Shown: positions 1 to 64,000 of the stretch, one piece after another
How the letters are laid out: every line of letters begins with the position of its first letter
Position numbering within the stretch: position 1 is the stretch's first letter
Assembly: GCA_017460915.1 (NCBI GenBank)
Contig: JAFUAA010000049.1
Span: 330,547-394,546, forward strand
Length of the DNA stretch: 64,000 bases
Origin: Bacteroidales bacterium
Lineage (GTDB): Bacteria; Bacteroidota; Bacteroidia; Bacteroidales; F082
Reading direction: 5' to 3'
The notes under the pieces: generated by a model
What the model was told of the DNA's origin: nothing
Databases searched by the model: none
Seen by the model: only the letters and a program-made list of their open reading frames with translations
Program-made: the position numbers and the translations under genes

Positions 1-942
1 TATTATGTCAGTGAAAGACCTGATTCACATTATCTTGAGGATCATTTTGGCTTTGATGACGAATCTTACAATGTGATCGGCAATTGGTACGGTTTGGAGG
101 AAAATGGCGATGCCACAGCTTTCGTGCAGATGATGGATTGGCTTCGCGACGACCCTGACCTGACTAATGATGCCAACTATGATTATCTTTGTTCGCTCAT
201 CGACGTGAACAACTTCATCGATTACTATTGCTTGGAGTTGTTTATCGCCAACAACGACTGGCCAGTCAACAATATGCGCTGCTGGCAACGTAACGATAGC
301 CAATGGAGGTGGTTGTTTTACGATGGTGACGATTGCCTGACGAAAATGACTTTCGATGTGATGGGCAATGCGACAAGCGAGGAGAACTTAGGCTGGCCTA
401 CGGATGCGAGGTCAACGCTTTTGTTTAGGAAATTGCTTGAAAACGAATCGTTCAAGATGGATTTTGTTGCACGATTCCATCAACTTATGGGCGGATTGTT
501 CAGTTATGAGATCACGAAAACCTATTTTGATGAAGCTGCCGAGAAAGTGAGGGACGAGGTGTCGCAACAGGCCGCTCGGTTCAACAAACCCCGACATCTG
601 GCGGAATGGAACCTTTTGATTGCCGACATTGACGACTTCCTCAGCCATCGTGTGGACAACATGAACGGTAGGTTGGGCGAGTTTTTCTCGGTGAATGACC
701 TGCTGTTAAAGAACAGCCTGATCTATCCCAATCCTGCCACAAATGAAGACCGATTGTTGTTATGGAGCGATGGCTTTGCGGAGACTTCTTTGGAGGTATA
801 TGACATGATGGGGCGAGAGATTTACGCTTCCGATTTGGTTTTGGTCACAGGTGAGAATGAAATCCGGATTCCTTGTCGCCTGCCATTTGGACTTTATCTC
901 GTAAAAATAGGAAATTCAATAAAACGAATTGTGATTCAATAA
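1..942 (+). CDS. CotH-like surface protein with T9SS sorting domain, 5' partial
   Basis: The reading frame is open from the first base, so the gene begins upstream; 313 residues are visible. The N-terminal part (YYVSERPDSHYLEDHFG, then NNDWPVNN and WRWLFYDGDDC) matches the CotH kinase-like fold, whose founding member is a spore-coat protein kinase; in Bacteroidota such proteins are usually secreted with unknown substrate. The last 80 or so residues (SLIYPNPATNEDRL, LEVYDMMGREIY, FGLYLVKIGNSIKRIVIQ) form a type A T9SS sorting domain, so the protein should cross the outer membrane and be anchored or released there. The next gene starts one base after the stop. Kinase activity cannot be judged because the N-terminus is missing. 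Confidence 0.75.
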   Translation, partial: YYVSERPDSHYLEDHFGFDDESYNVIGNWYGLEENGDATAFVQMMDWLRDDPDLTNDANYDYLCSLIDVNNFIDYYCLELFIANNDWPVNNMRCWQRNDSQWRWLFYDGDDCLTKMTFDVMGNATSEENLGWPTDARSTLLFRKLLENESFKMDFVARFHQLMGGLFSYEITKTYFDEAAEKVRDEVSQQAARFNKPRHLAEWNLLIADIDDFLSHRVDNMNGRLGEFFSVNDLLLKNSLIYPNPATNEDRLLLWSDGFAETSLEVYDMMGREIYASDLVLVTGENEIRIPCRLPFGLYLVKIGNSIKRIVIQ

Positions 943-943
943 G

Positions 944-1642
944 ATGAAAAATATGAGAAAAACAGATTTCATCACCTTGTTTGTCGTGGCCGCCGTGGTT
1001 TGCGGCTTCGCTTTCATCCCTGGGGCGTGGGATTGGTTCAACACGACCACCAAAAACCATGGCCTGCTGATGAGCTTCTTCAAGTTTGCCATTCTTGGCA
1101 CTTTTGGCGAGATGCTGGCCTTGCGCGTTCGCGAAGGCGTGTACCTTAAGAAAGGCTTCGGCCTTTTGCCTAAGATGCTGGTTTGGGGAGTGTTGGGCGT
1201 GGTCATTGCCTCGGCCATGACCATCTTCAAGACGGGTACCGTGGCCTTGCTGGACGGCGGTTTCCATCTCGGCGGAAAGGCCGCGGCATGGTTTGTCAGC
1301 GATCTCAGTTGGGGCAAGTTCTTCGTCGCGCTGTGCGTCAGCGTGCTGATGAACACACTGTTTGCGCCTGTTTTCATGACGTTCCACAAAATTACCGACA
1401 TCCATATTGCGGAGACGGGAGGAACGTTGAAAGGATTCTTTTCCAAACCGTTGAAGATCAGGGAGACGATGAGCCAGAAAATCAACTGGGACACGCAATA
1501 TGGCTTCATCTTCGCCAAGACGATACCGCTGTTTTGGTATCCTGCGCACACGATAACCTTCTTGTTGCCAGGCACTTTGCAGGTGCTTTTCGCGGCTCTG
1601 CTTGGTGTGGCTTTGGGCGTGATTTTGAGCATAAAGAAATAA
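944..1642 (+). CDS. Polytopic membrane protein of unknown function, possibly Mpv17/PMP22-like
   Basis: A 232-residue protein with four or five hydrophobic segments (about residues 9-27, 70-95, 118-140 and 195-228) and short charged loops. The end, with FWYPAHTITFLLPG followed by a glycine-rich helix ending LGVILS, recalls the C-terminal signature of the eukaryotic Mpv17/PMP22 family; this is a weak resemblance from memory. It sits between the CotH-like gene (1-base gap) and the lipoprotein/radical SAM pair (16-base gap), so all four are probably co-transcribed. A second in-frame ATG at 953 is possible. The role is unknown. Confidence 0.6.
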   Translation: MKNMRKTDFITLFVVAAVVCGFAFIPGAWDWFNTTTKNHGLLMSFFKFAILGTFGEMLALRVREGVYLKKGFGLLPKMLVWGVLGVVIASAMTIFKTGTVALLDGGFHLGGKAAAWFVSDLSWGKFFVALCVSVLMNTLFAPVFMTFHKITDIHIAETGGTLKGFFSKPLKIRETMSQKINWDTQYGFIFAKTIPLFWYPAHTITFLLPGTLQVLFAALLGVALGVILSIKK

Positions 1643-1658
1643 CATAAATGAAGCAGAT

Positions 1659-1880
1659 ATGAAAGTTTACAAATGGTTAAGAGGGCTGTTGAAAGCCTCA
1701 TCATTGACGACCTTGATGTTCATCATGCAAGCCTGCTACGGCTCGCCCTACGGCCCTGACAGCTTTGTCGAACCTGACGACATGGAGTTGACGGAGGAGA
1801 GCGACACTTTGGTCTCTTTGGTTCCGTCGGATTTGCAATCCGACGATGTTGAGTATGAGGATTTGCAATCCGAGGAGTGA
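1659..1880 (+). CDS. Small putative lipoprotein paired with a radical SAM enzyme (TIGR04134-like)
   Basis: A 73-residue protein: a basic N-terminus (MKVYKWLRGLLK), a hydrophobic stretch and a lipobox-like IMQAC placing the lipid-modified cysteine at residue 26, then a short acidic tail. The stop overlaps the start of the radical SAM gene (TGATG). Small lipoproteins next to a radical SAM/SPASM enzyme in Bacteroidales are described as a paired family (TIGR04134 with TIGR04133) with no known function; assignment here is by size, lipobox and position. The tail holds two DLQS segments encoded by a repeated DNA palindrome. Whether the enzyme modifies this protein is unknown. Confidence 0.7.
   Translation: MKVYKWLRGLLKASSLTTLMFIMQACYGSPYGPDSFVEPDDMELTEESDTLVSLVPSDLQSDDVEYEDLQSEE
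1826..1871. repeat. Two copies of the palindrome GGATTTGCAATCC in the lipoprotein tail
   Basis: GGATTTGCAATCC occurs at 1829-1841 and 1859-1871, exactly 30 bases apart, so both are read in the same frame. The first copy is extended to a perfect dyad, GTCGGATTTGCAATCCGAC (1826-1844). They encode SDLQS and EDLQS near the C-terminus of the small lipoprotein. I believe this core is a common interspersed palindrome in Bacteroidota, but that needs a genome count. Confidence 0.75.
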
Positions 1881-2929
1881 TGCTCCAAGCCTTCCATAAC
1901 TATTTCCGTAAAAAGGAAACCCAGCTCCACGAGTTGAACTATCTTTTTTGGGAATGCACACAACGCTGCAACCTCAACTGCCAGCATTGTGGCTCGGACT
2001 GCACGGCTTCGTCGCGCTACAAGGACATGCCTTTCGAGGATTTCCTGAACGCCATCAAACCGTTGGAAACCAAGTTCAAACGCAATTCGGTGCTCATCGT
2101 CATCACGGGCGGCGAGCCTTTGGTGCGACAGGACTTGGCCGACTGCGGGCGCGAGTTGCGCAAGCATGGCTTCCCTTGGGGCATCGTCAGCAACGGTTGG
2201 GCGTATGATGAAGCAAAACATAAGCAACTGATGGAGGCGGGAATGTGCAGCATCACCATCAGCCTCGACGGGTTGCGCGACACCCACGATGCTTTCCGCA
2301 AACGCACGGGCAGCTTCGACCATGCCCTTCATGCCATTGACATGATTGCCAACGAGAAAAGATTGCCGACTTACGATGTGGTGACTTGCGTCAGCCCGAA
2401 GAACCTCGGCGAGATGGAGGAAATGAAACGCTTGCTCGTCGAACATCATGTGAAAGCGTGGCGCTTCTTCTGCATCGAGCCGATTGGTCGCGCCGCCGGC
2501 GACCCGAATTTGCAACTTAGCGGAGAACAATTGCGCCAACTTATGGACTTCATCGTCGCCACCCGAAAGGAAGGAAGGATTGACGCGAAGTTCAGTTGCG
2601 AGGCTTATGTTGGTCCCTACGAGCGCAAGGTTCGCGATTGGTTCTATTTCTGCCGCGCAGGTATCACGGTGGGCTCCATTCTGGTGGACGGTTCCATCTC
2701 GGCTTGCCCCAACATCGACCGCCGTTTTGCGCAAGGCAACATCTATCAGGACGGTTTTCTGGATGTTTGGGAAAACCGTTTCCAGCCTTTCCGCGACCGC
2801 CAATGGATGAAAGCAGGCCAATGCGCTGATTGTAAGGTGTATAAAAACTGCTTAGGCGGGGCGATGCACCTGCATCGGGCGGATGAGGACGGGATTTTGA
2901 GTTGCCATTATAATAAGATGTACGTTTAG
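1880..2929 (+). CDS. Radical SAM/SPASM protein, TIGR04133-like
   Basis: About 349 residues. The radical SAM 4Fe-4S motif is CNLNCQHC (Cys30, Cys34, Cys37 counted from the ATG at 1880), followed by the glycine-rich ITGGEPLV. The C-terminal third holds further cysteines (CRAG, SACPN, CADC, NCLGG, SCHY) and GNIYQDGFLDVWEN, typical of a SPASM region binding auxiliary clusters. SPASM enzymes include peptide maturases and sulfatase maturases. ATG 1880 overlaps the lipoprotein stop; a GTG at 1877 is an alternative. The overlap implies translational coupling with the small lipoprotein. Substrate and reaction are unknown. Confidence 0.9.
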   Translation: MLQAFHNYFRKKETQLHELNYLFWECTQRCNLNCQHCGSDCTASSRYKDMPFEDFLNAIKPLETKFKRNSVLIVITGGEPLVRQDLADCGRELRKHGFPWGIVSNGWAYDEAKHKQLMEAGMCSITISLDGLRDTHDAFRKRTGSFDHALHAIDMIANEKRLPTYDVVTCVSPKNLGEMEEMKRLLVEHHVKAWRFFCIEPIGRAAGDPNLQLSGEQLRQLMDFIVATRKEGRIDAKFSCEAYVGPYERKVRDWFYFCRAGITVGSILVDGSISACPNIDRRFAQGNIYQDGFLDVWENRFQPFRDRQWMKAGQCADCKVYKNCLGGAMHLHRADEDGILSCHYNKMYV

Positions 2930-2978
2930 TGTTGACGCGAAGCGACAGTAACTTTTTTTCAAAAATCTCACTTTTTTC

Positions 2979-3008
2979 TTGACAGTAAAGAAATTTGTTG
3001 TACTTTTG
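2979..3008 (+). promoter_or_regulatory. Bacteroidota-type promoter for the ABC operon
   Basis: TTG at 2979-2981 and TACTTTTG at 3001-3008 are separated by 19 bases, an exact match to the TTG/TAnnTTTG pattern of the main Bacteroidota sigma factor. The ABC ATPase gene starts 43 bases further on. Confidence 0.85.
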
Positions 3009-3051
3009 CGGCGTACTAATTAACTAATACACTAAAACAAAATACAACAAC

Positions 3052-3876
3052 ATGATTGAAATCAAGAACTTAGACTTCGGTTACAAAACGCAACCTGTCT
3101 TCAAGAACATCAGCCTCAGCTTCGAGAAAGGCAACATCTACGGGCTGCTTGGCGAAAATGGGGTGGGGAAGACCTCCATCCTGAAACTCATCAGCGGCTT
3201 GCAAAAACCCACCGCAGGCAGCTGCGAGGCGGACGGCATCGCCGCCTTCAACCGCTGGCCCGAAACCCTCCAAAAGATTTTCTTCATCTCCGAGGATTTC
3301 GCCATCCCGGAAGGCACACCTATTAATAATGTGCGCGAGTTGGGCGTGTTCTACCCCAACTTCGACGAGAGCCTTTTCCGCGAACTCTGCAAGGAAATGG
3401 AGGTCGACCCCGAGCGCAAGTACGCCGAGATGTCGTTCGGCCAGCAGAAGAAGTGCTTGATTGCCACGGCGTTGTCGCTCAACACGGACTACCTGCTCCT
3501 CGACGAACCCACCAACGGCCTCGACATCCCCTCAAAGACGCTCTTCCGTCAGGTCATCGCCAAGCACGCCACCGACGAGCGTACCATCATCATCTCCACC
3601 CACCAGGTGAAGGATGTGGAAAACCTCATCGACCCCATCATCATCCTCGACCATGACGAGGTGCTGCTCAAGGCCTCGTTCCGCGAAATCACCGACAAGC
3701 TCTATTTCAGCTACGGCATGGAGAAGGACGACGACGCGCTCTATAGCGAGATGATGCCCGGCGGCTTCGTGAGCGTGACGCGCAACACGGAAGGCCTCGA
3801 CAGCAAGGTGAGCATCGAGGTGCTGTTCAACACCGTGATGAAAAACAAGGAAACCATCAAGCAAATCTTTAGCTAA
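3052..3876 (+). CDS. ABC transporter ATP-binding protein
   Basis: A 274-residue ABC ATPase. Walker A is GENGVGKT (residues 34-41), the signature region reads MSFGQQKK instead of LSGGQ, and Walker B is YLLLDEPTNGLD, with the switch histidine in ISTHQVKDVE. It should energise the permease encoded 15 bases downstream. ATPase, permease and a GntR/YtrA-type regulator together form a common exporter unit, often involved in envelope stress or peptide resistance, but the substrate cannot be read from sequence. A strong promoter lies upstream. Confidence 0.92.
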   Translation: MIEIKNLDFGYKTQPVFKNISLSFEKGNIYGLLGENGVGKTSILKLISGLQKPTAGSCEADGIAAFNRWPETLQKIFFISEDFAIPEGTPINNVRELGVFYPNFDESLFRELCKEMEVDPERKYAEMSFGQQKKCLIATALSLNTDYLLLDEPTNGLDIPSKTLFRQVIAKHATDERTIIISTHQVKDVENLIDPIIILDHDEVLLKASFREITDKLYFSYGMEKDDDALYSEMMPGGFVSVTRNTEGLDSKVSIEVLFNTVMKNKETIKQIFS

Positions 3877-3891
3877 TAGGAGGACAAAATC

Positions 3892-4731
3892 ATGAATAAC
3901 ACGTTCAGTTTCAACCGTTTCAAGGACCTCTTGCTGAAAGACGGCAAGATGTACTTCCGCAACTACGGCACTTCGCTCATCATTTGGTGCTGCCTCAACG
4001 CCAGTTTCTGGATTTTCAACCTAATCTTCGGCACTTCGTCCGAGGCAGTTTTCCGTTTCGGGATGCTTTGCGTTTGGATGGCTTTGGCCATGATGATGGT
4101 GCCGTCGAAGGTCTATGGCAATGCCAACCTTTCTCGTGAAGGCGTGGGTTTCGCCATGCTGCCTGTCTCCTCTTTGGAGAAGTTCATCTCCATGTTCCTC
4201 TACTGCGCCATCGTCACCCCAATCATCGTCTTCTTCGGCGGTTACTTGGTTGACACGCTGCTGTCGCTGTTCCCCTTAGGCGGCTTCGAGAAGCCGATAC
4301 ACCTTTACACGATGAACGAAATTGTCCGTTTGATGAACGATACGGAAGGCGTGGTTCGGGCTGGCGAATTGGATCTTTCCATCGAACAAGTGTTTCCTAT
4401 CGGCGTGATGCGCACTTCCCTATACATGGGCATTATCCAATGGGCGGCCATCTTTATGCTGGGCAATATGCTCTTCAAGAAGCACAAGACTGGCGCCACT
4501 TTGGGCTGCTATATGGGCATCAGTTATGTGCTCTCCACGATTTTTGGAGCGATTATGTTCGCCAATGGCGAGCGTTTGGAACAGTGGATGAAGGGACTTT
4601 CAAACTATCCAACGGGTGAAATAGTTCGCCTTTGGCACAATGCAACCATTTGGGGCATGATTCTCGGCATCGTCATCACCGCCGTGCTGCTCTACTTCAC
4701 CTATCGCAAAATCAAGACGCAAAAATACTAA
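3892..4731 (+). CDS. ABC transporter permease subunit
   Basis: A 279-residue integral membrane protein with about six hydrophobic segments (for example LIIWCCLNASFWIFNL, MLCVWMALAMMMV, and a C-terminal MILGIVITAVLLYF followed by basic residues). It resembles ABC-2-type permeases that pair with a separate ATPase. The extracytoplasmic loop around residues 130-165 is fairly long. It lies between the ATPase and the GntR regulator with 15-base and 3-base gaps, so the three genes form one operon. Confidence 0.85.
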   Translation: MNNTFSFNRFKDLLLKDGKMYFRNYGTSLIIWCCLNASFWIFNLIFGTSSEAVFRFGMLCVWMALAMMMVPSKVYGNANLSREGVGFAMLPVSSLEKFISMFLYCAIVTPIIVFFGGYLVDTLLSLFPLGGFEKPIHLYTMNEIVRLMNDTEGVVRAGELDLSIEQVFPIGVMRTSLYMGIIQWAAIFMLGNMLFKKHKTGATLGCYMGISYVLSTIFGAIMFANGERLEQWMKGLSNYPTGEIVRLWHNATIWGMILGIVITAVLLYFTYRKIKTQKY

Positions 4732-4734
4732 ACC

Positions 4735-5085
4735 ATGGAATTCAACGCACACAAACCCATATACTTGCAGATTTGCTCGCAACTGTATGAGCAAATCCTG
4801 CGCGGCGAACTGAAGGCCGACGACCGCATCCTCTCGGTGCGCGACTACGGCATCCAACTCGGCGTGAACCCCAACACCATCATGCGCTCCTACGAGACCA
4901 TGACGGTGGCGGGCATCATCTACAACAAACGCGGCATCGGCTATTTCATCGCGCCTGAGGCCAAGGACATCGTGCTCCGCCAAATGCGCGCGGAGTTCCT
5001 CGAAAAGGAGCTGCCCGAGGTGGTCAAGAAGATGAAACTGCTGAATATCAGCATCGAAGAAGCAAAAAATGCCTACGGATTGTAA
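4735..5085 (+). CDS. GntR-family (YtrA-like) transcriptional regulator
   Basis: A 116-residue protein with a GntR winged helix-turn-helix in residues 5-75 (PIYLQICSQLYEQILRGEL, LSVRDYGIQLGVNPNTIMR, and the wing KRGIGYFI). The short C-terminal helix, with no ligand-binding domain, is typical of the YtrA subgroup, which usually represses a linked ABC exporter. It is the last gene of the ABC operon, 3 bases after the permease, so autoregulation at the promoter near 3000 is the simplest model. Confidence 0.9.
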   Translation: MEFNAHKPIYLQICSQLYEQILRGELKADDRILSVRDYGIQLGVNPNTIMRSYETMTVAGIIYNKRGIGYFIAPEAKDIVLRQMRAEFLEKELPEVVKKMKLLNISIEEAKNAYGL

Positions 5086-5108
5086 ATTAACAAACTAACC
5101 CAATAGCA

Positions 5109-7973
5109 ATGAAAAAAACGTTCCTATTCCTCTTTGCCCTGCTGGGCTGCAACATCATGTTTGCCCAATCGGGTCTGAAAACGAAAACCACTTATCTCAA
5201 CAACGGCCTGAAAGTCGTCATGTGCGAGAACCACGACCAGCCGGAGATTTACGGTGCCATATATGTCCATGCCGGTAGCAAGAACGACCCTACCGATGCC
5301 ACGGGCATGGCCCACTATTTTGAGCATATCATGTTCAAGGGCACCGACCGCATCGGCACCATCGACTGGGAAAAGGAGAAAGTGTATCTCGACAGCATCA
5401 GCCTGATGTACGACAAGTTGCACGAGACCACCGACCCCGCCAAGCGCAATGCCATCCAGCTTAAAATCAACGAATTGTCCATCGCTTCCACCGTCTATGC
5501 CATTCCCAATGAGACCGATGTCATCCTCACGCAGATGGGCGGCAAAGGCCTGAACGCCGGCACTTCCTACGACCAGACGATGTACTTCAACACCTTCCCT
5601 TCCAACCAACTTTCAAAGTGGATGGACGTGTATGTGGAGCGCTTCCGCAAGCCCGTGTTCCGACTGTTCCAAACGGAGCTTGAGGCGGTTTACGAAGAGA
5701 AGAACATGTACGGCGACAGCCCCATCACGGGTTTCCAGGAGTATATGTTCCACGAAGTCTTCGGTGAGCATCCTTATGGTCGCCCCGTGATTGGCTACAC
5801 CGAGCATCTCAAGAACCCGCAGCCTGCCAAGATGCACGAGTTTTATGACACCTATTATGTGGCCAACAACATGACGCTCATTCTCGTCGGCGATTTCAAC
5901 ATCGAGGAAGCCGAAAAGATGGCGGCTGAGAAGTTTGGCACTTGGCGCAGTGGCGATGTGCCGCCTATGCCGCATTACGACTTGCCCAAGTTCGACGGTC
6001 CCGTGGTCAAGGATGTGCGAATGACCCCCATCAAGATGGGAGCCATCGTTTTCCCTGGCGTCAAGAACTCCGACCCCGACATGATTCCGCTTTCGATGGC
6101 TTGCCAAATCTTCTTCAATGGCGAGACGGGCATAGCCGACAAGCTGGTGCTTGACGGCAAAATCATGGCTGCCATGATGGCTCCGCTTTCTTTGGAAGAC
6201 TATGGTGCCAATCTGATCCTTTACATCCCCAAACTGCTGGGACAGTCGCACGAAAAAGCTGAAGCCCTGATTTTTGATTGCCTCGACCAATTGAAAAGAG
6301 GCGACTTCAGCGACGAGTTGTTTGAAGCCATCCGTATGGGCGAACTGACGGGACGCATCCGCGCCACCGAAGATCTTGGCAAATTGGCCAATCTTTTCTT
6401 GCAGATGGAGACAACAGGCCAGACTTATGAAGAGTTTTTGGTCGAGACCGAGCGCATCAAGAGCATCACGAAGGATGAGGTGGTGGCCGTCGCCAACAAA
6501 TATTTTGGCAACGACTATCTTGACGTGCGTTCCAAGATGGGCTCCACGCCGAAGGACAAGGTGGAAAAGCCCAACTGGAAACCTCTCGAGGCCAAGAACA
6601 CCAATGCCAAGTCAGACTTCGCCAAGATGATTGAGGCAGTGGAAGTGCCAGAAGTCACTCCGCAGGTCATCGAATTTGGCAAGGACGTGAAAATCACCGA
6701 CATCAGCGAGGGCTTCAAACTCTATTCGTCCATCAACACCGCTAACGACATTTTCGAGCTGAAGTTCTGCTTCAACTATGGCACACTCGACGATCCCGAC
6801 TTGGAAAAAGCCATCAATTACCTCTATATGCAAGGCACGGAAAGCCTTCCGTATCAGGAATTTGCCCTCGAACTGCAAAAGATGGGTGCCAGTATCAACT
6901 GTTATGCAGGCGATAACACCTTTATCGTGAGCCTGATGGGCTTCGAGAGCGACCAAGAACGTTTGCTGGACCTTTGTTACGAGAAGCTCTACCATCCGTC
7001 GAACGATGAAAGCCAAATCAAGATTTTGGCTGAGGGTGAGCGGATGAACGCCAAAACCTCGAAGGAAGATGCTTCCACCTGGGCCTATGCAGTGCGCGAT
7101 TATGCCTTGTATGGCGAAAAGTCGAGTTATGTTAACCACAGCAGCATCACGGAATGGTCGAAACGCAGCGGTGACGAGTTCCTTGCCCAAATCGCGGAGG
7201 CCTTGAAACGCGATGGTTATGTGCTTTACACGGGCAACCAATACCCGCACGTGATGGTCAAATCGATTCAGGCACACCACATCCTTCCCGAGAAGCCTGT
7301 CAAAGGTCAGGAAAAATATCTCGCTGAGAATCAGTTTGATGAGCCGCAAGTGTTTTTCGCCCCCAACAAGAGTTTCCGTCAAAGCAATATCAGGTTCTAT
7401 GTGCCTGGCGAGAAGTTGAGTTTGGAAGACGAGGCTTTGGCTGGGGTGTTCAGCAAGTATTTTGGCACGGACATGTATTCCATCGTGTTCCAGGAAATCA
7501 GGGAGTTCCGCTCGTTGGGCTACACGGCCTATGCCACCTATAGCTATGATGACTTGGAGCGCAAGCCTGGCTATCTCGCTGGCTTCTTGGGCACCCAGGG
7601 CGACAAGACCATCGACGGCATCACGGCCATGACGGAACTGATTACCGACATGCCTGAGCGCATTGAGAAGTTCAAAGCCTCGAAGGAGGCGTTGCTGAAG
7701 TCGCGGGCAAGCTATTATTACACTTTCCGCAACAAGCCCAGCGTTGTCCAATCTTGGATGAAAAAAGGCTACGACCACGACCCGCGTGCCGAAGTCACCG
7801 AAAGGATCCGGAAGGTCGAGTTTGAAGACGTGATGAGCTTCTACAACCGATTCGTCAAGAACCGTCCGGTCATCATTATGATGACGGGCAGCCCTAAGAA
7901 TATCGACAAGAAAGAACTGGCTAAGTTCGGGAAAATCACCAAGTTGCAGTACAAGCAAATCATCAGGGAATGA
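5109..7973 (+). CDS. Periplasmic M16 (pitrilysin-type) zinc metallopeptidase
   Basis: 954 residues with a signal peptide (cleavage probably after FAQ, residue 20). The inverted zinc motif HYFEH is at residues 69-73, and the distal metal-binding glutamate lies in ELEAVYEEKNMYGD. The protein contains two M16 repeats; only the N-terminal one carries the zinc site, as expected for single-chain M16 enzymes with four domains. It probably degrades peptides in the periplasm. It begins 23 bases after the GntR gene and could be read through from the ABC operon. Confidence 0.92.
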   Translation: MKKTFLFLFALLGCNIMFAQSGLKTKTTYLNNGLKVVMCENHDQPEIYGAIYVHAGSKNDPTDATGMAHYFEHIMFKGTDRIGTIDWEKEKVYLDSISLMYDKLHETTDPAKRNAIQLKINELSIASTVYAIPNETDVILTQMGGKGLNAGTSYDQTMYFNTFPSNQLSKWMDVYVERFRKPVFRLFQTELEAVYEEKNMYGDSPITGFQEYMFHEVFGEHPYGRPVIGYTEHLKNPQPAKMHEFYDTYYVANNMTLILVGDFNIEEAEKMAAEKFGTWRSGDVPPMPHYDLPKFDGPVVKDVRMTPIKMGAIVFPGVKNSDPDMIPLSMACQIFFNGETGIADKLVLDGKIMAAMMAPLSLEDYGANLILYIPKLLGQSHEKAEALIFDCLDQLKRGDFSDELFEAIRMGELTGRIRATEDLGKLANLFLQMETTGQTYEEFLVETERIKSITKDEVVAVANKYFGNDYLDVRSKMGSTPKDKVEKPNWKPLEAKNTNAKSDFAKMIEAVEVPEVTPQVIEFGKDVKITDISEGFKLYSSINTANDIFELKFCFNYGTLDDPDLEKAINYLYMQGTESLPYQEFALELQKMGASINCYAGDNTFIVSLMGFESDQERLLDLCYEKLYHPSNDESQIKILAEGERMNAKTSKEDASTWAYAVRDYALYGEKSSYVNHSSITEWSKRSGDEFLAQIAEALKRDGYVLYTGNQYPHVMVKSIQAHHILPEKPVKGQEKYLAENQFDEPQVFFAPNKSFRQSNIRFYVPGEKLSLEDEALAGVFSKYFGTDMYSIVFQEIREFRSLGYTAYATYSYDDLERKPGYLAGFLGTQGDKTIDGITAMTELITDMPERIEKFKASKEALLKSRASYYYTFRNKPSVVQSWMKKGYDHDPRAEVTERIRKVEFEDVMSFYNRFVKNRPVIIMMTGSPKNIDKKELAKFGKITKLQYKQIIRE

Positions 7974-8043
7974 TTTTTTTCCTTGGGTTGTAACTTTTTC
8001 GACCTTAGTCCGTATTACTAGAAATCAATTAAAGCTTGCTACA

Positions 8044-8874
8044 ATGAAAAGAAAAAACCTCATCACTGCATCAGCCATCATCAGCATGGCACTCGCCTCG
8101 TGCGGTTCAGCCCAAAGTGGCGAACCCTTTGGCGGCAACGCTATCAAAGGCAACGGCAGCATCGTGACGCGCAACTTCGACGTGAAATCGTTTGACGACC
8201 TCGCGGTGTTCCTGCCATTCACAACCAACTACGACGTGAATGTCACCATCGCTGACAACTACTCCTGCACCGTCCGCATGGACGAGAACCTCTTCGAATA
8301 CCTTGAAATCAAGGTGAAGGACGGCGAACTCCAATTGGGCAAGCCCCAAAAACAGATGAAAGAAAACCTAAGTCCGACGGCGTGCGTCATCGAAGTCACG
8401 GCACCGAGCTTGGACGAAGTCAATATGGCGGGTAGGGGCAATATCAATATGCTCAGTCCGCTGAATGCCAACAAGATGGAATTCTTTGTGGCTGGCTCGG
8501 GCAACATCGTCTTCACGAAGCCCGCCAACATCGTCCATCTGGAACTGGGGATTGCCGGTTCGGGCGACATTCGGATTCCCGACCTCGTTTCCGACCATCT
8601 CGAAATTGACATCACCGGTTCGGGCAACGCGAAGATTGAGCGTGGCACCGTGACCAAAGCCGAAGTCGACATTGCCGGCTCCGGTGACTGCGACCTGGCT
8701 TGCCAAGTCGAGAAACTTGAGGCCGACATTGCTGGCTCGGGCGACATCACCGCAAGGGTGAATGGTCAACTGGAATACAGCATCATCGGCTCGGGTAGCA
8801 TCAATTATTACGGCAATCCTGCTATAAAAGGCGACAAGTTGGGTCGCGGCAAGGTGAATCCTTTGGGCGACTGA
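8044..8874 (+). CDS. Head-GIN-domain (DUF2807) lipoprotein
   Basis: 276 residues with a lipoprotein signal (LASC, Cys20). The body matches the putative head GIN domain (DUF2807), a beta-helical fold common in Bacteroidota envelope proteins. The glycine motif recurs about every 20 residues (AGSGNI, AGSGDI, TGSGNA, AGSGDC, AGSGDI, IGSGSI), consistent with one helical rung per repeat. Function is unknown; an adhesive or structural role has been suggested for the family. A terminator follows at 8915-8947. Confidence 0.9.
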   Translation: MKRKNLITASAIISMALASCGSAQSGEPFGGNAIKGNGSIVTRNFDVKSFDDLAVFLPFTTNYDVNVTIADNYSCTVRMDENLFEYLEIKVKDGELQLGKPQKQMKENLSPTACVIEVTAPSLDEVNMAGRGNINMLSPLNANKMEFFVAGSGNIVFTKPANIVHLELGIAGSGDIRIPDLVSDHLEIDITGSGNAKIERGTVTKAEVDIAGSGDCDLACQVEKLEADIAGSGDITARVNGQLEYSIIGSGSINYYGNPAIKGDKLGRGKVNPLGD

Positions 8875-8914
8875 CCAAACCGAAAGTAAATCTCTTTTTC
8901 ATACCTTGTGATGG

Positions 8915-8947
8915 GCGAGGCTACCGTTGCGTGGCCTCGCTTTTTTT
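8915..8947 (+). terminator. Intrinsic terminator after the GIN-domain gene
   Basis: GCGAGGC (8915-8921) pairs with GCCTCGC (8934-8940) across a 12-base loop, followed directly by seven T residues. It is 41 bases after the stop. Confidence 0.85.
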
Positions 8948-9015
8948 CTGTCACCCCTTCGGGGTTCAGCGGAATTTTGGTTTTGTTTTTCGGCAAGGGG
9001 TTCCATTGCATTCCA

Positions 9016-9157
9016 CCGCCTGCCTATTGTCCGTCGTCCCTACGGGACTGTGCCTCGCGCCCTACGGTTACTGTAGTGTCGCCCTACGGGCGAGGTTTGT
9101 TGTCGCTTTGTGTCGCTGCGAGAACCCCGTAGGGGTGGCGGATTTATAGGCAGGCGG
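9016..9157. repeat. Inverted pair of REP-like palindromic elements
   Basis: Two copies of one element face each other. On the minus strand, 9016-9048 reads GTCCCGTAGGGACG, an 11-base spacer, then GCAGGCGG. On the plus strand, 9122-9157 reads CCCCGTAGGGGTG, about 12 bases, then GCAGGCGG. A third copy lies at 26477-26509. Between the pair are further CCCTACGG motifs (around 9061 and 9083). The arrangement recalls paired REP elements in enterobacteria. The 8875-9298 stretch has no gene; besides this pair it holds one terminator at each end. Confidence 0.75.
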
Positions 9158-9225
9158 TGAAGCATTATGCGCTTTGGCGCATATCGCGGAACCCTTGCCG
9201 AAAAAAAACATACCGTGCAAAAAGA

Positions 9226-9260
9226 GAAACGGCTGGCCAAATTGCTTGGCCGGCCGTTTC
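9226..9260 (-). terminator. Strong hairpin terminator of the barrel gene
   Basis: GAAACGGCTGGCCAA (9226-9240) pairs with TTGGCCGGCCGTTTC (9246-9260) with a single mismatch and a 5-base loop. On the minus strand it is followed by a CTCTTTTT tract, placing it 38 bases beyond the stop of the outer-membrane barrel gene. Confidence 0.85.
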
Positions 9261-9298
9261 AAATTAATGCAAATGTGTTGTTTTGCATGATTTTGTCA

Positions 9299-10177
9299 TC
9301 AATCATAATCGCCCCATTTCATGCACGCGCCCTTGAGTTGCTTCTTCAGTGGGAACATGATGGTGAGTTTCACGGTGGCATCAGTGTTGAAACGCATGCC
9401 CAATAGATAGGGGTCGATATAGGCGGCGCCAATTACGTTGGTGGCTTCGCCATTGATTTCTTCTTTCGTGAACGAGTTGATGGCGGTAGCATGGGCCGAA
9501 GCATCCAACTTGAGCAACAGGTAATAGTTATTCATGTTGATTTTGAAAAGCACGCCTGCTCCTGCTACGAGACCCACGTTCCAACTGCGAAGGTTTTGGG
9601 CGTTCATCTCAACCGTGTCGATGGTCGCACCCGTCTCGCTGTATTGTTGCTCAGGCGTACCGTAGTTCAGGATTTCCTTTTTCTGCCAAATCATCTTTCC
9701 CGAGAGGGGGAGGCTGAATCGCGGACCTACAAAAACGTATGGCCTGATGTTGCCATTGCTAAGATAGAAAGTAATGGGAACCTGAACGTTGACTTCTTGG
9801 TAGTCAACATCATATTGTCTGTAATAGTCCTTGTTTTGGTTGAGGGCAACGGGGAAGTTGACGACATCGTAGTTCAACTGCGTGTTGCGCATGGCGAAGA
9901 GGCCTTCAAGCGAGACCGAGGTCGATTTGTTGAGCATACGCTCAACGGTGAGCCCTGCCGTTGGACCAAAGTTGAACTTATAGTTGTAAGGAGTCTTCGT
10001 TCCACCGAAATGCACCCATTGGGTCATTGTTACGCCACCGATGAGGCCGATGTTGTATTTGGCTTCGTTCGGGTTGACTCGGTTGCTCGACGATTGAAGC
10101 GGCTTGTTGAACTGGGCATGGGCAGCGGTGCCCATCAGTAACAAGGCGAGGAGGATTATGATGTTTGACTTTTTCAT
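9299..10177 (-). CDS. Outer-membrane beta-barrel protein (porin-like)
   Basis: 292 residues with a signal peptide (cleaved after AHAQ, residue 22) and alternating amphipathic strands with glycine and aromatic residues (NIGLIGGVTMTQW, FNFGPTAGLTVERML, PYVFVGPRFSLPLSG, VGLVAGAGVLFKI). It matches the small outer-membrane barrel family used widely in Bacteroidota for proteins of unknown transport role. It lies 21 bases after the lipoprotein gene at 10199-11044, so the two are probably one transcript, perhaps a barrel with a partner lipoprotein. Confidence 0.82.
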   Translation of the reverse strand: MKKSNIIILLALLLMGTAAHAQFNKPLQSSSNRVNPNEAKYNIGLIGGVTMTQWVHFGGTKTPYNYKFNFGPTAGLTVERMLNKSTSVSLEGLFAMRNTQLNYDVVNFPVALNQNKDYYRQYDVDYQEVNVQVPITFYLSNGNIRPYVFVGPRFSLPLSGKMIWQKKEILNYGTPEQQYSETGATIDTVEMNAQNLRSWNVGLVAGAGVLFKINMNNYYLLLKLDASAHATAINSFTKEEINGEATNVIGAAYIDPYLLGMRFNTDATVKLTIMFPLKKQLKGACMKWGDYD

Positions 10178-10198
10178 TCTGATAACGGCTTGGAGTTG

Positions 10199-11044
10199 TT
10201 ATTCTTGGAATTCGCCCATGTGTACGTTGGAAACGTTGCGAAGCAGAATCACGTCGCCAGATGACGGAAGATAACCTAAATTGAGAATCTGGCTGAGGCT
10301 GGCGCCTTCTTTGTAGTATTTCATCGTCTCAATGCCCCAAACGAGGTCTTTGATGATGGGTTTCACGATAGTGTCAGTCGTATGGTTAACAGTGTCGGTC
10401 TGGATGATGGTTTCCTTGTCTAACTTGCCCGAAAGAATCACGGCGTTCAGCGGCTGGAAATTGGATGAAATGTCGCGGATTTCATAATAATACGCGGTGA
10501 AGTACGGGTCGTGTCCTACGATGTAGACCGTGTTGAAGTCTTCTTTCTGGTAGTTTCCGTCATTGAAGTAAACAGGGGCGATGCTGTCGTTCACAAAGTG
10601 TTCGGGGTTGACCATCACGTATTTGTAGGTTGAATCCGGTTCGGAACGCTCGAGATAATAACCGTATTCATTCGGATCGCCTTTGGGGTATTTGAACTCC
10701 AGCTTGGCAATGCCTTTGTGCTGTTCGAAGAAGTTGAAATACTGATTGGCGGGAATTGGAGTGGGTGCTTGGTGGTAATGGCTCCCGGGAGCAAGAATGA
10801 CATCGGTGAGCATAATGTCGTCGGCCACATAGCTTCCTTCGAGCTTGGGCGGTTCGTCGCCATAATAGAGGTTGCTTTGACCCATGGCCTGCAACAGGTT
10901 TTGAGGCATAAACTCGTTGATGTTTGGAATCCATTGATACCCGTAATAGACCGTGCCATTGTTGTCTGGGTCGTCTTTGAGGCACGAAGCCAAGAGCATG
11001 AGTCCTGAAAGGAGTAGTACAGTTCTTATAGTGCGCTTCTTCAT
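10199..11044 (-). CDS. Putative lipoprotein, unknown function
   Basis: The start was set at MKKRTIRTV, giving a lipoprotein signal with LLASC (Cys21); a longer frame adds 23 residues that would spoil the signal. The mature part (about 260 residues) has no motif I recognise; it is rich in aromatic and acidic residues and lacks cysteine after the lipidation site. It precedes the barrel gene and a promoter-like sequence lies just upstream (11081-11113). Confidence 0.75.
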   Translation of the reverse strand: MKKRTIRTVLLLSGLMLLASCLKDDPDNNGTVYYGYQWIPNINEFMPQNLLQAMGQSNLYYGDEPPKLEGSYVADDIMLTDVILAPGSHYHQAPTPIPANQYFNFFEQHKGIAKLEFKYPKGDPNEYGYYLERSEPDSTYKYVMVNPEHFVNDSIAPVYFNDGNYQKEDFNTVYIVGHDPYFTAYYYEIRDISSNFQPLNAVILSGKLDKETIIQTDTVNHTTDTIVKPIIKDLVWGIETMKYYKEGASLSQILNLGYLPSSGDVILLRNVSNVHMGEFQE

Positions 11045-11080
11045 CGTAATTGCTATTTTTCCTTTAATGAAAAACAATCG

Positions 11081-11113
11081 CAAATGTATGGATTTATGTC
11101 TTACATTCGACAA
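11081..11113 (-). promoter_or_regulatory. Probable promoter for the lipoprotein/barrel pair
   Basis: On the minus strand TACATTTG (11088-11081) matches TAnnTTTG exactly; the nearest upstream TTG (11113-11111) is 22 bases away, longer than the usual 19-20. The lipoprotein ATG is 36 bases downstream. Confidence 0.55.
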
Positions 11114-11156
11114 TAATAACGGACTTTTTTTGCTTATTATTGTAATTTATTGAAAA

Positions 11157-13880
11157 TTATCTGATTACAACAGCCTTTTTTGCGATGGCTTTTTGGTTGA
11201 TGTTGAAAACCAGCATGTAAACGCCACTCGCTCGCCCGTCGAAACTGTAGGGATAACGGCTTTGTTCCGTAGCATAAAACTCAAATTGGTCGACCAAGAT
11301 ACCGTGCATGTCGTACACTTTGGCCTCAACTTCACCTTCCATCTCACCAATGAGGATGCTCATTTCGCCGTTGTTGGGGTTGGGCGCAATGTCGATTTGC
11401 GAGGCGACGACTTGTTCGTCAATGCCGTAAAACGAACAGACAAACCAATATCTGCGCTCTACGCCTATCTCGTCGCCGCAACCGTTGAACACATTGGCGG
11501 TCAGCCAAACCGTGTCTTCCACGCGGTTGAGTACGTAGACTTTGCACTTTTCCCCAATTTCGCCAAAGGGTTCAAGCACCCAAGTGGCTTCGCTGTTTTC
11601 GATGCTCCAAATCACGGTGTCCCATTCGCAATGTGGGTTCTCGTCCCACAGCGTGAAATCGTAGGAGTTGACTTGGAACTCGGTGGAGGTTATCACCCAA
11701 TGGGGAGCGGCATTGGTGCTGTCGGAGGGGAAAATGGGGGTAGGGGTAGGGCTGTAGTCGAGGTCGAGGTCAAGGTGCTCGATGGCGTAGCATCCGTCCT
11801 CGTTGGCAATGGTGTCGCTGTATTGCCCCGATTCGTAGTAGATGTTGCCGTTCCATTCAAAAAAGTCGCAATGCCCCGATTCGTTCTCTACGGAGCCTTC
11901 TGTGACGTCGCCAACGACGAGGTTCAGATGTATGGTCCGGTCGCAGCCGTATTGGTTGGGGCTTATGCGAGAAAGCGGATAAGTGCCTGGACTGCTGTAT
12001 GAAAAACTAAACCCGTTGTCAGTATAGGTGTCGGGACCTTTGAAGCACACCAAGTCGTTGATGGTGGTGTCGCTGACGGGGTAACAAGTGATTTCGACAT
12101 TGACCAAGCTTGTGCATTCAGGATTGATGACGCCGGGTTGTTCACGTGTCAGGATGGTGTCGCGAGTGATGAGGACATTGCTGAAGCCGTAGCCAGAATA
12201 TAGTTCGCCAGCGCAGATGTTGTCGCTGTAGTTGGAGTCAGGTTCCTTTCGGGCATCGATGAAGATGGAGTAGGTGTTGGACGTTGACGATCCACCGCAA
12301 GGATTCTCTTCCGTGTTGACGGTGAGTGTGGCTTTGTAAAACGTGTAATCGTCATAGGTGTGTTGCGAGGGGTTGTCGGTGCTTGTTGTGCCGTCGCCAA
12401 AGTCCCAAATGAGAGTGTAGTTGTTCAGGTTGATGTCGGCCTCGAAATCGAGCATCTCTAACGCGCAGTTGGTAATGGTGTCGTTAGGTGCGGCAACTTC
12501 GTGGTTGATGCTAATGGTCGTTGACAGGTCGGTTGCCTTCGAGCCCACCATATAGGCATAGCCTCTGGCATCGCCGAAACCGTAGACGTGTGCGTTGAAT
12601 CCGTTGGGGCAGCTCAGGTGATGAACGCCATGGGTGATTTGTCTTCTGCAAAAGCTGTAGTCTTCGGTGCCTTGCACAGCCTCAAATTGGTTGGAGGGCA
12701 GGAGGTCGTTGTCGAAGTGCACTTTGTCGATGTCCTGGCTTTCGACGATGATGTTGACATAATGGTTGGTGATGTTCACGTTGTCGTGGTCATAGTTGAA
12801 CGTGGAGAAGGTGATTTCATCGATGCGTTGCTCAATGGGTGCAATCCACAACATCGAAGGTGCTCCGTTGCCATTTCCGTTTGAGCTGGTGTTGTAAAGA
12901 TAAACTGCACAAGGGTGCAAGGATTCCAGGTAGCATGATTTCTGGGAACTCATTAGCTCAAAGGAATACGATTGGTTGGCATTCAGAGTGGTGAGCACCT
13001 GGCCGTTTCGCCGAATCTCGTTGCCGTCTGAGGCCGAGGTGATTTTGACATAATCGCTGGAGCGGTCGCGTGAGGTGGTGACCACAAACTTCTTTCCCCA
13101 TGATTGCAGCGGCATGGCTTGCTCGAAGATGCAGTCTTGGTCGCTTGTGGCGCTGGCGGGTACCAAGGTGAGGTTGTTGCCGTTGAAGACAGCGATTTTC
13201 TTGCAGTCGCGGGCTGTGACACGGGTTCCGCTCAAGTCGCGACTGGTATAGCCCTCGTTGGAGCGCACCTGAAAGGCTTCGCCTTTGTTGAGCGTGATGT
13301 TGAACTCTTCGTTGGCAGGACGTCCACCTAAGGTGGCAACGCTCGGCGTGATGTCGACAACGGTGTTGTCTTCGGTTGCCACAATAACGAAAGCGCTGGT
13401 TGGGTCATACACGCCCATGGATTGTTCGTGGGTTTGGATGATGTAGTCGTCGGCCAAACTTTGGGATGGCAAGACGTATGATGCATCGAAGGAATAGGTG
13501 GCGAGGTTGGCGCAATACACCGAAACGGTGTCGGTCGTTATGATTTGCAGTCCTTTGTTTACAATCCTTTCATGTTCAGAGGCTTCTATGTACACTTGCG
13601 TTTCGTCCAAGTCCATGGAGAAAATGTCGTTGGCTTCCACCGTGAATTGGTGCGTCCATCCCGTGTTGGGATTGGTGATGGTGCCTTCGCAGCTTCTTTT
13701 GGCACTGACGAGGAGCTGCACGCGGAGCCATGTCCCATATGTGGGATGGTTCTTGAAGCCGTTGCTGATGAAGGAAAGCCAGAATTCTTTACCTTGGGTG
13801 GTGGCGTCTTGCGCCGTTGCCACAGGACTGGCCAGTGCCAGTGCCATCACTATCACGAAAACGTTTCTGAATTGTCTCAT
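11157..13880 (-). CDS. Large T9SS surface protein with IgGFc-binding-like N-domain and PKD domain
   Basis: 907 residues: signal peptide, then an N-terminal domain from TQGKEFWLSF to about residue 440 resembling the IgGFc-binding protein N-domain, a PKD domain near 455-540 (TLIWDFGDGTTSTDNPSQHTY), two degenerate GCD-type repeats (YGCDRTIHLNL, DGCYAIEHLDL), a module at about 708-828 shared with the next three genes, and a T9SS sorting domain (APNPNNGEM to the end). It is expected on the cell surface. It is first on the map but last in transcription order of four consecutive minus-strand T9SS genes. The bound partner is unknown; Fc binding is only a family name. Confidence 0.85.
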   Translation of the reverse strand: MRQFRNVFVIVMALALASPVATAQDATTQGKEFWLSFISNGFKNHPTYGTWLRVQLLVSAKRSCEGTITNPNTGWTHQFTVEANDIFSMDLDETQVYIEASEHERIVNKGLQIITTDTVSVYCANLATYSFDASYVLPSQSLADDYIIQTHEQSMGVYDPTSAFVIVATEDNTVVDITPSVATLGGRPANEEFNITLNKGEAFQVRSNEGYTSRDLSGTRVTARDCKKIAVFNGNNLTLVPASATSDQDCIFEQAMPLQSWGKKFVVTTSRDRSSDYVKITSASDGNEIRRNGQVLTTLNANQSYSFELMSSQKSCYLESLHPCAVYLYNTSSNGNGNGAPSMLWIAPIEQRIDEITFSTFNYDHDNVNITNHYVNIIVESQDIDKVHFDNDLLPSNQFEAVQGTEDYSFCRRQITHGVHHLSCPNGFNAHVYGFGDARGYAYMVGSKATDLSTTISINHEVAAPNDTITNCALEMLDFEADINLNNYTLIWDFGDGTTSTDNPSQHTYDDYTFYKATLTVNTEENPCGGSSTSNTYSIFIDARKEPDSNYSDNICAGELYSGYGFSNVLITRDTILTREQPGVINPECTSLVNVEITCYPVSDTTINDLVCFKGPDTYTDNGFSFSYSSPGTYPLSRISPNQYGCDRTIHLNLVVGDVTEGSVENESGHCDFFEWNGNIYYESGQYSDTIANEDGCYAIEHLDLDLDYSPTPTPIFPSDSTNAAPHWVITSTEFQVNSYDFTLWDENPHCEWDTVIWSIENSEATWVLEPFGEIGEKCKVYVLNRVEDTVWLTANVFNGCGDEIGVERRYWFVCSFYGIDEQVVASQIDIAPNPNNGEMSILIGEMEGEVEAKVYDMHGILVDQFEFYATEQSRYPYSFDGRASGVYMLVFNINQKAIAKKAVVIR

Positions 13881-13967
13881 ATCGGTTTGCTTTATTTGTT
13901 TATTTTTTTGTCTCGTATGTTATATATAGGTGCATCGTTTCACAAAAAAATAACCTGATAAGAAAGA

Positions 13968-16900
13968 TTATTGTATGACGATTTTTCGAGCCAAGGTTCC
14001 TTCCTTGAACGTGACCACAAGGAAATACACGCCTTTCGACTTGTTGGCACACGAATACGATTTGGAAAAGGAATCCAGGCTGTTGTAAAACTGCGTCTCA
14101 TCGATGAGAGCACCACGCATGTCGTACACCTTGAGGCCAATGTTGCCATTGATGTGCTCGAAATGCAATGTCATTTCACCATTGTTGGGGTTGGGCGTGA
14201 TGCTGAAGTCAGCTTTGGCAGTGTTCTCGTCGAGGTCAAAGAAGGAGCAGAGGAACCAATAGCGTCGCTCGATGCCTTCGGGGGCACAGTCGTTGAATAC
14301 CTTGGCACGGAGCCAGACGGTGTCTTCCACATGGTCGAGTACCATGATGTTGCAGTGTTTCCCAGCAGGATGCGTGGTAGTGTCGGGCTCAAGAATCCAT
14401 CGTATCTCAGGATTTTCAAATTCCCAGATGATGGAATCCCATCGGCAAAGGTTGTTGTTGTCCCAAAAAGTGAATTCGTAGGAGTTGATTTGGAACTCGG
14501 TGGCGGTGACCACCCAGTGCGGTGCTGTGTTTTCGGGGTCGGCGGGATAAATGGGGGTGGGGTCGGGGGTGTAGTCCAATTCGAGGTTGAGATAGACGGT
14601 GCTGTCGCAGCCCAAGGCAGTCGACAAGGTTTTGGAGTAGAGCCCCGAGACGGTGTATTCCGTGCCGAGCCATTCGTAGCTGTCGCAGTTGGTGGTGGAG
14701 GTGGTGCTGCCTTCCACGTTGCCCGAGAGGGTTAGGTGGCAAACCACCGTGCTGTCGCAACCGTCATAAGTTTCCAGTACTTGCGTGTAAGTGCCTGATT
14801 CTCCATAGTCTTGACCGTTCCAGTGGAAAGTGCTGCAAGTGATGGTGTCAAACGTGGTGTATTGGGTGTGACCCATCGTCAGGTGCAGGGTGACGATGCT
14901 GTCGCAGCCGCCCAACGAGGTGTAGTATTTTTCGTAATTGCCACTCGTCGTGTAGGTGTCGCCGTCCCAAACGTAGCTTCCGCTGCATTCGTGATGGCTG
15001 AACTCGTGGGTGATGCGGTCGGCCACGGTCAAATGGAGCATGACGACGCTGTCGCAGCCGTTGACGGTTTGCAGGTTGAGTTGGCGGTCGTAGGTCCCAG
15101 GTTGGTTGTATTCGAAGCTGAAGCCGAAGCCGTCATAGATGCTCGGTGTGCCTTGCCAGCAGCGGCTGTCGTTGATGGGAATGTGGAATTGCGGATAAGC
15201 CTCGATGTAGACCAATAATGAGTCCTTGCATTCTGGATGGATCGGGTTGTCTTCCAATCGCGTCAAGATGGTGTCGTTCTCGATTCTGATGTTGCTGAAT
15301 CCGTGGCCTGTGTATAGTTCGCCCGAACAGATTTGGTCATGCTCGATGATGTAAGGCTGTGTGGCGTCAACATTGAAATAAATCGTGTCGCCCGACATTC
15401 CCGTGCATCCACCTTGGTCGGTGCTAACGGCAAGAGCCACTTGGAAGAGACGGCTGTCGTGATACGTATGGGTGACGGGGTTTTGGGTGCTGGTGGTGCC
15501 GTCGCCAAAGTCCCAAAGCAAATCATAGGTTTGGTGGTTGACTTCGGCATGGAAGGTGATGGGCAGCTCAGAGCAGTATTGGAAACTGCTGTTGGGTTGC
15601 ACTTCTATGTCGTTCAGCGTCATGGAGGTGCTCAGGTTGATGGCTTTGGAGCCTACGAGATAGGCATAGCCTTTGGCCTGGCCGAAGCCGTAGACATGGG
15701 CGTTGAATCCGTTGTGACAGGCGATGTGATGCACGCCGTGACTGATGTCCTTTCTCGTGAAACTGTATTCCTCGTTGCCGTTGACTTGGGTGAAGACCAA
15801 TGGCGAAAGGAGTTCGTCATCGAAATAGACGTTGGCGATGTCGTCGGTGTTGACGATGATGTTGACGCTATGCACTTCAATGTTGATGTTCGGGTGGTCG
15901 AAGGTGGTGAAAGTCACCTCGTCGATTCTTTGTTCCACGGGCGCAATCCACACCATTGAGGGGTCGCCCAAGCCGCCCAACCAGTTTTGGTCGTAGCTCG
16001 AGTTGTTGAAGAGATAGACGGCGCAGGGCTGTTCGGCTTGCAAGAAGCATGAGTTTTCGCTTTCCAACATAGGGAAAGTGTAGGAATGCCCCGCTCTCAG
16101 GGTGACGAGTTCCTCTCCGTTCATGGTGATGAGGTTGTCGTTGGCGCTTGAAGTGATTTTGATGAAGTCGCGGTTGCGGTTCATTGAGTTGGTCACCACG
16201 AAGTTTTTGCCCCACGAGCGCAAAGGCATGGCTTGCTCAAACACGTGGTCGAAGCCGTTGGTCATGTCAGCGGGGATGCAGGTTAAGGTGTTGCCGTTGA
16301 AGACGGCGATGCGTTTGCAGTCGTGAGCGAGGATGTGGGTGCCGCTGAGGTCTCGCTCGTTGCCTGAGCGCGTCGACCTGACGTGGAAGGTCTCGCCTGC
16401 ATTCATGGTGACGGAAAAGGTTTGGCCTGCCGCATGTCCGCCTAATGTGGCGCAGGTTGGGGTGATCTCGATTTGTGTGTTGTCTTCAGTAGCGATGATC
16501 ACAAAAGCGCTGGTCTCGTTTTGGGTGGCGTAATAGTTGCCGTTGGGGGTTATGGATTGGTCGTAGTTCTGGATGATGTATTCGTCGCCCAAGCTTTCGG
16601 TGGGCAGCACGAAGGAAGCGTCGAAAGAGACGTAGGCGATATTCGTGCAGTAGGTCGAGATGGTGTCGCTCGCCACGACTTTGATGCCTTTTTGCGTGAT
16701 GAATTCATGTTCCGTGCTGTTGTGGTAGCCTTGCTCTTCTGGAATTTCTATCGTGGTGATGCTGTTGGCACTGACGGTGAACTCTTGCGACCATCCCGTC
16801 AAGGGGTTGGAGACGGTTCCCGTGCAGTCGCGCTTGGCGCTGATGAGTACTTGGTTGATGACCCATCCGCCTTCGGGGTGTTCGCGGAAACCGTTGTGCA

Positions 16901-17003
16901 TAAAGGATAGCCAAAACTCTTTGCCTTGGGTGGAGGTGTCCTGCGCCCAAGCCGAGCTAAGGCCGAAAATCAGGTACAAAAACAGAAGTCCGAATCGTTT
17001 CAT
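13968..17003 (-). CDS. Large T9SS surface protein, paralogue of 11157-13880, with four GCDS repeats
   Basis: 1011 residues from MKRFGLLFLY; this start gives a clean signal peptide ending SSAWAQ, while the longer frame adds 14 residues, partly from an upstream repeat. Domain order: IgGFc-binding-like N-domain (from TQGKEFWLSFMHNG), a PKD domain (LLWDFGDGTTSTQNPVTHTY), four repeats of about 45-60 residues each ending near GCDSxVxLxL, the shared C-terminal module (PHWVVTATEFQINSYEF onward) and a T9SS sorting domain (TPNPNNGEMTL). It has more repeats than its neighbour, suggesting expansion by unequal recombination. Confidence 0.87.
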   Translation of the reverse strand: MKRFGLLFLYLIFGLSSAWAQDTSTQGKEFWLSFMHNGFREHPEGGWVINQVLISAKRDCTGTVSNPLTGWSQEFTVSANSITTIEIPEEQGYHNSTEHEFITQKGIKVVASDTISTYCTNIAYVSFDASFVLPTESLGDEYIIQNYDQSITPNGNYYATQNETSAFVIIATEDNTQIEITPTCATLGGHAAGQTFSVTMNAGETFHVRSTRSGNERDLSGTHILAHDCKRIAVFNGNTLTCIPADMTNGFDHVFEQAMPLRSWGKNFVVTNSMNRNRDFIKITSSANDNLITMNGEELVTLRAGHSYTFPMLESENSCFLQAEQPCAVYLFNNSSYDQNWLGGLGDPSMVWIAPVEQRIDEVTFTTFDHPNINIEVHSVNIIVNTDDIANVYFDDELLSPLVFTQVNGNEEYSFTRKDISHGVHHIACHNGFNAHVYGFGQAKGYAYLVGSKAINLSTSMTLNDIEVQPNSSFQYCSELPITFHAEVNHQTYDLLWDFGDGTTSTQNPVTHTYHDSRLFQVALAVSTDQGGCTGMSGDTIYFNVDATQPYIIEHDQICSGELYTGHGFSNIRIENDTILTRLEDNPIHPECKDSLLVYIEAYPQFHIPINDSRCWQGTPSIYDGFGFSFEYNQPGTYDRQLNLQTVNGCDSVVMLHLTVADRITHEFSHHECSGSYVWDGDTYTTSGNYEKYYTSLGGCDSIVTLHLTMGHTQYTTFDTITCSTFHWNGQDYGESGTYTQVLETYDGCDSTVVCHLTLSGNVEGSTTSTTNCDSYEWLGTEYTVSGLYSKTLSTALGCDSTVYLNLELDYTPDPTPIYPADPENTAPHWVVTATEFQINSYEFTFWDNNNLCRWDSIIWEFENPEIRWILEPDTTTHPAGKHCNIMVLDHVEDTVWLRAKVFNDCAPEGIERRYWFLCSFFDLDENTAKADFSITPNPNNGEMTLHFEHINGNIGLKVYDMRGALIDETQFYNSLDSFSKSYSCANKSKGVYFLVVTFKEGTLARKIVIQ

Positions 17004-17030
17004 TGTTGGCGTGATAAAAAAACGAGAATT

Positions 17031-17058
17031 GTAGAGACGCGCCACGGCGCGTCTCTAC
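17031..17058. repeat. Perfect interspersed palindrome GTAGAGACGCGCC/GGCGCGTCTCTAC
   Basis: Two perfect 13-base arms (17031-17043, 17046-17058) separated by AC. It lies between the stop of the gene at 17076 and the start of the one ending at 17003. Related copies with a GTAGAGACGC arm occur at 26179-26204 and 26297-26322. Confidence 0.85.
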
Positions 17059-17075
17059 GGTCTAAAACAAGGTGT

Positions 17076-20000
17076 TTATTTTTTGATGATGACTTTCTTT
17101 GCAACGGTGCCTTCCTTGCTGGTTGCCACAAAGAAATAGACACCATCGACGGGCTCATTCATTTGGTAGATATACGAACTCGGACCGTTGATGTTGTCGG
17201 TCTCGAATTGGTCGATGAGGGCGCCTTTCATGTCGTAGACCTTCACTTTGGTCTTACCTGTGAGGTAATCGAAGTTGAGGGTCATTTGTCCGTTGTTGGG
17301 GTTGGGCACGACGCTAAAGTCGGCGGGGCTGCTTTCTTTTTCTTCCACGCCATAGAACGAGGAAAGAAGCCAGTATTTTTGCTCAACGCCGGCATCCTGT
17401 GTGCAACGGTTGAAGGCATGGGCTTTCAGCCAGATGGTGTCTTCCACACGGTTGAGGACATACACCTTACAGCATTTGCCCTTCTCTCCAAAGGGTTCAA
17501 GTATCCAGTCGGGGGCTTCGTTGCAGGTCCAGACAACCGTGTCCCAATGGCAGTTGGGGTTCATGTCCCACAGGTTGAAGTCATACGAGTTGATTTGGAA
17601 CTCGGTGGAGGTGATGACCCAGTGCGGCGTGACGTTTTCGGCATCCATCGGGTAGATTGCGGTAGGCGTTGGGGTGTATTCGAACTGCAAATTCAAAGTG
17701 ACGAGACTGTCGCAATCGGCTTGGTTCTTGTAGGTCCTGTGATAGGTACCCGACATGTTGTAGATGGGATCTTCATGGTCGGTGTAAACGATTTCATGGT
17801 CTCCGGGATCCCAGAAGTATTCGTCGCACAATTCTTGAAGGGGAAGGTCGTTTTCGTCGTGATCGTAGATGCTGAGATAAAGAGTGACTTCGCTGTCGCA
17901 TCCGAAGCTGTTGACGTAATGGTGCGTGTAAACGGTGCTTTCGTTGAAGGTCATGTCCACGTTATAGTTGTCGTCTTTCCAACGGTAGGTGTCGCAGCTG
18001 GTAACCCTTTCTTCGAGGTTGTAGCTTGGCCTCAATTCGAGATTGAGCACGATGGTGCTGTCGCACGAGCCTGCCACGTGAAGAGTGTCATAATAAACGC
18101 CTGTCTCGTAGTAGGTTGTCCCATTCGACGGCCATGTGTATTGTTCGGCGCAAAGCGAAACGTTGTATGTCTTGGAATTGTATTCGGCTTCTTCTACGGT
18201 AAGGAAAACGATGCTGTCGCAACCATGAAGGGTTTCGAATACCAAGATATTCGGGAAGGGACTGGGCGGAAAATATGTGTCAAGCGGGGCGAAGTAGTAG
18301 CCCGGACCACCTTCGCAAGTGGATTCAACGAGTTCGATTTCGTAGGAAGGGTCTTGTGTGAGGTTAAGTCTGATGATGCTGTCGCAGCCGTTGACGGTTT
18401 CGAGTGTGTGGTAATAAATGCCCGAACCGGTGAGCTGTTCACCGAAAAAGTCGTACGGGTCGCCTTCGCAGAAGCGGTCCGAAATCGGGGTCTCAAACAC
18501 TTCGTGGTGGGTAAGGTGCAAGTGGATGGTGCTGTCGCAACCGTATTGCGTGGGGACAACATGGTCGTAGGTGCCTTCTGCATTCAGCAGTTCACCGAAG
18601 AAGTTGTAAGTGTCGTCGGGGCAGATGGTTGCACTGATGTCCGACTCGGTGTGCGGATGGACGAAAACGGTGACGCTGACGTCTTGTGCGGAAAGCCCGT
18701 CGCTAACGTGGCAAGTGTAGGTGGTCTGTCCCAAAGGAGGCGTGGCCACCGGGTCTTGAATGTTGGGATTGTTGAGCGTGTTGGCGGGTGCCCAAGCGAA
18801 AGTGTAGTTGCCCGTTCCGCCCGAAGGCATGGCATGGAGCGTGGTGGACTCGCCTTCGCAAAGGTCGTTGTTGTCGGCGGCGGCTTGGGCGAACATGTTG
18901 GAGCCTTCGATAGTTACGGTGACTTGCGTCGAACCGGTGCAGTTGCCTTGGGGGTTGGTGACGGTGCAGGTGAAGGTGGTGGTTTGTTGCAGCGCGATGG
19001 TTTGCGTGGTTTGGTTGTTGGGATTGACCACCTTGTCGGCGGGCTCCCAGTGGAAGTTGAACGTGCCTGTGGTTCCGGCATTGGCTGTCAAAGTGGCCAC
19101 TCCACCGTAGATAACGATGTTGGGCTGCGCAGTGGCGGTGGGGGCGGGGGTGGCATTGACGGGTACGGTTTGCGTACGCGAACCAGTGCAGTTGCCGTTA
19201 CCAATGCCGACAGTGTGGGTCACTTGGTAGTTGCCTGCCTGGGCGTAGGTGTGGCTAACGGTTTGCCCGTTGCCGGTCTGTCCGTCGCCGAAGTCCCATT
19301 GGTAGCTGCTGATGGTCTGTCCGGCAGGAGCCGTGGCGGTACTGGTGAATTGCGTCGGGTTGCCTTTGCACACGGTGGTGTAGTTGAAGTTGGATGTGGG
19401 TTGGCCGTAGACGGTCACCGTTTGGGTCTTTTCGCTGGTGCAGTGGCCGCCGCACGAAACGGTCAGCGTCACTTGATAGGTGCCGGCGTTGGCATAGGTA
19501 TGCGTAGTGGTTTGTCCTGTTCCCGTCTGGCCGTCGCCGAAGTTCCATTGGTAGCTTTGGATGGTCTGTCCGGCCGGATTGGTGGTGGAGGTGCTGGTGA
19601 ATTGTGTCGCTGTGCCTACGCAAACGGTAGTGTAATTGAAGTTGGCGGTCGGCATAGGGTAGATGACCACCTCGGTGGTGGCGCTATTGGTGGCGCTGCC
19701 TAAGGTGATGGTGCAGGTGTAGGTGCCGGCCATGTTCAAGGTGCAGTTGGGACGGGTGGGGTTCTGCTGGTTGGAGGTGAAGCCGCTGGGACCCGTCCAG
19801 CTGTAGGAAGCGCCAGCTTGTCCGTTGGCAGTCAAGTTGATGGTTTCGCCCACGCAGTAGGGGCCGCTGTTGTCGACCAAAGGAGGCAGGATGCCGCAGT
19901 TGGTGGTGCCGGTGCCAGCCACCTTACTGAAGGAAATGTCGCACGATTGGTTGGAATAGTTGGTAATGACCAAAATGAAATAGTCGCCCGTTTGTGCCGA

Positions 20001-20735
20001 GGCCGGAATCAGGCAGTGTTCGGTGTCACTGGCAGAATAGCTGCAACTTACCACTTTGTCGCTGGTCAAGCCGTAAGGGCAAGGAGAGGAAGGGTCGCTA
20101 AATGGCCCCCAACAGCAGAAGTCGATGTCGACGCTTGGCGTGCTGTACATGTAGATGTCGATATTGCCTGGGTTGTCAATCTGGAGGTAATACCAGGCAG
20201 GGTTGGGCTGCGAATTGAGACAGTCATAATAAGGCCCCGACTCGCCAGGATTGGCATACGTGCTGGCTGGGAATTGATACATGCCGTTGTCGGTGCAGAA
20301 CGGGTCGGCATTGGCGCAGGTACTGTTATCCCTTGAGCGACTGTAGTACTCCATCATCACTGAGTTGGCAAATTCCGTTGGCAATTCGGTCTTGTATTCA
20401 CGGGCCACTTCTGAGGCTTGCACTTTGTCCATTCTCGAAAAGTCGATGGCGTTTTGTTCGCGGAAGTCGGCAAAGGCCTCTTTCAAGTCAATTCCGTCGT
20501 AGGCTTCGTTGGTACTGATGACGAAAACGCCGTCGCGTTCGCCTGTGATGAGGTCGAAACGTCCATCGGACATCAGGTTGTAGAGGAAAAAGACGCGCTC
20601 GTCGAAAAGGGCAATGTTGGTCATGTCAAAGCTGATTGTGGGCTGATTTTCCATTGTTGTCTGATACTGTGCATTCAGTCTCGTTGGCAGGATGAGCATG
20701 AGCATCATGCAGGTGAATAGGGTAAATCTTTTCAT
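17076..20735 (-). CDS. Large T9SS surface protein with Ig-like, two PKD and six GCDS repeats
   Basis: 1219 residues. Signal peptide to residue 22; an N-terminal region whose middle (ADPFCTDNG, DIDFCCWGPFSDPSSPCPYG) resembles a secreted beta-sandwich; an Ig-like domain (about 283-358, GPYCVGETINL and YSWTGPSGF); two PKD domains (about 360-447 and 450-535, each with WNFGDGQTG or WDFGDGQTG); six GCDS-type repeats; the shared module; and a T9SS sorting domain ending VAKKVIIKK. The N-terminal architecture is shared with the next gene rather than with the two before it, so the array is two pairs. Confidence 0.87.
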   Translation of the reverse strand: MKRFTLFTCMMLMLILPTRLNAQYQTTMENQPTISFDMTNIALFDERVFFLYNLMSDGRFDLITGERDGVFVISTNEAYDGIDLKEAFADFREQNAIDFSRMDKVQASEVAREYKTELPTEFANSVMMEYYSRSRDNSTCANADPFCTDNGMYQFPASTYANPGESGPYYDCLNSQPNPAWYYLQIDNPGNIDIYMYSTPSVDIDFCCWGPFSDPSSPCPYGLTSDKVVSCSYSASDTEHCLIPASAQTGDYFILVITNYSNQSCDISFSKVAGTGTTNCGILPPLVDNSGPYCVGETINLTANGQAGASYSWTGPSGFTSNQQNPTRPNCTLNMAGTYTCTITLGSATNSATTEVVIYPMPTANFNYTTVCVGTATQFTSTSTTNPAGQTIQSYQWNFGDGQTGTGQTTTHTYANAGTYQVTLTVSCGGHCTSEKTQTVTVYGQPTSNFNYTTVCKGNPTQFTSTATAPAGQTISSYQWDFGDGQTGNGQTVSHTYAQAGNYQVTHTVGIGNGNCTGSRTQTVPVNATPAPTATAQPNIVIYGGVATLTANAGTTGTFNFHWEPADKVVNPNNQTTQTIALQQTTTFTCTVTNPQGNCTGSTQVTVTIEGSNMFAQAAADNNDLCEGESTTLHAMPSGGTGNYTFAWAPANTLNNPNIQDPVATPPLGQTTYTCHVSDGLSAQDVSVTVFVHPHTESDISATICPDDTYNFFGELLNAEGTYDHVVPTQYGCDSTIHLHLTHHEVFETPISDRFCEGDPYDFFGEQLTGSGIYYHTLETVNGCDSIIRLNLTQDPSYEIELVESTCEGGPGYYFAPLDTYFPPSPFPNILVFETLHGCDSIVFLTVEEAEYNSKTYNVSLCAEQYTWPSNGTTYYETGVYYDTLHVAGSCDSTIVLNLELRPSYNLEERVTSCDTYRWKDDNYNVDMTFNESTVYTHHYVNSFGCDSEVTLYLSIYDHDENDLPLQELCDEYFWDPGDHEIVYTDHEDPIYNMSGTYHRTYKNQADCDSLVTLNLQFEYTPTPTAIYPMDAENVTPHWVITSTEFQINSYDFNLWDMNPNCHWDTVVWTCNEAPDWILEPFGEKGKCCKVYVLNRVEDTIWLKAHAFNRCTQDAGVEQKYWLLSSFYGVEEKESSPADFSVVPNPNNGQMTLNFDYLTGKTKVKVYDMKGALIDQFETDNINGPSSYIYQMNEPVDGVYFFVATSKEGTVAKKVIIKK

Positions 20736-20772
20736 GTTGGTTATTTTAGAAGGTTATTTATTGATTTGTTTC

Positions 20773-23397
20773 TTATTGTTGAACGACCACTTTCTTGGCC
20801 ATCGTGCCTTCCTTGCCGGTGGCCACGAAGAAATAGATGCCGTTGGTTGCTTGCTTCATTTGATATTCGTATGTGCTGAGCCCGTCGCCGTTGAAGGTCT
20901 CAAACTGGTCGATGAGCGAGCCGCGCATGTCGTAAACCTTCACGTCGACTTTGCTGGTGAGGCGCTCGAAGTTCAAGGTCATTTGTCCGTTGTTGGGGTT
21001 GGGCAGCACGTTGAAGTCAAAGGTCTCTGAACCTGTCGAAGGGCCGTTTTCATCCACACCATAGAACGAGCAGACGAACCAATATCTTTGCGAGACTCCT
21101 TCATCAGGGGTGCAACGGTTGAAGGCGGTGGCCCTCAGCCAAACGGTGTCTTCCATGTGGTTGAGCACCGTCATGCGGCAGCTCTGGCCCTTGTTGCCAA
21201 AGGGCTCGATAATCCAATCGGCGTTGTTTTCGAAGCTCCATGTAACGGTGTCCCAATGGCAGTGGGGGTTGGTGTCCCAAAGGTGGAATTCGTAGGTGTT
21301 GATTTGGAACTCGGTGGCGGTGACCACCCAGTGCGGTGCTGTGTTTTCGGGGTCGGTGGGATAGATGGGCGTAGGTGAGGGCGTGTATTCGAAGTGCACT
21401 TCCATCGTGACGATGCTGTCGCAGTCGGCATGGTTCCTATAGGTCCTGTGGTAAAGGCCCGATTCGGTATAAACCAATCCTTCGTGGTCGCTTTCGATGA
21501 TTTCGTGCCCCATGGGATCCCAAAAATACGCATCGCAGTTTTCGGTATCGGGAACGGTGAAGTTGCTTTCTTCAGGGTAGTTGATGCCCAGATGGAGTGT
21601 GACGATGCTGTCGCAACCGTGGATGGTTTGCAGGGTGTGATGGTAAGTGCCTATTTCACTTATTTGTTGCCCAAAGAAGTTGTAGGACGTGCCTTCGCAA
21701 ATGGTCTGATGGATTTCGGAGGCCTCTTGGGGATGTACGGTGATGCTCACACTGACCTCGGCCTCGACGATGCCATCGCTGACGAGGCAGGTGTAGATGG
21801 TGGTGCCCAATTCGGGCGAAGCTACAGGGTTTTGGATGTTGGGGTCGCTCAAGCTGTTGGCGGGCGACCAATTGTAGGTGTAATTGCCCGTTCCGGCCAC
21901 AGGCACGGCATGCAACGTGGTAGAGCTGCCTTCACAAATCTCGTCTTGGTCGGCAGTGGCGGTGGCGGTCATGTTGGAACCGGCCATGACGACGGTGAGT
22001 TGTGTCGAGTTGACGCAGTCGCCGTCGACGTTGGTGACGGTCACGGTGTAGGTTTGGGTTTCAATCAGCGCGACGGTCTGGGTGGTTGGGCTGTTGGGGT
22101 CGACCACCATGTCGGCGGGTTCCCAATGGTAGTTGAAGTTGCCTTCGGCGCCGGGGTTGGCGGTGATGGTGGCCACGCCGCCATATTGCACCGAGGCGGG
22201 ATTGGCGCTGGTTTCGGGTTCGGGTGTGGCATAAATCACGACCTCGGTGGAGCCCGAAGTGGTTTGGTCGTCGACGGTGGTGACGCAAGTGTAGGTGCCT
22301 GCCATGGCCATGGTGCAGTCGGTGAGGACGGGATTCTGTTGGTTGGAGGTGAAACCGTCAGGGCCGGTCCAGCTGTAGGTGGCACCGGCTTGTGTGGTCA
22401 CCGTCAGGTTGATAGTCTCTCCAGTGCAATAAGGGCCGTCGTTGTTGGCGATGCCAGGCAAGATGCCGCAGTCGGTGGTGCCAGGCCCCGAGTTCTCGGT
22501 CTTGGTGAACGAAATTGTGCAGGGCTGGCGAGAGTAATTGGTGATCATCAGGATATAGTATTCACCGACTTCAGGGGTGTGTTCATAGATGGTGCCGTGA
22601 CCTGCATCGTGAATGTGTTCGCTTTCGGGATAGCCTAAGTAAATGTCTTCGGAGTAGGATGAAGAGTAGTTGCAGTCGATGATTTTGCTCACTGTGAGTT
22701 GTGCGACGCAAGGCGAGACCGGGTCTTCGTAGGGACCCCACATGCAGAAGTCGATGTCTCGGTTGTCATTGTAATTGGGGTCGTGGCCTTCCATGTGGAT
22801 GATGAACTGCCCAGGCGTGTTGATTCTCATGTGATACCAGGCTGGACTATAGGAAGAACCGATGCAGCCATCATTCAAGGTCTCTCCTTCAAGTTGGTCG
22901 GCCGTTTGTTCTGATGTGGCGGCATCGAAGGTGATGACGTCAGAGGTACAGAACGGGTCGGAGTCGACGCAATGGTTGTTCTCTCGCGTGGCGCGGCTGA
23001 GGGCGAGGTCCATCGTTATCGAGGTGAAAGCCACGGGTGAGACGCCCGCTTTCCACACGGGGACGAGGTCGAAAATGTCGTTTTTCGAGAGGAGGGAAAA
23101 CAAGGCAAACGAGCGGTTGTATAGTTCCTCAAACTCGTCGAGGAAGTCGTCTTCGGCCTCGTCTGTGGAGGGGACGACGACGAACATGCCGTTTTCCTCT
23201 TCCGGAATCGCAGTGAAACGACTGTCTTGGCTGAGTTGGTACAGCAGGAACAGACGGAAGTCGTGGTTGTCGATGTTGAAGAAGTTGAGGCTGATGCCAT
23301 TGTCGGCGTAAGGCCAATAGGGGGACTGTGCCCATTGCTTTATGGGGATAATGATGGCTAATAGTATGATTGCCAATGTTTTATGGAAGGTTTTCAT
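20773..23397 (-). CDS. Large T9SS surface protein, paralogue of 17076-20735
   Basis: 874 residues with signal peptide (ending KQWAQ), the same N-terminal sandwich (DSDPFCTSD, DIDFCMWGPYEDPVSPC), one Ig-like domain (YSWTGPDGFTSNQQNP is almost identical to its neighbour), no PKD pair, two GCDS-type repeats, the shared module and a T9SS sorting domain ending MAKKVVVQQ. Compared with 17076-20735 it lacks the two PKD domains and four repeats, so the pair differs mainly by domain gain or loss. It is the most upstream gene of the array; a TATATTTG box lies 81 bases upstream. Confidence 0.87.
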   Translation of the reverse strand: MKTFHKTLAIILLAIIIPIKQWAQSPYWPYADNGISLNFFNIDNHDFRLFLLYQLSQDSRFTAIPEEENGMFVVVPSTDEAEDDFLDEFEELYNRSFALFSLLSKNDIFDLVPVWKAGVSPVAFTSITMDLALSRATRENNHCVDSDPFCTSDVITFDAATSEQTADQLEGETLNDGCIGSSYSPAWYHMRINTPGQFIIHMEGHDPNYNDNRDIDFCMWGPYEDPVSPCVAQLTVSKIIDCNYSSSYSEDIYLGYPESEHIHDAGHGTIYEHTPEVGEYYILMITNYSRQPCTISFTKTENSGPGTTDCGILPGIANNDGPYCTGETINLTVTTQAGATYSWTGPDGFTSNQQNPVLTDCTMAMAGTYTCVTTVDDQTTSGSTEVVIYATPEPETSANPASVQYGGVATITANPGAEGNFNYHWEPADMVVDPNSPTTQTVALIETQTYTVTVTNVDGDCVNSTQLTVVMAGSNMTATATADQDEICEGSSTTLHAVPVAGTGNYTYNWSPANSLSDPNIQNPVASPELGTTIYTCLVSDGIVEAEVSVSITVHPQEASEIHQTICEGTSYNFFGQQISEIGTYHHTLQTIHGCDSIVTLHLGINYPEESNFTVPDTENCDAYFWDPMGHEIIESDHEGLVYTESGLYHRTYRNHADCDSIVTMEVHFEYTPSPTPIYPTDPENTAPHWVVTATEFQINTYEFHLWDTNPHCHWDTVTWSFENNADWIIEPFGNKGQSCRMTVLNHMEDTVWLRATAFNRCTPDEGVSQRYWFVCSFYGVDENGPSTGSETFDFNVLPNPNNGQMTLNFERLTSKVDVKVYDMRGSLIDQFETFNGDGLSTYEYQMKQATNGIYFFVATGKEGTMAKKVVVQQ

Positions 23398-23477
23398 AGC
23401 GTTGTTTTGTGTTATTTTTCAGTTATTTGATGTCTTTTTTTCGTTCGTGATTTTGTCTTGAAGTACAAATGACCGTA

Positions 23478-23485
23478 CAAATATA
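23478..23485 (-). promoter_or_regulatory. Bacteroidota -7 box TATATTTG upstream of the surface-protein array
   Basis: On the minus strand 23485-23478 reads TATATTTG, matching TAnnTTTG. No TTG lies at the expected distance, so only the -7 element is supported. Confidence 0.45.
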
Positions 23486-23527
23486 GACAAATTCTTTGAA
23501 AAGAATGCAGTTGAACTAAAAAAAAAC

Positions 23528-23554
23528 AAAAAAAGCGGTTGAAGCCGCTTTTTT
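23528..23554 (-). terminator. Bidirectional intrinsic terminator
   Basis: An A-rich tract, GCGG (23535-23538), TTGAAG loop, CCGC (23545-23548), then a T tract. The A/T flanks let it work in either direction; on the minus strand it ends the gene at 23589-24886. Confidence 0.8.
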
Positions 23555-23588
23555 GGGATATAATATGCAATGGATAGTCAAAAAACAC

Positions 23589-24886
23589 TTATTCCTTCAC
23601 CACCTTGCGCACGCATTTCTTTCCTTCGCCGTCGGTGACGTTGACGAAGTAGACGCCTGCGGGCAGGTTGGCGATGTCGATTTGCAGCGTCTCGCCCTCG
23701 CCTTGCACCTTAGCCACGCGCTGGCCGAGCGTGTTTATGACCTCGGCTTGCTTCAGGTCTTTGCCCGTGATGGTGACGAGACCGTTGGTGGGGTTGGGGT
23801 GGATGGTGAAGAATTCCAACTCGGCTTGATGATTTTCTACGTAATAATTGGGCAAAGGAGTGACAGCATAGTGGATTTCTATCCGCTTAGCATCTCTTCT
23901 GCAAATGAAGTCGTTTTGCCTCTTGAGATGGCTTTCTGAAAAGACATAGAAGCCTGATTGCCAAGTTCCTTGTTCCCATTCTTCGTCATTCCATTTCTCG
24001 AAGTTGACAACAATTGGATTGCCCACTTCGTCCAGCTCATAGACGGCGCGGTTAGCGAATATGAAGGTTCCTTCTTGCCATGTTTTGATTTCCGCAAGGA
24101 CGAGATGTCCATTAGCATCATAGTTATATTCCAATGTTTTACTGTTAACCCATCCCGAACCATCCCATGTTTCAGTCAATAGGCTCTTGATGTGCCTGTC
24201 CCCGTCGTACGAATAGGTTTCCTTAATTGCTGGTTGTTCGTAAGGGTGTGATACTATACATGATAATACGCTGTCTTCATCGAAGGTGTTGGTCGCTTGG
24301 TTGAGTTGCAGCCAATCGCCCGATGTCCCATTCTTGAACCCTTCAGTCGTTATGGTGATTTCATTAGCTGTGTACCTGTAATTGGTACTTTTACATACTA
24401 TCAACTGGTCGCCTTTCAAGCCATAGGCCGTCTCTTTTTGGATTCTGTCCAAAACATCATATTCGTACAGTATGCTATCCTTAGTATAAAAAAGCTATCG
24501 GAATATTTTCGTACATAGGTTACGAGTTTTCCAGCATTATACATGTAGTCGCTGATGAAGCTCCCGGGGCGTGGGCCTGAGAACCCTTTTTTTATCATTT
24601 TGACTATATGATAATCTGAATCATACTCATAATTGGTATTAATCTGGATGGGAGGTACATTTCGCGCACATTCTCCTTTCATGTTGTCGTCGTCAAAATG
24701 CTCTTCACATTGGAGGAAAAGACCATTGACATCATATGTGTTGAATAATAGTAAGGAGTCTCCATCAATAATCGAATGGTTGGAGTATATCAGTATGGTG
24801 TCAGGTTGGTAGACATAGTTGTTTTGTGCAAAAGATGCAAACGAAAGCATTGCCATTGCTGCAAGAATTAATAATGTCTTTTTCGT
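23589..24886 (-). pseudogene. T9SS sorting-domain protein broken by a frameshift and a lost start codon
   Basis: Two overlapping frames (24854-24416 and 24452-23589) form one gene. Adding one T to the T6 run (plus-strand A6 at 24488-24493) joins them: SDSFF then YTKDSILYEYDVLDRIQKE. The product would be about 430 residues with repeated YxYD-type strands and a T9SS sorting domain (TIHPNPTNGLVTITG to RKVVKE). The signal peptide frame begins KKTLLILAAMAMLSFASFAQ, but the codon in front of it is ACG (24886-24884), where ATG is expected; the internal ATG at 24856 gives a shortened signal. Genuine decay, slippage-based switching or sequencing error are all possible. Confidence 0.72.
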
Positions 24887-26178
24887 AGGTTGATTTATTT
24901 GGAAATTAATGTTGACAATATTGTTTGTAAAGGTCTGAACTGGTTGGATTTGGAACAGAGATTACACGAGCGGAAAACGGGGTGTTGGCAGACAATTCAA
25001 AACCTGCCCCTAGAATAATATCTTGTTCGGCCCAAATTGCAGCTTTGGAGGAAATGTTGGCTTCGTAACCAGTACCGCCAAGTACAACATGTGGATATAC
25101 TTTAGATGATTCTTTGATGGGGTTTCTCTTGTCGTTGCATACCTCTATCAAGTGCCGACAAATGGCCTCTTCGGCATAACTTGCCGCGAAACTGAATGGT
25201 TGGACTTGAGACGGATTAGTGGCGGTATCAGACTTTGACTTCTTGTCGAGTTCGGCATTTCGCTTTTTTTTATAAATGACAAGAAAAGAGATGGAACCGA
25301 GCAATAAGGCCAAGGCAATCCCTCCGATAACAAAGGCGTTTGGTTTCACGGCTTCGTTCTGTTGATGCAATTGCCATGCATTTTCTTGTTTTGATTGTTC
25401 ATATTCATTGCAAAGTTCAGCCAACCAGGATTTCAAGTGACTGTTGTTCTCGTTCAAGTTGGCAAAAGGAACCAGAAATTCGGCAAATTCGTACGCTTCG
25501 GAGTCTTTGCCTTGAACTTTGCAAATTTTTACCAACCATTCGGCCGCCTGTTTCTTTGTATCGCGGCTTTCTGAATCGTTAAACACTACACTTAGATACT
25601 TGAAAGCAGAATCCAATTGTGATTCATGGAAGAAGATGTCGCCTATCGACAGGCAACGTGAATGGTATTCTTTGTCGCTATTGGATAGAGCAAGCAACTG
25701 GTAGAATCGATGCAATGCCGTGTTGGCGTCTTTGTCTGTTTGGTATGACAAAAGTATTCGGTGTGCAGTTATGTCCCTATATAAAAGATTGTTTGTGTCG
25801 GGAAGGGCTTCGATACTTTTTTCGTAATATACACATGCACTATCATGGGACGACATCATGTCATGGTGTGAGCCGATTTCATCGAGTATCCAAGCAATGT
25901 GGCTTGACGACGAAGCGTATCTGTTGAAGAAAGCCAAAGATGATTTGGCGAAATGAACGGCTTGCTCGTGAAGATAAGTTTCCAACGCCTTCAAATATTC
26001 CTTGCATGCCTCCACAACGCTGTCGCGCTCGTCCCACACCGCATGTGTCCGCCAACGCCAATAGCGAATCAAAATATGCCACGGTCTGTCGCAATTCGGT
26101 GCGGTTGTCCTGCCCGTAGTCGTTTTTGTACAGCAATTCGGCCAACAGCAATTGGGCGTAATGGTCGTTGTAGGTGGT

Positions 26179-26204
26179 GGAGACGCAAGATTTTGCGTCT
26201 CTAC
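26179..26204. repeat. Interspersed palindrome (GGAGACGCAA/TTGCGTCTC) inside a coding sequence
   Basis: GGAGACGCAAGA followed by TTTTGCGTCTCTAC; the arms GAGACGCAA and TTGCGTCTC pair perfectly. It is read in frame in the TPR lipoprotein remnant as part of CRDAKSCVS. Confidence 0.8.
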
Positions 26205-26296
26205 AGGTCCAATAATCCAGCAGCACCGCCAGCGCGCTGGCGGGTCGCTGCCACATCAGGCTGTCGATGGCCTGCAATGCCGGGTCGACATAGGTT

Positions 26297-26322
26297 GGAG
26301 ACGTAACATTTTGCGTCTCTAC
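26297..26322. repeat. Second in-gene copy of the same palindrome
   Basis: GGAGACGTAACA followed by TTTTGCGTCTCTAC; the left arm has one change against the copy at 26179. It falls just after the lipoprotein cysteine of the TPR remnant, encoding VETQNVTS. Confidence 0.8.
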
Positions 26323-26408
26323 AGGGTGGTTGCAGGCCGAAAACGCCAACATACACGACAGAAACACTATGGGAAACCAGCGTTTCATGCCTGCAAAAAT
26401 AATAAAAA

Positions 26409-26470
26409 GAACACGGATTCGTCAGATTTTCACGGAAAAAACTCCGTGTCCATCCGTGGAATCCGTGTTC
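26409..26470. repeat. Interspersed palindromic element with GAACACGGATTC ends
   Basis: GAACACGGATTC (26409-26420) and GAATCCGTGTTC (26459-26470) are perfect inverted ends of a 62-base element with internal CACGG/CCGTG pairs. It lies in the spacer between the TPR remnant and rnfA. Confidence 0.75.
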
Positions 26471-26476
26471 CACACA

Positions 26477-26525
26477 GTCCCGTAGGGACGGCATATCGGT
26501 AAGCAGGCGACGTGAGTCCCTGCTT
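26477..26525. repeat. Third copy of the GTCCCGTAGGGACG element
   Basis: GTCCCGTAGGGACG, 12 bases, GCAGGCG (26477-26509) matches the pair at 9016-9157. Its end forms a hairpin AAGCAGG (26501-26507) with CCTGCTT (26519-26525), which lies 18 bases beyond the rnfA stop and could end the rnf transcript. Confidence 0.7.
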
Positions 26526-26542
26526 TTACACATGCGTAGCAC

Positions 26543-27145
26543 TCAAACCACGCCCGTGAAGCCCATGAACGCCATGGCGAGGATGCCGGCGGTGATGAGG
26601 GCAATCGGGGTGCCTTTCATGCCCTTGGGAGGCTCCATCAGGTCGATGTGCTCGCGGATGCCGGCGAAGATGATCAAGGCCATCGCGAAGCCCATGGCAA
26701 TGCCGACGGCATACACCACCGACTCGCCGAGGCTCAGCATGTGGGCCACGCCGCCATAGTTGAACTCCTTGGTGACCACGGTCAACGAGACACCCAGCAC
26801 AGCGCAGTTGGTCGTAATCAGCGGCAGGAACACGCCCAAGGCGGTGTAAAGCGACGGGCTGATTTTTTTCAGGATAATCTCCACCATCTGCACCAAGGCG
26901 GCGATGATGAGGATGAAGGCGATGGTTTGCATGAACTTGTCCAAACCAAGCGGCATCAGGATGTAACGGTTCGTCAGCCAGGTTACCAGCGTGGCCAGCG
27001 TCAGCACGAAGATGACGGCGGCACCCATACCCAAGGCCGTTGAAGTCTTCTTTGAAGTGCCCAAGAAGGGGCAGATGCCCAAGAACTGGGAGAAAATCAC
27101 GTTGTTGACCAAGATGGTCGATAGGATGATAATGAGGTATTTCAT
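26543..27145 (-). CDS. rnfA: Rnf complex subunit A, membrane electron-transport protein
   Basis: 200 residues, six hydrophobic segments, homologous to RnfA/NqrE (SQFLGICPFLGTSKK, LITTNCAVLGV). RnfA and RnfE together coordinate a membrane 2Fe-2S cluster through Cys residues in NCAVLG-type and CPFLG-type loops, both visible. Rnf couples electron transfer between ferredoxin and NAD to ion pumping. It is the last gene of rnfBCDGEA, 6 bases after rnfE. Confidence 0.95.
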   Translation of the reverse strand: MKYLIIILSTILVNNVIFSQFLGICPFLGTSKKTSTALGMGAAVIFVLTLATLVTWLTNRYILMPLGLDKFMQTIAFILIIAALVQMVEIILKKISPSLYTALGVFLPLITTNCAVLGVSLTVVTKEFNYGGVAHMLSLGESVVYAVGIAMGFAMALIIFAGIREHIDLMEPPKGMKGTPIALITAGILAMAFMGFTGVV

Positions 27146-27151
27146 GGCTGA

Positions 27152-27745
27152 TTAATGATTTTCTTTCTTGAATCTGTTGACGATAGCGATAAGGAAGCCG
27201 AGGCAGATGAAAGCACCTGGAGGCAGGATGAACACCAGGATGTTGGCCGTCTCGGGCAGGATGTGCAGACCGAACACTGAGCCGCTGCCGAGCAGCTCAC
27301 GGATGCAGCCCAACATGGTCAGGGCCAAGGTGAAGCCCAAGCCCATGCCGGCACCATCGAGGATGGAAGGCCAAACGGGGTTCTTCGAGGCGAAGGCCTC
27401 GGCACGACCCAGGACGATGCAGTTCACCACGATGAGCGGGATGAAGAGTCCCAAGGTCTCGTAGATATCGGGTACGTAGGCTTGCATGGCCAGTTGCACG
27501 ATGGTCACGAACGAGGCGATGACCACGATGAAGCAGGGGATACGCACCTTGTCGGGAATGAAATTCTTGAGCAGCGAGATTACCAGATTCGACATGATGA
27601 GGACGAAGGTGGTGGCCAGACCCATCGACATGCCGTTGATGGCGCTGGTGGTGGTGGCCAAAGTGGGGCAGCAGCCCAGCAGCAGCACCAGGATCGGGTT
27701 CTCCTTGATGAGGCCCTTGGTAAAGGTTTTCAGATTGTTACTCAT
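27152..27745 (-). CDS. rnfE: Rnf complex subunit E
   Basis: 197 residues from MSNNLKTF; the upstream extension is rejected because this ATG overlaps the rnfG stop (ATGA) as in tight operons. Multi-span membrane protein of the RnfE/NqrD family (PILVLLLGCCPTLATT, VNCIVLGRAEAFA), paralogous to RnfA and forming its pair in the membrane. Gene order is the usual G-E-A. Confidence 0.95.
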   Translation of the reverse strand: MSNNLKTFTKGLIKENPILVLLLGCCPTLATTTSAINGMSMGLATTFVLIMSNLVISLLKNFIPDKVRIPCFIVVIASFVTIVQLAMQAYVPDIYETLGLFIPLIVVNCIVLGRAEAFASKNPVWPSILDGAGMGLGFTLALTMLGCIRELLGSGSVFGLHILPETANILVFILPPGAFICLGFLIAIVNRFKKENH

Positions 27746-28332
27746 TGTACGTTCCCTCCTTTCATGAATTCGGATTTGTGGGCTTCGAAAGTGTCGCAAG
27801 CCAACTTGACGGCACCTGTGAAGGCGCGTGAGGTGATGGTGGCTGCCGTAATGGCGTCCACGTCGCCGCCGTCTTTCGTGACTTTCAGGTTGTAGCCCGC
27901 GTTGGGGTTCTTACCGTTGAATTGGTCCTTGAACTTCGGGTTCACCATGTTGGCGCCCAAGCCGGGCGTCTCGTTTTGCGAGAGCACCGAGACTGCGTTG
28001 ATGGTGCCGTCGGCGAGGATGCCGACCATCAGCTCGATGCGGCCGTTGAAGCCGGCGTTCGAGTAGGTCTTGACGGCGGCGCCAAGCATGTTGCCTTGCG
28101 CGTCGTAGGCGAGGTTGCAGGGCAACTCGTCGATAGCGGTTTCCTCGATACGTTCGATAGGCGTGTCGGATTTCAGCACCGCTTCGATGGCCGCTTGGTT
28201 TTTCTTCAGGTCGACCTCAGCGATGGCGTCTTTGGTCATGCCATAGACGAGGCCCAGCAGTCCGCCCGAAATCGCCGTGATGACGAGCAGGGCGATGAGC
28301 ATATTCTTTAATGAAGATTCTTTCTTAGCCAT
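27742..28332 (-). CDS. rnfG: Rnf complex subunit G, FMN-bearing
   Basis: 196 residues with one N-terminal transmembrane helix (MLIALLVITAISGGLLGLVYG) and a periplasmic FMN-binding domain. The threonine in AITAATITSRAFTGAV is the expected covalent FMN attachment point (consensus S/TGAT-type), added by ApbE, which is not in this window. PGLGANMVNPKF is typical of the family. Stop overlaps rnfE; rnfD is 5 bases upstream. Confidence 0.95.
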   Translation of the reverse strand: MAKKESSLKNMLIALLVITAISGGLLGLVYGMTKDAIAEVDLKKNQAAIEAVLKSDTPIERIEETAIDELPCNLAYDAQGNMLGAAVKTYSNAGFNGRIELMVGILADGTINAVSVLSQNETPGLGANMVNPKFKDQFNGKNPNAGYNLKVTKDGGDVDAITAATITSRAFTGAVKLACDTFEAHKSEFMKGGNVQ

Positions 28333-28337
28333 GGCGC

Positions 28338-29333
28338 TTACTTTTTAGAGGGTTTGACGACACCGAAGACATACGGCTTGAAAGCCTTGTTGATGAGCGG
28401 CGTGAGGGCGTTCATGATGAGGATGGCGAACGAAACGCCTTCGGGGTAGGCACCCCAGAGGCGGATCACCACCGTAATGACACCTATGCCGAAGCCGAAT
28501 AGAATCTTCCCACGGATGGTCATGGGTGAGGTCACCATGTCGGTGGCCATGAAGAAAGCACCGAGGATGAGACCGCCATAGATGAGGTGATACCACGGGG
28601 CGATGAATTGCGTTGGGTTGATGAGGTGGCAAATGCCGGTGAAGATGAACACGGTGAGCAAAATGGTCAATGGTGTTACGATTTCGATGACCTTGCGGCA
28701 GAGGAGGTAGATGGCACCCAAAATCAAGGCGATGGCACAGACCTCACCGAAGGCACCGCCACGGTTGCCGAGCACCATGTCCAAGAATTGCATATCGCCC
28801 ATCTCGGCCAGCGTGCCGACGCCCGATTCCTTCAAAATGCCGAGCGGGGTAGGACCCGTGACGGCATCAGCGAAGAAGCCTTTGTCGAAAAAGGGTTGGG
28901 CCTGCGGCCAAGTGGTCATGGCGGTCGGGAACGACACGAGCATGAACACACGGCCTACCAAAGCCGGATTGAAGGGGTTCTTGCCTAAGCCGCCAAAGGC
29001 CATCTTGCCGACTCCGATGGCGAAGACACTACCCGCGATGACCATCCAAATGGGAAGGTTGGCGGGCACGTTGAAGGCAAGGAGCAGACCCGTGAGGGCG
29101 GCCGAGCCGTCGTTGATGGTCAAAGGCCCCTTGACGAGGAATTTCTGGATGAGCCATTCGGTCAGCATGCAGGCGGCCACCGAGACGATGGTGAGGCGCA
29201 ACGCATACCAGCCGAAATAGTAAATGGCCACAAGCAAGGCCGGAACCAGCGCCAGAATCACACGGTACATGATCTTCTGCGTGTTTTCCGTCGAATGCAC
29301 ATGCGGCGAACCGGATATTGTGTATTTGTTCAT
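28338..29333 (-). CDS. rnfD: Rnf complex subunit D
   Basis: 331 residues with many transmembrane helices; homologous to RnfD/NqrB. The covalent FMN site is expected in the segment around residues 165-185 (DAVTGPTPLGILKE), where the threonine of GPTPLG sits. MATDMVTSPMT and GVSFAILIMNALTPLI are family hallmarks. It is separated from rnfC by 116 bases holding an imperfect hairpin, the longest spacer inside the operon. Confidence 0.95.
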   Translation of the reverse strand: MNKYTISGSPHVHSTENTQKIMYRVILALVPALLVAIYYFGWYALRLTIVSVAACMLTEWLIQKFLVKGPLTINDGSAALTGLLLAFNVPANLPIWMVIAGSVFAIGVGKMAFGGLGKNPFNPALVGRVFMLVSFPTAMTTWPQAQPFFDKGFFADAVTGPTPLGILKESGVGTLAEMGDMQFLDMVLGNRGGAFGEVCAIALILGAIYLLCRKVIEIVTPLTILLTVFIFTGICHLINPTQFIAPWYHLIYGGLILGAFFMATDMVTSPMTIRGKILFGFGIGVITVVIRLWGAYPEGVSFAILIMNALTPLINKAFKPYVFGVVKPSKK

Positions 29334-29366
29334 TGTTGGTTGTTTTTCGATTAATCGTTTGTATTG

Positions 29367-29446
29367 GGCTGCTGGCTCTTGGCTCTTGGCAGCTTTAACT
29401 GAAGTGAAAGAAAGCTGCCAGAAGACAATGGCCAGAAGCCAGAGGC
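29367..29446. repeat. Imperfect long hairpin between rnfC and rnfD
   Basis: TGGCAGCTTT (29387-29396) pairs perfectly with AAAGCTGCCA (29411-29420). The outer CTGGCTCTTGGC and GGCCAGAAGCCAG arms pair imperfectly. It fills most of the 116-base rnfC-rnfD spacer. It may be an interspersed repeat and may act on transcript stability; it lacks a T tract on the minus strand. Confidence 0.6.
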
Positions 29447-29449
29447 CGA

Positions 29450-30805
29450 TTATTTTTGGTTTCTCGCACGGATGATGGCGCCCGTCTTAGCCTTGCCGTA
29501 ACGGATGTAGTCGAGCAACGGGATGTTGGCGGGGCAGGTGAACTCGCACGAGCCGCATTCGATGCAGTCCATGATGTGGTTCTTCTCCGTCTCGTCGAAG
29601 TCGTTGTGCTTGGCAACCTTATGCAGCAGGAAGGGTTGCAATCCCATCGGGCAGGCGATGGCGCAGCGACCACAGCGGATGCAGTTGGTCACGCGACGGT
29701 CTTGGGCTTCGTGCAAGGTCATCAGCAGGATGCCCGAAGTGCCTTTCATGACGGGGAAACTGGTGACCGACACGGACTTACCCATCATCGGGCCACCGTT
29801 GATGACATCGGTGATGTCGTCGGGCAGACCGCCAGCGGCCTCGATGAGGAGGTCGGCAGGCACGCCGAAGCGCACGCGGAAGTTCGATGGGTGCTTGACC
29901 GACTTGCCCGTGACGGTGACAACGCGCTCAATCAAGGGCTTGTTTTTTTGGATGGCCTCGTAGATGGCGTAGGTCGAAGCCACATTGACGACGACGCAGC
30001 CTGTCTCGATGGGCAGCTTGCCCGAAGGCACCTCGCGACCTGTCACGGCCTTGATGAGTTGCTTTTCGCCGCCTTGCGGATATTTGGTCTTCAAAGGCTG
30101 CACCTCGATGCCGCTGTACAAATCCTTATGTTCGTTGATGGTCTTGTCCAAAAGTTCGATGGCTTCCATCTTGTTGGCCTCGATGCCGATGATGCCTTTG
30201 TCGGTGCCGACGGCTTTCATCACGATTTTCACGCCCATCAAGAACTCTTGCGTCTTCTCCAAAAGGAGGCGGAAGTCGCAGGTGAGGTAAGGCTCACATT
30301 CGGCCGCATTGATGATGACATATTCGGCTTTCTTGCCTTCGGGAACCATCAGTTTGACGTGGGTAGGGAAGGTGGCGCCACCCATGCCGACGATGCCGCA
30401 TTCCTTCACCTTGTCGATGATGGCCTTGCCGTCGAGTTTGATGTCGGTGAGCAGCTCGTCAGTGACGAGGATGCCTTCGGCCCATTCGTCTTGTTCCTCG
30501 CGGTCGATGAAGACGGCGGGTTTGTAGTAGCCCGTGTGGTCCATCACCACATCCACCTTGGCAACGGTGCCGGTGGCAGGGGAGTGGACGTTGGCCGAGA
30601 CGAATCCCTTGGCCGTGCCGATGAGTTGTCCCGTCAGCACGCGGTCGCCTTTCTTGACGATGCAGTCGGCCGGTGCACCAAGGCATTGTCCGAGCGGGAC
30701 GATGAGCTGCTTGGGCATCGGGAAGTCTTGTATGGGCATGTGCGCCGAGAGTTTGTTTTCCTCGGGATGCACGCCGCCCTTGGTAAAGGTCTTTATCGGG
30801 TTCAT
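29450..30805 (-). CDS. rnfC: Rnf complex subunit C, NADH-binding and 4Fe-4S protein
   Basis: 451 residues, homologous to RnfC and the Nqo1/NqrA group. NADH/FMN region around residues 130-190 (GIVGMGGATFPTHVKL, INAAECEPYLTCDFRLL). Two 4Fe-4S motifs near the C-terminus: CIRCGRCAIACP and CIECGSCEFTCP. It carries electrons between NAD(H) and the membrane part. Its start overlaps the rnfB stop (30802-30805). The C-terminus is short, without the long repeat tail of enterobacterial RnfC. Confidence 0.95.
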   Translation of the reverse strand: MNPIKTFTKGGVHPEENKLSAHMPIQDFPMPKQLIVPLGQCLGAPADCIVKKGDRVLTGQLIGTAKGFVSANVHSPATGTVAKVDVVMDHTGYYKPAVFIDREEQDEWAEGILVTDELLTDIKLDGKAIIDKVKECGIVGMGGATFPTHVKLMVPEGKKAEYVIINAAECEPYLTCDFRLLLEKTQEFLMGVKIVMKAVGTDKGIIGIEANKMEAIELLDKTINEHKDLYSGIEVQPLKTKYPQGGEKQLIKAVTGREVPSGKLPIETGCVVVNVASTYAIYEAIQKNKPLIERVVTVTGKSVKHPSNFRVRFGVPADLLIEAAGGLPDDITDVINGGPMMGKSVSVTSFPVMKGTSGILLMTLHEAQDRRVTNCIRCGRCAIACPMGLQPFLLHKVAKHNDFDETEKNHIMDCIECGSCEFTCPANIPLLDYIRYGKAKTGAIIRARNQK

Positions 30806-31746
30806 GCTGTGACGGTGTTTTCGGGTTTGACTTCAATTTTGGCCTCAACAGGTTGCGCCTGAGGCTTCACGGGCTCGGCACCTTGCAGTGGTTTCGGGTC
30901 GTTGATGGGACCTTCTGGCTTGGGAGCCGGGAAGTTGACGGCGTGGATACTGCCGCGTGGGCACACCTTCACGCACTTGCCGCAAGCCTTGCACTTGGCC
31001 GGGTCGATGTAGGCCAGGTTGCCGCGCATCTCGATGGCCTCGAAGGGACATTCCTTCAGGCACTTCTGGCAGCCGATGCAGCCCACCGAGCAGTTCTTGA
31101 CGACCAGAGCGCCCTTGTCGGTGTTGGAGCAGCAGACATACACGCGACGGTCTTTCTTGCCACGCGGACGCACCTCGATGATGCCACGTGGGCAGGTCTT
31201 GGCGCACACGCCACAACCCACGCACTTGTCGGGGTCGACGACGGGCAGTCCCGTCTCCTTGTCGATGTGCAGCGCGTCGAAGTTGCACTTCTTAACACAG
31301 TCGCCAAGGCCGAGGCAACCTTTCGAGCATCCACCTTCGCCCGCGTAGAGCGTGTTGGCGAAAGCGCAGATGTCGGCACCTTCGTAGTGCACCTTGGAGG
31401 GTGAGTTTTGGCAACTGCCGTTGCAGCGCACTACGGCGATTTTAGGCTCGAAGGCGGTGGCGGTCAGTCCGAGGACAGCGGCCACCTTGCCCATGTCGGT
31501 GCCTGGACAAGCCAGACCATCGATGTTGCCTTTTTCGGCGGCTTGCTTCACGCAGGCTTCGGCCAAGGCACGGCAGCCGGCAAAGCCGCAACCGCCGCAG
31601 TTGGCACCTGGCAGACAGGCTTCCGCTTCGTCAATCAACGGGTTCTCTTCCACCTTGAACTTCTGTGCCACGAAGTACAGAATTACGGCCAATACGCCGC
31701 CCAAGATTCCAAGAACCGCAAGGGAAATAAGTAAAGTGTTACTCAT
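30802..31746 (-). CDS. rnfB: Rnf complex subunit B, multi-cluster ferredoxin-like protein
   Basis: 314 residues. One N-terminal transmembrane helix, the cluster motif ANCGGCGFAGC near residues 48-58, then further 4Fe-4S pairs (CVGCGVCAKTCPRG; CIGCQKCLKECPFE; CKACGKCVKVCPRG) plus an isolated CSKGCLGLGDCVKKC, so about six clusters, more than minimal RnfB. It is the ferredoxin entry point. First gene of the operon, with a good promoter at 31816-31787. The last 45 residues are a proline/glutamate-rich tail. Confidence 0.95.
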   Translation of the reverse strand: MSNTLLISLAVLGILGGVLAVILYFVAQKFKVEENPLIDEAEACLPGANCGGCGFAGCRALAEACVKQAAEKGNIDGLACPGTDMGKVAAVLGLTATAFEPKIAVVRCNGSCQNSPSKVHYEGADICAFANTLYAGEGGCSKGCLGLGDCVKKCNFDALHIDKETGLPVVDPDKCVGCGVCAKTCPRGIIEVRPRGKKDRRVYVCCSNTDKGALVVKNCSVGCIGCQKCLKECPFEAIEMRGNLAYIDPAKCKACGKCVKVCPRGSIHAVNFPAPKPEGPINDPKPLQGAEPVKPQAQPVEAKIEVKPENTVTA

Positions 31747-31786
31747 TTGAATAGGATTTTGAGTTTGTTTTCAATTTTAGAATCTG

Positions 31787-31816
31787 CAAAAATACAGAAT
31801 CTCGTTTTTTCGGCAA
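31787..31816 (-). promoter_or_regulatory. Promoter of the rnf operon
   Basis: On the minus strand TTG (31816-31814), 19 bases, TATTTTTG (31794-31787): an exact Bacteroidota match, 41 bases upstream of the rnfB ATG. It implies rnfBCDGEA can be transcribed separately from the rseC-like gene. Confidence 0.85.
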
Positions 31817-31833
31817 AGGATTTTTTTTGATTT

Positions 31834-32250
31834 TTACTCGATGCTGTATTCAAACTGCTTCTTGAGTTTGTCGCGTTGCGAATAAAGCACTATATAATAA
31901 GGTATCAGCGCGACGATGCTGAAGAGGGCCGAAAGGCCGTCGTTGAGACCCAGCCCGAGGCAGGCGAACAGCACGGCCAAGAGCAAGAGAATGGGAATCA
32001 AGTAGGCGAGGACAGCCGCCTTGTTGCCTTGCCCGATGGCCATTTTCACGTTGACTTTCTGGAACAATTGGAATTCCTGCCCCTCGGGACGGGGCACGGT
32101 GAGGATCTTTTCGGCTTGTTCGCCCATGCCGCAGGCGCTTTTGGCGTGGCAAGCCGCGCACGCACCTTGTGCCAATATCTTGATTTCCAGTTCGTCGTCG
32201 GTGATTCTGGTGACGACGCCTTCGTGGGAGATGGTTTCTTTGTTGTTCAT
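31834..32250 (-). CDS. RseC/MucC-like membrane protein
   Basis: 138 residues of the RseC_MucC family: an N-terminal cytoplasmic part with cysteines in GACAACHAKSACGMGE and two hydrophobic segments (about residues 76-118). In Escherichia coli RseC works with the Rsx (Rnf-like) complex to reduce SoxR; in Bacteroidota the gene often precedes rnfB, as here (87-base gap). The cysteine set may bind a cluster. A TACCTTTG -7 box lies just upstream (32280-32273). Confidence 0.88.
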   Translation of the reverse strand: MNNKETISHEGVVTRITDDELEIKILAQGACAACHAKSACGMGEQAEKILTVPRPEGQEFQLFQKVNVKMAIGQGNKAAVLAYLIPILLLLAVLFACLGLGLNDGLSALFSIVALIPYYIVLYSQRDKLKKQFEYSIE

Positions 32251-32272
32251 TGTCGGATGATGCTTTGCGGTG

Positions 32273-32280
32273 CAAAGGTA
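32273..32280 (-). promoter_or_regulatory. -7 box TACCTTTG for the rseC-like gene
   Basis: Minus strand 32280-32273 reads TACCTTTG (TAnnTTTG). No TTG is present at the proper distance, so this is a partial match 22 bases upstream of the ATG. Confidence 0.5.
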
Positions 32281-32337
32281 GTGATTTTTTGTTTTCGCTG
32301 CTGCCCGAGGTGTCGCTGCGCTTTGCCTCGAGTTGGG

Positions 32338-32492
32338 TTAAGCTGCCCTTTCAGGGCGTTGCTGGGTGGGCATTAATGCGCCATGAAAGGGCAACTTAAT
32401 GGTAGCGTCGGGCAAATCAGGCACGCCTGCGGCACCCGACGCGATAATGCGATGGGGGATGCGATAGCCAGCGCCCTGAAAGGGCAGCTTAA
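32338..32492. repeat. Cluster of three REP palindromes beside the transposase
   Basis: TTAAGCTGCCCTTTCAGGGCG (32338-32358) recurs in inverse orientation, perfectly, at 32472-32492, and a shorter copy (ATGAAAGGGCAACTTAAT) lies at 32383-32400. The core GCCCTGAAAGGGC is self-complementary. Between the last two, GCGTCGGG and CCCGACGC form another dyad. The copy at 32472-32492 includes the stop codon of the transposase gene. The 32251-32488 spacer has no gene. Confidence 0.88.
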
Positions 32493-32944
32493 TCGGTGAA
32501 CAAGTACGCCTCGTTGTATTCCACGCCATATTCCTTCAGAAACGCCAGATATTCCGCCTTGAAATCCTGTTTGTGATGATGTTGCTCTTGGTTCTGGATG
32601 TACCTCTTGGTTCGTTCCACCACCGACTGGCTCACGGAGAAACATCCGTACCCGCCTTGCCAGGCAAAGCCTTCGTAATACTTGTCCTTGGTTTTGATCC
32701 ATCGGCTGCTGTGGCGTTTCACGTCTTCCATCAGTTTTGCCAATGCTATGTTTTTCGACATGATGCACAAAATGTGGATATGGTTTTCCACGCCCCCAAT
32801 CTGGATGGGCGGGCACCCCAATGATTTGAGCACCTGACCAATATAGGCACATAGTTCGGCAAATTCCTGCTTGCGGATGGGCACGCTCGTGTTCTTGATG
32901 TGAAATGTGGCATGGATGTAAAGTCTTGAAAGTGATTGTGACAT
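32489..32944 (-). CDS. REP-associated tyrosine transposase (RAYT, IS200/IS605 TnpA-like)
   Basis: 151 residues from MSQSLSRLYIH. The HUH motif is NHIHIL, and the active-site tyrosine lies in WQGGYGCFSVSQS, a hallmark of the RAYT group. Such single-strand transposases process REP palindromes and normally lie beside them; here three REP copies adjoin the 3' end, one overlapping the TAA stop. No accessory TnpB is present and no IS200-type ends are needed. Length is normal, so it may be active. Confidence 0.92.
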   Translation of the reverse strand: MSQSLSRLYIHATFHIKNTSVPIRKQEFAELCAYIGQVLKSLGCPPIQIGGVENHIHILCIMSKNIALAKLMEDVKRHSSRWIKTKDKYYEGFAWQGGYGCFSVSQSVVERTKRYIQNQEQHHHKQDFKAEYLAFLKEYGVEYNEAYLFTD

Positions 32945-33002
32945 TTCGTGTTGTTTTTCGATGGCAAAATTACAAATATTTCTCTGTTGAATCAAAAACC
33001 AT

Positions 33003-33010
33003 TATTTTTG
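33003..33010 (+). promoter_or_regulatory. -7 box TATTTTTG before the YihY gene
   Basis: TATTTTTG ends 18 bases before the chosen ATG. The nearest TTG (32987-32989) is only 13 bases upstream, so the -33 element is not supported. Confidence 0.5.
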
Positions 33011-33028
33011 CAGCGCAAAAATCCGTTT

Positions 33029-34327
33029 ATGTCGAACGAAAAAAAGAAGAAAGAATCCAAAGGGTTGAAAACCTGGCTGCTGAAAAAGGCTCAGGCGGTG
33101 AAGGATTGGTATAATCGCGACGAGAACTTCCTCCGCATGGTGCGCTTCCCGGGCACAAAGGTGCCGCTGCTGGATGTGCTGATCAACTTCGTCAAGCTGT
33201 TCACCAAAGGCCGCACTGTCGACCGTGCCGCTGGCGTGGCCTTCAATTTCTTCGTGGCGCTCTTTCCGTTGATTCTGTTCTTCTTCACGCTCATCCCTTA
33301 TATCCCGATTCCGCACTTGTATGATAGGGTGATGTTGGCCATCAACGATTTCCTCATCCCATCAGGAACGCTTGACTTCGTTACGGATACCATCGACAGC
33401 ATCATGAACCAGCCCCACGACGGCTTGCTTTCGTTGAGTATTTTCCTCTGCTTGATTTTCGGTTCAAGTGGTGTGGTAGCGTTTTTCAATGGCTTCAGAA
33501 ATGTGTATGCCAACTATGTGAGTGACAAAGGATTAAGTTTGAGAGATTGGCTCATACAACGCCTTTTCGCCATCATTATGCTGATTGTCATCGGTGCGTT
33601 GATTGTGCTTTCGGTGGTGCTGATTTCGATGGGCGGCATGGCGCTGAAATATCTCGTGACGCATGAAATCATTCGAGGCGGCTCGTTTACCTTCTTCTTG
33701 TTCAGCGTGTTGCGTTGGGTGATTGGCATCTTTGCCTTGTGTTTTGGCATTTCGTTGCTGTATTATTTCGGCAACGTTCGTTTCGATGAGCACTATCGTA
33801 TCGAGTGCAAACGCAGAGGACCGCAAGGACAGAAGTTTTACCGCAACTTCGTGATTTTCAGTCCAGGAACGATTGTCGCCACCACTTTGTTCGTTTTGGG
33901 CACGGTGGCGTTCAACACGTATATCTCCAATTTCTCGCGCTACAATGTGCTCTACGGCTCCATCGGCACGCTCATCATCCTGATGCTTTGGATTTGGATT
34001 GTTGCCATCCTGATCTTGGCGGGCAACGACCTGAACTCGGGCATCCGCCGCAGTGCCGACAAGTTAAGTTACGCCGAGAACCAAAACCGCCGTCGCGAAA
34101 TCGTCATCGAAGATCTGAAGAAACACATCCAAACCTACCAGGCGACCAACGAATATCGTATGCAGAAAATCGAAGGACTGCGGAAGACCATCAACGAGCA
34201 AAACCTGCTGATTGAAAATCTGGAGGAGGAATGCAAGAACAATGATTTGATTATCAGGGCTTACGAGGAGTTTGTGGAGCGCGAAAGGAAACGCTCGGAC
34301 GAGGAGTATTCTATTTCGGAGGCATAA
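33029..34327 (+). CDS. YihY/UPF0761-family (BrkB-like) inner-membrane protein
   Basis: 432 residues from MSNEKKKK; the longer frame is rejected because it would extend across the -7 box. Six transmembrane helices characteristic of the YihY family (AAGVAFNFFVALFPLILFFF, SSGVVAFFNGFRNVY, GSIGTLIILMLWIWIVAILI) and a charged coiled-coil tail of about 90 residues. The family is associated with virulence in name only; function is unknown. The flippase gene follows after 4 bases. Confidence 0.88.
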   Translation: MSNEKKKKESKGLKTWLLKKAQAVKDWYNRDENFLRMVRFPGTKVPLLDVLINFVKLFTKGRTVDRAAGVAFNFFVALFPLILFFFTLIPYIPIPHLYDRVMLAINDFLIPSGTLDFVTDTIDSIMNQPHDGLLSLSIFLCLIFGSSGVVAFFNGFRNVYANYVSDKGLSLRDWLIQRLFAIIMLIVIGALIVLSVVLISMGGMALKYLVTHEIIRGGSFTFFLFSVLRWVIGIFALCFGISLLYYFGNVRFDEHYRIECKRRGPQGQKFYRNFVIFSPGTIVATTLFVLGTVAFNTYISNFSRYNVLYGSIGTLIILMLWIWIVAILILAGNDLNSGIRRSADKLSYAENQNRRREIVIEDLKKHIQTYQATNEYRMQKIEGLRKTINEQNLLIENLEEECKNNDLIIRAYEEFVERERKRSDEEYSISEA

Positions 34328-34331
34328 GAAC

Positions 34332-35858
34332 ATGGGCATCGTAGCACGACAGAGCATCAAGGGAACGATTGCCACCTACATCGGAGTGGCTGTGGGTATC
34401 GTCACAACGTTTTTTGTGCAGACCAAATACCTGACCACCGAAGAGATTGGTTTGGTTGATGTCCTGTTGCAATCGGCGTTGCTGTTCTCGGGCTTGGCGC
34501 AATTGGGCACTAACACGTCGGCCATGCGTTATTATCCTTTCTTCAAGGATGAGGAAAACCGCGACCACGGTTTCTTTGGCTGGACTTTGGTCGTGCCATT
34601 GATTGGTTTCATCGTCTTTTTGGGAGGTTTTTTCGCTCTCCGAGGTCCTATCGCCTCGTTTTTCTCCGAGAAGTCGGCACTGTTCATCGATTACATCTAT
34701 TATGTGATTCCGCTGGCTTTCTTCATGATCTACATCTCGGTGTTCGAGACCAACTCCAACCTGCTGATGCGCATCGTGGTGCCGCGATTCATCCGCGAGG
34801 TGGGCCTTCGTGTGATGACTTTGGCCATCTATCTGCTCTATGGTTTCCGTGTCATCAGCCTCACGGGAATGGTCGTTGCCTTCTGCGTCTCGTATGGCTT
34901 GGCCACGGTGGTCAACATAGTTTATCTGCTTACTTTGCATCGCGTGTCGTTTCGTATCGAGAAGAAATACATCACGCCCAAACTGAAGCGCGACTTCCTG
35001 ATTTACACTAGTTTCCTTATCACTTCGGCCTTGGCAGGCAACATCACGCCGATTCTCAACCGCTATTTTGTGGCGGGCAAACAGGGCTTGGCCGTGACGG
35101 GCATCCTGACCATCGCCATTTATATCGCTTCGCTGGTCGAGATGCCTTATCGGTCGTTGGGCGCCATCAGCAAGCCTCAAATCTCGCAGGCCATGGCCGA
35201 GGGCAACGTGCGCGAAGCCGACCGCATTTGCAAAAGTGTCTCGCTTCACCAGTTTTTGATTGGCTCGCTGGTGTTTTTCTTCATCTGGATCAATATTGAC
35301 ACGATTTTCGCGCTGCTGCCCAAAGGCGAAGTGTTCAAGGCGGGCAAATGGGCGGTGCTTATACTTGGCCTCAGCCGCTTGGTCAACTCGACGCTGAATG
35401 TGGGCGTGACGGTGCTGAGCTATTCCAAGATCTATTATTATTCGTTGTTTTTCACCATTTTACTAACCGTGTTGGCCTGGTATCTCAATGCGCGTTGGGT
35501 GGCCGATTGGGGTGTGAATGGTGCGGCGATGGCCACTTTGGTGGCCTACATGATCCACTATGTCCTGCTTTTGGCGTTGATTCGTTGGAAAATTGGTACT
35601 TTGCCGGTATCGTCAAAGCAGTTGCTTGTCGTTCTGGTGCTTGGCATCTTGTTTGGCCTCAATTGGCTTTGGTCCATGGCGCTGACTCCAAGAATTGTCG
35701 GCTTGGTTTCCACCCCAGTTATCGGAATGGCCATCGATGCGGTGCTGAAATCGGGCGTACTGTTCGCCATTTCAGCTTTTGTTGTCTACAAAATGAAGAT
35801 TTCAAAATCAGTCAATCATTTAATTGACAAAGGATTGAAGAAGCTTCGTCGGAAGTGA
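34332..35858 (+). CDS. Polysaccharide/oligosaccharide flippase (Wzx/MATE-like)
   Basis: 508 residues from MGIVARQSIKGT, with about 12-14 hydrophobic segments. The opening IKGTIATYIGVAVGIVTTF and LLFSGLAQLGTNTSAMRYY resemble flippases that move lipid-linked saccharides across the inner membrane. With LicD, the phosphotransferase and glycosyltransferases nearby it probably exports a surface glycan intermediate. Fourteen transmembrane segments are also typical of MurJ, but the context and opening motif favour a Wzx-type role. Confidence 0.85.
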   Translation: MGIVARQSIKGTIATYIGVAVGIVTTFFVQTKYLTTEEIGLVDVLLQSALLFSGLAQLGTNTSAMRYYPFFKDEENRDHGFFGWTLVVPLIGFIVFLGGFFALRGPIASFFSEKSALFIDYIYYVIPLAFFMIYISVFETNSNLLMRIVVPRFIREVGLRVMTLAIYLLYGFRVISLTGMVVAFCVSYGLATVVNIVYLLTLHRVSFRIEKKYITPKLKRDFLIYTSFLITSALAGNITPILNRYFVAGKQGLAVTGILTIAIYIASLVEMPYRSLGAISKPQISQAMAEGNVREADRICKSVSLHQFLIGSLVFFFIWINIDTIFALLPKGEVFKAGKWAVLILGLSRLVNSTLNVGVTVLSYSKIYYYSLFFTILLTVLAWYLNARWVADWGVNGAAMATLVAYMIHYVLLLALIRWKIGTLPVSSKQLLVVLVLGILFGLNWLWSMALTPRIVGLVSTPVIGMAIDAVLKSGVLFAISAFVVYKMKISKSVNHLIDKGLKKLRRK

Positions 35859-35868
35859 TGGCTCTAAC

Positions 35869-36036
35869 TCAATGTTGGATTTCAACAGTTTTTCTTGTCG
35901 TACCGTAATCGGTCACAATCTCAAGAATGTAAGACGCAGAAGCTGTTGTCTGGAAGGTTTGTCCATAGCTGGAATGTGGAAGAAAGAAAGCCAGTGGACA
36001 AATGGACGTTATGACGAGGAATAATCGGGTTTTCAT
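35869..36036 (-). CDS. Short ORF (55 aa) with a signal-peptide-like N-terminus
   Basis: On the minus strand an ATG at 36036 opens 55 codons ending in TGA at 35869. The first 25 residues (MKTRLFLVITS then a hydrophobic stretch ending SSYGQ) look like a signal peptide; the rest (SYILEIVTDYGTTRKTVEIQH) resembles a beta strand pair. It fills a 272-base gap between the flippase and LicD genes. It may be a remnant of a larger secreted protein. No family recognised. Confidence 0.4.
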   Translation of the reverse strand: MKTRLFLVITSICPLAFFLPHSSYGQTFQTTASASYILEIVTDYGTTRKTVEIQH

Positions 36037-36100
36037 TTCGGTTTCATGTTAAGTGTGGTCGCAAAATCAGAAAAAAAGTGACGATGATGCTAATTTTGCC

Positions 36101-36108
36101 TATTTTTG
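36101..36108 (+). promoter_or_regulatory. -7 box TATTTTTG before the LicD gene
   Basis: TATTTTTG lies 22 bases before the ATG at 36131; TAATTTTG at 36091-36098 also fits TAnnTTTG. No TTG precedes either at the expected spacing. Confidence 0.45.
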
Positions 36109-36130
36109 TGGCCGAAATTCAAAGCAGGAC

Positions 36131-36940
36131 ATGATAGATACCGAGGGACTAAAGCAAAAGTATTCGCCAGACGGCTCGTCTTTGAGGATCCTCCAACTCA
36201 AGATGCTTGAGGAGGTACGGATTCTTGATAAGATTTGTAAGGAGAATGGACTTACCTATTATTTGAGTAGCGGGACGGCATTGGGCGCGGTGCGTCATCA
36301 AGGTTTCATCCCCTGGGATGATGACATGGATATTGCCCTTCCCGAAAAAGACTATTGCAAGCTGGTCTCTATTTTGCGACATTATAAGTCGGAGAAATAT
36401 GTGCTGCATGACTGCTGTTCCGATTTCAATTATATCAGTGGCTTCCCGAAGTTCAGGGAAAAAGAAGGCGCTTTGTTGGGCTCGTTTCCGGCTCGTGGGA
36501 AACTCTATAAGTACCAAGGTGCTGGTGTCGACATTTTTTGCGTGTCGCGGAATAGTTTCTTGCGTGCTTTTGTCTGCGCAAAAATGCGCGTGGCATTGTT
36601 GCATTACATGTTCAAAATCAGGAACGACACGGTCCGGAAAGTTGTTACCAAAGTGCAGTGGCTTGTCTACCAATGCCTTGTGCCACTGACATGGCCTCTC
36701 AATGTCTTCCGTAAAAAAGGTGAATTGCATTATGGCTTGGGTCAAGGTTATGCCAAACACTTTATGTGGGAACAGGAGGTTTTTCCTGTGACCGAAACCT
36801 TGTTCGAGTCGCAGTTGTTCCCAGTGCCTAACAATGCAGATGCCTACTTGACGCATGTTTATGGGAATTGGAGGCAAGTCCCTGATGAACAGCAGATTGC
36901 GGAAACCGTTCATAATAGAGAATTGATAGACCCGACATGA
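36131..36940 (+). CDS. LicD-family phosphotransferase
   Basis: 269 residues from MIDTEGLKQK (the longer frame starts inside the promoter region). The LicD core is GTALGAVRHQGFIPWDDD, with the metal-binding aspartates in WDDDMDIAL. LicD enzymes move phosphocholine or related groups, or link sugar phosphates, onto cell-surface glycans. The gene overlaps the downstream CDP-glycerol-type phosphotransferase (ATGATG), arguing for one transcript and a joint role. The donor substrate is not decidable from sequence. Confidence 0.9.
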   Translation: MIDTEGLKQKYSPDGSSLRILQLKMLEEVRILDKICKENGLTYYLSSGTALGAVRHQGFIPWDDDMDIALPEKDYCKLVSILRHYKSEKYVLHDCCSDFNYISGFPKFREKEGALLGSFPARGKLYKYQGAGVDIFCVSRNSFLRAFVCAKMRVALLHYMFKIRNDTVRKVVTKVQWLVYQCLVPLTWPLNVFRKKGELHYGLGQGYAKHFMWEQEVFPVTETLFESQLFPVPNNADAYLTHVYGNWRQVPDEQQIAETVHNRELIDPT

Positions 36941-38124
36941 TGAAGTTTCTTGCCCATTTGATTTGTTTTTGCATTTATCCGTTTTCTTTCCTTTTTCCAA
37001 GGGACAAGAAAAAGTGGGCTTTCGGCAGTTTCCGAGGTGCATTCAACGACAATGCCAAATACTTGTTCATTCACATGTCAGAGCACATGCCTGAAATAGA
37101 AGTCGTATGGCTCAGTGTCAGCAAGTCAACGGTGGCTGAAATCAGAAGAAAAGGAGCAAAGGCCTACCATGTACTGAGCCCCAAGGGGATTTGGTTTGCT
37201 TTGACTTCGAAATACTGGTTTTTCAATGCCTATTCGTCCGACATCATGTTCTGTTTTTCTGGCGGTGCCACCTTGGTCAATCTATGGCATGGCTTGCCTT
37301 TGAAGCGTATCGAGTTTGGCATTGGGTCGGGACCTCTGGCCAAACGCTATGTGGAACAAACCTTTCGTGAACGCTTCAATCATCCTGAAGTGTTTGTTCG
37401 CCCCGATTTTGTGTTGTCGGCCTCCGAAATGTGCACGTCGGTTTTTGCCCGCAGCTTTCGCGTCAATCCCGAGCAGTGCCTGAGTTTTGGCTATCCGCGC
37501 AACGAGATTCTGAATTGGACAGAGGAAAAACGGAAATCTTTCATTCGCCGCTACGAGCCCTTGGCGACGCGAGAGTTGATCGACGACTTGGGTCGATACA
37601 CCAAGGTCTATTTTTATCTTCCGACTTGGCGTGACTCAAAGAGCGATTTCATGTCATCAGGGTTTGATTTCCGGGCATTGGATGCTGTGATGCGAGAGAA
37701 TGATGCGCTGTTCTTGCTGAAGCCTCATGCCAACACCAAAATCGACACGCAAGCATTTGTGGGTTTGACCAACTTGCGATTGCTGGCTGGCACAGTGGAC
37801 GTTTATCCCATTTTGCCTTACACCGATGTTCTCATCACCGATTATTCTTCCATCTTGTACGACTATCTCTTGATGGAAAACAAGGATGTGATTCTTTATT
37901 TATTTGACTATCAGGAATATGAAAACGAGCGGTCATTCAACTGGCCGTTTGATGAAATGGTGATAGGCCGCCGGGCTTATGACTTTGCGGCGTTGTTGGA
38001 GTGCTTGCGCGAGATGTCGCCAGGGTTGGACGAAGCCAAAAGACAAGCACTATTGAGGAAATGTTGGGGCGAGAGCGCCATGAATGCCTGCGAACGCATC
38101 GGATTATGCTTTCAGCAAGCCTGA
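36937..38124 (+). CDS. CDP-glycerol/ribitol glycerophosphotransferase-like protein
   Basis: 395 residues matching the Glyphos_transf family (TagF/TarF-like): GGATLVNLWHGLPLKRI, YLPTWRD, FLLKPHAN and ITDYSSILYDYLLM are its hallmarks. In Gram-positives these enzymes polymerise teichoic acids; in Gram-negatives they add glycerol- or ribitol-phosphate to capsule or LPS. Start ATG 36937 or 36940 overlaps the licD stop. Its 3' end overlaps the convergent GT2 gene by 21 bases; both ends are well supported in frame. Confidence 0.88.
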   Translation: MMKFLAHLICFCIYPFSFLFPRDKKKWAFGSFRGAFNDNAKYLFIHMSEHMPEIEVVWLSVSKSTVAEIRRKGAKAYHVLSPKGIWFALTSKYWFFNAYSSDIMFCFSGGATLVNLWHGLPLKRIEFGIGSGPLAKRYVEQTFRERFNHPEVFVRPDFVLSASEMCTSVFARSFRVNPEQCLSFGYPRNEILNWTEEKRKSFIRRYEPLATRELIDDLGRYTKVYFYLPTWRDSKSDFMSSGFDFRALDAVMRENDALFLLKPHANTKIDTQAFVGLTNLRLLAGTVDVYPILPYTDVLITDYSSILYDYLLMENKDVILYLFDYQEYENERSFNWPFDEMVIGRRAYDFAALLECLREMSPGLDEAKRQALLRKCWGESAMNACERIGLCFQQA

Positions 38125-39006
38125 AGTCACCATCCGTCTGAAGCTGACGAGGATGTTGCCTTTGGCCATTTGACCAGTTAGGGCATAACCCAACCATAGT
38201 ACAATCGTTCCGCCCCATTTGACGAGTTCGGAGAGAAGCCTTTTTAGGTATTTCCATTTGGAGACGCTTAATGTCCTGATCCTTTCGCTCTGTCCCACGC
38301 CTTTGCCCAATCGCCTCACATAGTCACTGGTGGTTCTTGAAGGTGGAATCACATGATGAACCAACACGTCGGGGAAATAATAGATGGCACCGCCTTGTCG
38401 TTGGATGCGCTCAAACAGGTCTTTCTCTTCTCCGCCCATCAAGTTCTTTTTGCTTCGTCCCAACTGCGTGTTGAATGCGCCTGTTTTGTCCAATGTGGAT
38501 CTCCTTATGCCCATGTTGGCGCCTATGGGGAAGGCCTTGCCTTCGAATCGGCGCACTTTGTCTCCCATGTCGATGGCCGAAACCCACGAATAGTTCCATT
38601 TCGACAGCCATTTTGGGGCCTCTCCCGACTCAAAGACGGGGGCGATTTTGCCGCCAAAAGCATCAGCATCAGGATGGGAGCTCAATTGCTGTTGAAGGTT
38701 GTGGAGATAGTTTTCTTGAATGTAGGAATCATCGTCCAAGAATACCAGAACATCGCCCCGACTTTCCTCAATGCCTCGGTTTCTCGCAAAAGAAAGGCCT
38801 TGCCGTGTCTCGATGAAGTATCGGAAGTCCACTTTCGGGTAGTCGTTGGCAAACCTTTGGCATTCGGCTTCCGTGTTGTCGGTAGACAGGTTGTTCACCA
38901 AGACGATTTCGAAATTCTCAGTCGGGAAATCGTTCTCGGCGATGCATTGAAGTGCACCGTATAGGTACTTGTCGCGGTTATATGAGCAAACGATGAGCGA
39001 GAGCAT
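38104..39006 (-). CDS. Glycosyltransferase family 2
   Basis: 300 residues. GT-A fold with SLIVCSYNRDKYLYGAL at the start, VLVFLDDDSYI (acidic metal-binding triplet) and EEKDLFERIQRQ (general-base region), ending in a hydrophobic segment near WGGTIVLWLGYAL. It would transfer a sugar from a nucleotide donor onto a membrane acceptor. It is the last gene of a minus-strand operon with YfhO (2-base gap) and another GT2. Confidence 0.9.
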   Translation of the reverse strand: MLSLIVCSYNRDKYLYGALQCIAENDFPTENFEIVLVNNLSTDNTEAECQRFANDYPKVDFRYFIETRQGLSFARNRGIEESRGDVLVFLDDDSYIQENYLHNLQQQLSSHPDADAFGGKIAPVFESGEAPKWLSKWNYSWVSAIDMGDKVRRFEGKAFPIGANMGIRRSTLDKTGAFNTQLGRSKKNLMGGEEKDLFERIQRQGGAIYYFPDVLVHHVIPPSRTTSDYVRRLGKGVGQSERIRTLSVSKWKYLKRLLSELVKWGGTIVLWLGYALTGQMAKGNILVSFRRMVTSGLLKA

Positions 39007-39008
39007 GG

Positions 39009-41510
39009 TTATTCCTCGGTGGCTTTCTTTTTCCTATAGGTGAATACGATGGCCGCTACTGTGGCTAAAACAATGGTCAACGAACTCACCAGTGAAATCA
39101 CACCGCCAATCTTCCAAATCTTCGGCTCGTAGCGCATGACGATGTCGTGTCGCCCCTTGGGCACCATGGCTGCTCGCAGCAGATAGTTGGCGCGGAGGAT
39201 GGGATGCTCTTGTCCGTCAATGTACATGGTCCAGCCTTTGCTGGTCCATATTTCGGAGAAGACCACCAGTTTGTCCTCGCCGGCTTCGAAATTGTATGTG
39301 ACTTGGTCGGGCTTGTAGCTGGTCAGCGTGATGCTTCCTTCGCCACTTGTGGAATGGTAGTTGCCCACTTGGCTCCCAAACTCCTTGTTGATGATGGCCG
39401 TGTGGCGCAGGTCGGTGATGCCGATGGCATCAAATTCTTCGTTTGCGCTGCTGACGAGGTTGATGTTGTCGGCAAACCAAGCATTCCCGAAGGCGCAGGG
39501 GTTGGCCAAGGGTTGGCTTTTGCCGTCATAAATGACGTATTTAGTGTTCAACATATTCAGAACCTTTTGTTGCTCCATCCTCGAGGCAAGGTCGCCATCG
39601 GAATTGACGCCTTTGAAGATGCTGCTGAACTGTTGTATTTCCTTGCCAAGATAACCGGAGATGACATCCTGGTAACGACGCAACTTGGCTCCCGAATAGC
39701 CACCGATCGACTTGTGGAAATAACTTGTGCTGGCATCGTTGAAGACGCTCTTGGTCAAGTCGACTACCCTGAAGTCCAAATCGTTGTCGGCCAAGATGTA
39801 TTTGTCGGCGGCGGAGGCAGCGAAAGGCTTGTCGAATTGTTGCTTCGAGATGAAATTGTCGTTGTTGAGATAGCGTTTGTCGATGGGATACATGTCGATG
39901 AGAATCAGCGCCGCCATGATGGCGAAGGTTGGCACAGCTTTCATCTTGCCTTTGCCGTAAAGGAACATTGGCACGGCCGCAAGCAGGATGAAAAGGAAGC
40001 TACGCAAGGCGTCCTTGCGGAAAATGGCGATGCGCACATTCTCGAGTTGTGTGGCGAACGTGGCATATATAGCACCGTCTTTGCCCTTACTCATGGAAGC
40101 GAATTGGCTCGCTTCTTCTTGGCTGAGGAAGCTGAAAAAAGCTTTGGGCATGATATAGAAAACGAGGCAGATTCCCGCCGTAACGGCTAATGCGATGTAG
40201 AATTTCTTGATGTTCTTTTTGAAATCCTCGGGACTCTTCATGATTTCGGCCAAGCCCAAAAAGCCGAGTAAAGGAATGCATACCTCGGCCATGACCAAGG
40301 TCATCGAAACGGCCCTGAATTTGTCATAGCCAGGGACGTAGTCCAAGAAGAAGTTGGTGAAGCCCATGAAATTTTTGCCCCAGCTGAGCAGGATGGACAG
40401 CAAGGAGGCCACGAGCAAAGCCCACTTCAGGTTGCCTTTCACAGTCAAAGCTCCCAGAACGAAGAGGAAAACAACGATGGCTCCCACGTAAACGGGTCCG
40501 CTCGTCATCGGTTGGTCGCCCCAATAAGCGTTGCTTTGCGCGACGTTGTCCCTGAATTGCTGGTCAGCTTTGTCTAATGCTGGATTTTGTTTGCCGATAT
40601 ACGCCGATGCACCGCCTTTAACGTTGGGTATCAGAAGGCTCCATGTCTCTCCGATGCCGTAGCTCCATTGAGTGATGTAGTCGCGTTCCAGGCCTTTGGT
40701 TTGGTTGTCGGTGTCTTGGGTCAGTACGGGTTTGCCACGTGAGGTCTCCTTGCCAAACTCGTAGTTGGCGTAGAGCTTTGTCGTGAAGGTCAACGTGCTG
40801 ATGATGGCTACTGCCACCAACAAGGCACTGGCTTTCACGAAATGCAACAATTGTTTTTTCCTCAGGTCGGAAATGAACTCGGCTACAACCAGAATCACGA
40901 TGATGAGCAGCAAGTAGTAAGTGATTTGCAAGTGGTTGGCCCTGATTTCCAAGGCCAAGGCAATGGCCGTAAGCAGGCTGCCCCATAGATATTTCCCCTT
41001 GTAAGTCAACAAAACGCCTGCTATGACGGGAGGCATATAGGCCATTGCGATTGCTTTGGCGTTGTGGCCGGCACCTATTACAATAAAAAGGTAAGAGGTA
41101 AAACCATAGGCGATGGCTCCCAGAAAACTCGTCCATACACCTACATCAAGCACCAACAGCAGGATAAAAAAGCCTAACATGCTGATGAAGACGCTCCCGT
41201 AGGGGCTAGGCAGTCCGATGGATAACACTTTGTGGACATAGTCGAAAAGGTTGGTTTTTTGCGGTGCAGTGATGTTCCACGCCGGCATTCCGCTGAAAGC
41301 CGAGTTGGTCCAAAGGGCGGTTTCACCCGTGGTTTCCCGATATTGCGTCAACTCTTGGGCCATGCCCTTGTGCATCTCCATGTCGTGTTGCTTGACGCGT
41401 TTGCCTTGTAGCACGGGGCTGAAGTATGCCAATGTGATGACCGCGAAGGCAACGATGGCGGCCACGATGCTGAGAATTTGCTTGTTTTTCTGGAAAAAGT
41501 TGTTCTTCAT
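39009..41510 (-). CDS. YfhO-family membrane protein (GT-C-like)
   Basis: 833 residues with about twelve or more transmembrane helices and a soluble C-terminal domain (after about residue 520) followed by a final helix and basic tail (TVAAIVFTYRKKKATEE). Matches the YfhO family. In Gram-positives YfhO enzymes glycosylate teichoic or lipoteichoic acids, which fits with the teichoic-type phosphotransferase nearby, though in Bacteroidota the acceptor is unknown. Lies between two GT2 genes. Confidence 0.88.
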   Translation of the reverse strand: MKNNFFQKNKQILSIVAAIVAFAVITLAYFSPVLQGKRVKQHDMEMHKGMAQELTQYRETTGETALWTNSAFSGMPAWNITAPQKTNLFDYVHKVLSIGLPSPYGSVFISMLGFFILLLVLDVGVWTSFLGAIAYGFTSYLFIVIGAGHNAKAIAMAYMPPVIAGVLLTYKGKYLWGSLLTAIALALEIRANHLQITYYLLLIIVILVVAEFISDLRKKQLLHFVKASALLVAVAIISTLTFTTKLYANYEFGKETSRGKPVLTQDTDNQTKGLERDYITQWSYGIGETWSLLIPNVKGGASAYIGKQNPALDKADQQFRDNVAQSNAYWGDQPMTSGPVYVGAIVVFLFVLGALTVKGNLKWALLVASLLSILLSWGKNFMGFTNFFLDYVPGYDKFRAVSMTLVMAEVCIPLLGFLGLAEIMKSPEDFKKNIKKFYIALAVTAGICLVFYIMPKAFFSFLSQEEASQFASMSKGKDGAIYATFATQLENVRIAIFRKDALRSFLFILLAAVPMFLYGKGKMKAVPTFAIMAALILIDMYPIDKRYLNNDNFISKQQFDKPFAASAADKYILADNDLDFRVVDLTKSVFNDASTSYFHKSIGGYSGAKLRRYQDVISGYLGKEIQQFSSIFKGVNSDGDLASRMEQQKVLNMLNTKYVIYDGKSQPLANPCAFGNAWFADNINLVSSANEEFDAIGITDLRHTAIINKEFGSQVGNYHSTSGEGSITLTSYKPDQVTYNFEAGEDKLVVFSEIWTSKGWTMYIDGQEHPILRANYLLRAAMVPKGRHDIVMRYEPKIWKIGGVISLVSSLTIVLATVAAIVFTYRKKKATEE

Positions 41511-41546
41511 GGTGTCGGAATTGTCAAATGATAAAGTGCGGCGAAT

Positions 41547-42527
41547 TTACGAATTTTCTGTGTTGACTTGCCGTTTTTTGTCGAAAATGTCTTTCCATGT
41601 GGCTCCAAGGAATCCCGTTCCGTAACCGAAAAGCTGGCAATAAGCCGCTGGAACACTGAGCAATGCGACTTTCAAACTCTTGTTCTTGATGAGCGAGTCG
41701 CCGAAAACCATCAAGACGTAAACGGCAATGGGCAGCAACCACAACCACGAGTGGAAAATGGCGAGTACAAGCATGAAGAGGTTGCCGACCACGAAAGCGG
41801 CAGGCAACAGATGCACGAGCTTGAAGGTCTCGGGGTATTTTTTCTTCAAAATGACGCGCGCCTCGCCACTGTGCCTTACCTGTAGGAAAAACGAGCTGAA
41901 CTTGACGCGACGTTTGTGGTAGACGAATGCCTCAGGAAAAAGACGGCAGCTATAGCCGCCTTTGAAGATTCTGGTACTCAAGTCGATGTCCTCGCCGTAG
42001 CGCATAGGGGCGAAGCCCCCCAAGGCTTCATAGACTGATTTCTTGATTCCCAAATTGAAGCTGCGTGGATAGAATTTGTCCAGTTTCTGCTTGCCGCCAC
42101 GGATGCCGCCCGTAGTGAAGAACGACGTCATCGAATAGTTGATGGCTTTTTGGATGGGCGTGAACGACGGATGCGCTCGGTCGGGACCACCGAAGGCATC
42201 GCAAGGCTCGCGGTCGAGCTCTTGCTTGACGATTTCCAGATAGTTGTCGGGCACGATGACATCAGAGTCCAGTATGATAAGGTATTCGCCTTGGTTGCGC
42301 TCGGCACCGTAGTTGCGCGATGGTCCAGGCCCAGAATTGGGCTTGAAATAATACCTGACGGGAATCCTGTCGGAATATTTTTGGCAAACATCGTCGCATT
42401 TTTCCGTCGAGCCGTCCTCCACAACTACGACCTCAAAGTCGCTGAAACTCTGCGTACAAAGGCTCTCCAGAAGTTCGTCCACTTCCTGAGGCCGGTTATA
42501 GACGGGTATGATGATTGAAAACAGCAT
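41547..42527 (-). CDS. Glycosyltransferase family 2 with C-terminal membrane segments
   Basis: 326 residues from MLFSIIIPVYNRP; the ATG six codons earlier lies in the promoter region and is less likely. GT-A hallmarks: IIIPVYNRPQEVDELLESL, YLIILDSDVIVPDNYL (DSD motif), GEDIDLSTRIFKGGYS. Two hydrophobic segments near residues 235-290 anchor it to the membrane. First gene of the minus-strand glycan operon, divergent from the methyltransferase gene with back-to-back promoter elements between. Confidence 0.9.
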   Translation of the reverse strand: MLFSIIIPVYNRPQEVDELLESLCTQSFSDFEVVVVEDGSTEKCDDVCQKYSDRIPVRYYFKPNSGPGPSRNYGAERNQGEYLIILDSDVIVPDNYLEIVKQELDREPCDAFGGPDRAHPSFTPIQKAINYSMTSFFTTGGIRGGKQKLDKFYPRSFNLGIKKSVYEALGGFAPMRYGEDIDLSTRIFKGGYSCRLFPEAFVYHKRRVKFSSFFLQVRHSGEARVILKKKYPETFKLVHLLPAAFVVGNLFMLVLAIFHSWLWLLPIAVYVLMVFGDSLIKNKSLKVALLSVPAAYCQLFGYGTGFLGATWKDIFDKKRQVNTENS

Positions 42528-42539
42528 TCTTCGATTTTT

Positions 42540-42571
42540 TTGCAAAGATAGGGATTCTTTGCGTATTTTTG
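42540..42571 (+). promoter_or_regulatory. Divergent promoter region
   Basis: Plus strand: TTG (42540-42542), 21 bases, TATTTTTG (42564-42571), 25 bases before the methyltransferase ATG. Minus strand: TATCTTTG (42550-42543), 15 bases before the glycosyltransferase ATG, without a matching TTG. The two overlap, so the operons may interfere with each other. Confidence 0.65.
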
Positions 42572-42596
42572 CGCTATCAAAGTTGATATTCCGAAA

Positions 42597-43364
42597 ATGA
42601 AGAAGTTAATCGCGCTGTTTACCAAGATTTTTCCCCGCCAGTGGCTCATCAAGTTGAGCTATGTGTTCAGTTTCCTCATTCGTCCGTTCTATCGTGGCGA
42701 CAAGGTGGAATGCCCTGTGTGTGGCAAGCATTTTCGCAAGTTTTTGCCATACGGCTATGGCAAGGCGATGGACAACCGTTTGTGCCCCAATTGCTTGTCA
42801 CTCGAAAGGCATCGTCTGTTGTGGCTCTATCTGAAGGAGAAGACGGATTTCTTCACGGCACCGTTGAAGGTCTTGCATTTTGCGCCCGAGCAGCCTTTCC
42901 TGAAGCGTTTCCGTGCTTTGAAGAACCTGGATTATATTACCGCCGATCTCGATTCGCCCATCGCGGACCTGCATCTCGATGTGACCGCTATCGACCAGCC
43001 GAGCGATACCTACGACGTGGTCATCTGTAACCACGTGTTGGAGCATGTCAACGACGCGAACAAGGCTTTTTCGGAAATCAAGCGCATCCTGAAACCTGGT
43101 GGATGGGCGATTCTGCTGGTGCCTATCAATCCCGATGTGGACACTTTCGAAGACCCCACCGTCACCGACCCGAAGGAACGCCAGCGCCTCTTCGGGCAAT
43201 ACGACCATGTGCGCCAGTTTGGCCGCGATTATGCCGAGGTGCTGCGCAAGGCAGGCTTCCTTGTGGTCGAGGATAGGATTTATTACGAGATTCCAGAGAT
43301 GCAGCGCGAACGGATGCATTTGGCGCGTAGGGGAGAGGAAATAGTTTATAGATGCGAGAAATGA
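42597..43364 (+). CDS. SAM-dependent methyltransferase with N-terminal zinc-knuckle-like motif
   Basis: 255 residues. The N-terminus has paired cysteines in ECPVCGKHF and RLCPNCLSLERH (about residues 39-65), probably binding zinc. The methyltransferase core follows: VLHFAPEQPFLKRFR, YITADLDSP, DVVICNHVLEHV and ILKPGGWAIL. The arrangement is common for putative polysaccharide-modifying methyltransferases near glycan genes. Substrate unknown. Confidence 0.86.
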   Translation: MKKLIALFTKIFPRQWLIKLSYVFSFLIRPFYRGDKVECPVCGKHFRKFLPYGYGKAMDNRLCPNCLSLERHRLLWLYLKEKTDFFTAPLKVLHFAPEQPFLKRFRALKNLDYITADLDSPIADLHLDVTAIDQPSDTYDVVICNHVLEHVNDANKAFSEIKRILKPGGWAILLVPINPDVDTFEDPTVTDPKERQRLFGQYDHVRQFGRDYAEVLRKAGFLVVEDRIYYEIPEMQRERMHLARRGEEIVYRCEK

Positions 43365-43395
43365 TCCTTTATAAATGCCTTAACGAAGTTTTCGC

Positions 43396-44256
43396 CTATT
43401 GTTTGACAAGCTTTTTAATACTCACCTCTCCGTCTTTACCCGTGATGTGGACAAAATACACACCTTTTGGCCAATCCCGCACGTCAATGGCGCTTGTTGT
43501 GCCGCTGTACATTTCATGCCCAAGGGAATTGAACATGGCAAGCGTCTTTACGGAACCTTCTATGGCGAAAAATCCAGTGGTGGGATTGGGGTAAATGTTG
43601 GCTTTCTGCATTTCGGCCTCTTCAATCGTGGTAATGAGGCAGGCATCGTATTCCGGGTTCTGACAAACCAAATCTCCATCATGATGGAAACACAAGGCAC
43701 GAGTGTATCCACCCATTGCGCTAGTCCATCCACTATAAAGTAATCCCAAGTCACTGCCAATCCCTTCTGTCCAAGTCTCGCCCCGAGGAAGATAATCCAG
43801 TCCAAACCATATCTTTTTCCTTTCCCTGCCGCCGATTTGTTCGAAACTGACGGAATCGACTACCCAGTACTCAAACTCTGCGAAATCGCCGAATCTCAAA
43901 GTGTCGCCGACGCTCACGTTGAAGTCATAGAGTAACATCTCTGTCTGAAAGCCATATTGACGTTTCCGTCCCCATAGCTTTCCTTCCTCTTCCCTGAGTA
44001 GAGCAACCAGATATGGGTTGTCTTCTTCGTTCACAGTTTCCATCGTTTTTGAGTACCGAACATCTTCCACGAGTGTGTCGCCAGAAATCCAATTGACGAA
44101 AGTGTTGTATTTTTCTGGGGTTGGATAACTGGCCACCATTACATAGAGTGTGTGCCATTCGTTCCCTTCCTGAAGGACGGGCTCGTATTCCTGTGCCTTG
44201 AGCCCAAGCACCGCCATGGTCAGCAGCGCAACCATAAGTAAGTTCTTTGTTTTCAT
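43396..44256 (-). CDS. T9SS sorting-domain protein, unknown function
   Basis: 286 residues with signal peptide (ending LKAQ) and a C-terminal sorting domain (NIYPNPTTGFFAIEG to SIKKLVKQ). The middle shares ETWTEGIGSDLGLL and CQNPEYDACLI with the gene at 49243-50142, so the two are paralogues, with 45508-46463 probably a third. No enzyme motif seen. It faces the methyltransferase gene convergently. Confidence 0.8.
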   Translation of the reverse strand: MKTKNLLMVALLTMAVLGLKAQEYEPVLQEGNEWHTLYVMVASYPTPEKYNTFVNWISGDTLVEDVRYSKTMETVNEEDNPYLVALLREEEGKLWGRKRQYGFQTEMLLYDFNVSVGDTLRFGDFAEFEYWVVDSVSFEQIGGRERKKIWFGLDYLPRGETWTEGIGSDLGLLYSGWTSAMGGYTRALCFHHDGDLVCQNPEYDACLITTIEEAEMQKANIYPNPTTGFFAIEGSVKTLAMFNSLGHEMYSGTTSAIDVRDWPKGVYFVHITGKDGEVSIKKLVKQ

Positions 44257-44274
44257 GGTATTATTGTTTTTAGG

Positions 44275-45500
44275 TTATGTCATACATTTCGTTATCACTA
44301 GTTTCCCTGTTTGCACCAATTCACCGCATCGCACCGTGTAAACGTACACGCCGTCGGAAAGATTACGCAAATCTAACACTTTTTGTCCCTGGTGACCATT
44401 CAGTTCTGAAGAAAGCACTGTCACGCCAAGGGCACTCGTGATTGTAATCGTTGCTTTCGTGGCGTCTCCAGGAAGGGTGAAGTCGACCGCTGTCCAAGTG
44501 GTGGCAGGATTGGGCTTGACGCTGACACTCATGCCCATGGCCTTGCCAAGGTCTTCCATGGTGTAGGTGTAGCTCCTGTCTCTTCCCTCCTCCCTTGTCG
44601 TCTTCGACGATGGTCAGATCCGGACAATCGAACGGATTCTCATCCGCATAGCTCTCCAATCCGTACCATATAAAACGGCTTTTGCCATGTATTGAGGGCA
44701 GGGAGGCCAGTCGCTTTGCCGCTTCACGTCGAAGTCGCAGAAGCGGACCGTGACGTTGCTCAGGTTGCTGACATGGACGCCGAAGTCGTTCCTTTTGAAC
44801 GTGCTGTGCGTCACCGTGATGGTGGGTGGTGTCCTTGTCTCGTCGTTCACCGATCTGATGGCCTTAAAGAAGCCTTTGAACGTGGAGTTGTCGTAAGAGG
44901 GGCAAGGATGAATGTTGTTGCTTTCGCACGGCCCCGAAACGCTGAAGCCGGCCTCGTAGCCTTCGATGCCGCTGGTCCATTGGGAGATGTTGTCCGAGGG
45001 TTCCGTGACGGAGAAGTCGCAGGACAGGAAGCTGATGCCGCGCACATGGTCGAGGTCCACATGCTTATGGAAAATGTGGTATTCATCACCTTTGTAGTTC
45101 CAGTTCACATCGAAACGGCATCGCGTGAAATTGGCGTTGTAGTTGGTCTCCTTGCCGTTGGCATGGTGGTTCTTGTAGTGCAGGGCGTGGACGCTCCTCT
45201 GGTTGTTTCGGAATACGGCATCCTCGGCATAGACGATGCCGCCCGTTGTGCTCCAATAGCCAGGCCTCCACAACTCCAAGGCACAAATGGCGTTCTCGAT
45301 GGTCGCGCCGTTCCTCAACTCGACATAGCCCTGGGCGTATTGCCCGTTGGCATCCTCGAATTGGTTGGCGTTCTTGTTGCCCCACACTTCGATGCCTTGC
45401 CACATAAGTCCGCAACGATTGGTGATGGTTGCTCCGTCAACAATTCTATCATAGACATGGTCAGCGAAACCAATAGGAGCCTCAAGAATGCTTTTTTCAT
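44275..45500 (-). pseudogene. Remnant related to the papain/beta-helix T9SS protein, internally deleted and frameshifted
   Basis: From about 45405 to 44275 the sequence is a near-copy of the 3' part of the gene at 50178-53666 (beta-helix part GIEVWGNKNANQFEDANG to the sorting domain). Upstream of that, a separate ATG at 45500 opens a signal peptide (MKKAFLRLLLVSL) in another frame, directly joined to IVDGATITNRCGLMWQG, so the middle of the gene appears deleted. Two further frameshifts: one C missing near 44658 (CTCTCCAATCC against CTCTCCCAATCC) and an extra 7-8 bases near 44585. Not functional as read. Confidence 0.8.
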
Positions 45501-45507
45501 GGCTTTT

Positions 45508-46463
45508 TTACATTTTAATGATTTTGTTAGAATGGGTGTTCTGATCATTGCAAATGGTAATCCAATATATACCAGGAGACAGAGAACCAAGGTCGATTTC
45601 GCAGGAAAGCGATTCTGTTTTCACTTCCGAGTATACTCTTCTTCCCATTGAGTCAAATATACATATCGAAATGGGGAAGTCATCCGAGGTGGTAATCCAA
45701 ACAGACTTGTTAGTGGGATTGGGATAAATGCCATAGTTTGACACTTTCACATTCTCTTCGAATCCGATGTTGTTGTCATCGATATAGTCGCAATACACGA
45801 AAGGCCAACTGTAATTCACTTCAACAATGTCGTCGCTATAGCATCTAAGAACGCCCCTTTCGCCATCATAATCCAATATGCCTATTGGCATTGGAAGAAG
45901 ATAAGCGCCAATAGGGCCAATGCGTTCAAGCACTTTGATTGTATCGGGAGGGAAGAGCGGGTCGTCTGGACTCCAATTTCCATAACCATACGGCGAACTT
46001 ATTTCGTCAGTTATTAAGATGTATCTCAATTCATTGCCATCAACGATTTCCGTCCCTTTTCCGCACATAATTACCCTACCATCTTCTTCATTGCCTGGTA
46101 TAGTCCACGAGTCCCCAATCTCGGCATCAAAATCGAATAGTTTATAGAATAAGCCTTTGCGATAAATCAGGACAGCGTCTTTTTCTTGGGTGACATATTC
46201 GCGGCCTAAATCGAAATGATAGAGATTCTGACTATAATAGTTGAAGCCATGCTCTTCCTTGTTAAGGATTGAACAGGTATGACCATCAATGACGGTGTCA
46301 TTTGTCACCAAAATCCTTATATATCCTCAGGTGAACATGGTTTGTCTTCCATAATGCCACTCCGCCCCCACGGGAGCGAACTCATGCGTCTGTGCCTTTG
46401 CCACGCCCGCCATAGCCAGCAGCAGGAGGAAAAGGGCTTTGTTTTTTTAATGTGTGTTGTCAT
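45508..46463 (-). pseudogene. T9SS protein with a poly-A frameshift and an early stop
   Basis: The frame from 46311 lacks a signal peptide. Upstream, ATG 46463 opens MTTHIKK, and one added A in the A7 run (plus-strand T7 at 46442-46448) gives IKKNKALFLLLLAMAGVAKAQ, a good signal peptide, then EWHYGRQTMFT and a TGA (46329-46327) before the rest, which ends in a sorting domain (GIYPNPTNKSVWITT to NKIIKM). The gene therefore carries a slippage-type frameshift and a nonsense codon (TGA where a serine TCA would fit). Confidence 0.7.
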
Positions 46464-46579
46464 TTCATTTCCATATCAGTTATTGTTATGTTATTCAATG
46501 CATTCGGAGGCAATGGTAATGCTTTTCACTCAATTGTCAAACGAATGGCTGTGTTTTTTGGGTTTGTAAGGAGAATCAA

Positions 46580-48109
46580 CTATTCCTTCACCACCTTGTC
46601 CGAAAACACCTTCCCATCCTTCAGCGTGACGCGCATCGTGTAGGTGCCCGCTGGCAGTTGGCTCATGTCTATGCTTTCCAGGCCGCTGCGCTGCGTGCGC
46701 ACCAGGCGGCCTTGCAGGTCGTAGAGCTCAATGGCAGTTGGCTTGCTCCCTTGCGGACAGCCCACATGTAGCACGTCCTTGACGGGGTTGGGATAGCAAT
46801 ACAGCTCGTCGCGGACGGTGATTTCGTCCGTGCCCAGCGTGCCGTCCGAGTCCAATTTAAGTGCGAAAACATTGTAATATTCATTTCTTTGTGTTGCCCC
46901 AACAACTAGACACCCACCATCTTGTGTTGCTACAATATAAGTTGGTGTCAAGGCATAGAGAGGGTTCGAGTAGCTTTTGTGCCAAACGATATCAAAGTTC
47001 TCATGTACCTTGTATATTGCAATGGGATTAGGTTCATCGTAAAACTGATTTGGGGTAATCCGGCAACAGACAAAAACAGACTTCTCTATGGCTGAATTAA
47101 TCTTAGCGTAATCAAAAGACTGATATATAGCAGGACGGTCAGTGGAGTCGTTCCAACTACCTAAAATCAGGAAATTCCTTATGTTACCATTCAAGTCCGT
47201 CTTGAAGAGAAGTGTTGATCTTTCCATTCTCGGTGTGTGAGATTCTATAAATTGGTCGCAGAATAACATTGTCGTATCGTCAATGGGCCGTGTGGTCGCC
47301 ATTTCCATGGTTTTAGGTGTATAGTATGAGACTATGCCGTTCACTGTATCAGTGAATGTGGTATATTCTAAGACAGCCTCTGGGTTGAAGTCGTCGTCAA
47401 AGGTGAAAAGCCTTGTAGTAAGTCGTGGGCTTGGTGGGCAATAGTACGATGTTCGGTAATGCCCATAGCGGTTCCCTCCCGGGTATTCGAAGAAAACGCC
47501 TATGTTATAGGGATACATGTCTGTGTTTTGAGTGGCCGTGTCTTCCGCAAGTTTCTCGATTTCCCCATCACGGTTAATAATCATGTAAAGGCGTTTTTCT
47601 ATTTCGACAAGATTGAAAGCACATAAGAACTTGCCTTCGTTAGTCAGCTGACGAGAGGTGTTCCCTGGGCTTTTTTGGTATTCATCGGGCAAACCGATGA
47701 TTTTCGTATAGAAATTGTCTAATTCGTCATCGAAATAGGCGATAAATGTTTTTGTAATCCACTGCCCGTTATCGTATGCACTGGCAACTCCAAGTGCTAT
47801 AAAGGCATCGGACTTGTTCAGGTCACGACAAATGAAATCAATATAGGTGAAAACGAAAGAAGAGGAAGGAATAGGGTTGATAACCTTTCTCTTGACAATT
47901 TCACCATCAAACGAGATTTTGACAATTTCACCATAGTTTCCAGAAGTGTCTTTTGACGACACTATAAAGTCTCCATCTTTGGTTTCTATGGCAGCAAGGG
48001 GAAAGAGTGATTTTTCATTATTTCCATAAATGTTAAAGAATCCCTGATGTTGGGAGAATGTTGTATTTGCCAACATCAGGGAAACCATAAGCAGAACAAT
48101 TTTCTTCAT
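46580..48109 (-). CDS. T9SS sorting-domain protein, unknown function
   Basis: 509 residues from MKKIVLLMVSL (signal peptide ending TTFSQ); a longer frame upstream is rejected as it runs into the next gene. The body has repeated short strands with no family I recognise; it could be a beta-propeller (TKDGDFIVSSKD, QDGGCLVVGATQ). The last 48 residues (LYDLQGRLVRTQRSGLES to DKVVKE) are nearly identical, also at DNA level, to the end of the gene at 49243-50142. Confidence 0.8.
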   Translation of the reverse strand: MKKIVLLMVSLMLANTTFSQHQGFFNIYGNNEKSLFPLAAIETKDGDFIVSSKDTSGNYGEIVKISFDGEIVKRKVINPIPSSSFVFTYIDFICRDLNKSDAFIALGVASAYDNGQWITKTFIAYFDDELDNFYTKIIGLPDEYQKSPGNTSRQLTNEGKFLCAFNLVEIEKRLYMIINRDGEIEKLAEDTATQNTDMYPYNIGVFFEYPGGNRYGHYRTSYYCPPSPRLTTRLFTFDDDFNPEAVLEYTTFTDTVNGIVSYYTPKTMEMATTRPIDDTTMLFCDQFIESHTPRMERSTLLFKTDLNGNIRNFLILGSWNDSTDRPAIYQSFDYAKINSAIEKSVFVCCRITPNQFYDEPNPIAIYKVHENFDIVWHKSYSNPLYALTPTYIVATQDGGCLVVGATQRNEYYNVFALKLDSDGTLGTDEITVRDELYCYPNPVKDVLHVGCPQGSKPTAIELYDLQGRLVRTQRSGLESIDMSQLPAGTYTMRVTLKDGKVFSDKVVKE

Positions 48110-48128
48110 AGTTTGATGATATGGGAAA

Positions 48129-49115
48129 TCAGTATTCGGCAATAGGCTCGTTAGTGCAGTTGACCGTCGCGTAGTCAAATTCACATGTGACGACTTTCCT
48201 TAATGGATTAGGAACTGATTGTTCATTATAATCATCAAGACGCAAGTTGATACGGGTAACGTATTGATTAACATCGATAAACACCCAATTATCTAGGATG
48301 TCTTTAAGATTGTCAAGATAGTATTCCATTTCCAAATATGAAACACAATAGGTATTTACACTTGATGGATATCCGTACCACAAGCGGTATCCCTCGTTGT
48401 AAATTGGACCAGTTTGTGTGTCTGCTGGAAAATTGCAAGAATTAAAACTGGCGGTTCCATTGTTGGTAAAATAAATTCTTCCGTTACACGACAATGCACT
48501 TTTTGTATTGTCATAAACCAGTTTCAACATGGTCAAATGGTCATCCCCAACACATGTCCCATCACATTTTCCTAAACCATTGCCAACATGCCAATTGTCG
48601 GTTTGGTTAAAACCTGTTTTTATTGATGGTTGAGGTGAAGAGAGGCCTCTAGTGGTAATGGTAATTATTCCATCAGAAACATCGTCCCTTGTGTCTTGTT
48701 TGAATGAACAAGAAATGGCGTAAACACTTTTTTCGAACAAATCAGTTTTGTTGAAAACTACAACTACTTGGTCAACAGCATCCTTATATGTAATGGATAG
48801 TTGAGACAAATCTACTAGGCCGTGATTTAATGGAAGCTTCACATGGATGGTGTCGTAGCAGTACACATCGCTAGCGTAGTTGGCATCGCCAAAGTCGAAG
48901 TTGAGTAGATTGCCCAAATCGCGTTCGGCTTGCTCAGGGCTGATGGCCTCTTCGCCTTTTTGGGCGGAAAGCAGCCTTTTCTTGAACGAAGTCAGGTATT
49001 CGTCCATGTTAATGTCAGATGCTGACATTTCGCTGGCCTTGTTTTCTGGCATTTTGGATTCGCTGTCCTTCTTGCAGGACACGATGGCGACCGATACGAC
49101 CGTCGCCACGACCAT
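48129..49115 (-). CDS. Putative lipoprotein, start codon uncertain
   Basis: 328 residues from ATG 49115, with SVAIVSC giving a lipobox-like cysteine at residue 14. This start lacks the basic residues needed for export. Reading further upstream in frame gives STKKNKKLTIAILAMVV, a proper signal peptide, but no ATG, GTG or TTG precedes it before a TAA. The start codon thus seems lost or altered. The mature part has no family I recognise; cysteines occur in GKCDGTCVGDD and SCNGRIY. Confidence 0.6.
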   Translation of the reverse strand: MVVATVVSVAIVSCKKDSESKMPENKASEMSASDINMDEYLTSFKKRLLSAQKGEEAISPEQAERDLGNLLNFDFGDANYASDVYCYDTIHVKLPLNHGLVDLSQLSITYKDAVDQVVVVFNKTDLFEKSVYAISCSFKQDTRDDVSDGIITITTRGLSSPQPSIKTGFNQTDNWHVGNGLGKCDGTCVGDDHLTMLKLVYDNTKSALSCNGRIYFTNNGTASFNSCNFPADTQTGPIYNEGYRLWYGYPSSVNTYCVSYLEMEYYLDNLKDILDNWVFIDVNQYVTRINLRLDDYNEQSVPNPLRKVVTCEFDYATVNCTNEPIAEY

Positions 49116-49242
49116 CGCGAGGATGGCAATGGTAAGTTTTTTGTTCTTCTTTGTGCTAAAATTTTAATAATCAATGACTTAGTGAATTGATTGATTAGTT
49201 TTTGTTGAAATCCCCATCGGCATAGCCGTAAGCAAGATTGTC

Positions 49243-50142
49243 CTATTCCTTCACCACCTTGTCCGAGAACACCTTCCCGTCCTCCAGCGTGACGCGTATC
49301 GTGTAGGTGCCCGCTGGCAGTTGGCTCATGTCGAGGCTTTCCAGGCCGTTGCGCTGCGTGCGCACCAGACGCCCTTGCAGGTCGTAGAGCTTGATGACGG
49401 TTGGCGTGCTTTCTTGCAGATAGATAATATGCAGCAACTCTCCGACGGGGTTGGGGTAAACAGCAATCAAAGATTCCTTCTCGTTTTCTTCCACTCCATC
49501 GGCGCTAATATAGCAACTATTGAAGTTAGGGTTTTGCCAAACAAGATCCTCATCTTCGTAATAACAAAGCAGATCATATGTTCCTCCAACTAAAGACAGC
49601 GAACCCGAACGGAGCAAGCCCAATTCACTACCAATGCCTTCAATCCATGTCTCGTATTTTTCCCATAGATATCCATGTTCTTTATATTGGAAGTCATATC
49701 TTTTCCTAATGCTTCCATCGTCAAAAATGGTATCGTTTTTTCTGAGAAGCAACAGGCAGCAGGATTCATCGTAACAGATGGAATCGCCAGGTTGCATGGA
49801 AAAGTCATACAACATAGTTTCGGCCTCAAAGCCATGGTCCCACCTGTACTTGCGATAAAAGACCTGTCCTTCGTAGGTTTCCCTAATAAGTCCACAGAAC
49901 TCCCAATTGTCGTATTGTTCATCCTTGGTTGTAAACAGTTTCATGTAGGATGTTCCTTCGAGTAATGTATCCCCATCCATCTTGTATGCGTTGGTCTCAC
50001 GATGAATAGGGGGCCATGGAACGTAGGTTAACACCTCGTTCCATTGTTTCCCCTCGCCCACGAGTGGGTCATATTCTTGTGCCCTTAAGCATAATGTCGC
50101 CATGGCTAATAGCGCAATCATAAGCCTTGTTTTTGTTGTCAT
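49243..50142 (-). CDS. T9SS sorting-domain protein, paralogue of 43396-44256
   Basis: 299 residues from MTTKTRLMIALLAM (the longer frame adds 13 residues before the signal peptide). Shares ETWIEGIGSELGLLRSG and QNPNFNSCYI with the gene at 43396-44256. C-terminal sorting domain (AVYPNPVGELLHI to DKVVKE) almost matches that of 46580-48109, although the rest of those two proteins differs, so the sorting cassette was shared or copied separately. Confidence 0.82.
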   Translation of the reverse strand: MTTKTRLMIALLAMATLCLRAQEYDPLVGEGKQWNEVLTYVPWPPIHRETNAYKMDGDTLLEGTSYMKLFTTKDEQYDNWEFCGLIRETYEGQVFYRKYRWDHGFEAETMLYDFSMQPGDSICYDESCCLLLLRKNDTIFDDGSIRKRYDFQYKEHGYLWEKYETWIEGIGSELGLLRSGSLSLVGGTYDLLCYYEDEDLVWQNPNFNSCYISADGVEENEKESLIAVYPNPVGELLHIIYLQESTPTVIKLYDLQGRLVRTQRNGLESLDMSQLPAGTYTIRVTLEDGKVFSDKVVKE

Positions 50143-50177
50143 ATTCTTTAATTTTTGAGGGTTAAATTCTGTTCTTT

Positions 50178-53100
50178 TCATTTCGTTATCACTAGTTTCC
50201 CTGTTTGCACCAATTCACCGCATCGCACGGTGTAGACGTACACGCCGTCGGAAAGATGGCGCAAATCTAGCACTTTTTGTCCCTGGTGACCATTCAGTTC
50301 TGAAGAAAGCACTGTCACGCCAAGGGCACTCGTGATTGTAATCATTGCTTTCGTGGCGTCTCCAGGAAGGGTGTAGTCGACCGCTGTCCATGTGGTGGCA
50401 GGATTGGGCTTGACGCTGACACTCATGCCAATGGCCTTGCTGAGGTCTTCCATGTTGTAGGTGTAACTCCTGTCTCCTCCCTTGTCGTCTTCGACGATGG
50501 TCAGATCCGGACAATCGGACGGATTCTCATCCGCATAGCTCTCCCAATCCGTACCATATAAAACGGCTTTTGCCATGTATTGAGGATAGCCCGCTCCGCA
50601 GGGAGGCCAGTCGCTTTGCCGCTTCACGTCAAAGTCGCAGAAACGCACAATGGTGTTGCTCAGGTTGTTGACATAGATTCCGTAGTCATTCTTGGTAAAA
50701 GTTGTATGGGTCACGGTGATGGCGGGTGGTGTCCTTGTCCCGTCGTTCACCGATCTGATGGCCTTAAAGAAGCCTTTGAACGTGGAAGTGTCGTAAGAGG
50801 GGCAAGGATGAATGTTGTTGCTTTCGCACGGCCCCGAAACGCTGAAGCCGGCCTCGTAGCCTGCGATGCCGCTGGACCAATAGGAGATGTTGTCTGAGGG
50901 TTCCGTAACTGAGAAGTCGCAGGACTGAAAGCTTATGCCACGCACATGGTCGAGGTCCACATGTTTGTGGAAGATGTGGTATTCATCACCTTTGTAGTTC
51001 CAGTTCACATCGAAACGGCATCGCATAAAACTGGCGTTGTAGTTGGCCTCCTTGCCGTTGGCATGGTGGTTCTTGTAGTGCAGGGCGTGGACGCTCCTCT
51101 GGTTGTTTCGGAATACGGCATCCTTGGCATAGACGATGCCGCCCGTTGTGCTCCAATAGCCAGGCCTCCACAACTCCAAGGCACAAATGGCGTTCTCGAT
51201 GGTCGCGCCGTTCCTCAACTCGACATAGCCTTGGGCGTAGTGGCCGTTGGCATCCTCGAATTGGTTGGCGTTCTTGTTGCCCCACACTTCTATGCCTTGC
51301 CATAATTCATTCGGACACGCGCTTGTCAATGTGCAATGATCAAGGATTAGTTTTCCACCAGGTTTGACTATGATCTTTGCGTCTGAATGGAGTTTTATTT
51401 TTAAATTCGTACCAGATGTTTTTCTAATAGTCAAACAACCTCCATTTTCGACAATAATATCTTGATTGACTATCATATTCTCATCCCAAAGCATATTATC
51501 ATTAATTACCATCGGTGTGTTATCGTAATCCCATGGGCCAATCGTAATGTTATCGATAGCAACATCACTAAAATGATACTTTCCTGTCTCCACATATAGT
51601 CTTACTTTCTTAACATCGGAAGGTAACAAAATTGAGGCATGTTGCCAATCTGGCCCATGATCACCAATTTCACTCCAATAGGGATAGTGAAATGACCAAT
51701 TGTTATTGTCAGTCTGCGTACTCAAAAGTATTCTCGGTTGATCTTCACCAGAATTCCAATCATATATATTCATGTTATAATAGAAATCCAAAATATTATT
51801 GCAAGAACCGTGCAAATTAATATCGGGGCTCTCGATACATGAATACTTCTGAGCGTAGCTGGTCATTTCTCTAGTATCAATATAGATATAATAATCTCCA
51901 TCTTGGGCATGTGATGGTCCTGTGAGATTAGAAGGATGAGGGGCACTATGTCTCCAGAAAATACCATTATCACGATTGGGAACTTCCACTTGCATCCAAT
52001 TGTCCCATCCGTTTTCAAAACTTGCATTATATGTTCCTATGATAGTGCACTGTCCAAAACTGTTTAATGGCCCCAAATTAGGATTCGAATCATCTCCATC
52101 TGGTTCGTCGGGACAAGGGGGACAATGTGCAGGCTTTGGTCCAATGCCCCAATTATAGTATCCATCACCATCCATATCAACACATCTAACATCCTGTTCT
52201 GTTAGATTATTGTAATGAATTGGAGTCGATAATGAATAAGTGTATCCTGGTGCATCATTACTAATATGAAGAATGTACTTGAAACCAAAATCACTATTAT
52301 CTTCATCTATACCCATAGACTCTTTATAAATCCAATATGTCAACCCGAGAAAATCCTTGTCATAGTAACCGTTTTCGTATGGCAAACCCAATATGTTTTC
52401 CACAATATCTTCGTCTATAGTTCCCCAACCAACCAATGCCATACAATGATGGTCTAGACCATACCACAATGGAAGAGAAGAAGCTGTTAAAGGACCTTTG
52501 TTAATGATGTATTGTTTGAGAAGCAAGTCTGTCATAGATTGTTGACTATGCTCTGTATAATCGGTGATTCTGACCCTAATTAATGAATCAGCACAAAGAT
52601 CCTCACAGTTTTCTAATGAAGCCGAGTAGGGCAGACAACTTTCTAATGGAACACCTTCTTGCTTATAATGCTTTAATGCTTTATAAGGATAATCAGCTTC
52701 AACTTTTCCTTCTCTACAAGCAATGAATTGTTCAGATAAATCAACATCTAAATGTTGATTGTAATATAAATTTGTTAGTGCCTCAACTTGAGCTGTAGGT
52801 CCGAAAATCCAACATGTGGAAGCAGCTCTATAATCACCGCCAAGTCTCTCGCATTCTTCAGCATTAATATCACAATCAAAACTGTCATCAAACCAGCATC
52901 CCTCACTTTGACATACAACGGGTGTAATCCATCCTGTCCCTAACGGATCGCCATCATAGTAACTTGATTGTGGATTGTTGGCACCATGCCTGTTTCTCCA
53001 ATCAAAATTGCTGACAAAGTTCTTACTGTAATTATATCTGTCAGGTCCGAAAACTGAGAAAAAGCCTTTGGAAAAGAATTCGTATCCATAGGTTCTAAAG

Positions 53101-53666
53101 CCATCTCCAAATATCTTTGCCTTCTGTTTATAGGACATTGAAGACATTTTGGTTGAATTTGCTATCCATATCAATCCTTTGTTTTGGATATAGTTTTGTA
53201 TTTTCGTCAGTTTTTGATTGTTGGCCGCTGCTGCTGCGGTCAAACGCAAAAACTCTGGGTTTGAATACGTCGTATTGCTTGTTTCTATTGAATTGATGTT
53301 TACTATCGCATCATATACCTGAACAATAAGTTCGGTTGGTGTATATGATTCGAAGAAGCAGCTTTCCTCGCATTTCTGTGAAAAACTGAACGTCGAATCG
53401 TTCTCAAACAAACGATACGACTCGTAGATCATATACTCGTCATCGTAGTTGTCGCTTACGACAAATCGCACGAATCCTAATTCCGAAGTGAAGGTCACTT
53501 GACCTGAAATCCCTATGCTCGTTGCAGGGTTCCCGTCAAAAGGATGTAACACTGTGTCCGCCTCAACCTGTAGGCCCATCTGAGTCACACGGTTGAAATT
53601 TTGCGCTTGCATCATTGTTCTAATGAACAAAAATAGAATTGGCAATAATAGATAGATCCTTTTCAT
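50178..53666 (-). CDS. Papain-like (C1) domain, MAM, beta-helix, T9SS surface protein
   Basis: 1162 residues. Signal peptide to residue 22; a papain-like domain (about 218-490) with catalytic Cys285 in STCWIFGP and His407 in DHHCMALVGWG; a calcium-type linker (DGDGYYNWGIG, CPPCPDEPDGDD, 499-535); a MAM-like domain (about 548-712, FENGWDNW and DGDYYIYIDTRE); a right-handed beta-helix (about 740-1050, GIEVWGNKNANQFEDANG); and a T9SS sorting domain. The usual Asn of YWxxxNSWG is Glu449 in YWIYKESMG, and a Cys-rich insertion of about 27 residues separates the oxyanion Gln253 from Cys285. Activity is therefore uncertain. A TACTTTTG box lies at 53703-53696. Confidence 0.85.
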   Translation of the reverse strand: MKRIYLLLPILFLFIRTMMQAQNFNRVTQMGLQVEADTVLHPFDGNPATSIGISGQVTFTSELGFVRFVVSDNYDDEYMIYESYRLFENDSTFSFSQKCEESCFFESYTPTELIVQVYDAIVNINSIETSNTTYSNPEFLRLTAAAAANNQKLTKIQNYIQNKGLIWIANSTKMSSMSYKQKAKIFGDGFRTYGYEFFSKGFFSVFGPDRYNYSKNFVSNFDWRNRHGANNPQSSYYDGDPLGTGWITPVVCQSEGCWFDDSFDCDINAEECERLGGDYRAASTCWIFGPTAQVEALTNLYYNQHLDVDLSEQFIACREGKVEADYPYKALKHYKQEGVPLESCLPYSASLENCEDLCADSLIRVRITDYTEHSQQSMTDLLLKQYIINKGPLTASSLPLWYGLDHHCMALVGWGTIDEDIVENILGLPYENGYYDKDFLGLTYWIYKESMGIDEDNSDFGFKYILHISNDAPGYTYSLSTPIHYNNLTEQDVRCVDMDGDGYYNWGIGPKPAHCPPCPDEPDGDDSNPNLGPLNSFGQCTIIGTYNASFENGWDNWMQVEVPNRDNGIFWRHSAPHPSNLTGPSHAQDGDYYIYIDTREMTSYAQKYSCIESPDINLHGSCNNILDFYYNMNIYDWNSGEDQPRILLSTQTDNNNWSFHYPYWSEIGDHGPDWQHASILLPSDVKKVRLYVETGKYHFSDVAIDNITIGPWDYDNTPMVINDNMLWDENMIVNQDIIVENGGCLTIRKTSGTNLKIKLHSDAKIIVKPGGKLILDHCTLTSACPNELWQGIEVWGNKNANQFEDANGHYAQGYVELRNGATIENAICALELWRPGYWSTTGGIVYAKDAVFRNNQRSVHALHYKNHHANGKEANYNASFMRCRFDVNWNYKGDEYHIFHKHVDLDHVRGISFQSCDFSVTEPSDNISYWSSGIAGYEAGFSVSGPCESNNIHPCPSYDTSTFKGFFKAIRSVNDGTRTPPAITVTHTTFTKNDYGIYVNNLSNTIVRFCDFDVKRQSDWPPCGAGYPQYMAKAVLYGTDWESYADENPSDCPDLTIVEDDKGGDRSYTYNMEDLSKAIGMSVSVKPNPATTWTAVDYTLPGDATKAMITITSALGVTVLSSELNGHQGQKVLDLRHLSDGVYVYTVRCGELVQTGKLVITK

Positions 53667-53718
53667 GGCAAAGCTTTTTTGTGAGAATTCTTTTGCAAAA
53701 GTATCAAGAAAAAGTCAA

Positions 53719-54138
53719 TTAGAAACACCTTATGTCAACGTGTTTTTCAGGCGTGTCGTTTTCTTCGGCTAGCGTGTCGTTTTTTGCCGTGAGTGTTTCA
53801 GAATAGAACTTGTTTTTAAACCCTGCCCACCTTCTGTCGGCTATGGGGAGTCTTTCGTCGCATTTCATTATCGCATTGCGTTTTCTCCCTTTGCATTCCA
53901 CCCAGGCGATTTCTTCAAGGTTGACAATGGCATTGCGACTAATGCGGAAAAACGGTAACTCCGCCAATAGTACTTCAAAATAGGAAAGGCTTTTGGCGAA
54001 AGTTTCGTTGCCCCCCTTGGTTCTGTATAGGGTACACAGATAACCCTCGCACACAATATGTGATATGTTTTCAACGGCAAACCGATGATGCTTGTTGCCT
54101 TCCCTAACGATGAAACGATGCGTGTCCTTTGTTTTCAT
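53719..54138 (-). CDS. LytTR-domain DNA-binding regulator
   Basis: 139 residues from MKTKDTHRF (a longer frame adds 27 residues across the promoter region). Single LytTR domain (HRFAVENISHIVCEGYLC, LLAELPFFRISRNAIVNL, GRKRNAIMKCDERLPI), without receiver domain, so probably a one-component or partner-dependent regulator of surface genes. It is the only regulator next to the T9SS island. A TATCTTTG box (54165-54158) lies 20 bases upstream. Confidence 0.87.
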   Translation of the reverse strand: MKTKDTHRFIVREGNKHHRFAVENISHIVCEGYLCTLYRTKGGNETFAKSLSYFEVLLAELPFFRISRNAIVNLEEIAWVECKGRKRNAIMKCDERLPIADRRWAGFKNKFYSETLTAKNDTLAEENDTPEKHVDIRCF

Positions 54139-54157
54139 GTCATTGCTGTTTTTGCGG

Positions 54158-54165
54158 CAAAGATA
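54158..54165 (-). promoter_or_regulatory. -7 box TATCTTTG for the LytTR gene
   Basis: Minus strand 54165-54158 reads TATCTTTG. No TTG at the proper spacing. Confidence 0.5.
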
Positions 54166-54219
54166 TAAAAAAAATGAACAAAGTGTAATTTGCCAAAGTA
54201 AAAAATAATAAAACAACAA

Positions 54220-54246
54220 AAGGCGAATCCCTTCAAGGGTCGCCTT
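54220..54246 (-). terminator. Terminator after rpmH
   Basis: AAGGCGA (54220-54226) pairs with TCGCCTT (54240-54246), with an inner CCCTT/AAGGG pair; on the minus strand it is followed by a T-rich run (TTTTGTTGTTTTATT). It separates rpmH from the LytTR gene. Confidence 0.85.
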
Positions 54247-54283
54247 CGTTACCTTAAATAAGAAATATAACGGCTTCCGAAAA

Positions 54284-54430
54284 TTAATACTCGTCAGAAA
54301 CTGTAAGTTTTTTGCGGCCTTTGGCTCTTCTGCGGGCCAAAACCTTACGGCCGTTAGCCGTTGACATTCTTTCTCTGAAACCGTGTTTGTTTCTACGTTT
54401 TCTGTTCGATGGTTGATAAGTGCGCTTCAT
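54284..54430 (-). CDS. rpmH: 50S ribosomal protein L34
   Basis: 48 residues, [18 protein letters not shown] onward, ending LTVSDEY: the complete, highly basic bacterial L34, part of the large ribosomal subunit. Too short for a standard ORF cutoff. It has its own exact promoter at 54523-54494 and a terminator at 54246-54220, so it is monocistronic here. Confidence 0.97.
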
Positions 54431-54493
54431 ATCTGTATCTTATTTGTTTGTTCTTTTTACTTTTTTACGCTAAAATCCCTTTGTTTCGGGCTG

Positions 54494-54523
54494 CAAAAGT
54501 ACAAATAATTTCTTTTGCTCCAA
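54494..54523 (-). promoter_or_regulatory. Promoter of rpmH
   Basis: Minus strand TTG (54523-54521), 19 bases, TACTTTTG (54501-54494): exact Bacteroidota consensus, 64 bases from the L34 start. Confidence 0.88.
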
Positions 54524-54542
54524 CGGTTTTCTTGAAAAAAAT

Positions 54543-54578
54543 GAAAAAGACGAAACCAAATCTGGTTTCGTCTTTTTT
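54543..54578 (-). terminator. Terminator after pepD, bidirectional
   Basis: GACGAAACCA (54549-54558) pairs with TGGTTTCGTC (54563-54572) across a 4-base loop; A tract before, T tract after, so it can serve both strands. It lies 29 bases past the pepD stop. Confidence 0.88.
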
Positions 54579-54600
54579 CAAATCGTTGGTTATGAATGGC

Positions 54601-56070
54601 TTATGCAATCACTTCCTTTGCGGGAATGTTCTTCAACGTCTCGACGAGGAAGTCCCAGAAGGGCTGCACGCTCTCGATGAGCAGGGCTTCGTCGGGCGAG
54701 TGCGGGTGCACCAAGGTGGGCCCGAAGCTCACCATATCCCAGTTCGGGTACTTCGAGCCAAGGATGCCGCATTCCAGGCCGGCATGGATGACCATCACCT
54801 TGGGCTCCTTGCCGAACTTGTCTTGGTAGACCTTCTTCATCAGGTTGAGGATGGTCGAGTTGATGTTGGGCTTCCAGCCAGGGTAGTCGCCAGTAGAGTA
54901 GGCCTCAGCGCCATTGTCGGTGAGGTTCTTGCGGATTTGTTCGGCCAGTTTGTCCTTGTCGGCATCCACGAGGCTGCGGGTGAGGGCAGCGCAGGTAATC
55001 TTGCCCTCTTCCAACTTCACCGTGGCGAGGTTGCTCGAGGTCTCAGTGGTGCCTTCGAAATCAGCAGACATGGCGATGACACCGTTGGGATAGCGGGCGA
55101 TGGCGGTGAACATGTTGTCCTGTGTCTTCAGGTCGATGACTTGTTTGGGCATCTCGGTGGCTTCGCAGAGAATGGCCAGCTCGGGTTCGGCTTGTGCGAA
55201 TTCTCCCTTGCAGATGCCTACAAATTCGGCTACGTATTTTGCGAACTCCTCGATTTTGCAAGTCGGGACCACCACGATGGCTTCCGACTCTCTCGGGATG
55301 GCGTTGCGCAGGCTGCCGCCGTCGATGCAAGCAAGGCGCAGGCCGTATTTCTCGGCCGCCATCAGCAGCAGGGTGTTCATCACCTTGTTGGCATTGGCGC
55401 GACCCAAGTTGATGTCCATGCCCGAGTGACCGCCTTTCAGGCCTTTCACGAAGAGGCGGAAGGCCGTCATGCCTTCGGGAACGGCTTCGAAAGTGGGTGT
55501 CCAGGTGCCGATGGTGTCGACGCCGCCGGCGCAACCCACGTAGAGTTCGCCTTCGGTCTCGGAGTCCATGTTCATCAGGATGTCGCCTTGCAGCAAGCCA
55601 GGTTGCAGCAGGTTGGCACCCGTCATGCCGGTTTCCTCGTCGATGGTGAAGAGGGCCTCGATGGGGCCATGTTGCAGGTCGGTGGCTTCGAGGACGGCCA
55701 TGGCGGCGGCAGCACCCAGACCATCGTCGGCGCCGAGGGTGGTGCCGTTGGCTTTCACCCAACCGTCTTCGATGTGAGTCTCAATCGGGTCGTTTTCGAA
55801 ATCGTGCACCTTGTCGGCGTTCTTCTGCGGGACCATGTCCAAGTGGGCTTGCAGGATGACGCCCTTGCGGTTTTCCATGCCCGGAGTGGCGGGTTTGCGG
55901 ATGATGACGTTGCCGCATTCCTCAACGATGGTCTCAAGTCCGTGGTCGGCACCCCATTGTTTCATGAAGGCGATCACCTTAGCTTCTTTCTTCGAAGGGC
56001 GCGGAATCTGCGTCAAGCTGTAGAAATTCCTCCACACGCCATTCGGCTCCAAATCTTTGATAGTGCTCAT
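54601..56070 (-). CDS. pepD: Aminoacyl-histidine dipeptidase (cytosolic M20 peptidase)
   Basis: 489 residues matching PepD of family M20: metal-binding AHLDMVPQ, bridging aspartate in LGADDGLG, catalytic glutamate in IDEETGMTG, and the later GGHSGMDINLGRANA. It hydrolyses Xaa-His and other dipeptides in the cytosol. No signal peptide. A TAAATTTG box lies at 56106-56099, 28 bases upstream; the lipoprotein gene at 56179 diverges from it. Confidence 0.95.
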   Translation of the reverse strand: MSTIKDLEPNGVWRNFYSLTQIPRPSKKEAKVIAFMKQWGADHGLETIVEECGNVIIRKPATPGMENRKGVILQAHLDMVPQKNADKVHDFENDPIETHIEDGWVKANGTTLGADDGLGAAAAMAVLEATDLQHGPIEALFTIDEETGMTGANLLQPGLLQGDILMNMDSETEGELYVGCAGGVDTIGTWTPTFEAVPEGMTAFRLFVKGLKGGHSGMDINLGRANANKVMNTLLLMAAEKYGLRLACIDGGSLRNAIPRESEAIVVVPTCKIEEFAKYVAEFVGICKGEFAQAEPELAILCEATEMPKQVIDLKTQDNMFTAIARYPNGVIAMSADFEGTTETSSNLATVKLEEGKITCAALTRSLVDADKDKLAEQIRKNLTDNGAEAYSTGDYPGWKPNINSTILNLMKKVYQDKFGKEPKVMVIHAGLECGILGSKYPNWDMVSFGPTLVHPHSPDEALLIESVQPFWDFLVETLKNIPAKEVIA

Positions 56071-56178
56071 AATGATGTTGTTTTGTTTGTTGATGATTCA
56101 AATTTAGTCGGCTAAAATACGGAAAATTTCGGATTGCAAAGCAAAAAGTCTTATTTTTGCGGCAAAATTCCGAACGAG

Positions 56179-56538
56179 ATGAAAAAAGTATTCCCTCTTT
56201 TGTTGTTTGTCCTGCTGGCATTTGCAGGCTGCAATTCCGGCTCAGCCGAATATGAAATGACGCAAGACCCGCGCCAGATTTCCGTCAATGCCGAGAAATT
56301 TGCGAGCCAAGTGGCCAAGAAATCAAAGCATTATAAAGCCGAGGATTGGAACGCTGCGGTGAAGCAATTTGTGGTCATGGGCAAAAACTACTACGAATAC
56401 CGTAACTATCTGACTGCCGAAGAACAGATGGCCTTCGACAACGCCCGCATGAAGTTCATCGGCGCCGTCGATGCCACGGGTAACGAAGAGCTGGCCCTTC
56501 ATGTGAAGGAAGAGTATGGGCGGATAATTGGGAATTGA
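56179..56538 (+). CDS. Small lipoprotein, unknown function
   Basis: 119 residues from MKKVFPLLLF, with LAFAGC giving the lipid cysteine at residue 18. The start avoids a longer frame that would cross the TATTTTTG box at 56152-56159. The mature domain is helical and charged (KHYKAEDWNAAVKQFVVM, AEEQMAFDNARMKFIGAV), a pattern seen in small Bacteroidota envelope lipoproteins. No function known to me. Confidence 0.75.
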   Translation: MKKVFPLLLFVLLAFAGCNSGSAEYEMTQDPRQISVNAEKFASQVAKKSKHYKAEDWNAAVKQFVVMGKNYYEYRNYLTAEEQMAFDNARMKFIGAVDATGNEELALHVKEEYGRIIGN

Positions 56539-56550
56539 TTTCCGGCTTTT

Positions 56551-57234
56551 TTATCGCCTGCTATTTCCCAACCCTATGTAATACAGCAGCGAAGCCAACG
56601 ACGACAAGGCGGCTACCACGTAGGTGCTGGCGGCCCAAGTGAGGGCTTCCTTGGCTTGCGATAGCTCTTGTTGGTTGAGCGAGTTGGACGATTGTAGCCA
56701 TGCCAAAGCGCGGCGCGATGCGTTGAACTCGACGGGTAAGGTGACCACGCTAAAGAGGAACACCATGGCGAACATGGCGATGCCGATCCAAAACAGGGCA
56801 GGGAAGATGTTGATGATGAACAGTCCGATGAGAATGACTATCATTGAGAGTTTGGAGGAAATGTTGACCGCAGGCACCAAAGCCGAGCGTAGCCTCAGCG
56901 GGGCATAGCCCACTTTGTGTTGCACGGCATGGCCGCATTCGTGGGCCGCCACGGCAGCTGCCGAAACGCTGTTGAGTTTGTAGACTTCCTCGCTGAGGTT
57001 GACCGTCTTTTTTGTCGGGTCGTAGTGGTCGGTGAGTTGACCGCTGATGCAGGTGACCTTCACGTCATAGATGCCGTTGTCGTTCAGCATTTTCTGCGCG
57101 ATTTGTGCGCCGGTAAGTCCGCCAGGCGAGAGCACCTTGGCGTATTTGGCGAATACGCTCTTCAGTTTCCATTGGACCAGCATTCCAATAATGCCAATCG
57201 CGATGATGAGAATCCAGCTTCCAGTTGTTGTCAT
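56551..57234 (-). CDS. Membrane zinc metallopeptidase (YugP-like)
   Basis: 227 residues with HECGH (residues 98-102) as zinc motif and about four transmembrane segments (7-20, near 130-150, 155-175 and C-terminal). Matches the YugP/Zn_peptidase_2 family. Substrate unknown. A TATCTTTG box (57270-57263) lies 29 bases upstream. Convergent with the small lipoprotein gene. Confidence 0.92.
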   Translation of the reverse strand: MTTTGSWILIIAIGIIGMLVQWKLKSVFAKYAKVLSPGGLTGAQIAQKMLNDNGIYDVKVTCISGQLTDHYDPTKKTVNLSEEVYKLNSVSAAAVAAHECGHAVQHKVGYAPLRLRSALVPAVNISSKLSMIVILIGLFIINIFPALFWIGIAMFAMVFLFSVVTLPVEFNASRRALAWLQSSNSLNQQELSQAKEALTWAASTYVVAALSSLASLLYYIGLGNSRR

Positions 57235-57303
57235 GTTTGGTTGAGTTTCGGATTAATTGGCGCAAAGATAATGGATTTTTTTCGATTGTTGGGTGAAAAT
57301 CTC

Positions 57304-57333
57304 TTGGTGTAATCCAAAAATTCCCTATTTTTG
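57304..57333 (+). promoter_or_regulatory. Promoter of the reductase operon
   Basis: TTG (57304-57306), 19 bases, TATTTTTG (57326-57333): exact consensus, 20 bases before the first ATG. It supports 57354-61101 being one transcript. Confidence 0.85.
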
Positions 57334-57353
57334 ACAACTATTTCTCAACGAAA

Positions 57354-58121
57354 ATGTCGATACATTCATTCAATCTGTTTCTCATCGTCATGGCTTGCGT
57401 GGCTGTGGTGGTGTTTGCGAGCCTCTATTTCGTGGATGCGGGCTATGGTAAGTTTTACGACAGGAAATGGGGCCCCGCGGTCAGCAACAAGCTGGGTTGG
57501 GTGCTGATGGAATCGCCTGTGTTCATTGCGATGCTGTTGCTTTGGTTTGGCTCCGATAGACGGCAGGATTGGGTCAGGATGGCGTTCCTGTTTCTGTTCG
57601 AATTGCACTATTTCCAGCGTTCCTTCGTGTTCCCGTTCCGGCTGCGCGGCCAAAGCGTCATGCCGCTTTCCATCATCGTGATGGGCGTGACTTTCAATGT
57701 GCTGAACGCCTTGATGCAAGGTGGCTGGATTTTCTATCTTTCTCCAACCGATTATTACCCCGCTGATTGGCTGACTACACCGAAGTTCATCGGCGGTTTC
57801 CTGGTTTTCATCGTCGGGATGTTTGTCAACATCCAGTCTGATGACATCATTAGGAATTTGAGGAAGGAGGGCGATACGAAGCATTATCTGCCCCAAGGTG
57901 GCATGTTCAATTATGTGACTTCGGCCAATTATTTCGGCGAGTTCGTCGAATGGGTCGGCTTTGCCATCCTCACCTGGTCGTGGTCGGGGGCGGTGTTCGC
58001 CCTGTGGACTTTTGCCAACCTCGCTCCGCGTGCGGCACGCATCTATGAGAAATACGAAGTTGAGTTTGGCGACCAGCTGAATACGAAAAAAGTGAAGCGA
58101 ATCATACCTTATATCTATTGA
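57354..58121 (+). CDS. Steroid 5-alpha-reductase-type membrane protein
   Basis: 255 residues with six or so transmembrane helices; the C-terminal half matches the Steroid_dh (3-oxo-5-alpha-steroid 4-dehydrogenase) family: IQSDDIIRNLRK, YLPQGGMFNYVTSANYFGE and EWVGFAILT. Family members reduce a carbon-carbon double bond conjugated to a ketone using NADPH. In gut Bacteroidota similar proteins have been assigned 5-alpha-reductase activity on 3-oxo bile acids. The two following genes fit the same pathway; see findings. Substrate not proven here. Confidence 0.88.
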   Translation: MSIHSFNLFLIVMACVAVVVFASLYFVDAGYGKFYDRKWGPAVSNKLGWVLMESPVFIAMLLLWFGSDRRQDWVRMAFLFLFELHYFQRSFVFPFRLRGQSVMPLSIIVMGVTFNVLNALMQGGWIFYLSPTDYYPADWLTTPKFIGGFLVFIVGMFVNIQSDDIIRNLRKEGDTKHYLPQGGMFNYVTSANYFGEFVEWVGFAILTWSWSGAVFALWTFANLAPRAARIYEKYEVEFGDQLNTKKVKRIIPYIY

Positions 58122-58124
58122 ACT

Positions 58125-59360
58125 ATGGAAAACTCGACAATCTTCACGCCTTGCGAAATCGGTCCTATCACCTTGCGCAACAGGGTGATACGCTCGGCGG
58201 CATTCGAAAACATGGCTTATGGCAATCGGCCTTCCGATGATTTGTATAACTATCATACGGCAGTGGCGAGAGGCGGCGTTGGCATGACGACGGTGGCTTA
58301 CGCAGCCGTCAATCGCTCGGGCTTGTCGTTCAACGGTCAGCTTTGGATGCGCGAAGAAATCGTCCCCGACCTGAAACGTCTCACCGATGCCATTCATGCC
58401 GAGGGTGCCAAGGCCTCGATTCAGTTGGGACATTGTGGCAACATGACGCACCGTTCCACCTGCGGCTGCAAACCCGTTGGCGCTTCGGGCGGCTTCAACA
58501 TGTATTCCCCTACTTTCGTTAGGAGATTGAGGAAATCTGAGATTTACGAACTTGTTTTGGATTTCGGCAAGGCGGTCGACTTGGCTCGAAAAGCGGGTTT
58601 CGACTGCGTGGAAATCCATGCGGGACATGGCTATCTCATCAGCCAGTTCCTCTCGCCTTACACCAACCATCGCCGTGATGAGTTTGGCGGGACGCTCGAC
58701 AATCGGATGCGTTTCATGAAACTCGTCATCGAAGAGGTGATGCGTGCGGCAGGTAACGATATGGCCGTGGTGGTCAAGGTGAACATGCACGATGGTTTCA
58801 AGAAAGGAATGGACGAGGACGATTGCATCATCGTGGCAAAGGAACTGGAAAAACTTGGTGTTCACGCTCTCATTTTGACGGCGGGTTTCGTCAGCAAGGC
58901 CCCGATGGAGGTGATGCGTGGAGCGATGCCGCTCAAGACGTTGCGTTATTACATGGACCCGAAAAAACTCTGGTGGCTCAAGGCCGGATTGGCTTTGTTT
59001 GGCCGTCAACTGATTCCTACGGTGCCGTTCAGCGAAGGCTATTTCTTGGAGGACGCCAAGAAGTTCCGCGCCGCGCTGAAGTTGCCTTTGATTTATGTGG
59101 GCGGCATGGTCTCGAAGGAGAAGATGGAAGAAGTGCTCGATTCAGGCTTCGTTGCCCTCCAAATGGCGCGTGCCTTGATCCGCGACACCGATTTCGTCAA
59201 CAAGCTGCATAGCGGCGAGGTGACCCGCAGCGAATGCAAGCATTCCAACTATTGCATCGGGCGTATGTATACGCTTGAAATGAAGTGCCACAGTTGCTTG
59301 GACGAAGATTTGCCGAAGAGCATACAGAAGGAAATCAGGAAAGCGGAGAAGAAAGGATGA
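58125..59360 (+). CDS. Old Yellow Enzyme-type NADH:flavin oxidoreductase
   Basis: 411 residues with an FMN-binding TIM barrel: ITLRNRVIRSAAFENMAYG, QLGHCGNMTHRS, the hallmark HAGHGYLISQFLSPYTN, and GGMVSKEKMEE near the phosphate site. It lacks the extra NADH/FAD and Fe-S domain of 660-residue relatives such as BaiCD and BaiH, but ends with a cysteine set (SECKHSNYCIG, MKCHSCL). Members reduce alkenes next to carbonyls, including steroids. Only 3 bases after the reductase gene and overlapping the SDR by 4 bases. Confidence 0.92.
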   Translation: MENSTIFTPCEIGPITLRNRVIRSAAFENMAYGNRPSDDLYNYHTAVARGGVGMTTVAYAAVNRSGLSFNGQLWMREEIVPDLKRLTDAIHAEGAKASIQLGHCGNMTHRSTCGCKPVGASGGFNMYSPTFVRRLRKSEIYELVLDFGKAVDLARKAGFDCVEIHAGHGYLISQFLSPYTNHRRDEFGGTLDNRMRFMKLVIEEVMRAAGNDMAVVVKVNMHDGFKKGMDEDDCIIVAKELEKLGVHALILTAGFVSKAPMEVMRGAMPLKTLRYYMDPKKLWWLKAGLALFGRQLIPTVPFSEGYFLEDAKKFRAALKLPLIYVGGMVSKEKMEEVLDSGFVALQMARALIRDTDFVNKLHSGEVTRSECKHSNYCIGRMYTLEMKCHSCLDEDLPKSIQKEIRKAEKKG

Positions 59361-60172
59361 ATTTCGAGAAATGGGCGAATCGGTTTGTTGAGTCGCACGG
59401 GCATCGTCCGTGGGCGTTGGTGACGGGTGGCAGCTCGGGCATGGGCTTGGATTTTGCGCACCAGTTGGCCGAAATAGGTTGCAACTTGTTGCTGGTCAGC
59501 AATCAAAAGGAAGAATTGGAATGCGTTGCAATGGATTTGAACGCGCAATTCCAAATGCGGGTCATACCTTATTATATAGACCTCATCGCCGAAGATGCCG
59601 CCGATGAATTGCTCGCCTTTTGCCATGCCGAAAACCTGCAAATCGACATCCTCATCAACAACGCGGGCATGTTTTTCTTCGAGGAACTGACCGCTGAGAA
59701 CGAAACAAAAGCATTGAAAATGATGCGATTGCATATGCTGACCCCAACAAGACTGTGCATTTTGTTTGGCGAGGAAATGAAGAAATGCGGTTTCGGCTAC
59801 ATTCTCAATATGTCGTCGATGGCGGCCAAATTGCCTTGTCCGGGCATCACCATTTATTCCGCTACGAAAGCCTATCTGAAGAGTTTCGGCAAGTCGCTCT
59901 ATTTCGAGATGCGACCTTACGGTGTTGGGGTGACCACGGTTTGTCCAGCCGCCATTGCCACGCCACTTTACAAGCTGAAACCTAGTCTGTTGAAGTTTGG
60001 TGTACGCATTGGCCTTATTGGCACGCCGCAGTGGTTGGTGCGCAAAGCCTTGAGAGGCATGACGAGAAAGAAGCGGGTGGTGAAACCTGGTTTTATGAAC
60101 CTCTATTTGCCGCTGTTGATTGCTGTTTTGCCCAAGGGATTAGTGAGCAGATTATGGCAAAGATTCAAATAA
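59357..60172 (+). CDS. Short-chain dehydrogenase/reductase (SDR)
   Basis: 271 residues from MNFEKWANRF; this ATG overlaps the preceding stop. Rossmann motif GGSSGMGLDF, INNAG (NNAG), catalytic serine in NMSSMAAK and YSATK (Tyr-xxx-Lys). The C-terminal hydrophobic stretch (about residues 250-262, LYLPLLIAVLPKGLV) suggests membrane association, as in 17-beta- or 3-beta-hydroxysteroid dehydrogenases. In this operon it could oxidise or reduce a hydroxyl/keto group of the substrate. Substrate not proven. Confidence 0.92.
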   Translation: MNFEKWANRFVESHGHRPWALVTGGSSGMGLDFAHQLAEIGCNLLLVSNQKEELECVAMDLNAQFQMRVIPYYIDLIAEDAADELLAFCHAENLQIDILINNAGMFFFEELTAENETKALKMMRLHMLTPTRLCILFGEEMKKCGFGYILNMSSMAAKLPCPGITIYSATKAYLKSFGKSLYFEMRPYGVGVTTVCPAAIATPLYKLKPSLLKFGVRIGLIGTPQWLVRKALRGMTRKKRVVKPGFMNLYLPLLIAVLPKGLVSRLWQRFK

Positions 60173-61101
60173 CCCTATTGACGCTGTTGCTGTCGCTGAC
60201 GGCTTTCGGCCAACGCTACGAGAAAGTGCCGTTCGGCGACTTCGAGCAGTGGACGGTGCGTTATGTCACTGAGTCGCAAATTATTGGCGGTCAGGAGAGA
60301 ACCTTGTATGTGGTCGGCCCGACGGATACGATTCGGGGCAGTGTGGCTCACGACTACGAGAACACAATTTGGTCGTCGTCGAATGCCTTCGCCAAGGTGG
60401 CGGGCGTGGTGAAGACCAGCATCAATGTCACGCCCGACAAAGGTCCGAAAGGCCGTTGTGCCAAATTGACTACACAATTTGCCTCGTGCAGAGTGGCTGG
60501 ACTGGTGAATATCAAGGTGTTGGCAGCGGGTTCCATTTATTGGGGCAAGATGCTGGAACCCATCACGGGCGTCAGCGACCCTTACGCCTTCATGGATTGG
60601 GGCATTCCGTTCACGAAAAGACCGAATGCGCTTGTGCTCAATTATAAATCGGTCATTCCCAACACAGGAAAACTCGTGAAAGGCACCTCTTTTCGCACCA
60701 CGGAATTTGATGGCTACGACCCCGCCGAAGTGTTTTTCATCCTGCAATACCGTTGGGAGGACGAGAAAGGAAACATCCATGCGAAGCGCGTGGGCACTGC
60801 CGTGGCGCACGTCGACAAATCTTCCAACGGTTGGGTGAACAACTTCCGAATCCCACTCGTCTATGGAGATGCTAGAAAATCAACTGATTACAAACCATAT
60901 ATGGCTTTGATTTCAGGAGCCAAGACTATGTATGCCCTCAACAGCAAAGGCAAGAAAAAAGCCATCCAAGAAGAAGCCTGGGCCGAGGACGATAGTCCTG
61001 TCACTCACGCGATAATGATGATTACCTCAGGCAGCCAAGGCGCATTTGTGGGCGCTTTGGGCAATGTGCTTTGGGTGGACGAAATCCGGCTTGAGTATTG
61101 A
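60154..61101 (+). CDS. PCMD-domain exported protein
   Basis: 315 residues from MAKIQITLLTLL, with a signal peptide ending AFGQ; the longer frame lies entirely within the SDR gene and is rejected. The mature part matches the putative carbohydrate metabolism domain (PCMD): GWVNNFRIPLVYGD, DSPVTHAIMMITSGSQGAF, LWVDEIRLEY. In Bacteroidota PCMD proteins are usually in glycan-use loci; here one closes a reductase operon, overlapping the SDR by 19 bases. Role in this context is unknown. Confidence 0.82.
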   Translation: MAKIQITLLTLLLSLTAFGQRYEKVPFGDFEQWTVRYVTESQIIGGQERTLYVVGPTDTIRGSVAHDYENTIWSSSNAFAKVAGVVKTSINVTPDKGPKGRCAKLTTQFASCRVAGLVNIKVLAAGSIYWGKMLEPITGVSDPYAFMDWGIPFTKRPNALVLNYKSVIPNTGKLVKGTSFRTTEFDGYDPAEVFFILQYRWEDEKGNIHAKRVGTAVAHVDKSSNGWVNNFRIPLVYGDARKSTDYKPYMALISGAKTMYALNSKGKKKAIQEEAWAEDDSPVTHAIMMITSGSQGAFVGALGNVLWVDEIRLEY

Positions 61102-61141
61102 ACAAAAATCAATCGTTGTGTTTTCATACCAAACTTTTTCC

Positions 61142-61149
61142 TATTTTTG
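61142..61149 (+). promoter_or_regulatory. -7 box TATTTTTG before the DUF5606 gene
   Basis: TATTTTTG ends 38 bases before the ATG. The nearest TTG is 23 bases upstream, a little too far. Confidence 0.5.
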
Positions 61150-61187
61150 CAGCCGTTTTCGAAGAACAAACTTTTAATATTTGAACT

Positions 61188-61637
61188 ATGGATCTGACTA
61201 AAATTGTATCAATATCTGGCAAGCCAGGACTTTATCTGATTAAGTCTCAAGCCATTGGAAGAATTATTGTTGAATCGGTTGTCGACGGCAAATGCATCCC
61301 CGCCTTTGCTCGCGACCGCATGAGCTCGTTGGAAGAGATTTCCATCTTCTCCACCGACGAAGACCGTCCACTGAAGGAAGTTTTCATGATGATTCACGAA
61401 AAAATGGGTGATAAGGTCGACTTTGACTTCAAGAAAGCCTCTAACGACGAGTTGCGCGAAAAGTTCGCTTTCGTCATGCCTGACTATGACGAAGATGCTG
61501 TCTATCCGTCCGACATGCGAAAAGTCTTCGCTTGGTACCAAATGCTGAATGACAAGGGATTGCTCGACTTCACTATTGAGGAAGAAAAAGCTGAGACAGA
61601 GGCCGCTGAGGCTCAGCCTGAAGCAAAAGAAGAATGA
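61188..61637 (+). CDS. DUF5606 protein
   Basis: 149 residues starting MDLTKIVSISGKPGLYLI, the usual opening of DUF5606, a conserved Bacteroidota family of unknown role; the acidic tail (AETEAAEAQPEAKEE) is low-complexity. No motif for activity. A terminator at 61663-61684 follows. Confidence 0.88.
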   Translation: MDLTKIVSISGKPGLYLIKSQAIGRIIVESVVDGKCIPAFARDRMSSLEEISIFSTDEDRPLKEVFMMIHEKMGDKVDFDFKKASNDELREKFAFVMPDYDEDAVYPSDMRKVFAWYQMLNDKGLLDFTIEEEKAETEAAEAQPEAKEE

Positions 61638-61662
61638 TTTTCGTAGGATATGTTGATAAGAG

Positions 61663-61684
61663 GCCGCGCTTTGCGGCTTTTTTT
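61663..61684 (+). terminator. Terminator after the DUF5606 gene
   Basis: GCCGC (61663-61667) pairs with GCGGC (61673-61677) across CGCTT-type loop bases, then seven T residues. A TATCTTTG box (61686-61693) follows and may help transcribe pyrK. Confidence 0.82.
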
Positions 61685-61705
61685 GTATCTTTGTCCCCGT
61701 TTATA

Positions 61706-61773
61706 GTCATTGCAAGGAGAAACGACGAAGCAATCCAGAAACCAATGGATTGCCCCGCTTCGCTCACAATGAC
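61706..61773. repeat. Interspersed imperfect palindrome GTCATTG...CAATGAC
   Basis: Outer ends GTCATTG (61706-61712) and CAATGAC (61767-61773) are perfect inverted repeats; inner GCAATCC and GGATTGC also pair. This 68-base form (CATTGCAAGGAGAAACGACG) resembles a repeat spread in many bacterial genomes. It sits in the 157-base spacer before pyrK. Confidence 0.75.
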
Positions 61774-61794
61774 AAAACTCGTAACTAATGCAAT

Positions 61795-62556
61795 ATGAAA
61801 CAAATCAAAGAATTCAAATTGGTCGAAAAACGCGACTTCGGGCGCTCGGTGTTGCTGCGACTTCAATCGGAACAACGCTTGCCCGACATTGAGCCTGGAC
61901 AGTTCGTGCAAGTGCGCGTGGACGGTTCGCCGAGCACCTATCTCCGACGCCCCATCTCCATTCATAACGTTGATTTTCAGAAGAATGAAGTTGATTTACT
62001 AGTGCAGCAAGTAGGCGAGGGGACGCGTCATTTGGCAAAGGCATCGGTCGGAGACCTTATTAATATAATGCTGCCGTTGGGCAATGGTTTTTCCATGCCC
62101 GAAGAAGGACAGAAGGTGTTGCTCGTGGGTGGCGGCATCGGCATTGCGCCTTTGTTTTATTTCGCTAAGGTGCTGAATGAAAACGGTGTTCAACCCGTTT
62201 TGATTTTGGGTGGAAAGACGAAATCCGATTTGCTGCGACTTGAAGAATATCAACAACTTGGAGAAACTTTCGTAACGACGGAAGACGGCTCGTTAGGCGA
62301 GAAAGGTTTCGTCACGATGCACTCGGTGTGGAAGGAACGGACTTTCGACAAAATCTACGTCTGTGGCCCCAAGCCGATGATGAAGGCCGTGGCGAAAATC
62401 GCGACGGAAAAAGACATTTGGTGCGAGGTCTCGCTTGAAAACCTGATGGCTTGCGGCCTCGGTGCCTGCCTCTGCTGTGTGGAGGATACGAACGATGGTC
62501 ATGTGTGCGTCTGCAAGGAAGGTCCAGTATTTAATACAAGGAGGTTGAAATGGTAA
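61795..62556 (+). CDS. pyrK: Dihydroorotate dehydrogenase B electron-transfer subunit
   Basis: 253 residues: ferredoxin-reductase-like FAD domain (RRPISIHNV), NAD-binding region ([18 protein letters not shown]), and a 2Fe-2S site near the C-terminus ([17 protein letters not shown]). It passes electrons from the catalytic subunit to NAD. It overlaps pyrD by 7 bases. Confidence 0.96.
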
Positions 62557-63464
62557 ACACAACGATAGAATTGGGTCGCGGCTTGGTGCTGCGCAACCCT
62601 GTGATGACGGCTTCGGGCACGTTTGGCTATGGCGAGGAATACACCGATTTCGTGGATTTGTCGCAACTTGGCGGTATCATCGTGAAGGGCACGACTTTGC
62701 ATCCGCGCGAGGGCAACCCCTATCCACGCATGGCCGAAACACCTTCGGGAATGCTGAACTGTGTTGGACTGCAAAACAAAGGCGTTCAATACTTTATCGA
62801 CACGATTTATCCGCGCATCAAGGATTTTGACACCAATGTGCTGCTCAACCTTTCGGGCTCCACTTTGGAGAATTACGTGAAAGGCGCCGAGATGGTGAAC
62901 GAATTGGAAAAGATTCCCGCTATCGAACTTAATGTATCGTGTCCCAACGTGAAACAAGGCGGCATGGCCTTCGGTGTGACCACCACGGGCATTGCGCAAG
63001 TGGTTTCCGAAGTGCGCAAAGTGTATCATAAACACCTGATGGTCAAGCTGTCGCCCAATGTGACCAACATCGCCGAAATCGCCTTGGCTGCTGAAGCCTC
63101 TGGCGCCGACTCGGTGTCACTCATCAACACGCTGATGGGCATGGCTATTGATGCGGAGAAGCGCAAACCGAAACTCTCCGTGATAACAGGCGGTGTGTCG
63201 GGCGCTTGCGTGAAGCCCGTGGCTTTGCGTATGGTGTGGCAGGTGGCCAAGGCGGTGAAGATTCCCGTAGTCGGTTTGGGCGGCATTTCCAATGCCATCG
63301 ATGCTGTGGAGTTCATGCTCGCTGGTGCCTCTGCCATCGAAATCGGGACGGCCAATTTCATTGATCCTGCCGTTTCTGCGAAAGTTGCTCGCGGAATCAT
63401 TGAGTATTGTGAAAACTTTGGTTTTGAAAGTGTTACGGATTTGATAGGGGCGCTTGAATGCTAG
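62550..63464 (+). CDS. pyrD: Dihydroorotate dehydrogenase B catalytic subunit
   Basis: 304 residues, class 1B: catalytic cysteine in [16 protein letters not shown]-binding [14 protein letters not shown], and [12 protein letters not shown]. Oxidises dihydroorotate to orotate in pyrimidine synthesis together with PyrK. Complete and of normal length. Confidence 0.96.
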
Positions 63465-63493
63465 AGTAAAGGCCAATATTGCATTGACAACAT

Positions 63494-63522
63494 TTGCATA
63501 TTCCAATTAAATTGTATATTTG
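63494..63522 (+). promoter_or_regulatory. Promoter of the Cys/His small-protein gene
   Basis: TTG (63494-63496), 18 bases, TATATTTG (63515-63522), ending only 14 bases before the ATG, so the leader would be very short. Confidence 0.75.
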
Positions 63523-63536
63523 CACCGTCGAAAAGA

Positions 63537-63863
63537 ATGAGAATGAGACGTTGCAAGACAAAAATAGCGCTTGGTCTGTTGGCGGTTTACCTGCCGATGT
63601 TGCTATTGGCCTCGTTTCATGTGCATGTGGAGTCGTTGTCAACGAATGGCATACGAACGCAGGCAACAAACAATGTTTCGGAACTGGACGGCAGTGATTG
63701 TTTGTTATGCCAATTCCTGCAACTTGCCTATGAGGCTTCACCCTCGATACTCACGTCGGTTTGCCAGCCCGAGTTTTTGGCTGATGAGCAGACCGTTGCA
63801 ACAACCGTTTTCACGACTTTTCACACTTTCGTTTCGTTACGAGCTCCTCCAGTTTTGTTGTAA
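63537..63863 (+). CDS. Small protein with His and CxxC motifs, unknown function
   Basis: 108 residues: N-terminal hydrophobic segment (ALGLLAVYLPMLLLASF), HVHVES just after it, and DCLLCQFLQLAYEA. The His pair and CxxC suggest metal binding at the outer face of the membrane; it resembles small proteins encoded before outer-membrane metal receptors, but I cannot name the family. Chosen over two overlapping frames because of the promoter position and the signal-like start. An exported-protein gene follows. Confidence 0.6.
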   Translation: MRMRRCKTKIALGLLAVYLPMLLLASFHVHVESLSTNGIRTQATNNVSELDGSDCLLCQFLQLAYEASPSILTSVCQPEFLADEQTVATTVFTTFHTFVSLRAPPVLL

Positions 63864-63913
63864 ATTGTTCGGAAACAACCATTTAATCTAATAATTTATC
63901 AACAAGACTAATC

Positions 63914-64000
63914 ATGAAGAAAATAATGTTAGGCTTGTCATTGGCTTGTGTATTGCCAATGGCGGCCCAGAGTTTGCCTGACTCTACTGATATGTTTTTC
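63914..64000 (+). CDS. Start of an exported protein, 3' partial
   Basis: ATG at 63914 with MKKIMLGLSLACVLPMAAQ, a clear signal peptide, then SLPDSTDMFF at the window end (29 residues visible). In this position a TonB-dependent receptor is a common neighbour, but the visible part does not prove it. Confidence 0.55.
   Translation, partial: MKKIMLGLSLACVLPMAAQSLPDSTDMFF

Follow-up and report, generated by a model that had tools for sequence, protein, structure and literature searches.

The stretch of 64,000 nucleotides that was analyzed here (the window) contains a four-gene operon, 5AR-OYE-SDR-PCMD (57354-61101), which was confirmed by an ORF check and by Pfam searches. In our view it probably serves the A-ring redox chemistry of 3-keto-delta-4 steroids or bile acids, with the PCMD protein as an exported sterol-binding accessory, whereby we infer the substrates and the binding. 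The data establish the gene identities, the coupling of the genes, the conservation of the cluster, the presence of the catalytic residues, and a recurrent association of this PCMD subfamily with sterol genes. The SDR would interconvert 3-hydroxy and 3-keto groups, the OYE would shuttle electrons between a 3-keto-5-beta steroid and its 3-keto-delta-4 form, and the membrane-bound 5AR would use NADPH to reduce the delta-4 bond, yielding the flat 5-alpha product. The exported PCMD protein would bind the sterol beyond the inner membrane and deliver it to the enzymes in the cytosol and the membrane, or retain it for them. Among the points against this explanation are that no bile salt hydrolase match was found in the assembly, that the catalytic Gln of the 5AR is replaced by Met, and that related PCMD structures resemble carbohydrate-binding modules.

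Table 1. Features of the operon and its putative promoter element, with window coordinates.
Feature	Position	Strand	Evidence
Likely Bacteroidetes '-7' promoter box TATTTTTG	57326..57333	+	sequence; count versus shuffles; fit to consensus
5AR, membrane steroid 5-alpha-reductase family	57354..58121	+	255 aa; Pfam Steroid_dh 6e-43; 7c83 1.2e-48; residue alignment
OYE, short FMN oxidoreductase	58125..59360	+	411 aa; Pfam Oxidored_FMN 3.8e-59; alignments
SDR kind A, presumed 3-hydroxysteroid dehydrogenase	59357..60172	+	271 aa from ATG 59357; Pfam adh_short 1.5e-37; two-kind comparison
PCMD, exported jelly-roll protein, presumed sterol-binding accessory	60154..61101	+	315 aa from ATG 60154; Pfam PCMD 3e-22

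All four proteins exceed the curated Pfam cut-offs of their families (Steroid_dh, Oxidored_FMN, adh_short, PCMD). The tight succession of the first three genes had been predicted, and the open reading frames were indeed found where they had been placed, with a gap of 3 nt between 5AR and OYE and an overlap of 4 nt between OYE and SDR; SDR and PCMD overlap by 19 nt, and translational coupling joins all four genes into a single unit. The "exact promoter" of the original prediction held in part. The '-7' box is an exact fit to TAnnTTTG, which we take to be the Bacteroidetes consensus, whereas the upstream box is partial and comprises only TTGG (57304-57307). Because the '-7' pattern occurs 48 times in the window, compared to 30.5 occurrences expected by chance from shuffled sequences, the box is weak evidence on its own.

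The assignment of the first protein to the steroid 5-alpha-reductase family was borne out by the Pfam score (146.8 bits for Steroid_dh versus a cut-off of 22.6) and by E-values of 1e-48 to PbSRD5A (7c83; 91 of 242 aligned residues identical) and 1e-36 to human SRD5A2 (7bw1), in contrast to only 7e-9 for a fatty-acyl enoyl-CoA reductase. It shares with both steroid reductases the catalytic Glu and Tyr (E53 and Y86, equivalent to E57 and Y91 of human SRD5A2, for which a Glu/Tyr mechanism has been described; PMC7815742) and the NADPH residues N159, D163, R170, N192, E196, R226, and Y234, but it lacks the motif Gln and His231. Met52 replaces the Gln of the Q-E-Y motif, which is highly conserved among the 5-alpha-reductases studied (PMC7815742). 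Met is present at this position in the window and in all 112 other sampled cluster-type 5ARs. At the position of human His231, 111 of these 112 have Ile, Leu, Thr, or Val, and the remaining row is blank. We would thus assign the enzyme to a superfamily branch with M-E-Y rather than to the classical Q-E-Y enzymes.

The arrangement of the genes is conserved. All 20 same-genus loci that were analyzed, the window's own included, have the genes for 5AR and OYE next to each other, and therefore the gene order is beyond chance. An SDR gene follows in 19 of them, and the remaining locus has a partial SDR match at its edge. In a larger set of 112 loci, mostly from other genera (L022-L141; eight of 120 were dropped due to an OYE identity below 55%, and at least four pairs are the same genome twice), a 5AR lies within the locus in 92 cases, and a 5AR together with a recognized SDR in 79. 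The 5AR-OYE(-SDR) cluster recurs with its order kept across Bacteroidales, including named members of Parabacteroides, Bacteroides, Phocaeicola, Odoribacter, and Coprobacter, in agreement with the prediction that the operon belongs to a type found in gut Bacteroidota.

The SDR slot of the cluster holds two unrelated kinds, A and B, which are about 20-30% identical (window A versus B about 23% or below threshold). P. massiliensis and most Bacteroides and Phocaeicola loci contain kind B, whereas the window contains kind A, which is also present in the clusters of Parabacteroides distasonis, Odoribacter, and Coprobacter. The original prediction had regarded the SDR as a 3-beta-HSDH by analogy, but because kind A is not kind B this assignment is not transferable, and the label 3-beta-HSDH is unproven for the window. 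It is a serious possibility, even if not the one we lean to, that SDR-A is a 3-alpha-HSDH or another position-specific HSDH, that kind B takes the 3-beta role, and that the operon leads to allo and not to iso-allo products. The low identity is in agreement with this, as is the tandem occurrence of A and B in 11 of the 112 loci, including Odoribacter and Coprobacter (of the 11 pairs, two derive from one genome that is represented twice). Furthermore, the loci of P. distasonis and P. chinchillae combine OYE with kind A and lack a 5AR, and the best match to kind B in the window's assembly is just 27%. However, the stereochemistry of both kinds is putative.

The PCMD protein has an N-terminus that resembles a signal peptide, without a lipobox cysteine, and it scores above the Pfam cut-off for PF13201, a family with the BT2081-type fold. 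BT2081 (3hbz), the structural representative, has an N-terminal Ig-like domain, which the window protein lacks. In BT2081 the fold forms a deep pocket with a volume of about 1160 A3, and the authors of the structure favored carbohydrate binding (PMC2954218). The pocket residues Thr155, Thr166, Thr185, and Thr219 correspond to Ala, Pro, Cys, and Met in the window protein, and they map to apolar residues in the window-type subfamily, both according to a weak pairwise alignment. Related PCMD structures resemble carbohydrate-binding modules (VIA-align), and the same list of structural matches also includes Stig cyclases, which are jelly rolls and presumably handle apolar polycyclic ligands. While the resemblance to carbohydrate-binding modules would fit an exported carbohydrate-binding or glycan-processing protein encoded behind the operon without a functional tie to it, we regard this as rather unlikely, given the Stig cyclases among the matches and the repeated linkage of window-type PCMD genes, in various positions, to sterol systems of two types.

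This linkage is seen at two levels. Within the window's genus, 37 of 99 genomes contain a window-type PCMD gene and 64 an OYE gene, and all 37 are among the 64, which answers the proposed co-occurrence check positively (hypergeometric 4e-10; this and the Fisher values ignore kinship). The operon-type PCMD gene lies within 3.1 kb of an OYE gene in 33 of 35 cases, one of which involves an OYE fragment (G030), and the other two are on different contigs. As 27 of the 64 OYE-bearing genomes do not contain a window-type PCMD, the protein is not essential to the pathway. Among 295 Bacteroidales genomes, a window-type PCMD is present in 23 of 24 genomes with a sterol-type sulfotransferase, and it is encoded 43-199 nt directly downstream of 12 of the 24 sulfotransferase genes, in five families; named cases of this arrangement are Bacteroides finegoldii and P. 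distasonis. In total, 16 of 51 window-type PCMD genes are at most 5 kb away from a sulfotransferase or OYE gene, compared to 0 of 112 other PCMD genes among the matches listed (150 for PF13201, 112 of them not window-type). The sulfotransferase counts and the 3-kb count given below draw on 40 of 49 OYE genomes (the nine with an identity of at most 48% being excluded), on 24 of the 54 genomes with a sulfotransferase (>480 bits), and on 35 of the 63 with a 5AR (>250 bits).

The same data also set limits. In the 295-genome set, 33 of the 51 genes have no sulfotransferase or OYE gene within 20 kb, and only four, from two genera, are within 3 kb of 5AR/OYE. In G116 and G220, which were counted as neither, an SDR-A/PCMD pair is located 10-14 kb from 5AR/OYE. 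Outside the window's genus, PCMD is present at seven of 117 OYE loci, and 11 of 20 hand-picked PCMD neighborhoods contain no recognized sterol gene. Since the co-localization with 5AR/OYE alone is modest, the case for PCMD has to draw also on its linkage to the sulfotransferase and on the counts within the genus. The position of the gene varies, as it follows SDR-A in the window's genus and SDR-B in one other locus (L109), is upstream on the same strand in two (L122, L137), and is divergent from 5AR in four (L026, L058, L102, L113). An accidental neighborhood had been suspected from 11 of 20 same-genus loci (1.5-kb flanks), and was dropped on account of the sulfotransferase linkage, the co-occurrence in the genus, and the control. 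PCMD is thus an "unusual fourth partner" only at first sight, and the repeated presence of its group next to steroid-modifying clusters of two different types suggests a possible role as a helper that binds steroids. We tentatively extend this, as a conceivable but bolder proposal, to the Bacteroidales PCMD proteins of about 315 residues and a single domain, which might be exported binders of sterols or bile acids for both A-ring reduction and sterol sulfonation, and might account for a step that is missing from the steroid metabolism of gut Bacteroidota, namely, how the substrates are taken up or handled.

The OYE retains H165, H168, and Y170, and as predicted it is shorter than BaiCD (411 aa; 194.1 bits against the BaiCD equivalog of NCBIfam, which has 642 positions and a cut-off of 825). 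It shares the OYE barrel with BaiCD and BaiH, which have about 640 aa and four cluster cysteines, and its C-terminal cysteine motif would have the same role by position, with one cysteine fewer. Its tail has three invariant cysteines (371, 377, and 388), whereas one cysteine of the four-cysteine motif has been lost in this short clade, with Ser at the second position, and the complete set for a [4Fe-4S] cluster is therefore not apparent in the OYE sequence. Relatives with 38-42% identity keep all four; on three plasmids (Sphingobium, Burkholderia, Tsukamurella) no steroid genes were found among the annotated neighbors of such relatives on two, and the third is unannotated. Three genomes from a single Bacteroidales genus carry a four-cysteine OYE at a distance of about 9 kb from a 5AR with 39-40% identity.

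The best solved relatives of the OYE, a putative 5-beta-reductase, are YqjM-type enzymes and 2,4-dienoyl-CoA reductases. The original prediction had named best matches to fatty-acid or quinone enzymes as evidence to the contrary; these were found in part for the OYE, but not for the 5AR, which matches SRD5A best. That the best solved relatives of the OYE are general enoate reductases is one reason to consider that the substrates of these enzymes are not bile acids but other polycyclic enones, e.g., phytosterols from the diet, plant steroids, or a lipid of the cell. Furthermore, bile salt hydrolase (PF02275) had no match in the window's own assembly (95.7% complete, 79 contigs), and several cluster-bearing relatives are MAGs from herbivores. 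However, free bile acids come from other gut bacteria, and the gene composition is that of iso-allo bile-acid formers (PMC10382948), and we thus judge this alternative to be quite unlikely. A role in fatty-acid or quinone metabolism is highly improbable, since, although the Steroid_dh homologs include very-long-chain enoyl-CoA reductases and a 2,4-dienoyl-CoA reductase (1ps9) matches the OYE with 1e-33, steroid reductases match the 5AR better than enoyl-CoA reductase by about 28-40 orders of magnitude in E-value, and no acyl-CoA or quinone genes are among the neighbors.

Steroid or bile-acid A-ring chemistry with an exported accessory would be of broader relevance. The switching of bile acids between 5-alpha and 5-beta forms and the sulfonation of sterols by gut Bacteroidota are described to have an influence on sterol levels in the host, on immune cells, and on Gram-positive pathogens, and the literature passages considered here do not address the extracellular capture of such apolar, membrane-active substrates. 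If true, an exported partner shared by both systems would be a testable handle on this step. The two SDR kinds would aid the sequence-based prediction of which gut species makes which product, and the M-E-Y 5AR together with the three-cysteine OYE would be sequence markers for the clade. The present analysis adds the short three-cysteine OYE clade, the Met-for-Gln 5AR, the two SDR kinds, and PCMD as a recurrent partner.

Two known gene clusters are among the systems closest to the operon. The cholesterol sulfonation cluster BT_0411-BT_0416 of B. thetaiotaomicron is of the same type, judged by gene composition, as the SLC13-cysC-cysD-cysN-sulfotransferase clusters of B. finegoldii and P. distasonis, behind which a window-type PCMD gene is located. 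Synteny suggests that BT_0417, the gene behind BT_0416, encodes a PCMD protein; the published BT_0416 study makes no mention of BT_0417. A sulfotransferase of the BT_0416 type was not found in the window's own assembly at 1e-20, and the tie of the window to this cluster runs through PCMD only. The second system is the 5AR/5-beta-reductase/3-beta-HSDH cluster for iso-allo bile acids such as isoalloLCA, which has been described from gut Bacteroidota including Parabacteroides (PMC10382948). Reviews report the same gene composition for P. merdae, where loss of the 5AR abolished the formation of allo-bile acids. The window shares the three enzyme families, an SRD5A-type 5AR, an OYE-type flavin reductase, and an SDR, in the same order. 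Its OYE is 60-66% identical to those of named Parabacteroides and Bacteroides, its 5AR about 50-62% to those of named Parabacteroides, Bacteroides, and Phocaeicola, and P. merdae is likened by description alone. The three-gene core of the operon is therefore a further member of a cluster type that is already known, and to this core the operon adds the coupled PCMD gene.

Open reading frames were found at the predicted positions for all four genes of the operon, and domain matches assigned their products clearly to families: a steroid 5-alpha-reductase family protein (5AR), an Old Yellow Enzyme (OYE), a short-chain dehydrogenase (SDR) and an exported PF13201 protein (PCMD). The operon is flanked upstream by a divergent Zn-metallopeptidase gene and downstream by a DUF5606 gene. 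The core is a known kind of cluster, as the original prediction had recognized; new are the association with PCMD and two sequence signatures. It seems fairly probable that 5AR, OYE and SDR catalyze A-ring redox reactions of 3-keto-delta-4 steroids or bile acids and that PCMD is a sterol-binding accessory. Taken by itself, sterol binding by PCMD is a tentative assignment, with the odds slightly against it.

Features of the window, the operon genes first and other loci after them
Feature	Position	Remarks
5AR	57354-58121	ORF
OYE	58125-59360	ORF; 3-nt gap after 5AR
SDR	59357-60172	ORF; 4-nt overlap with OYE
PCMD	60154-61101	ORF; 19-nt overlap with SDR
Two adjoining large proteins	11157-17045	907 and 1025 aa; each matches IgGFc_binding (E ~1e-60); also PKD and type IX secretion tail domains
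Two further secretion-tail proteins	17076-23397	after the IgGFc_binding pair
MAM-domain protein	50178-53666	1162 aa; type IX secretion tail; candidate papain-like cysteine-protease stretch (by eye)

The closest solved structures to 5AR are PbSRD5A (7c83, 1.2e-48) and human SRD5A2 (7bw1, 1.2e-36); a very-long-chain enoyl-CoA reductase is a far weaker match (7.3e-9). Both catalytic residues, Glu (E53) and Tyr (Y86), are retained, as are the NADPH residues N159, D163, R170, N192, E196, R226 and Y234. Because Met replaces the Gln beside the catalytic Glu in this protein and in 112/112 other cluster-type sequences (22 from the window's genus, duplicates included), the Bacteroidales cluster-type enzymes are, judged by these residues, an M-E-Y branch. 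In human SRD5A2, Q56A/L is reported to abolish activity (PMC7815742). The M-E-Y enzymes are presumably functional, because the form is also present in two Parabacteroides loci (L062, L070), and disruption of the P. merdae 5AR led to the loss of allo-LCA derivatives, according to a review (PMC10382948).

The OYE has the barrel and the HxxH-Y site and is devoid of the C-terminal FAD/NAD domain. Its tail cysteines 371, 377 and 388 are invariant in an alignment of 34 relatives. The motif C-x2-C-x2-C-x(9-11)-C has Ser, Val, Ala, Thr or Lys at its second cysteine position in 29/29 sequences of at least 51% identity, and Cys there in 5/5 relatives at 40-42%; all four cysteines are complete in three relatives at 39-41% (Sphingobium, Tsukamurella, Burkholderia). 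Since this Cys is kept in the distant relatives and absent from the closer ones, the motif comparison identifies the cluster OYE, with its three cysteines, as derived from a four-cysteine protein. Three genomes from a single genus (G306:C29, G110:C11, G214:C85) have a 5AR of 39-40% identity at a distance of about 9 kb from a four-cysteine OYE; this may be an earlier form of the pairing.

The OYE is present in 49 of 295 Bacteroidales genomes (E 1e-60); within the window's genus, its own genome included, 64 of 99 have it. Of the 40 best OYE genomes, 30 have a strong 5AR no more than 3.5 kb away. Named genera among at least 80 loci include Parabacteroides, Bacteroides, Phocaeicola, Odoribacter and Coprobacter. 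It had been taken for granted that the SDR is a 3-beta-HSDH, which was wrong to assume, as the third-slot SDRs are of two unrelated kinds, A (the window type) and B. Among 112 loci around OYE genes (at least four duplicate pairs), 38 contain only A, 44 only B and 11 both in tandem, while the motif filter recognized no SDR in 19. Kind A occurs in P. distasonis, P. chinchillae and the window's genus, kind B in P. massiliensis, B. fragilis, Phocaeicola massiliensis and P. coprophilus, and both together in Odoribacter and Coprobacter. The window's assembly yielded kind A only, the best match to B having 27% identity; its SDR may therefore be of either stereochemistry. In a P. distasonis locus (L166, 1-7015), within which no 5AR was found, a TolC/RND efflux set is directly followed by OYE and a kind-A SDR, and a coupling of steroid redox to efflux is possible there.

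The window-type PCMD comprises about 315 aa, has a signal-peptide-like start and no N-terminal Ig domain, and a lipobox cysteine is absent among the 28 sequences listed. It is present in 45/295 Bacteroidales genomes. Within the 99 genomes of the genus, 37 have PCMD, all of them OYE-positive, and 27 OYE-positive genomes are without it. In the genus set 33 of 35 operon-type genes lie within 3.1 kb of the OYE (30 of them at 755-958 nt), the other two being located on different contigs. Ten genomes, again all OYE-positive, have a second type (44-46% identity) elsewhere. Outside the genus PCMD adjoins the cluster in 7/117 loci: divergent from 5AR (L026, L058, L102, L113), upstream in the same orientation (L122, L137) or behind a kind-B SDR (L109). 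In genomes G116 and G220 its partner is a kind-A SDR, and the distance to 5AR and OYE is 10-14 kb. Locus L161 of G220 carries two window-type copies about 5 kb apart, one (4581-6375) behind a kind-A SDR (52%), the other (10697-11659) behind a GDSL lipase. A second PCMD of the same subfamily in P. distasonis (L165, 5932-6891) lies outside any steroid cluster, next to Na+/H+ antiporter and restriction-modification genes.

In 7 of 20 further PCMD neighbourhoods, which were our own choice, cysD, cysN and a Sulfotransfer_3 protein gene are directly upstream. A high-score sulfotransferase was found in 24 Bacteroidales genomes, 23 of which also have PCMD, and in 12 genomes of five families PCMD follows it directly on the same strand after 43-199 nt. 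As a control, a sulfotransferase or OYE lies within 5 kb of 16/51 window-type PCMD genes and within 20 kb of 18/51; among the matches listed, 0/112 other PCMD genes had either within 20 kb. In the PCMD tree, six inner branches of which are poorly supported, cluster-linked and sulfotransferase-linked proteins are spread over several branches. The searched literature, which does not cover subscription papers, yielded no statement on a PCMD-steroid link.

Two known systems can be compared. In P. merdae, the 5AR clusters with a predicted 3-beta-HSDH and an NADH:flavin oxidoreductase (review, PMC10382948); the likeness to the window is drawn through this description, the loci compared here being from other taxa. 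For PCMD, the annotated gene orders are cysQ-SLC13-cysC-cysD-cysN-sulfotransferase-PCMD in B. finegoldii and SLC13-cysC-cysD-cysN-sulfotransferase-PCMD in P. distasonis. By gene order, this is the layout of the BT_0411-BT_0416 cluster, in which BT_0416 is reported to make cholesterol sulfate (PMC9417993).
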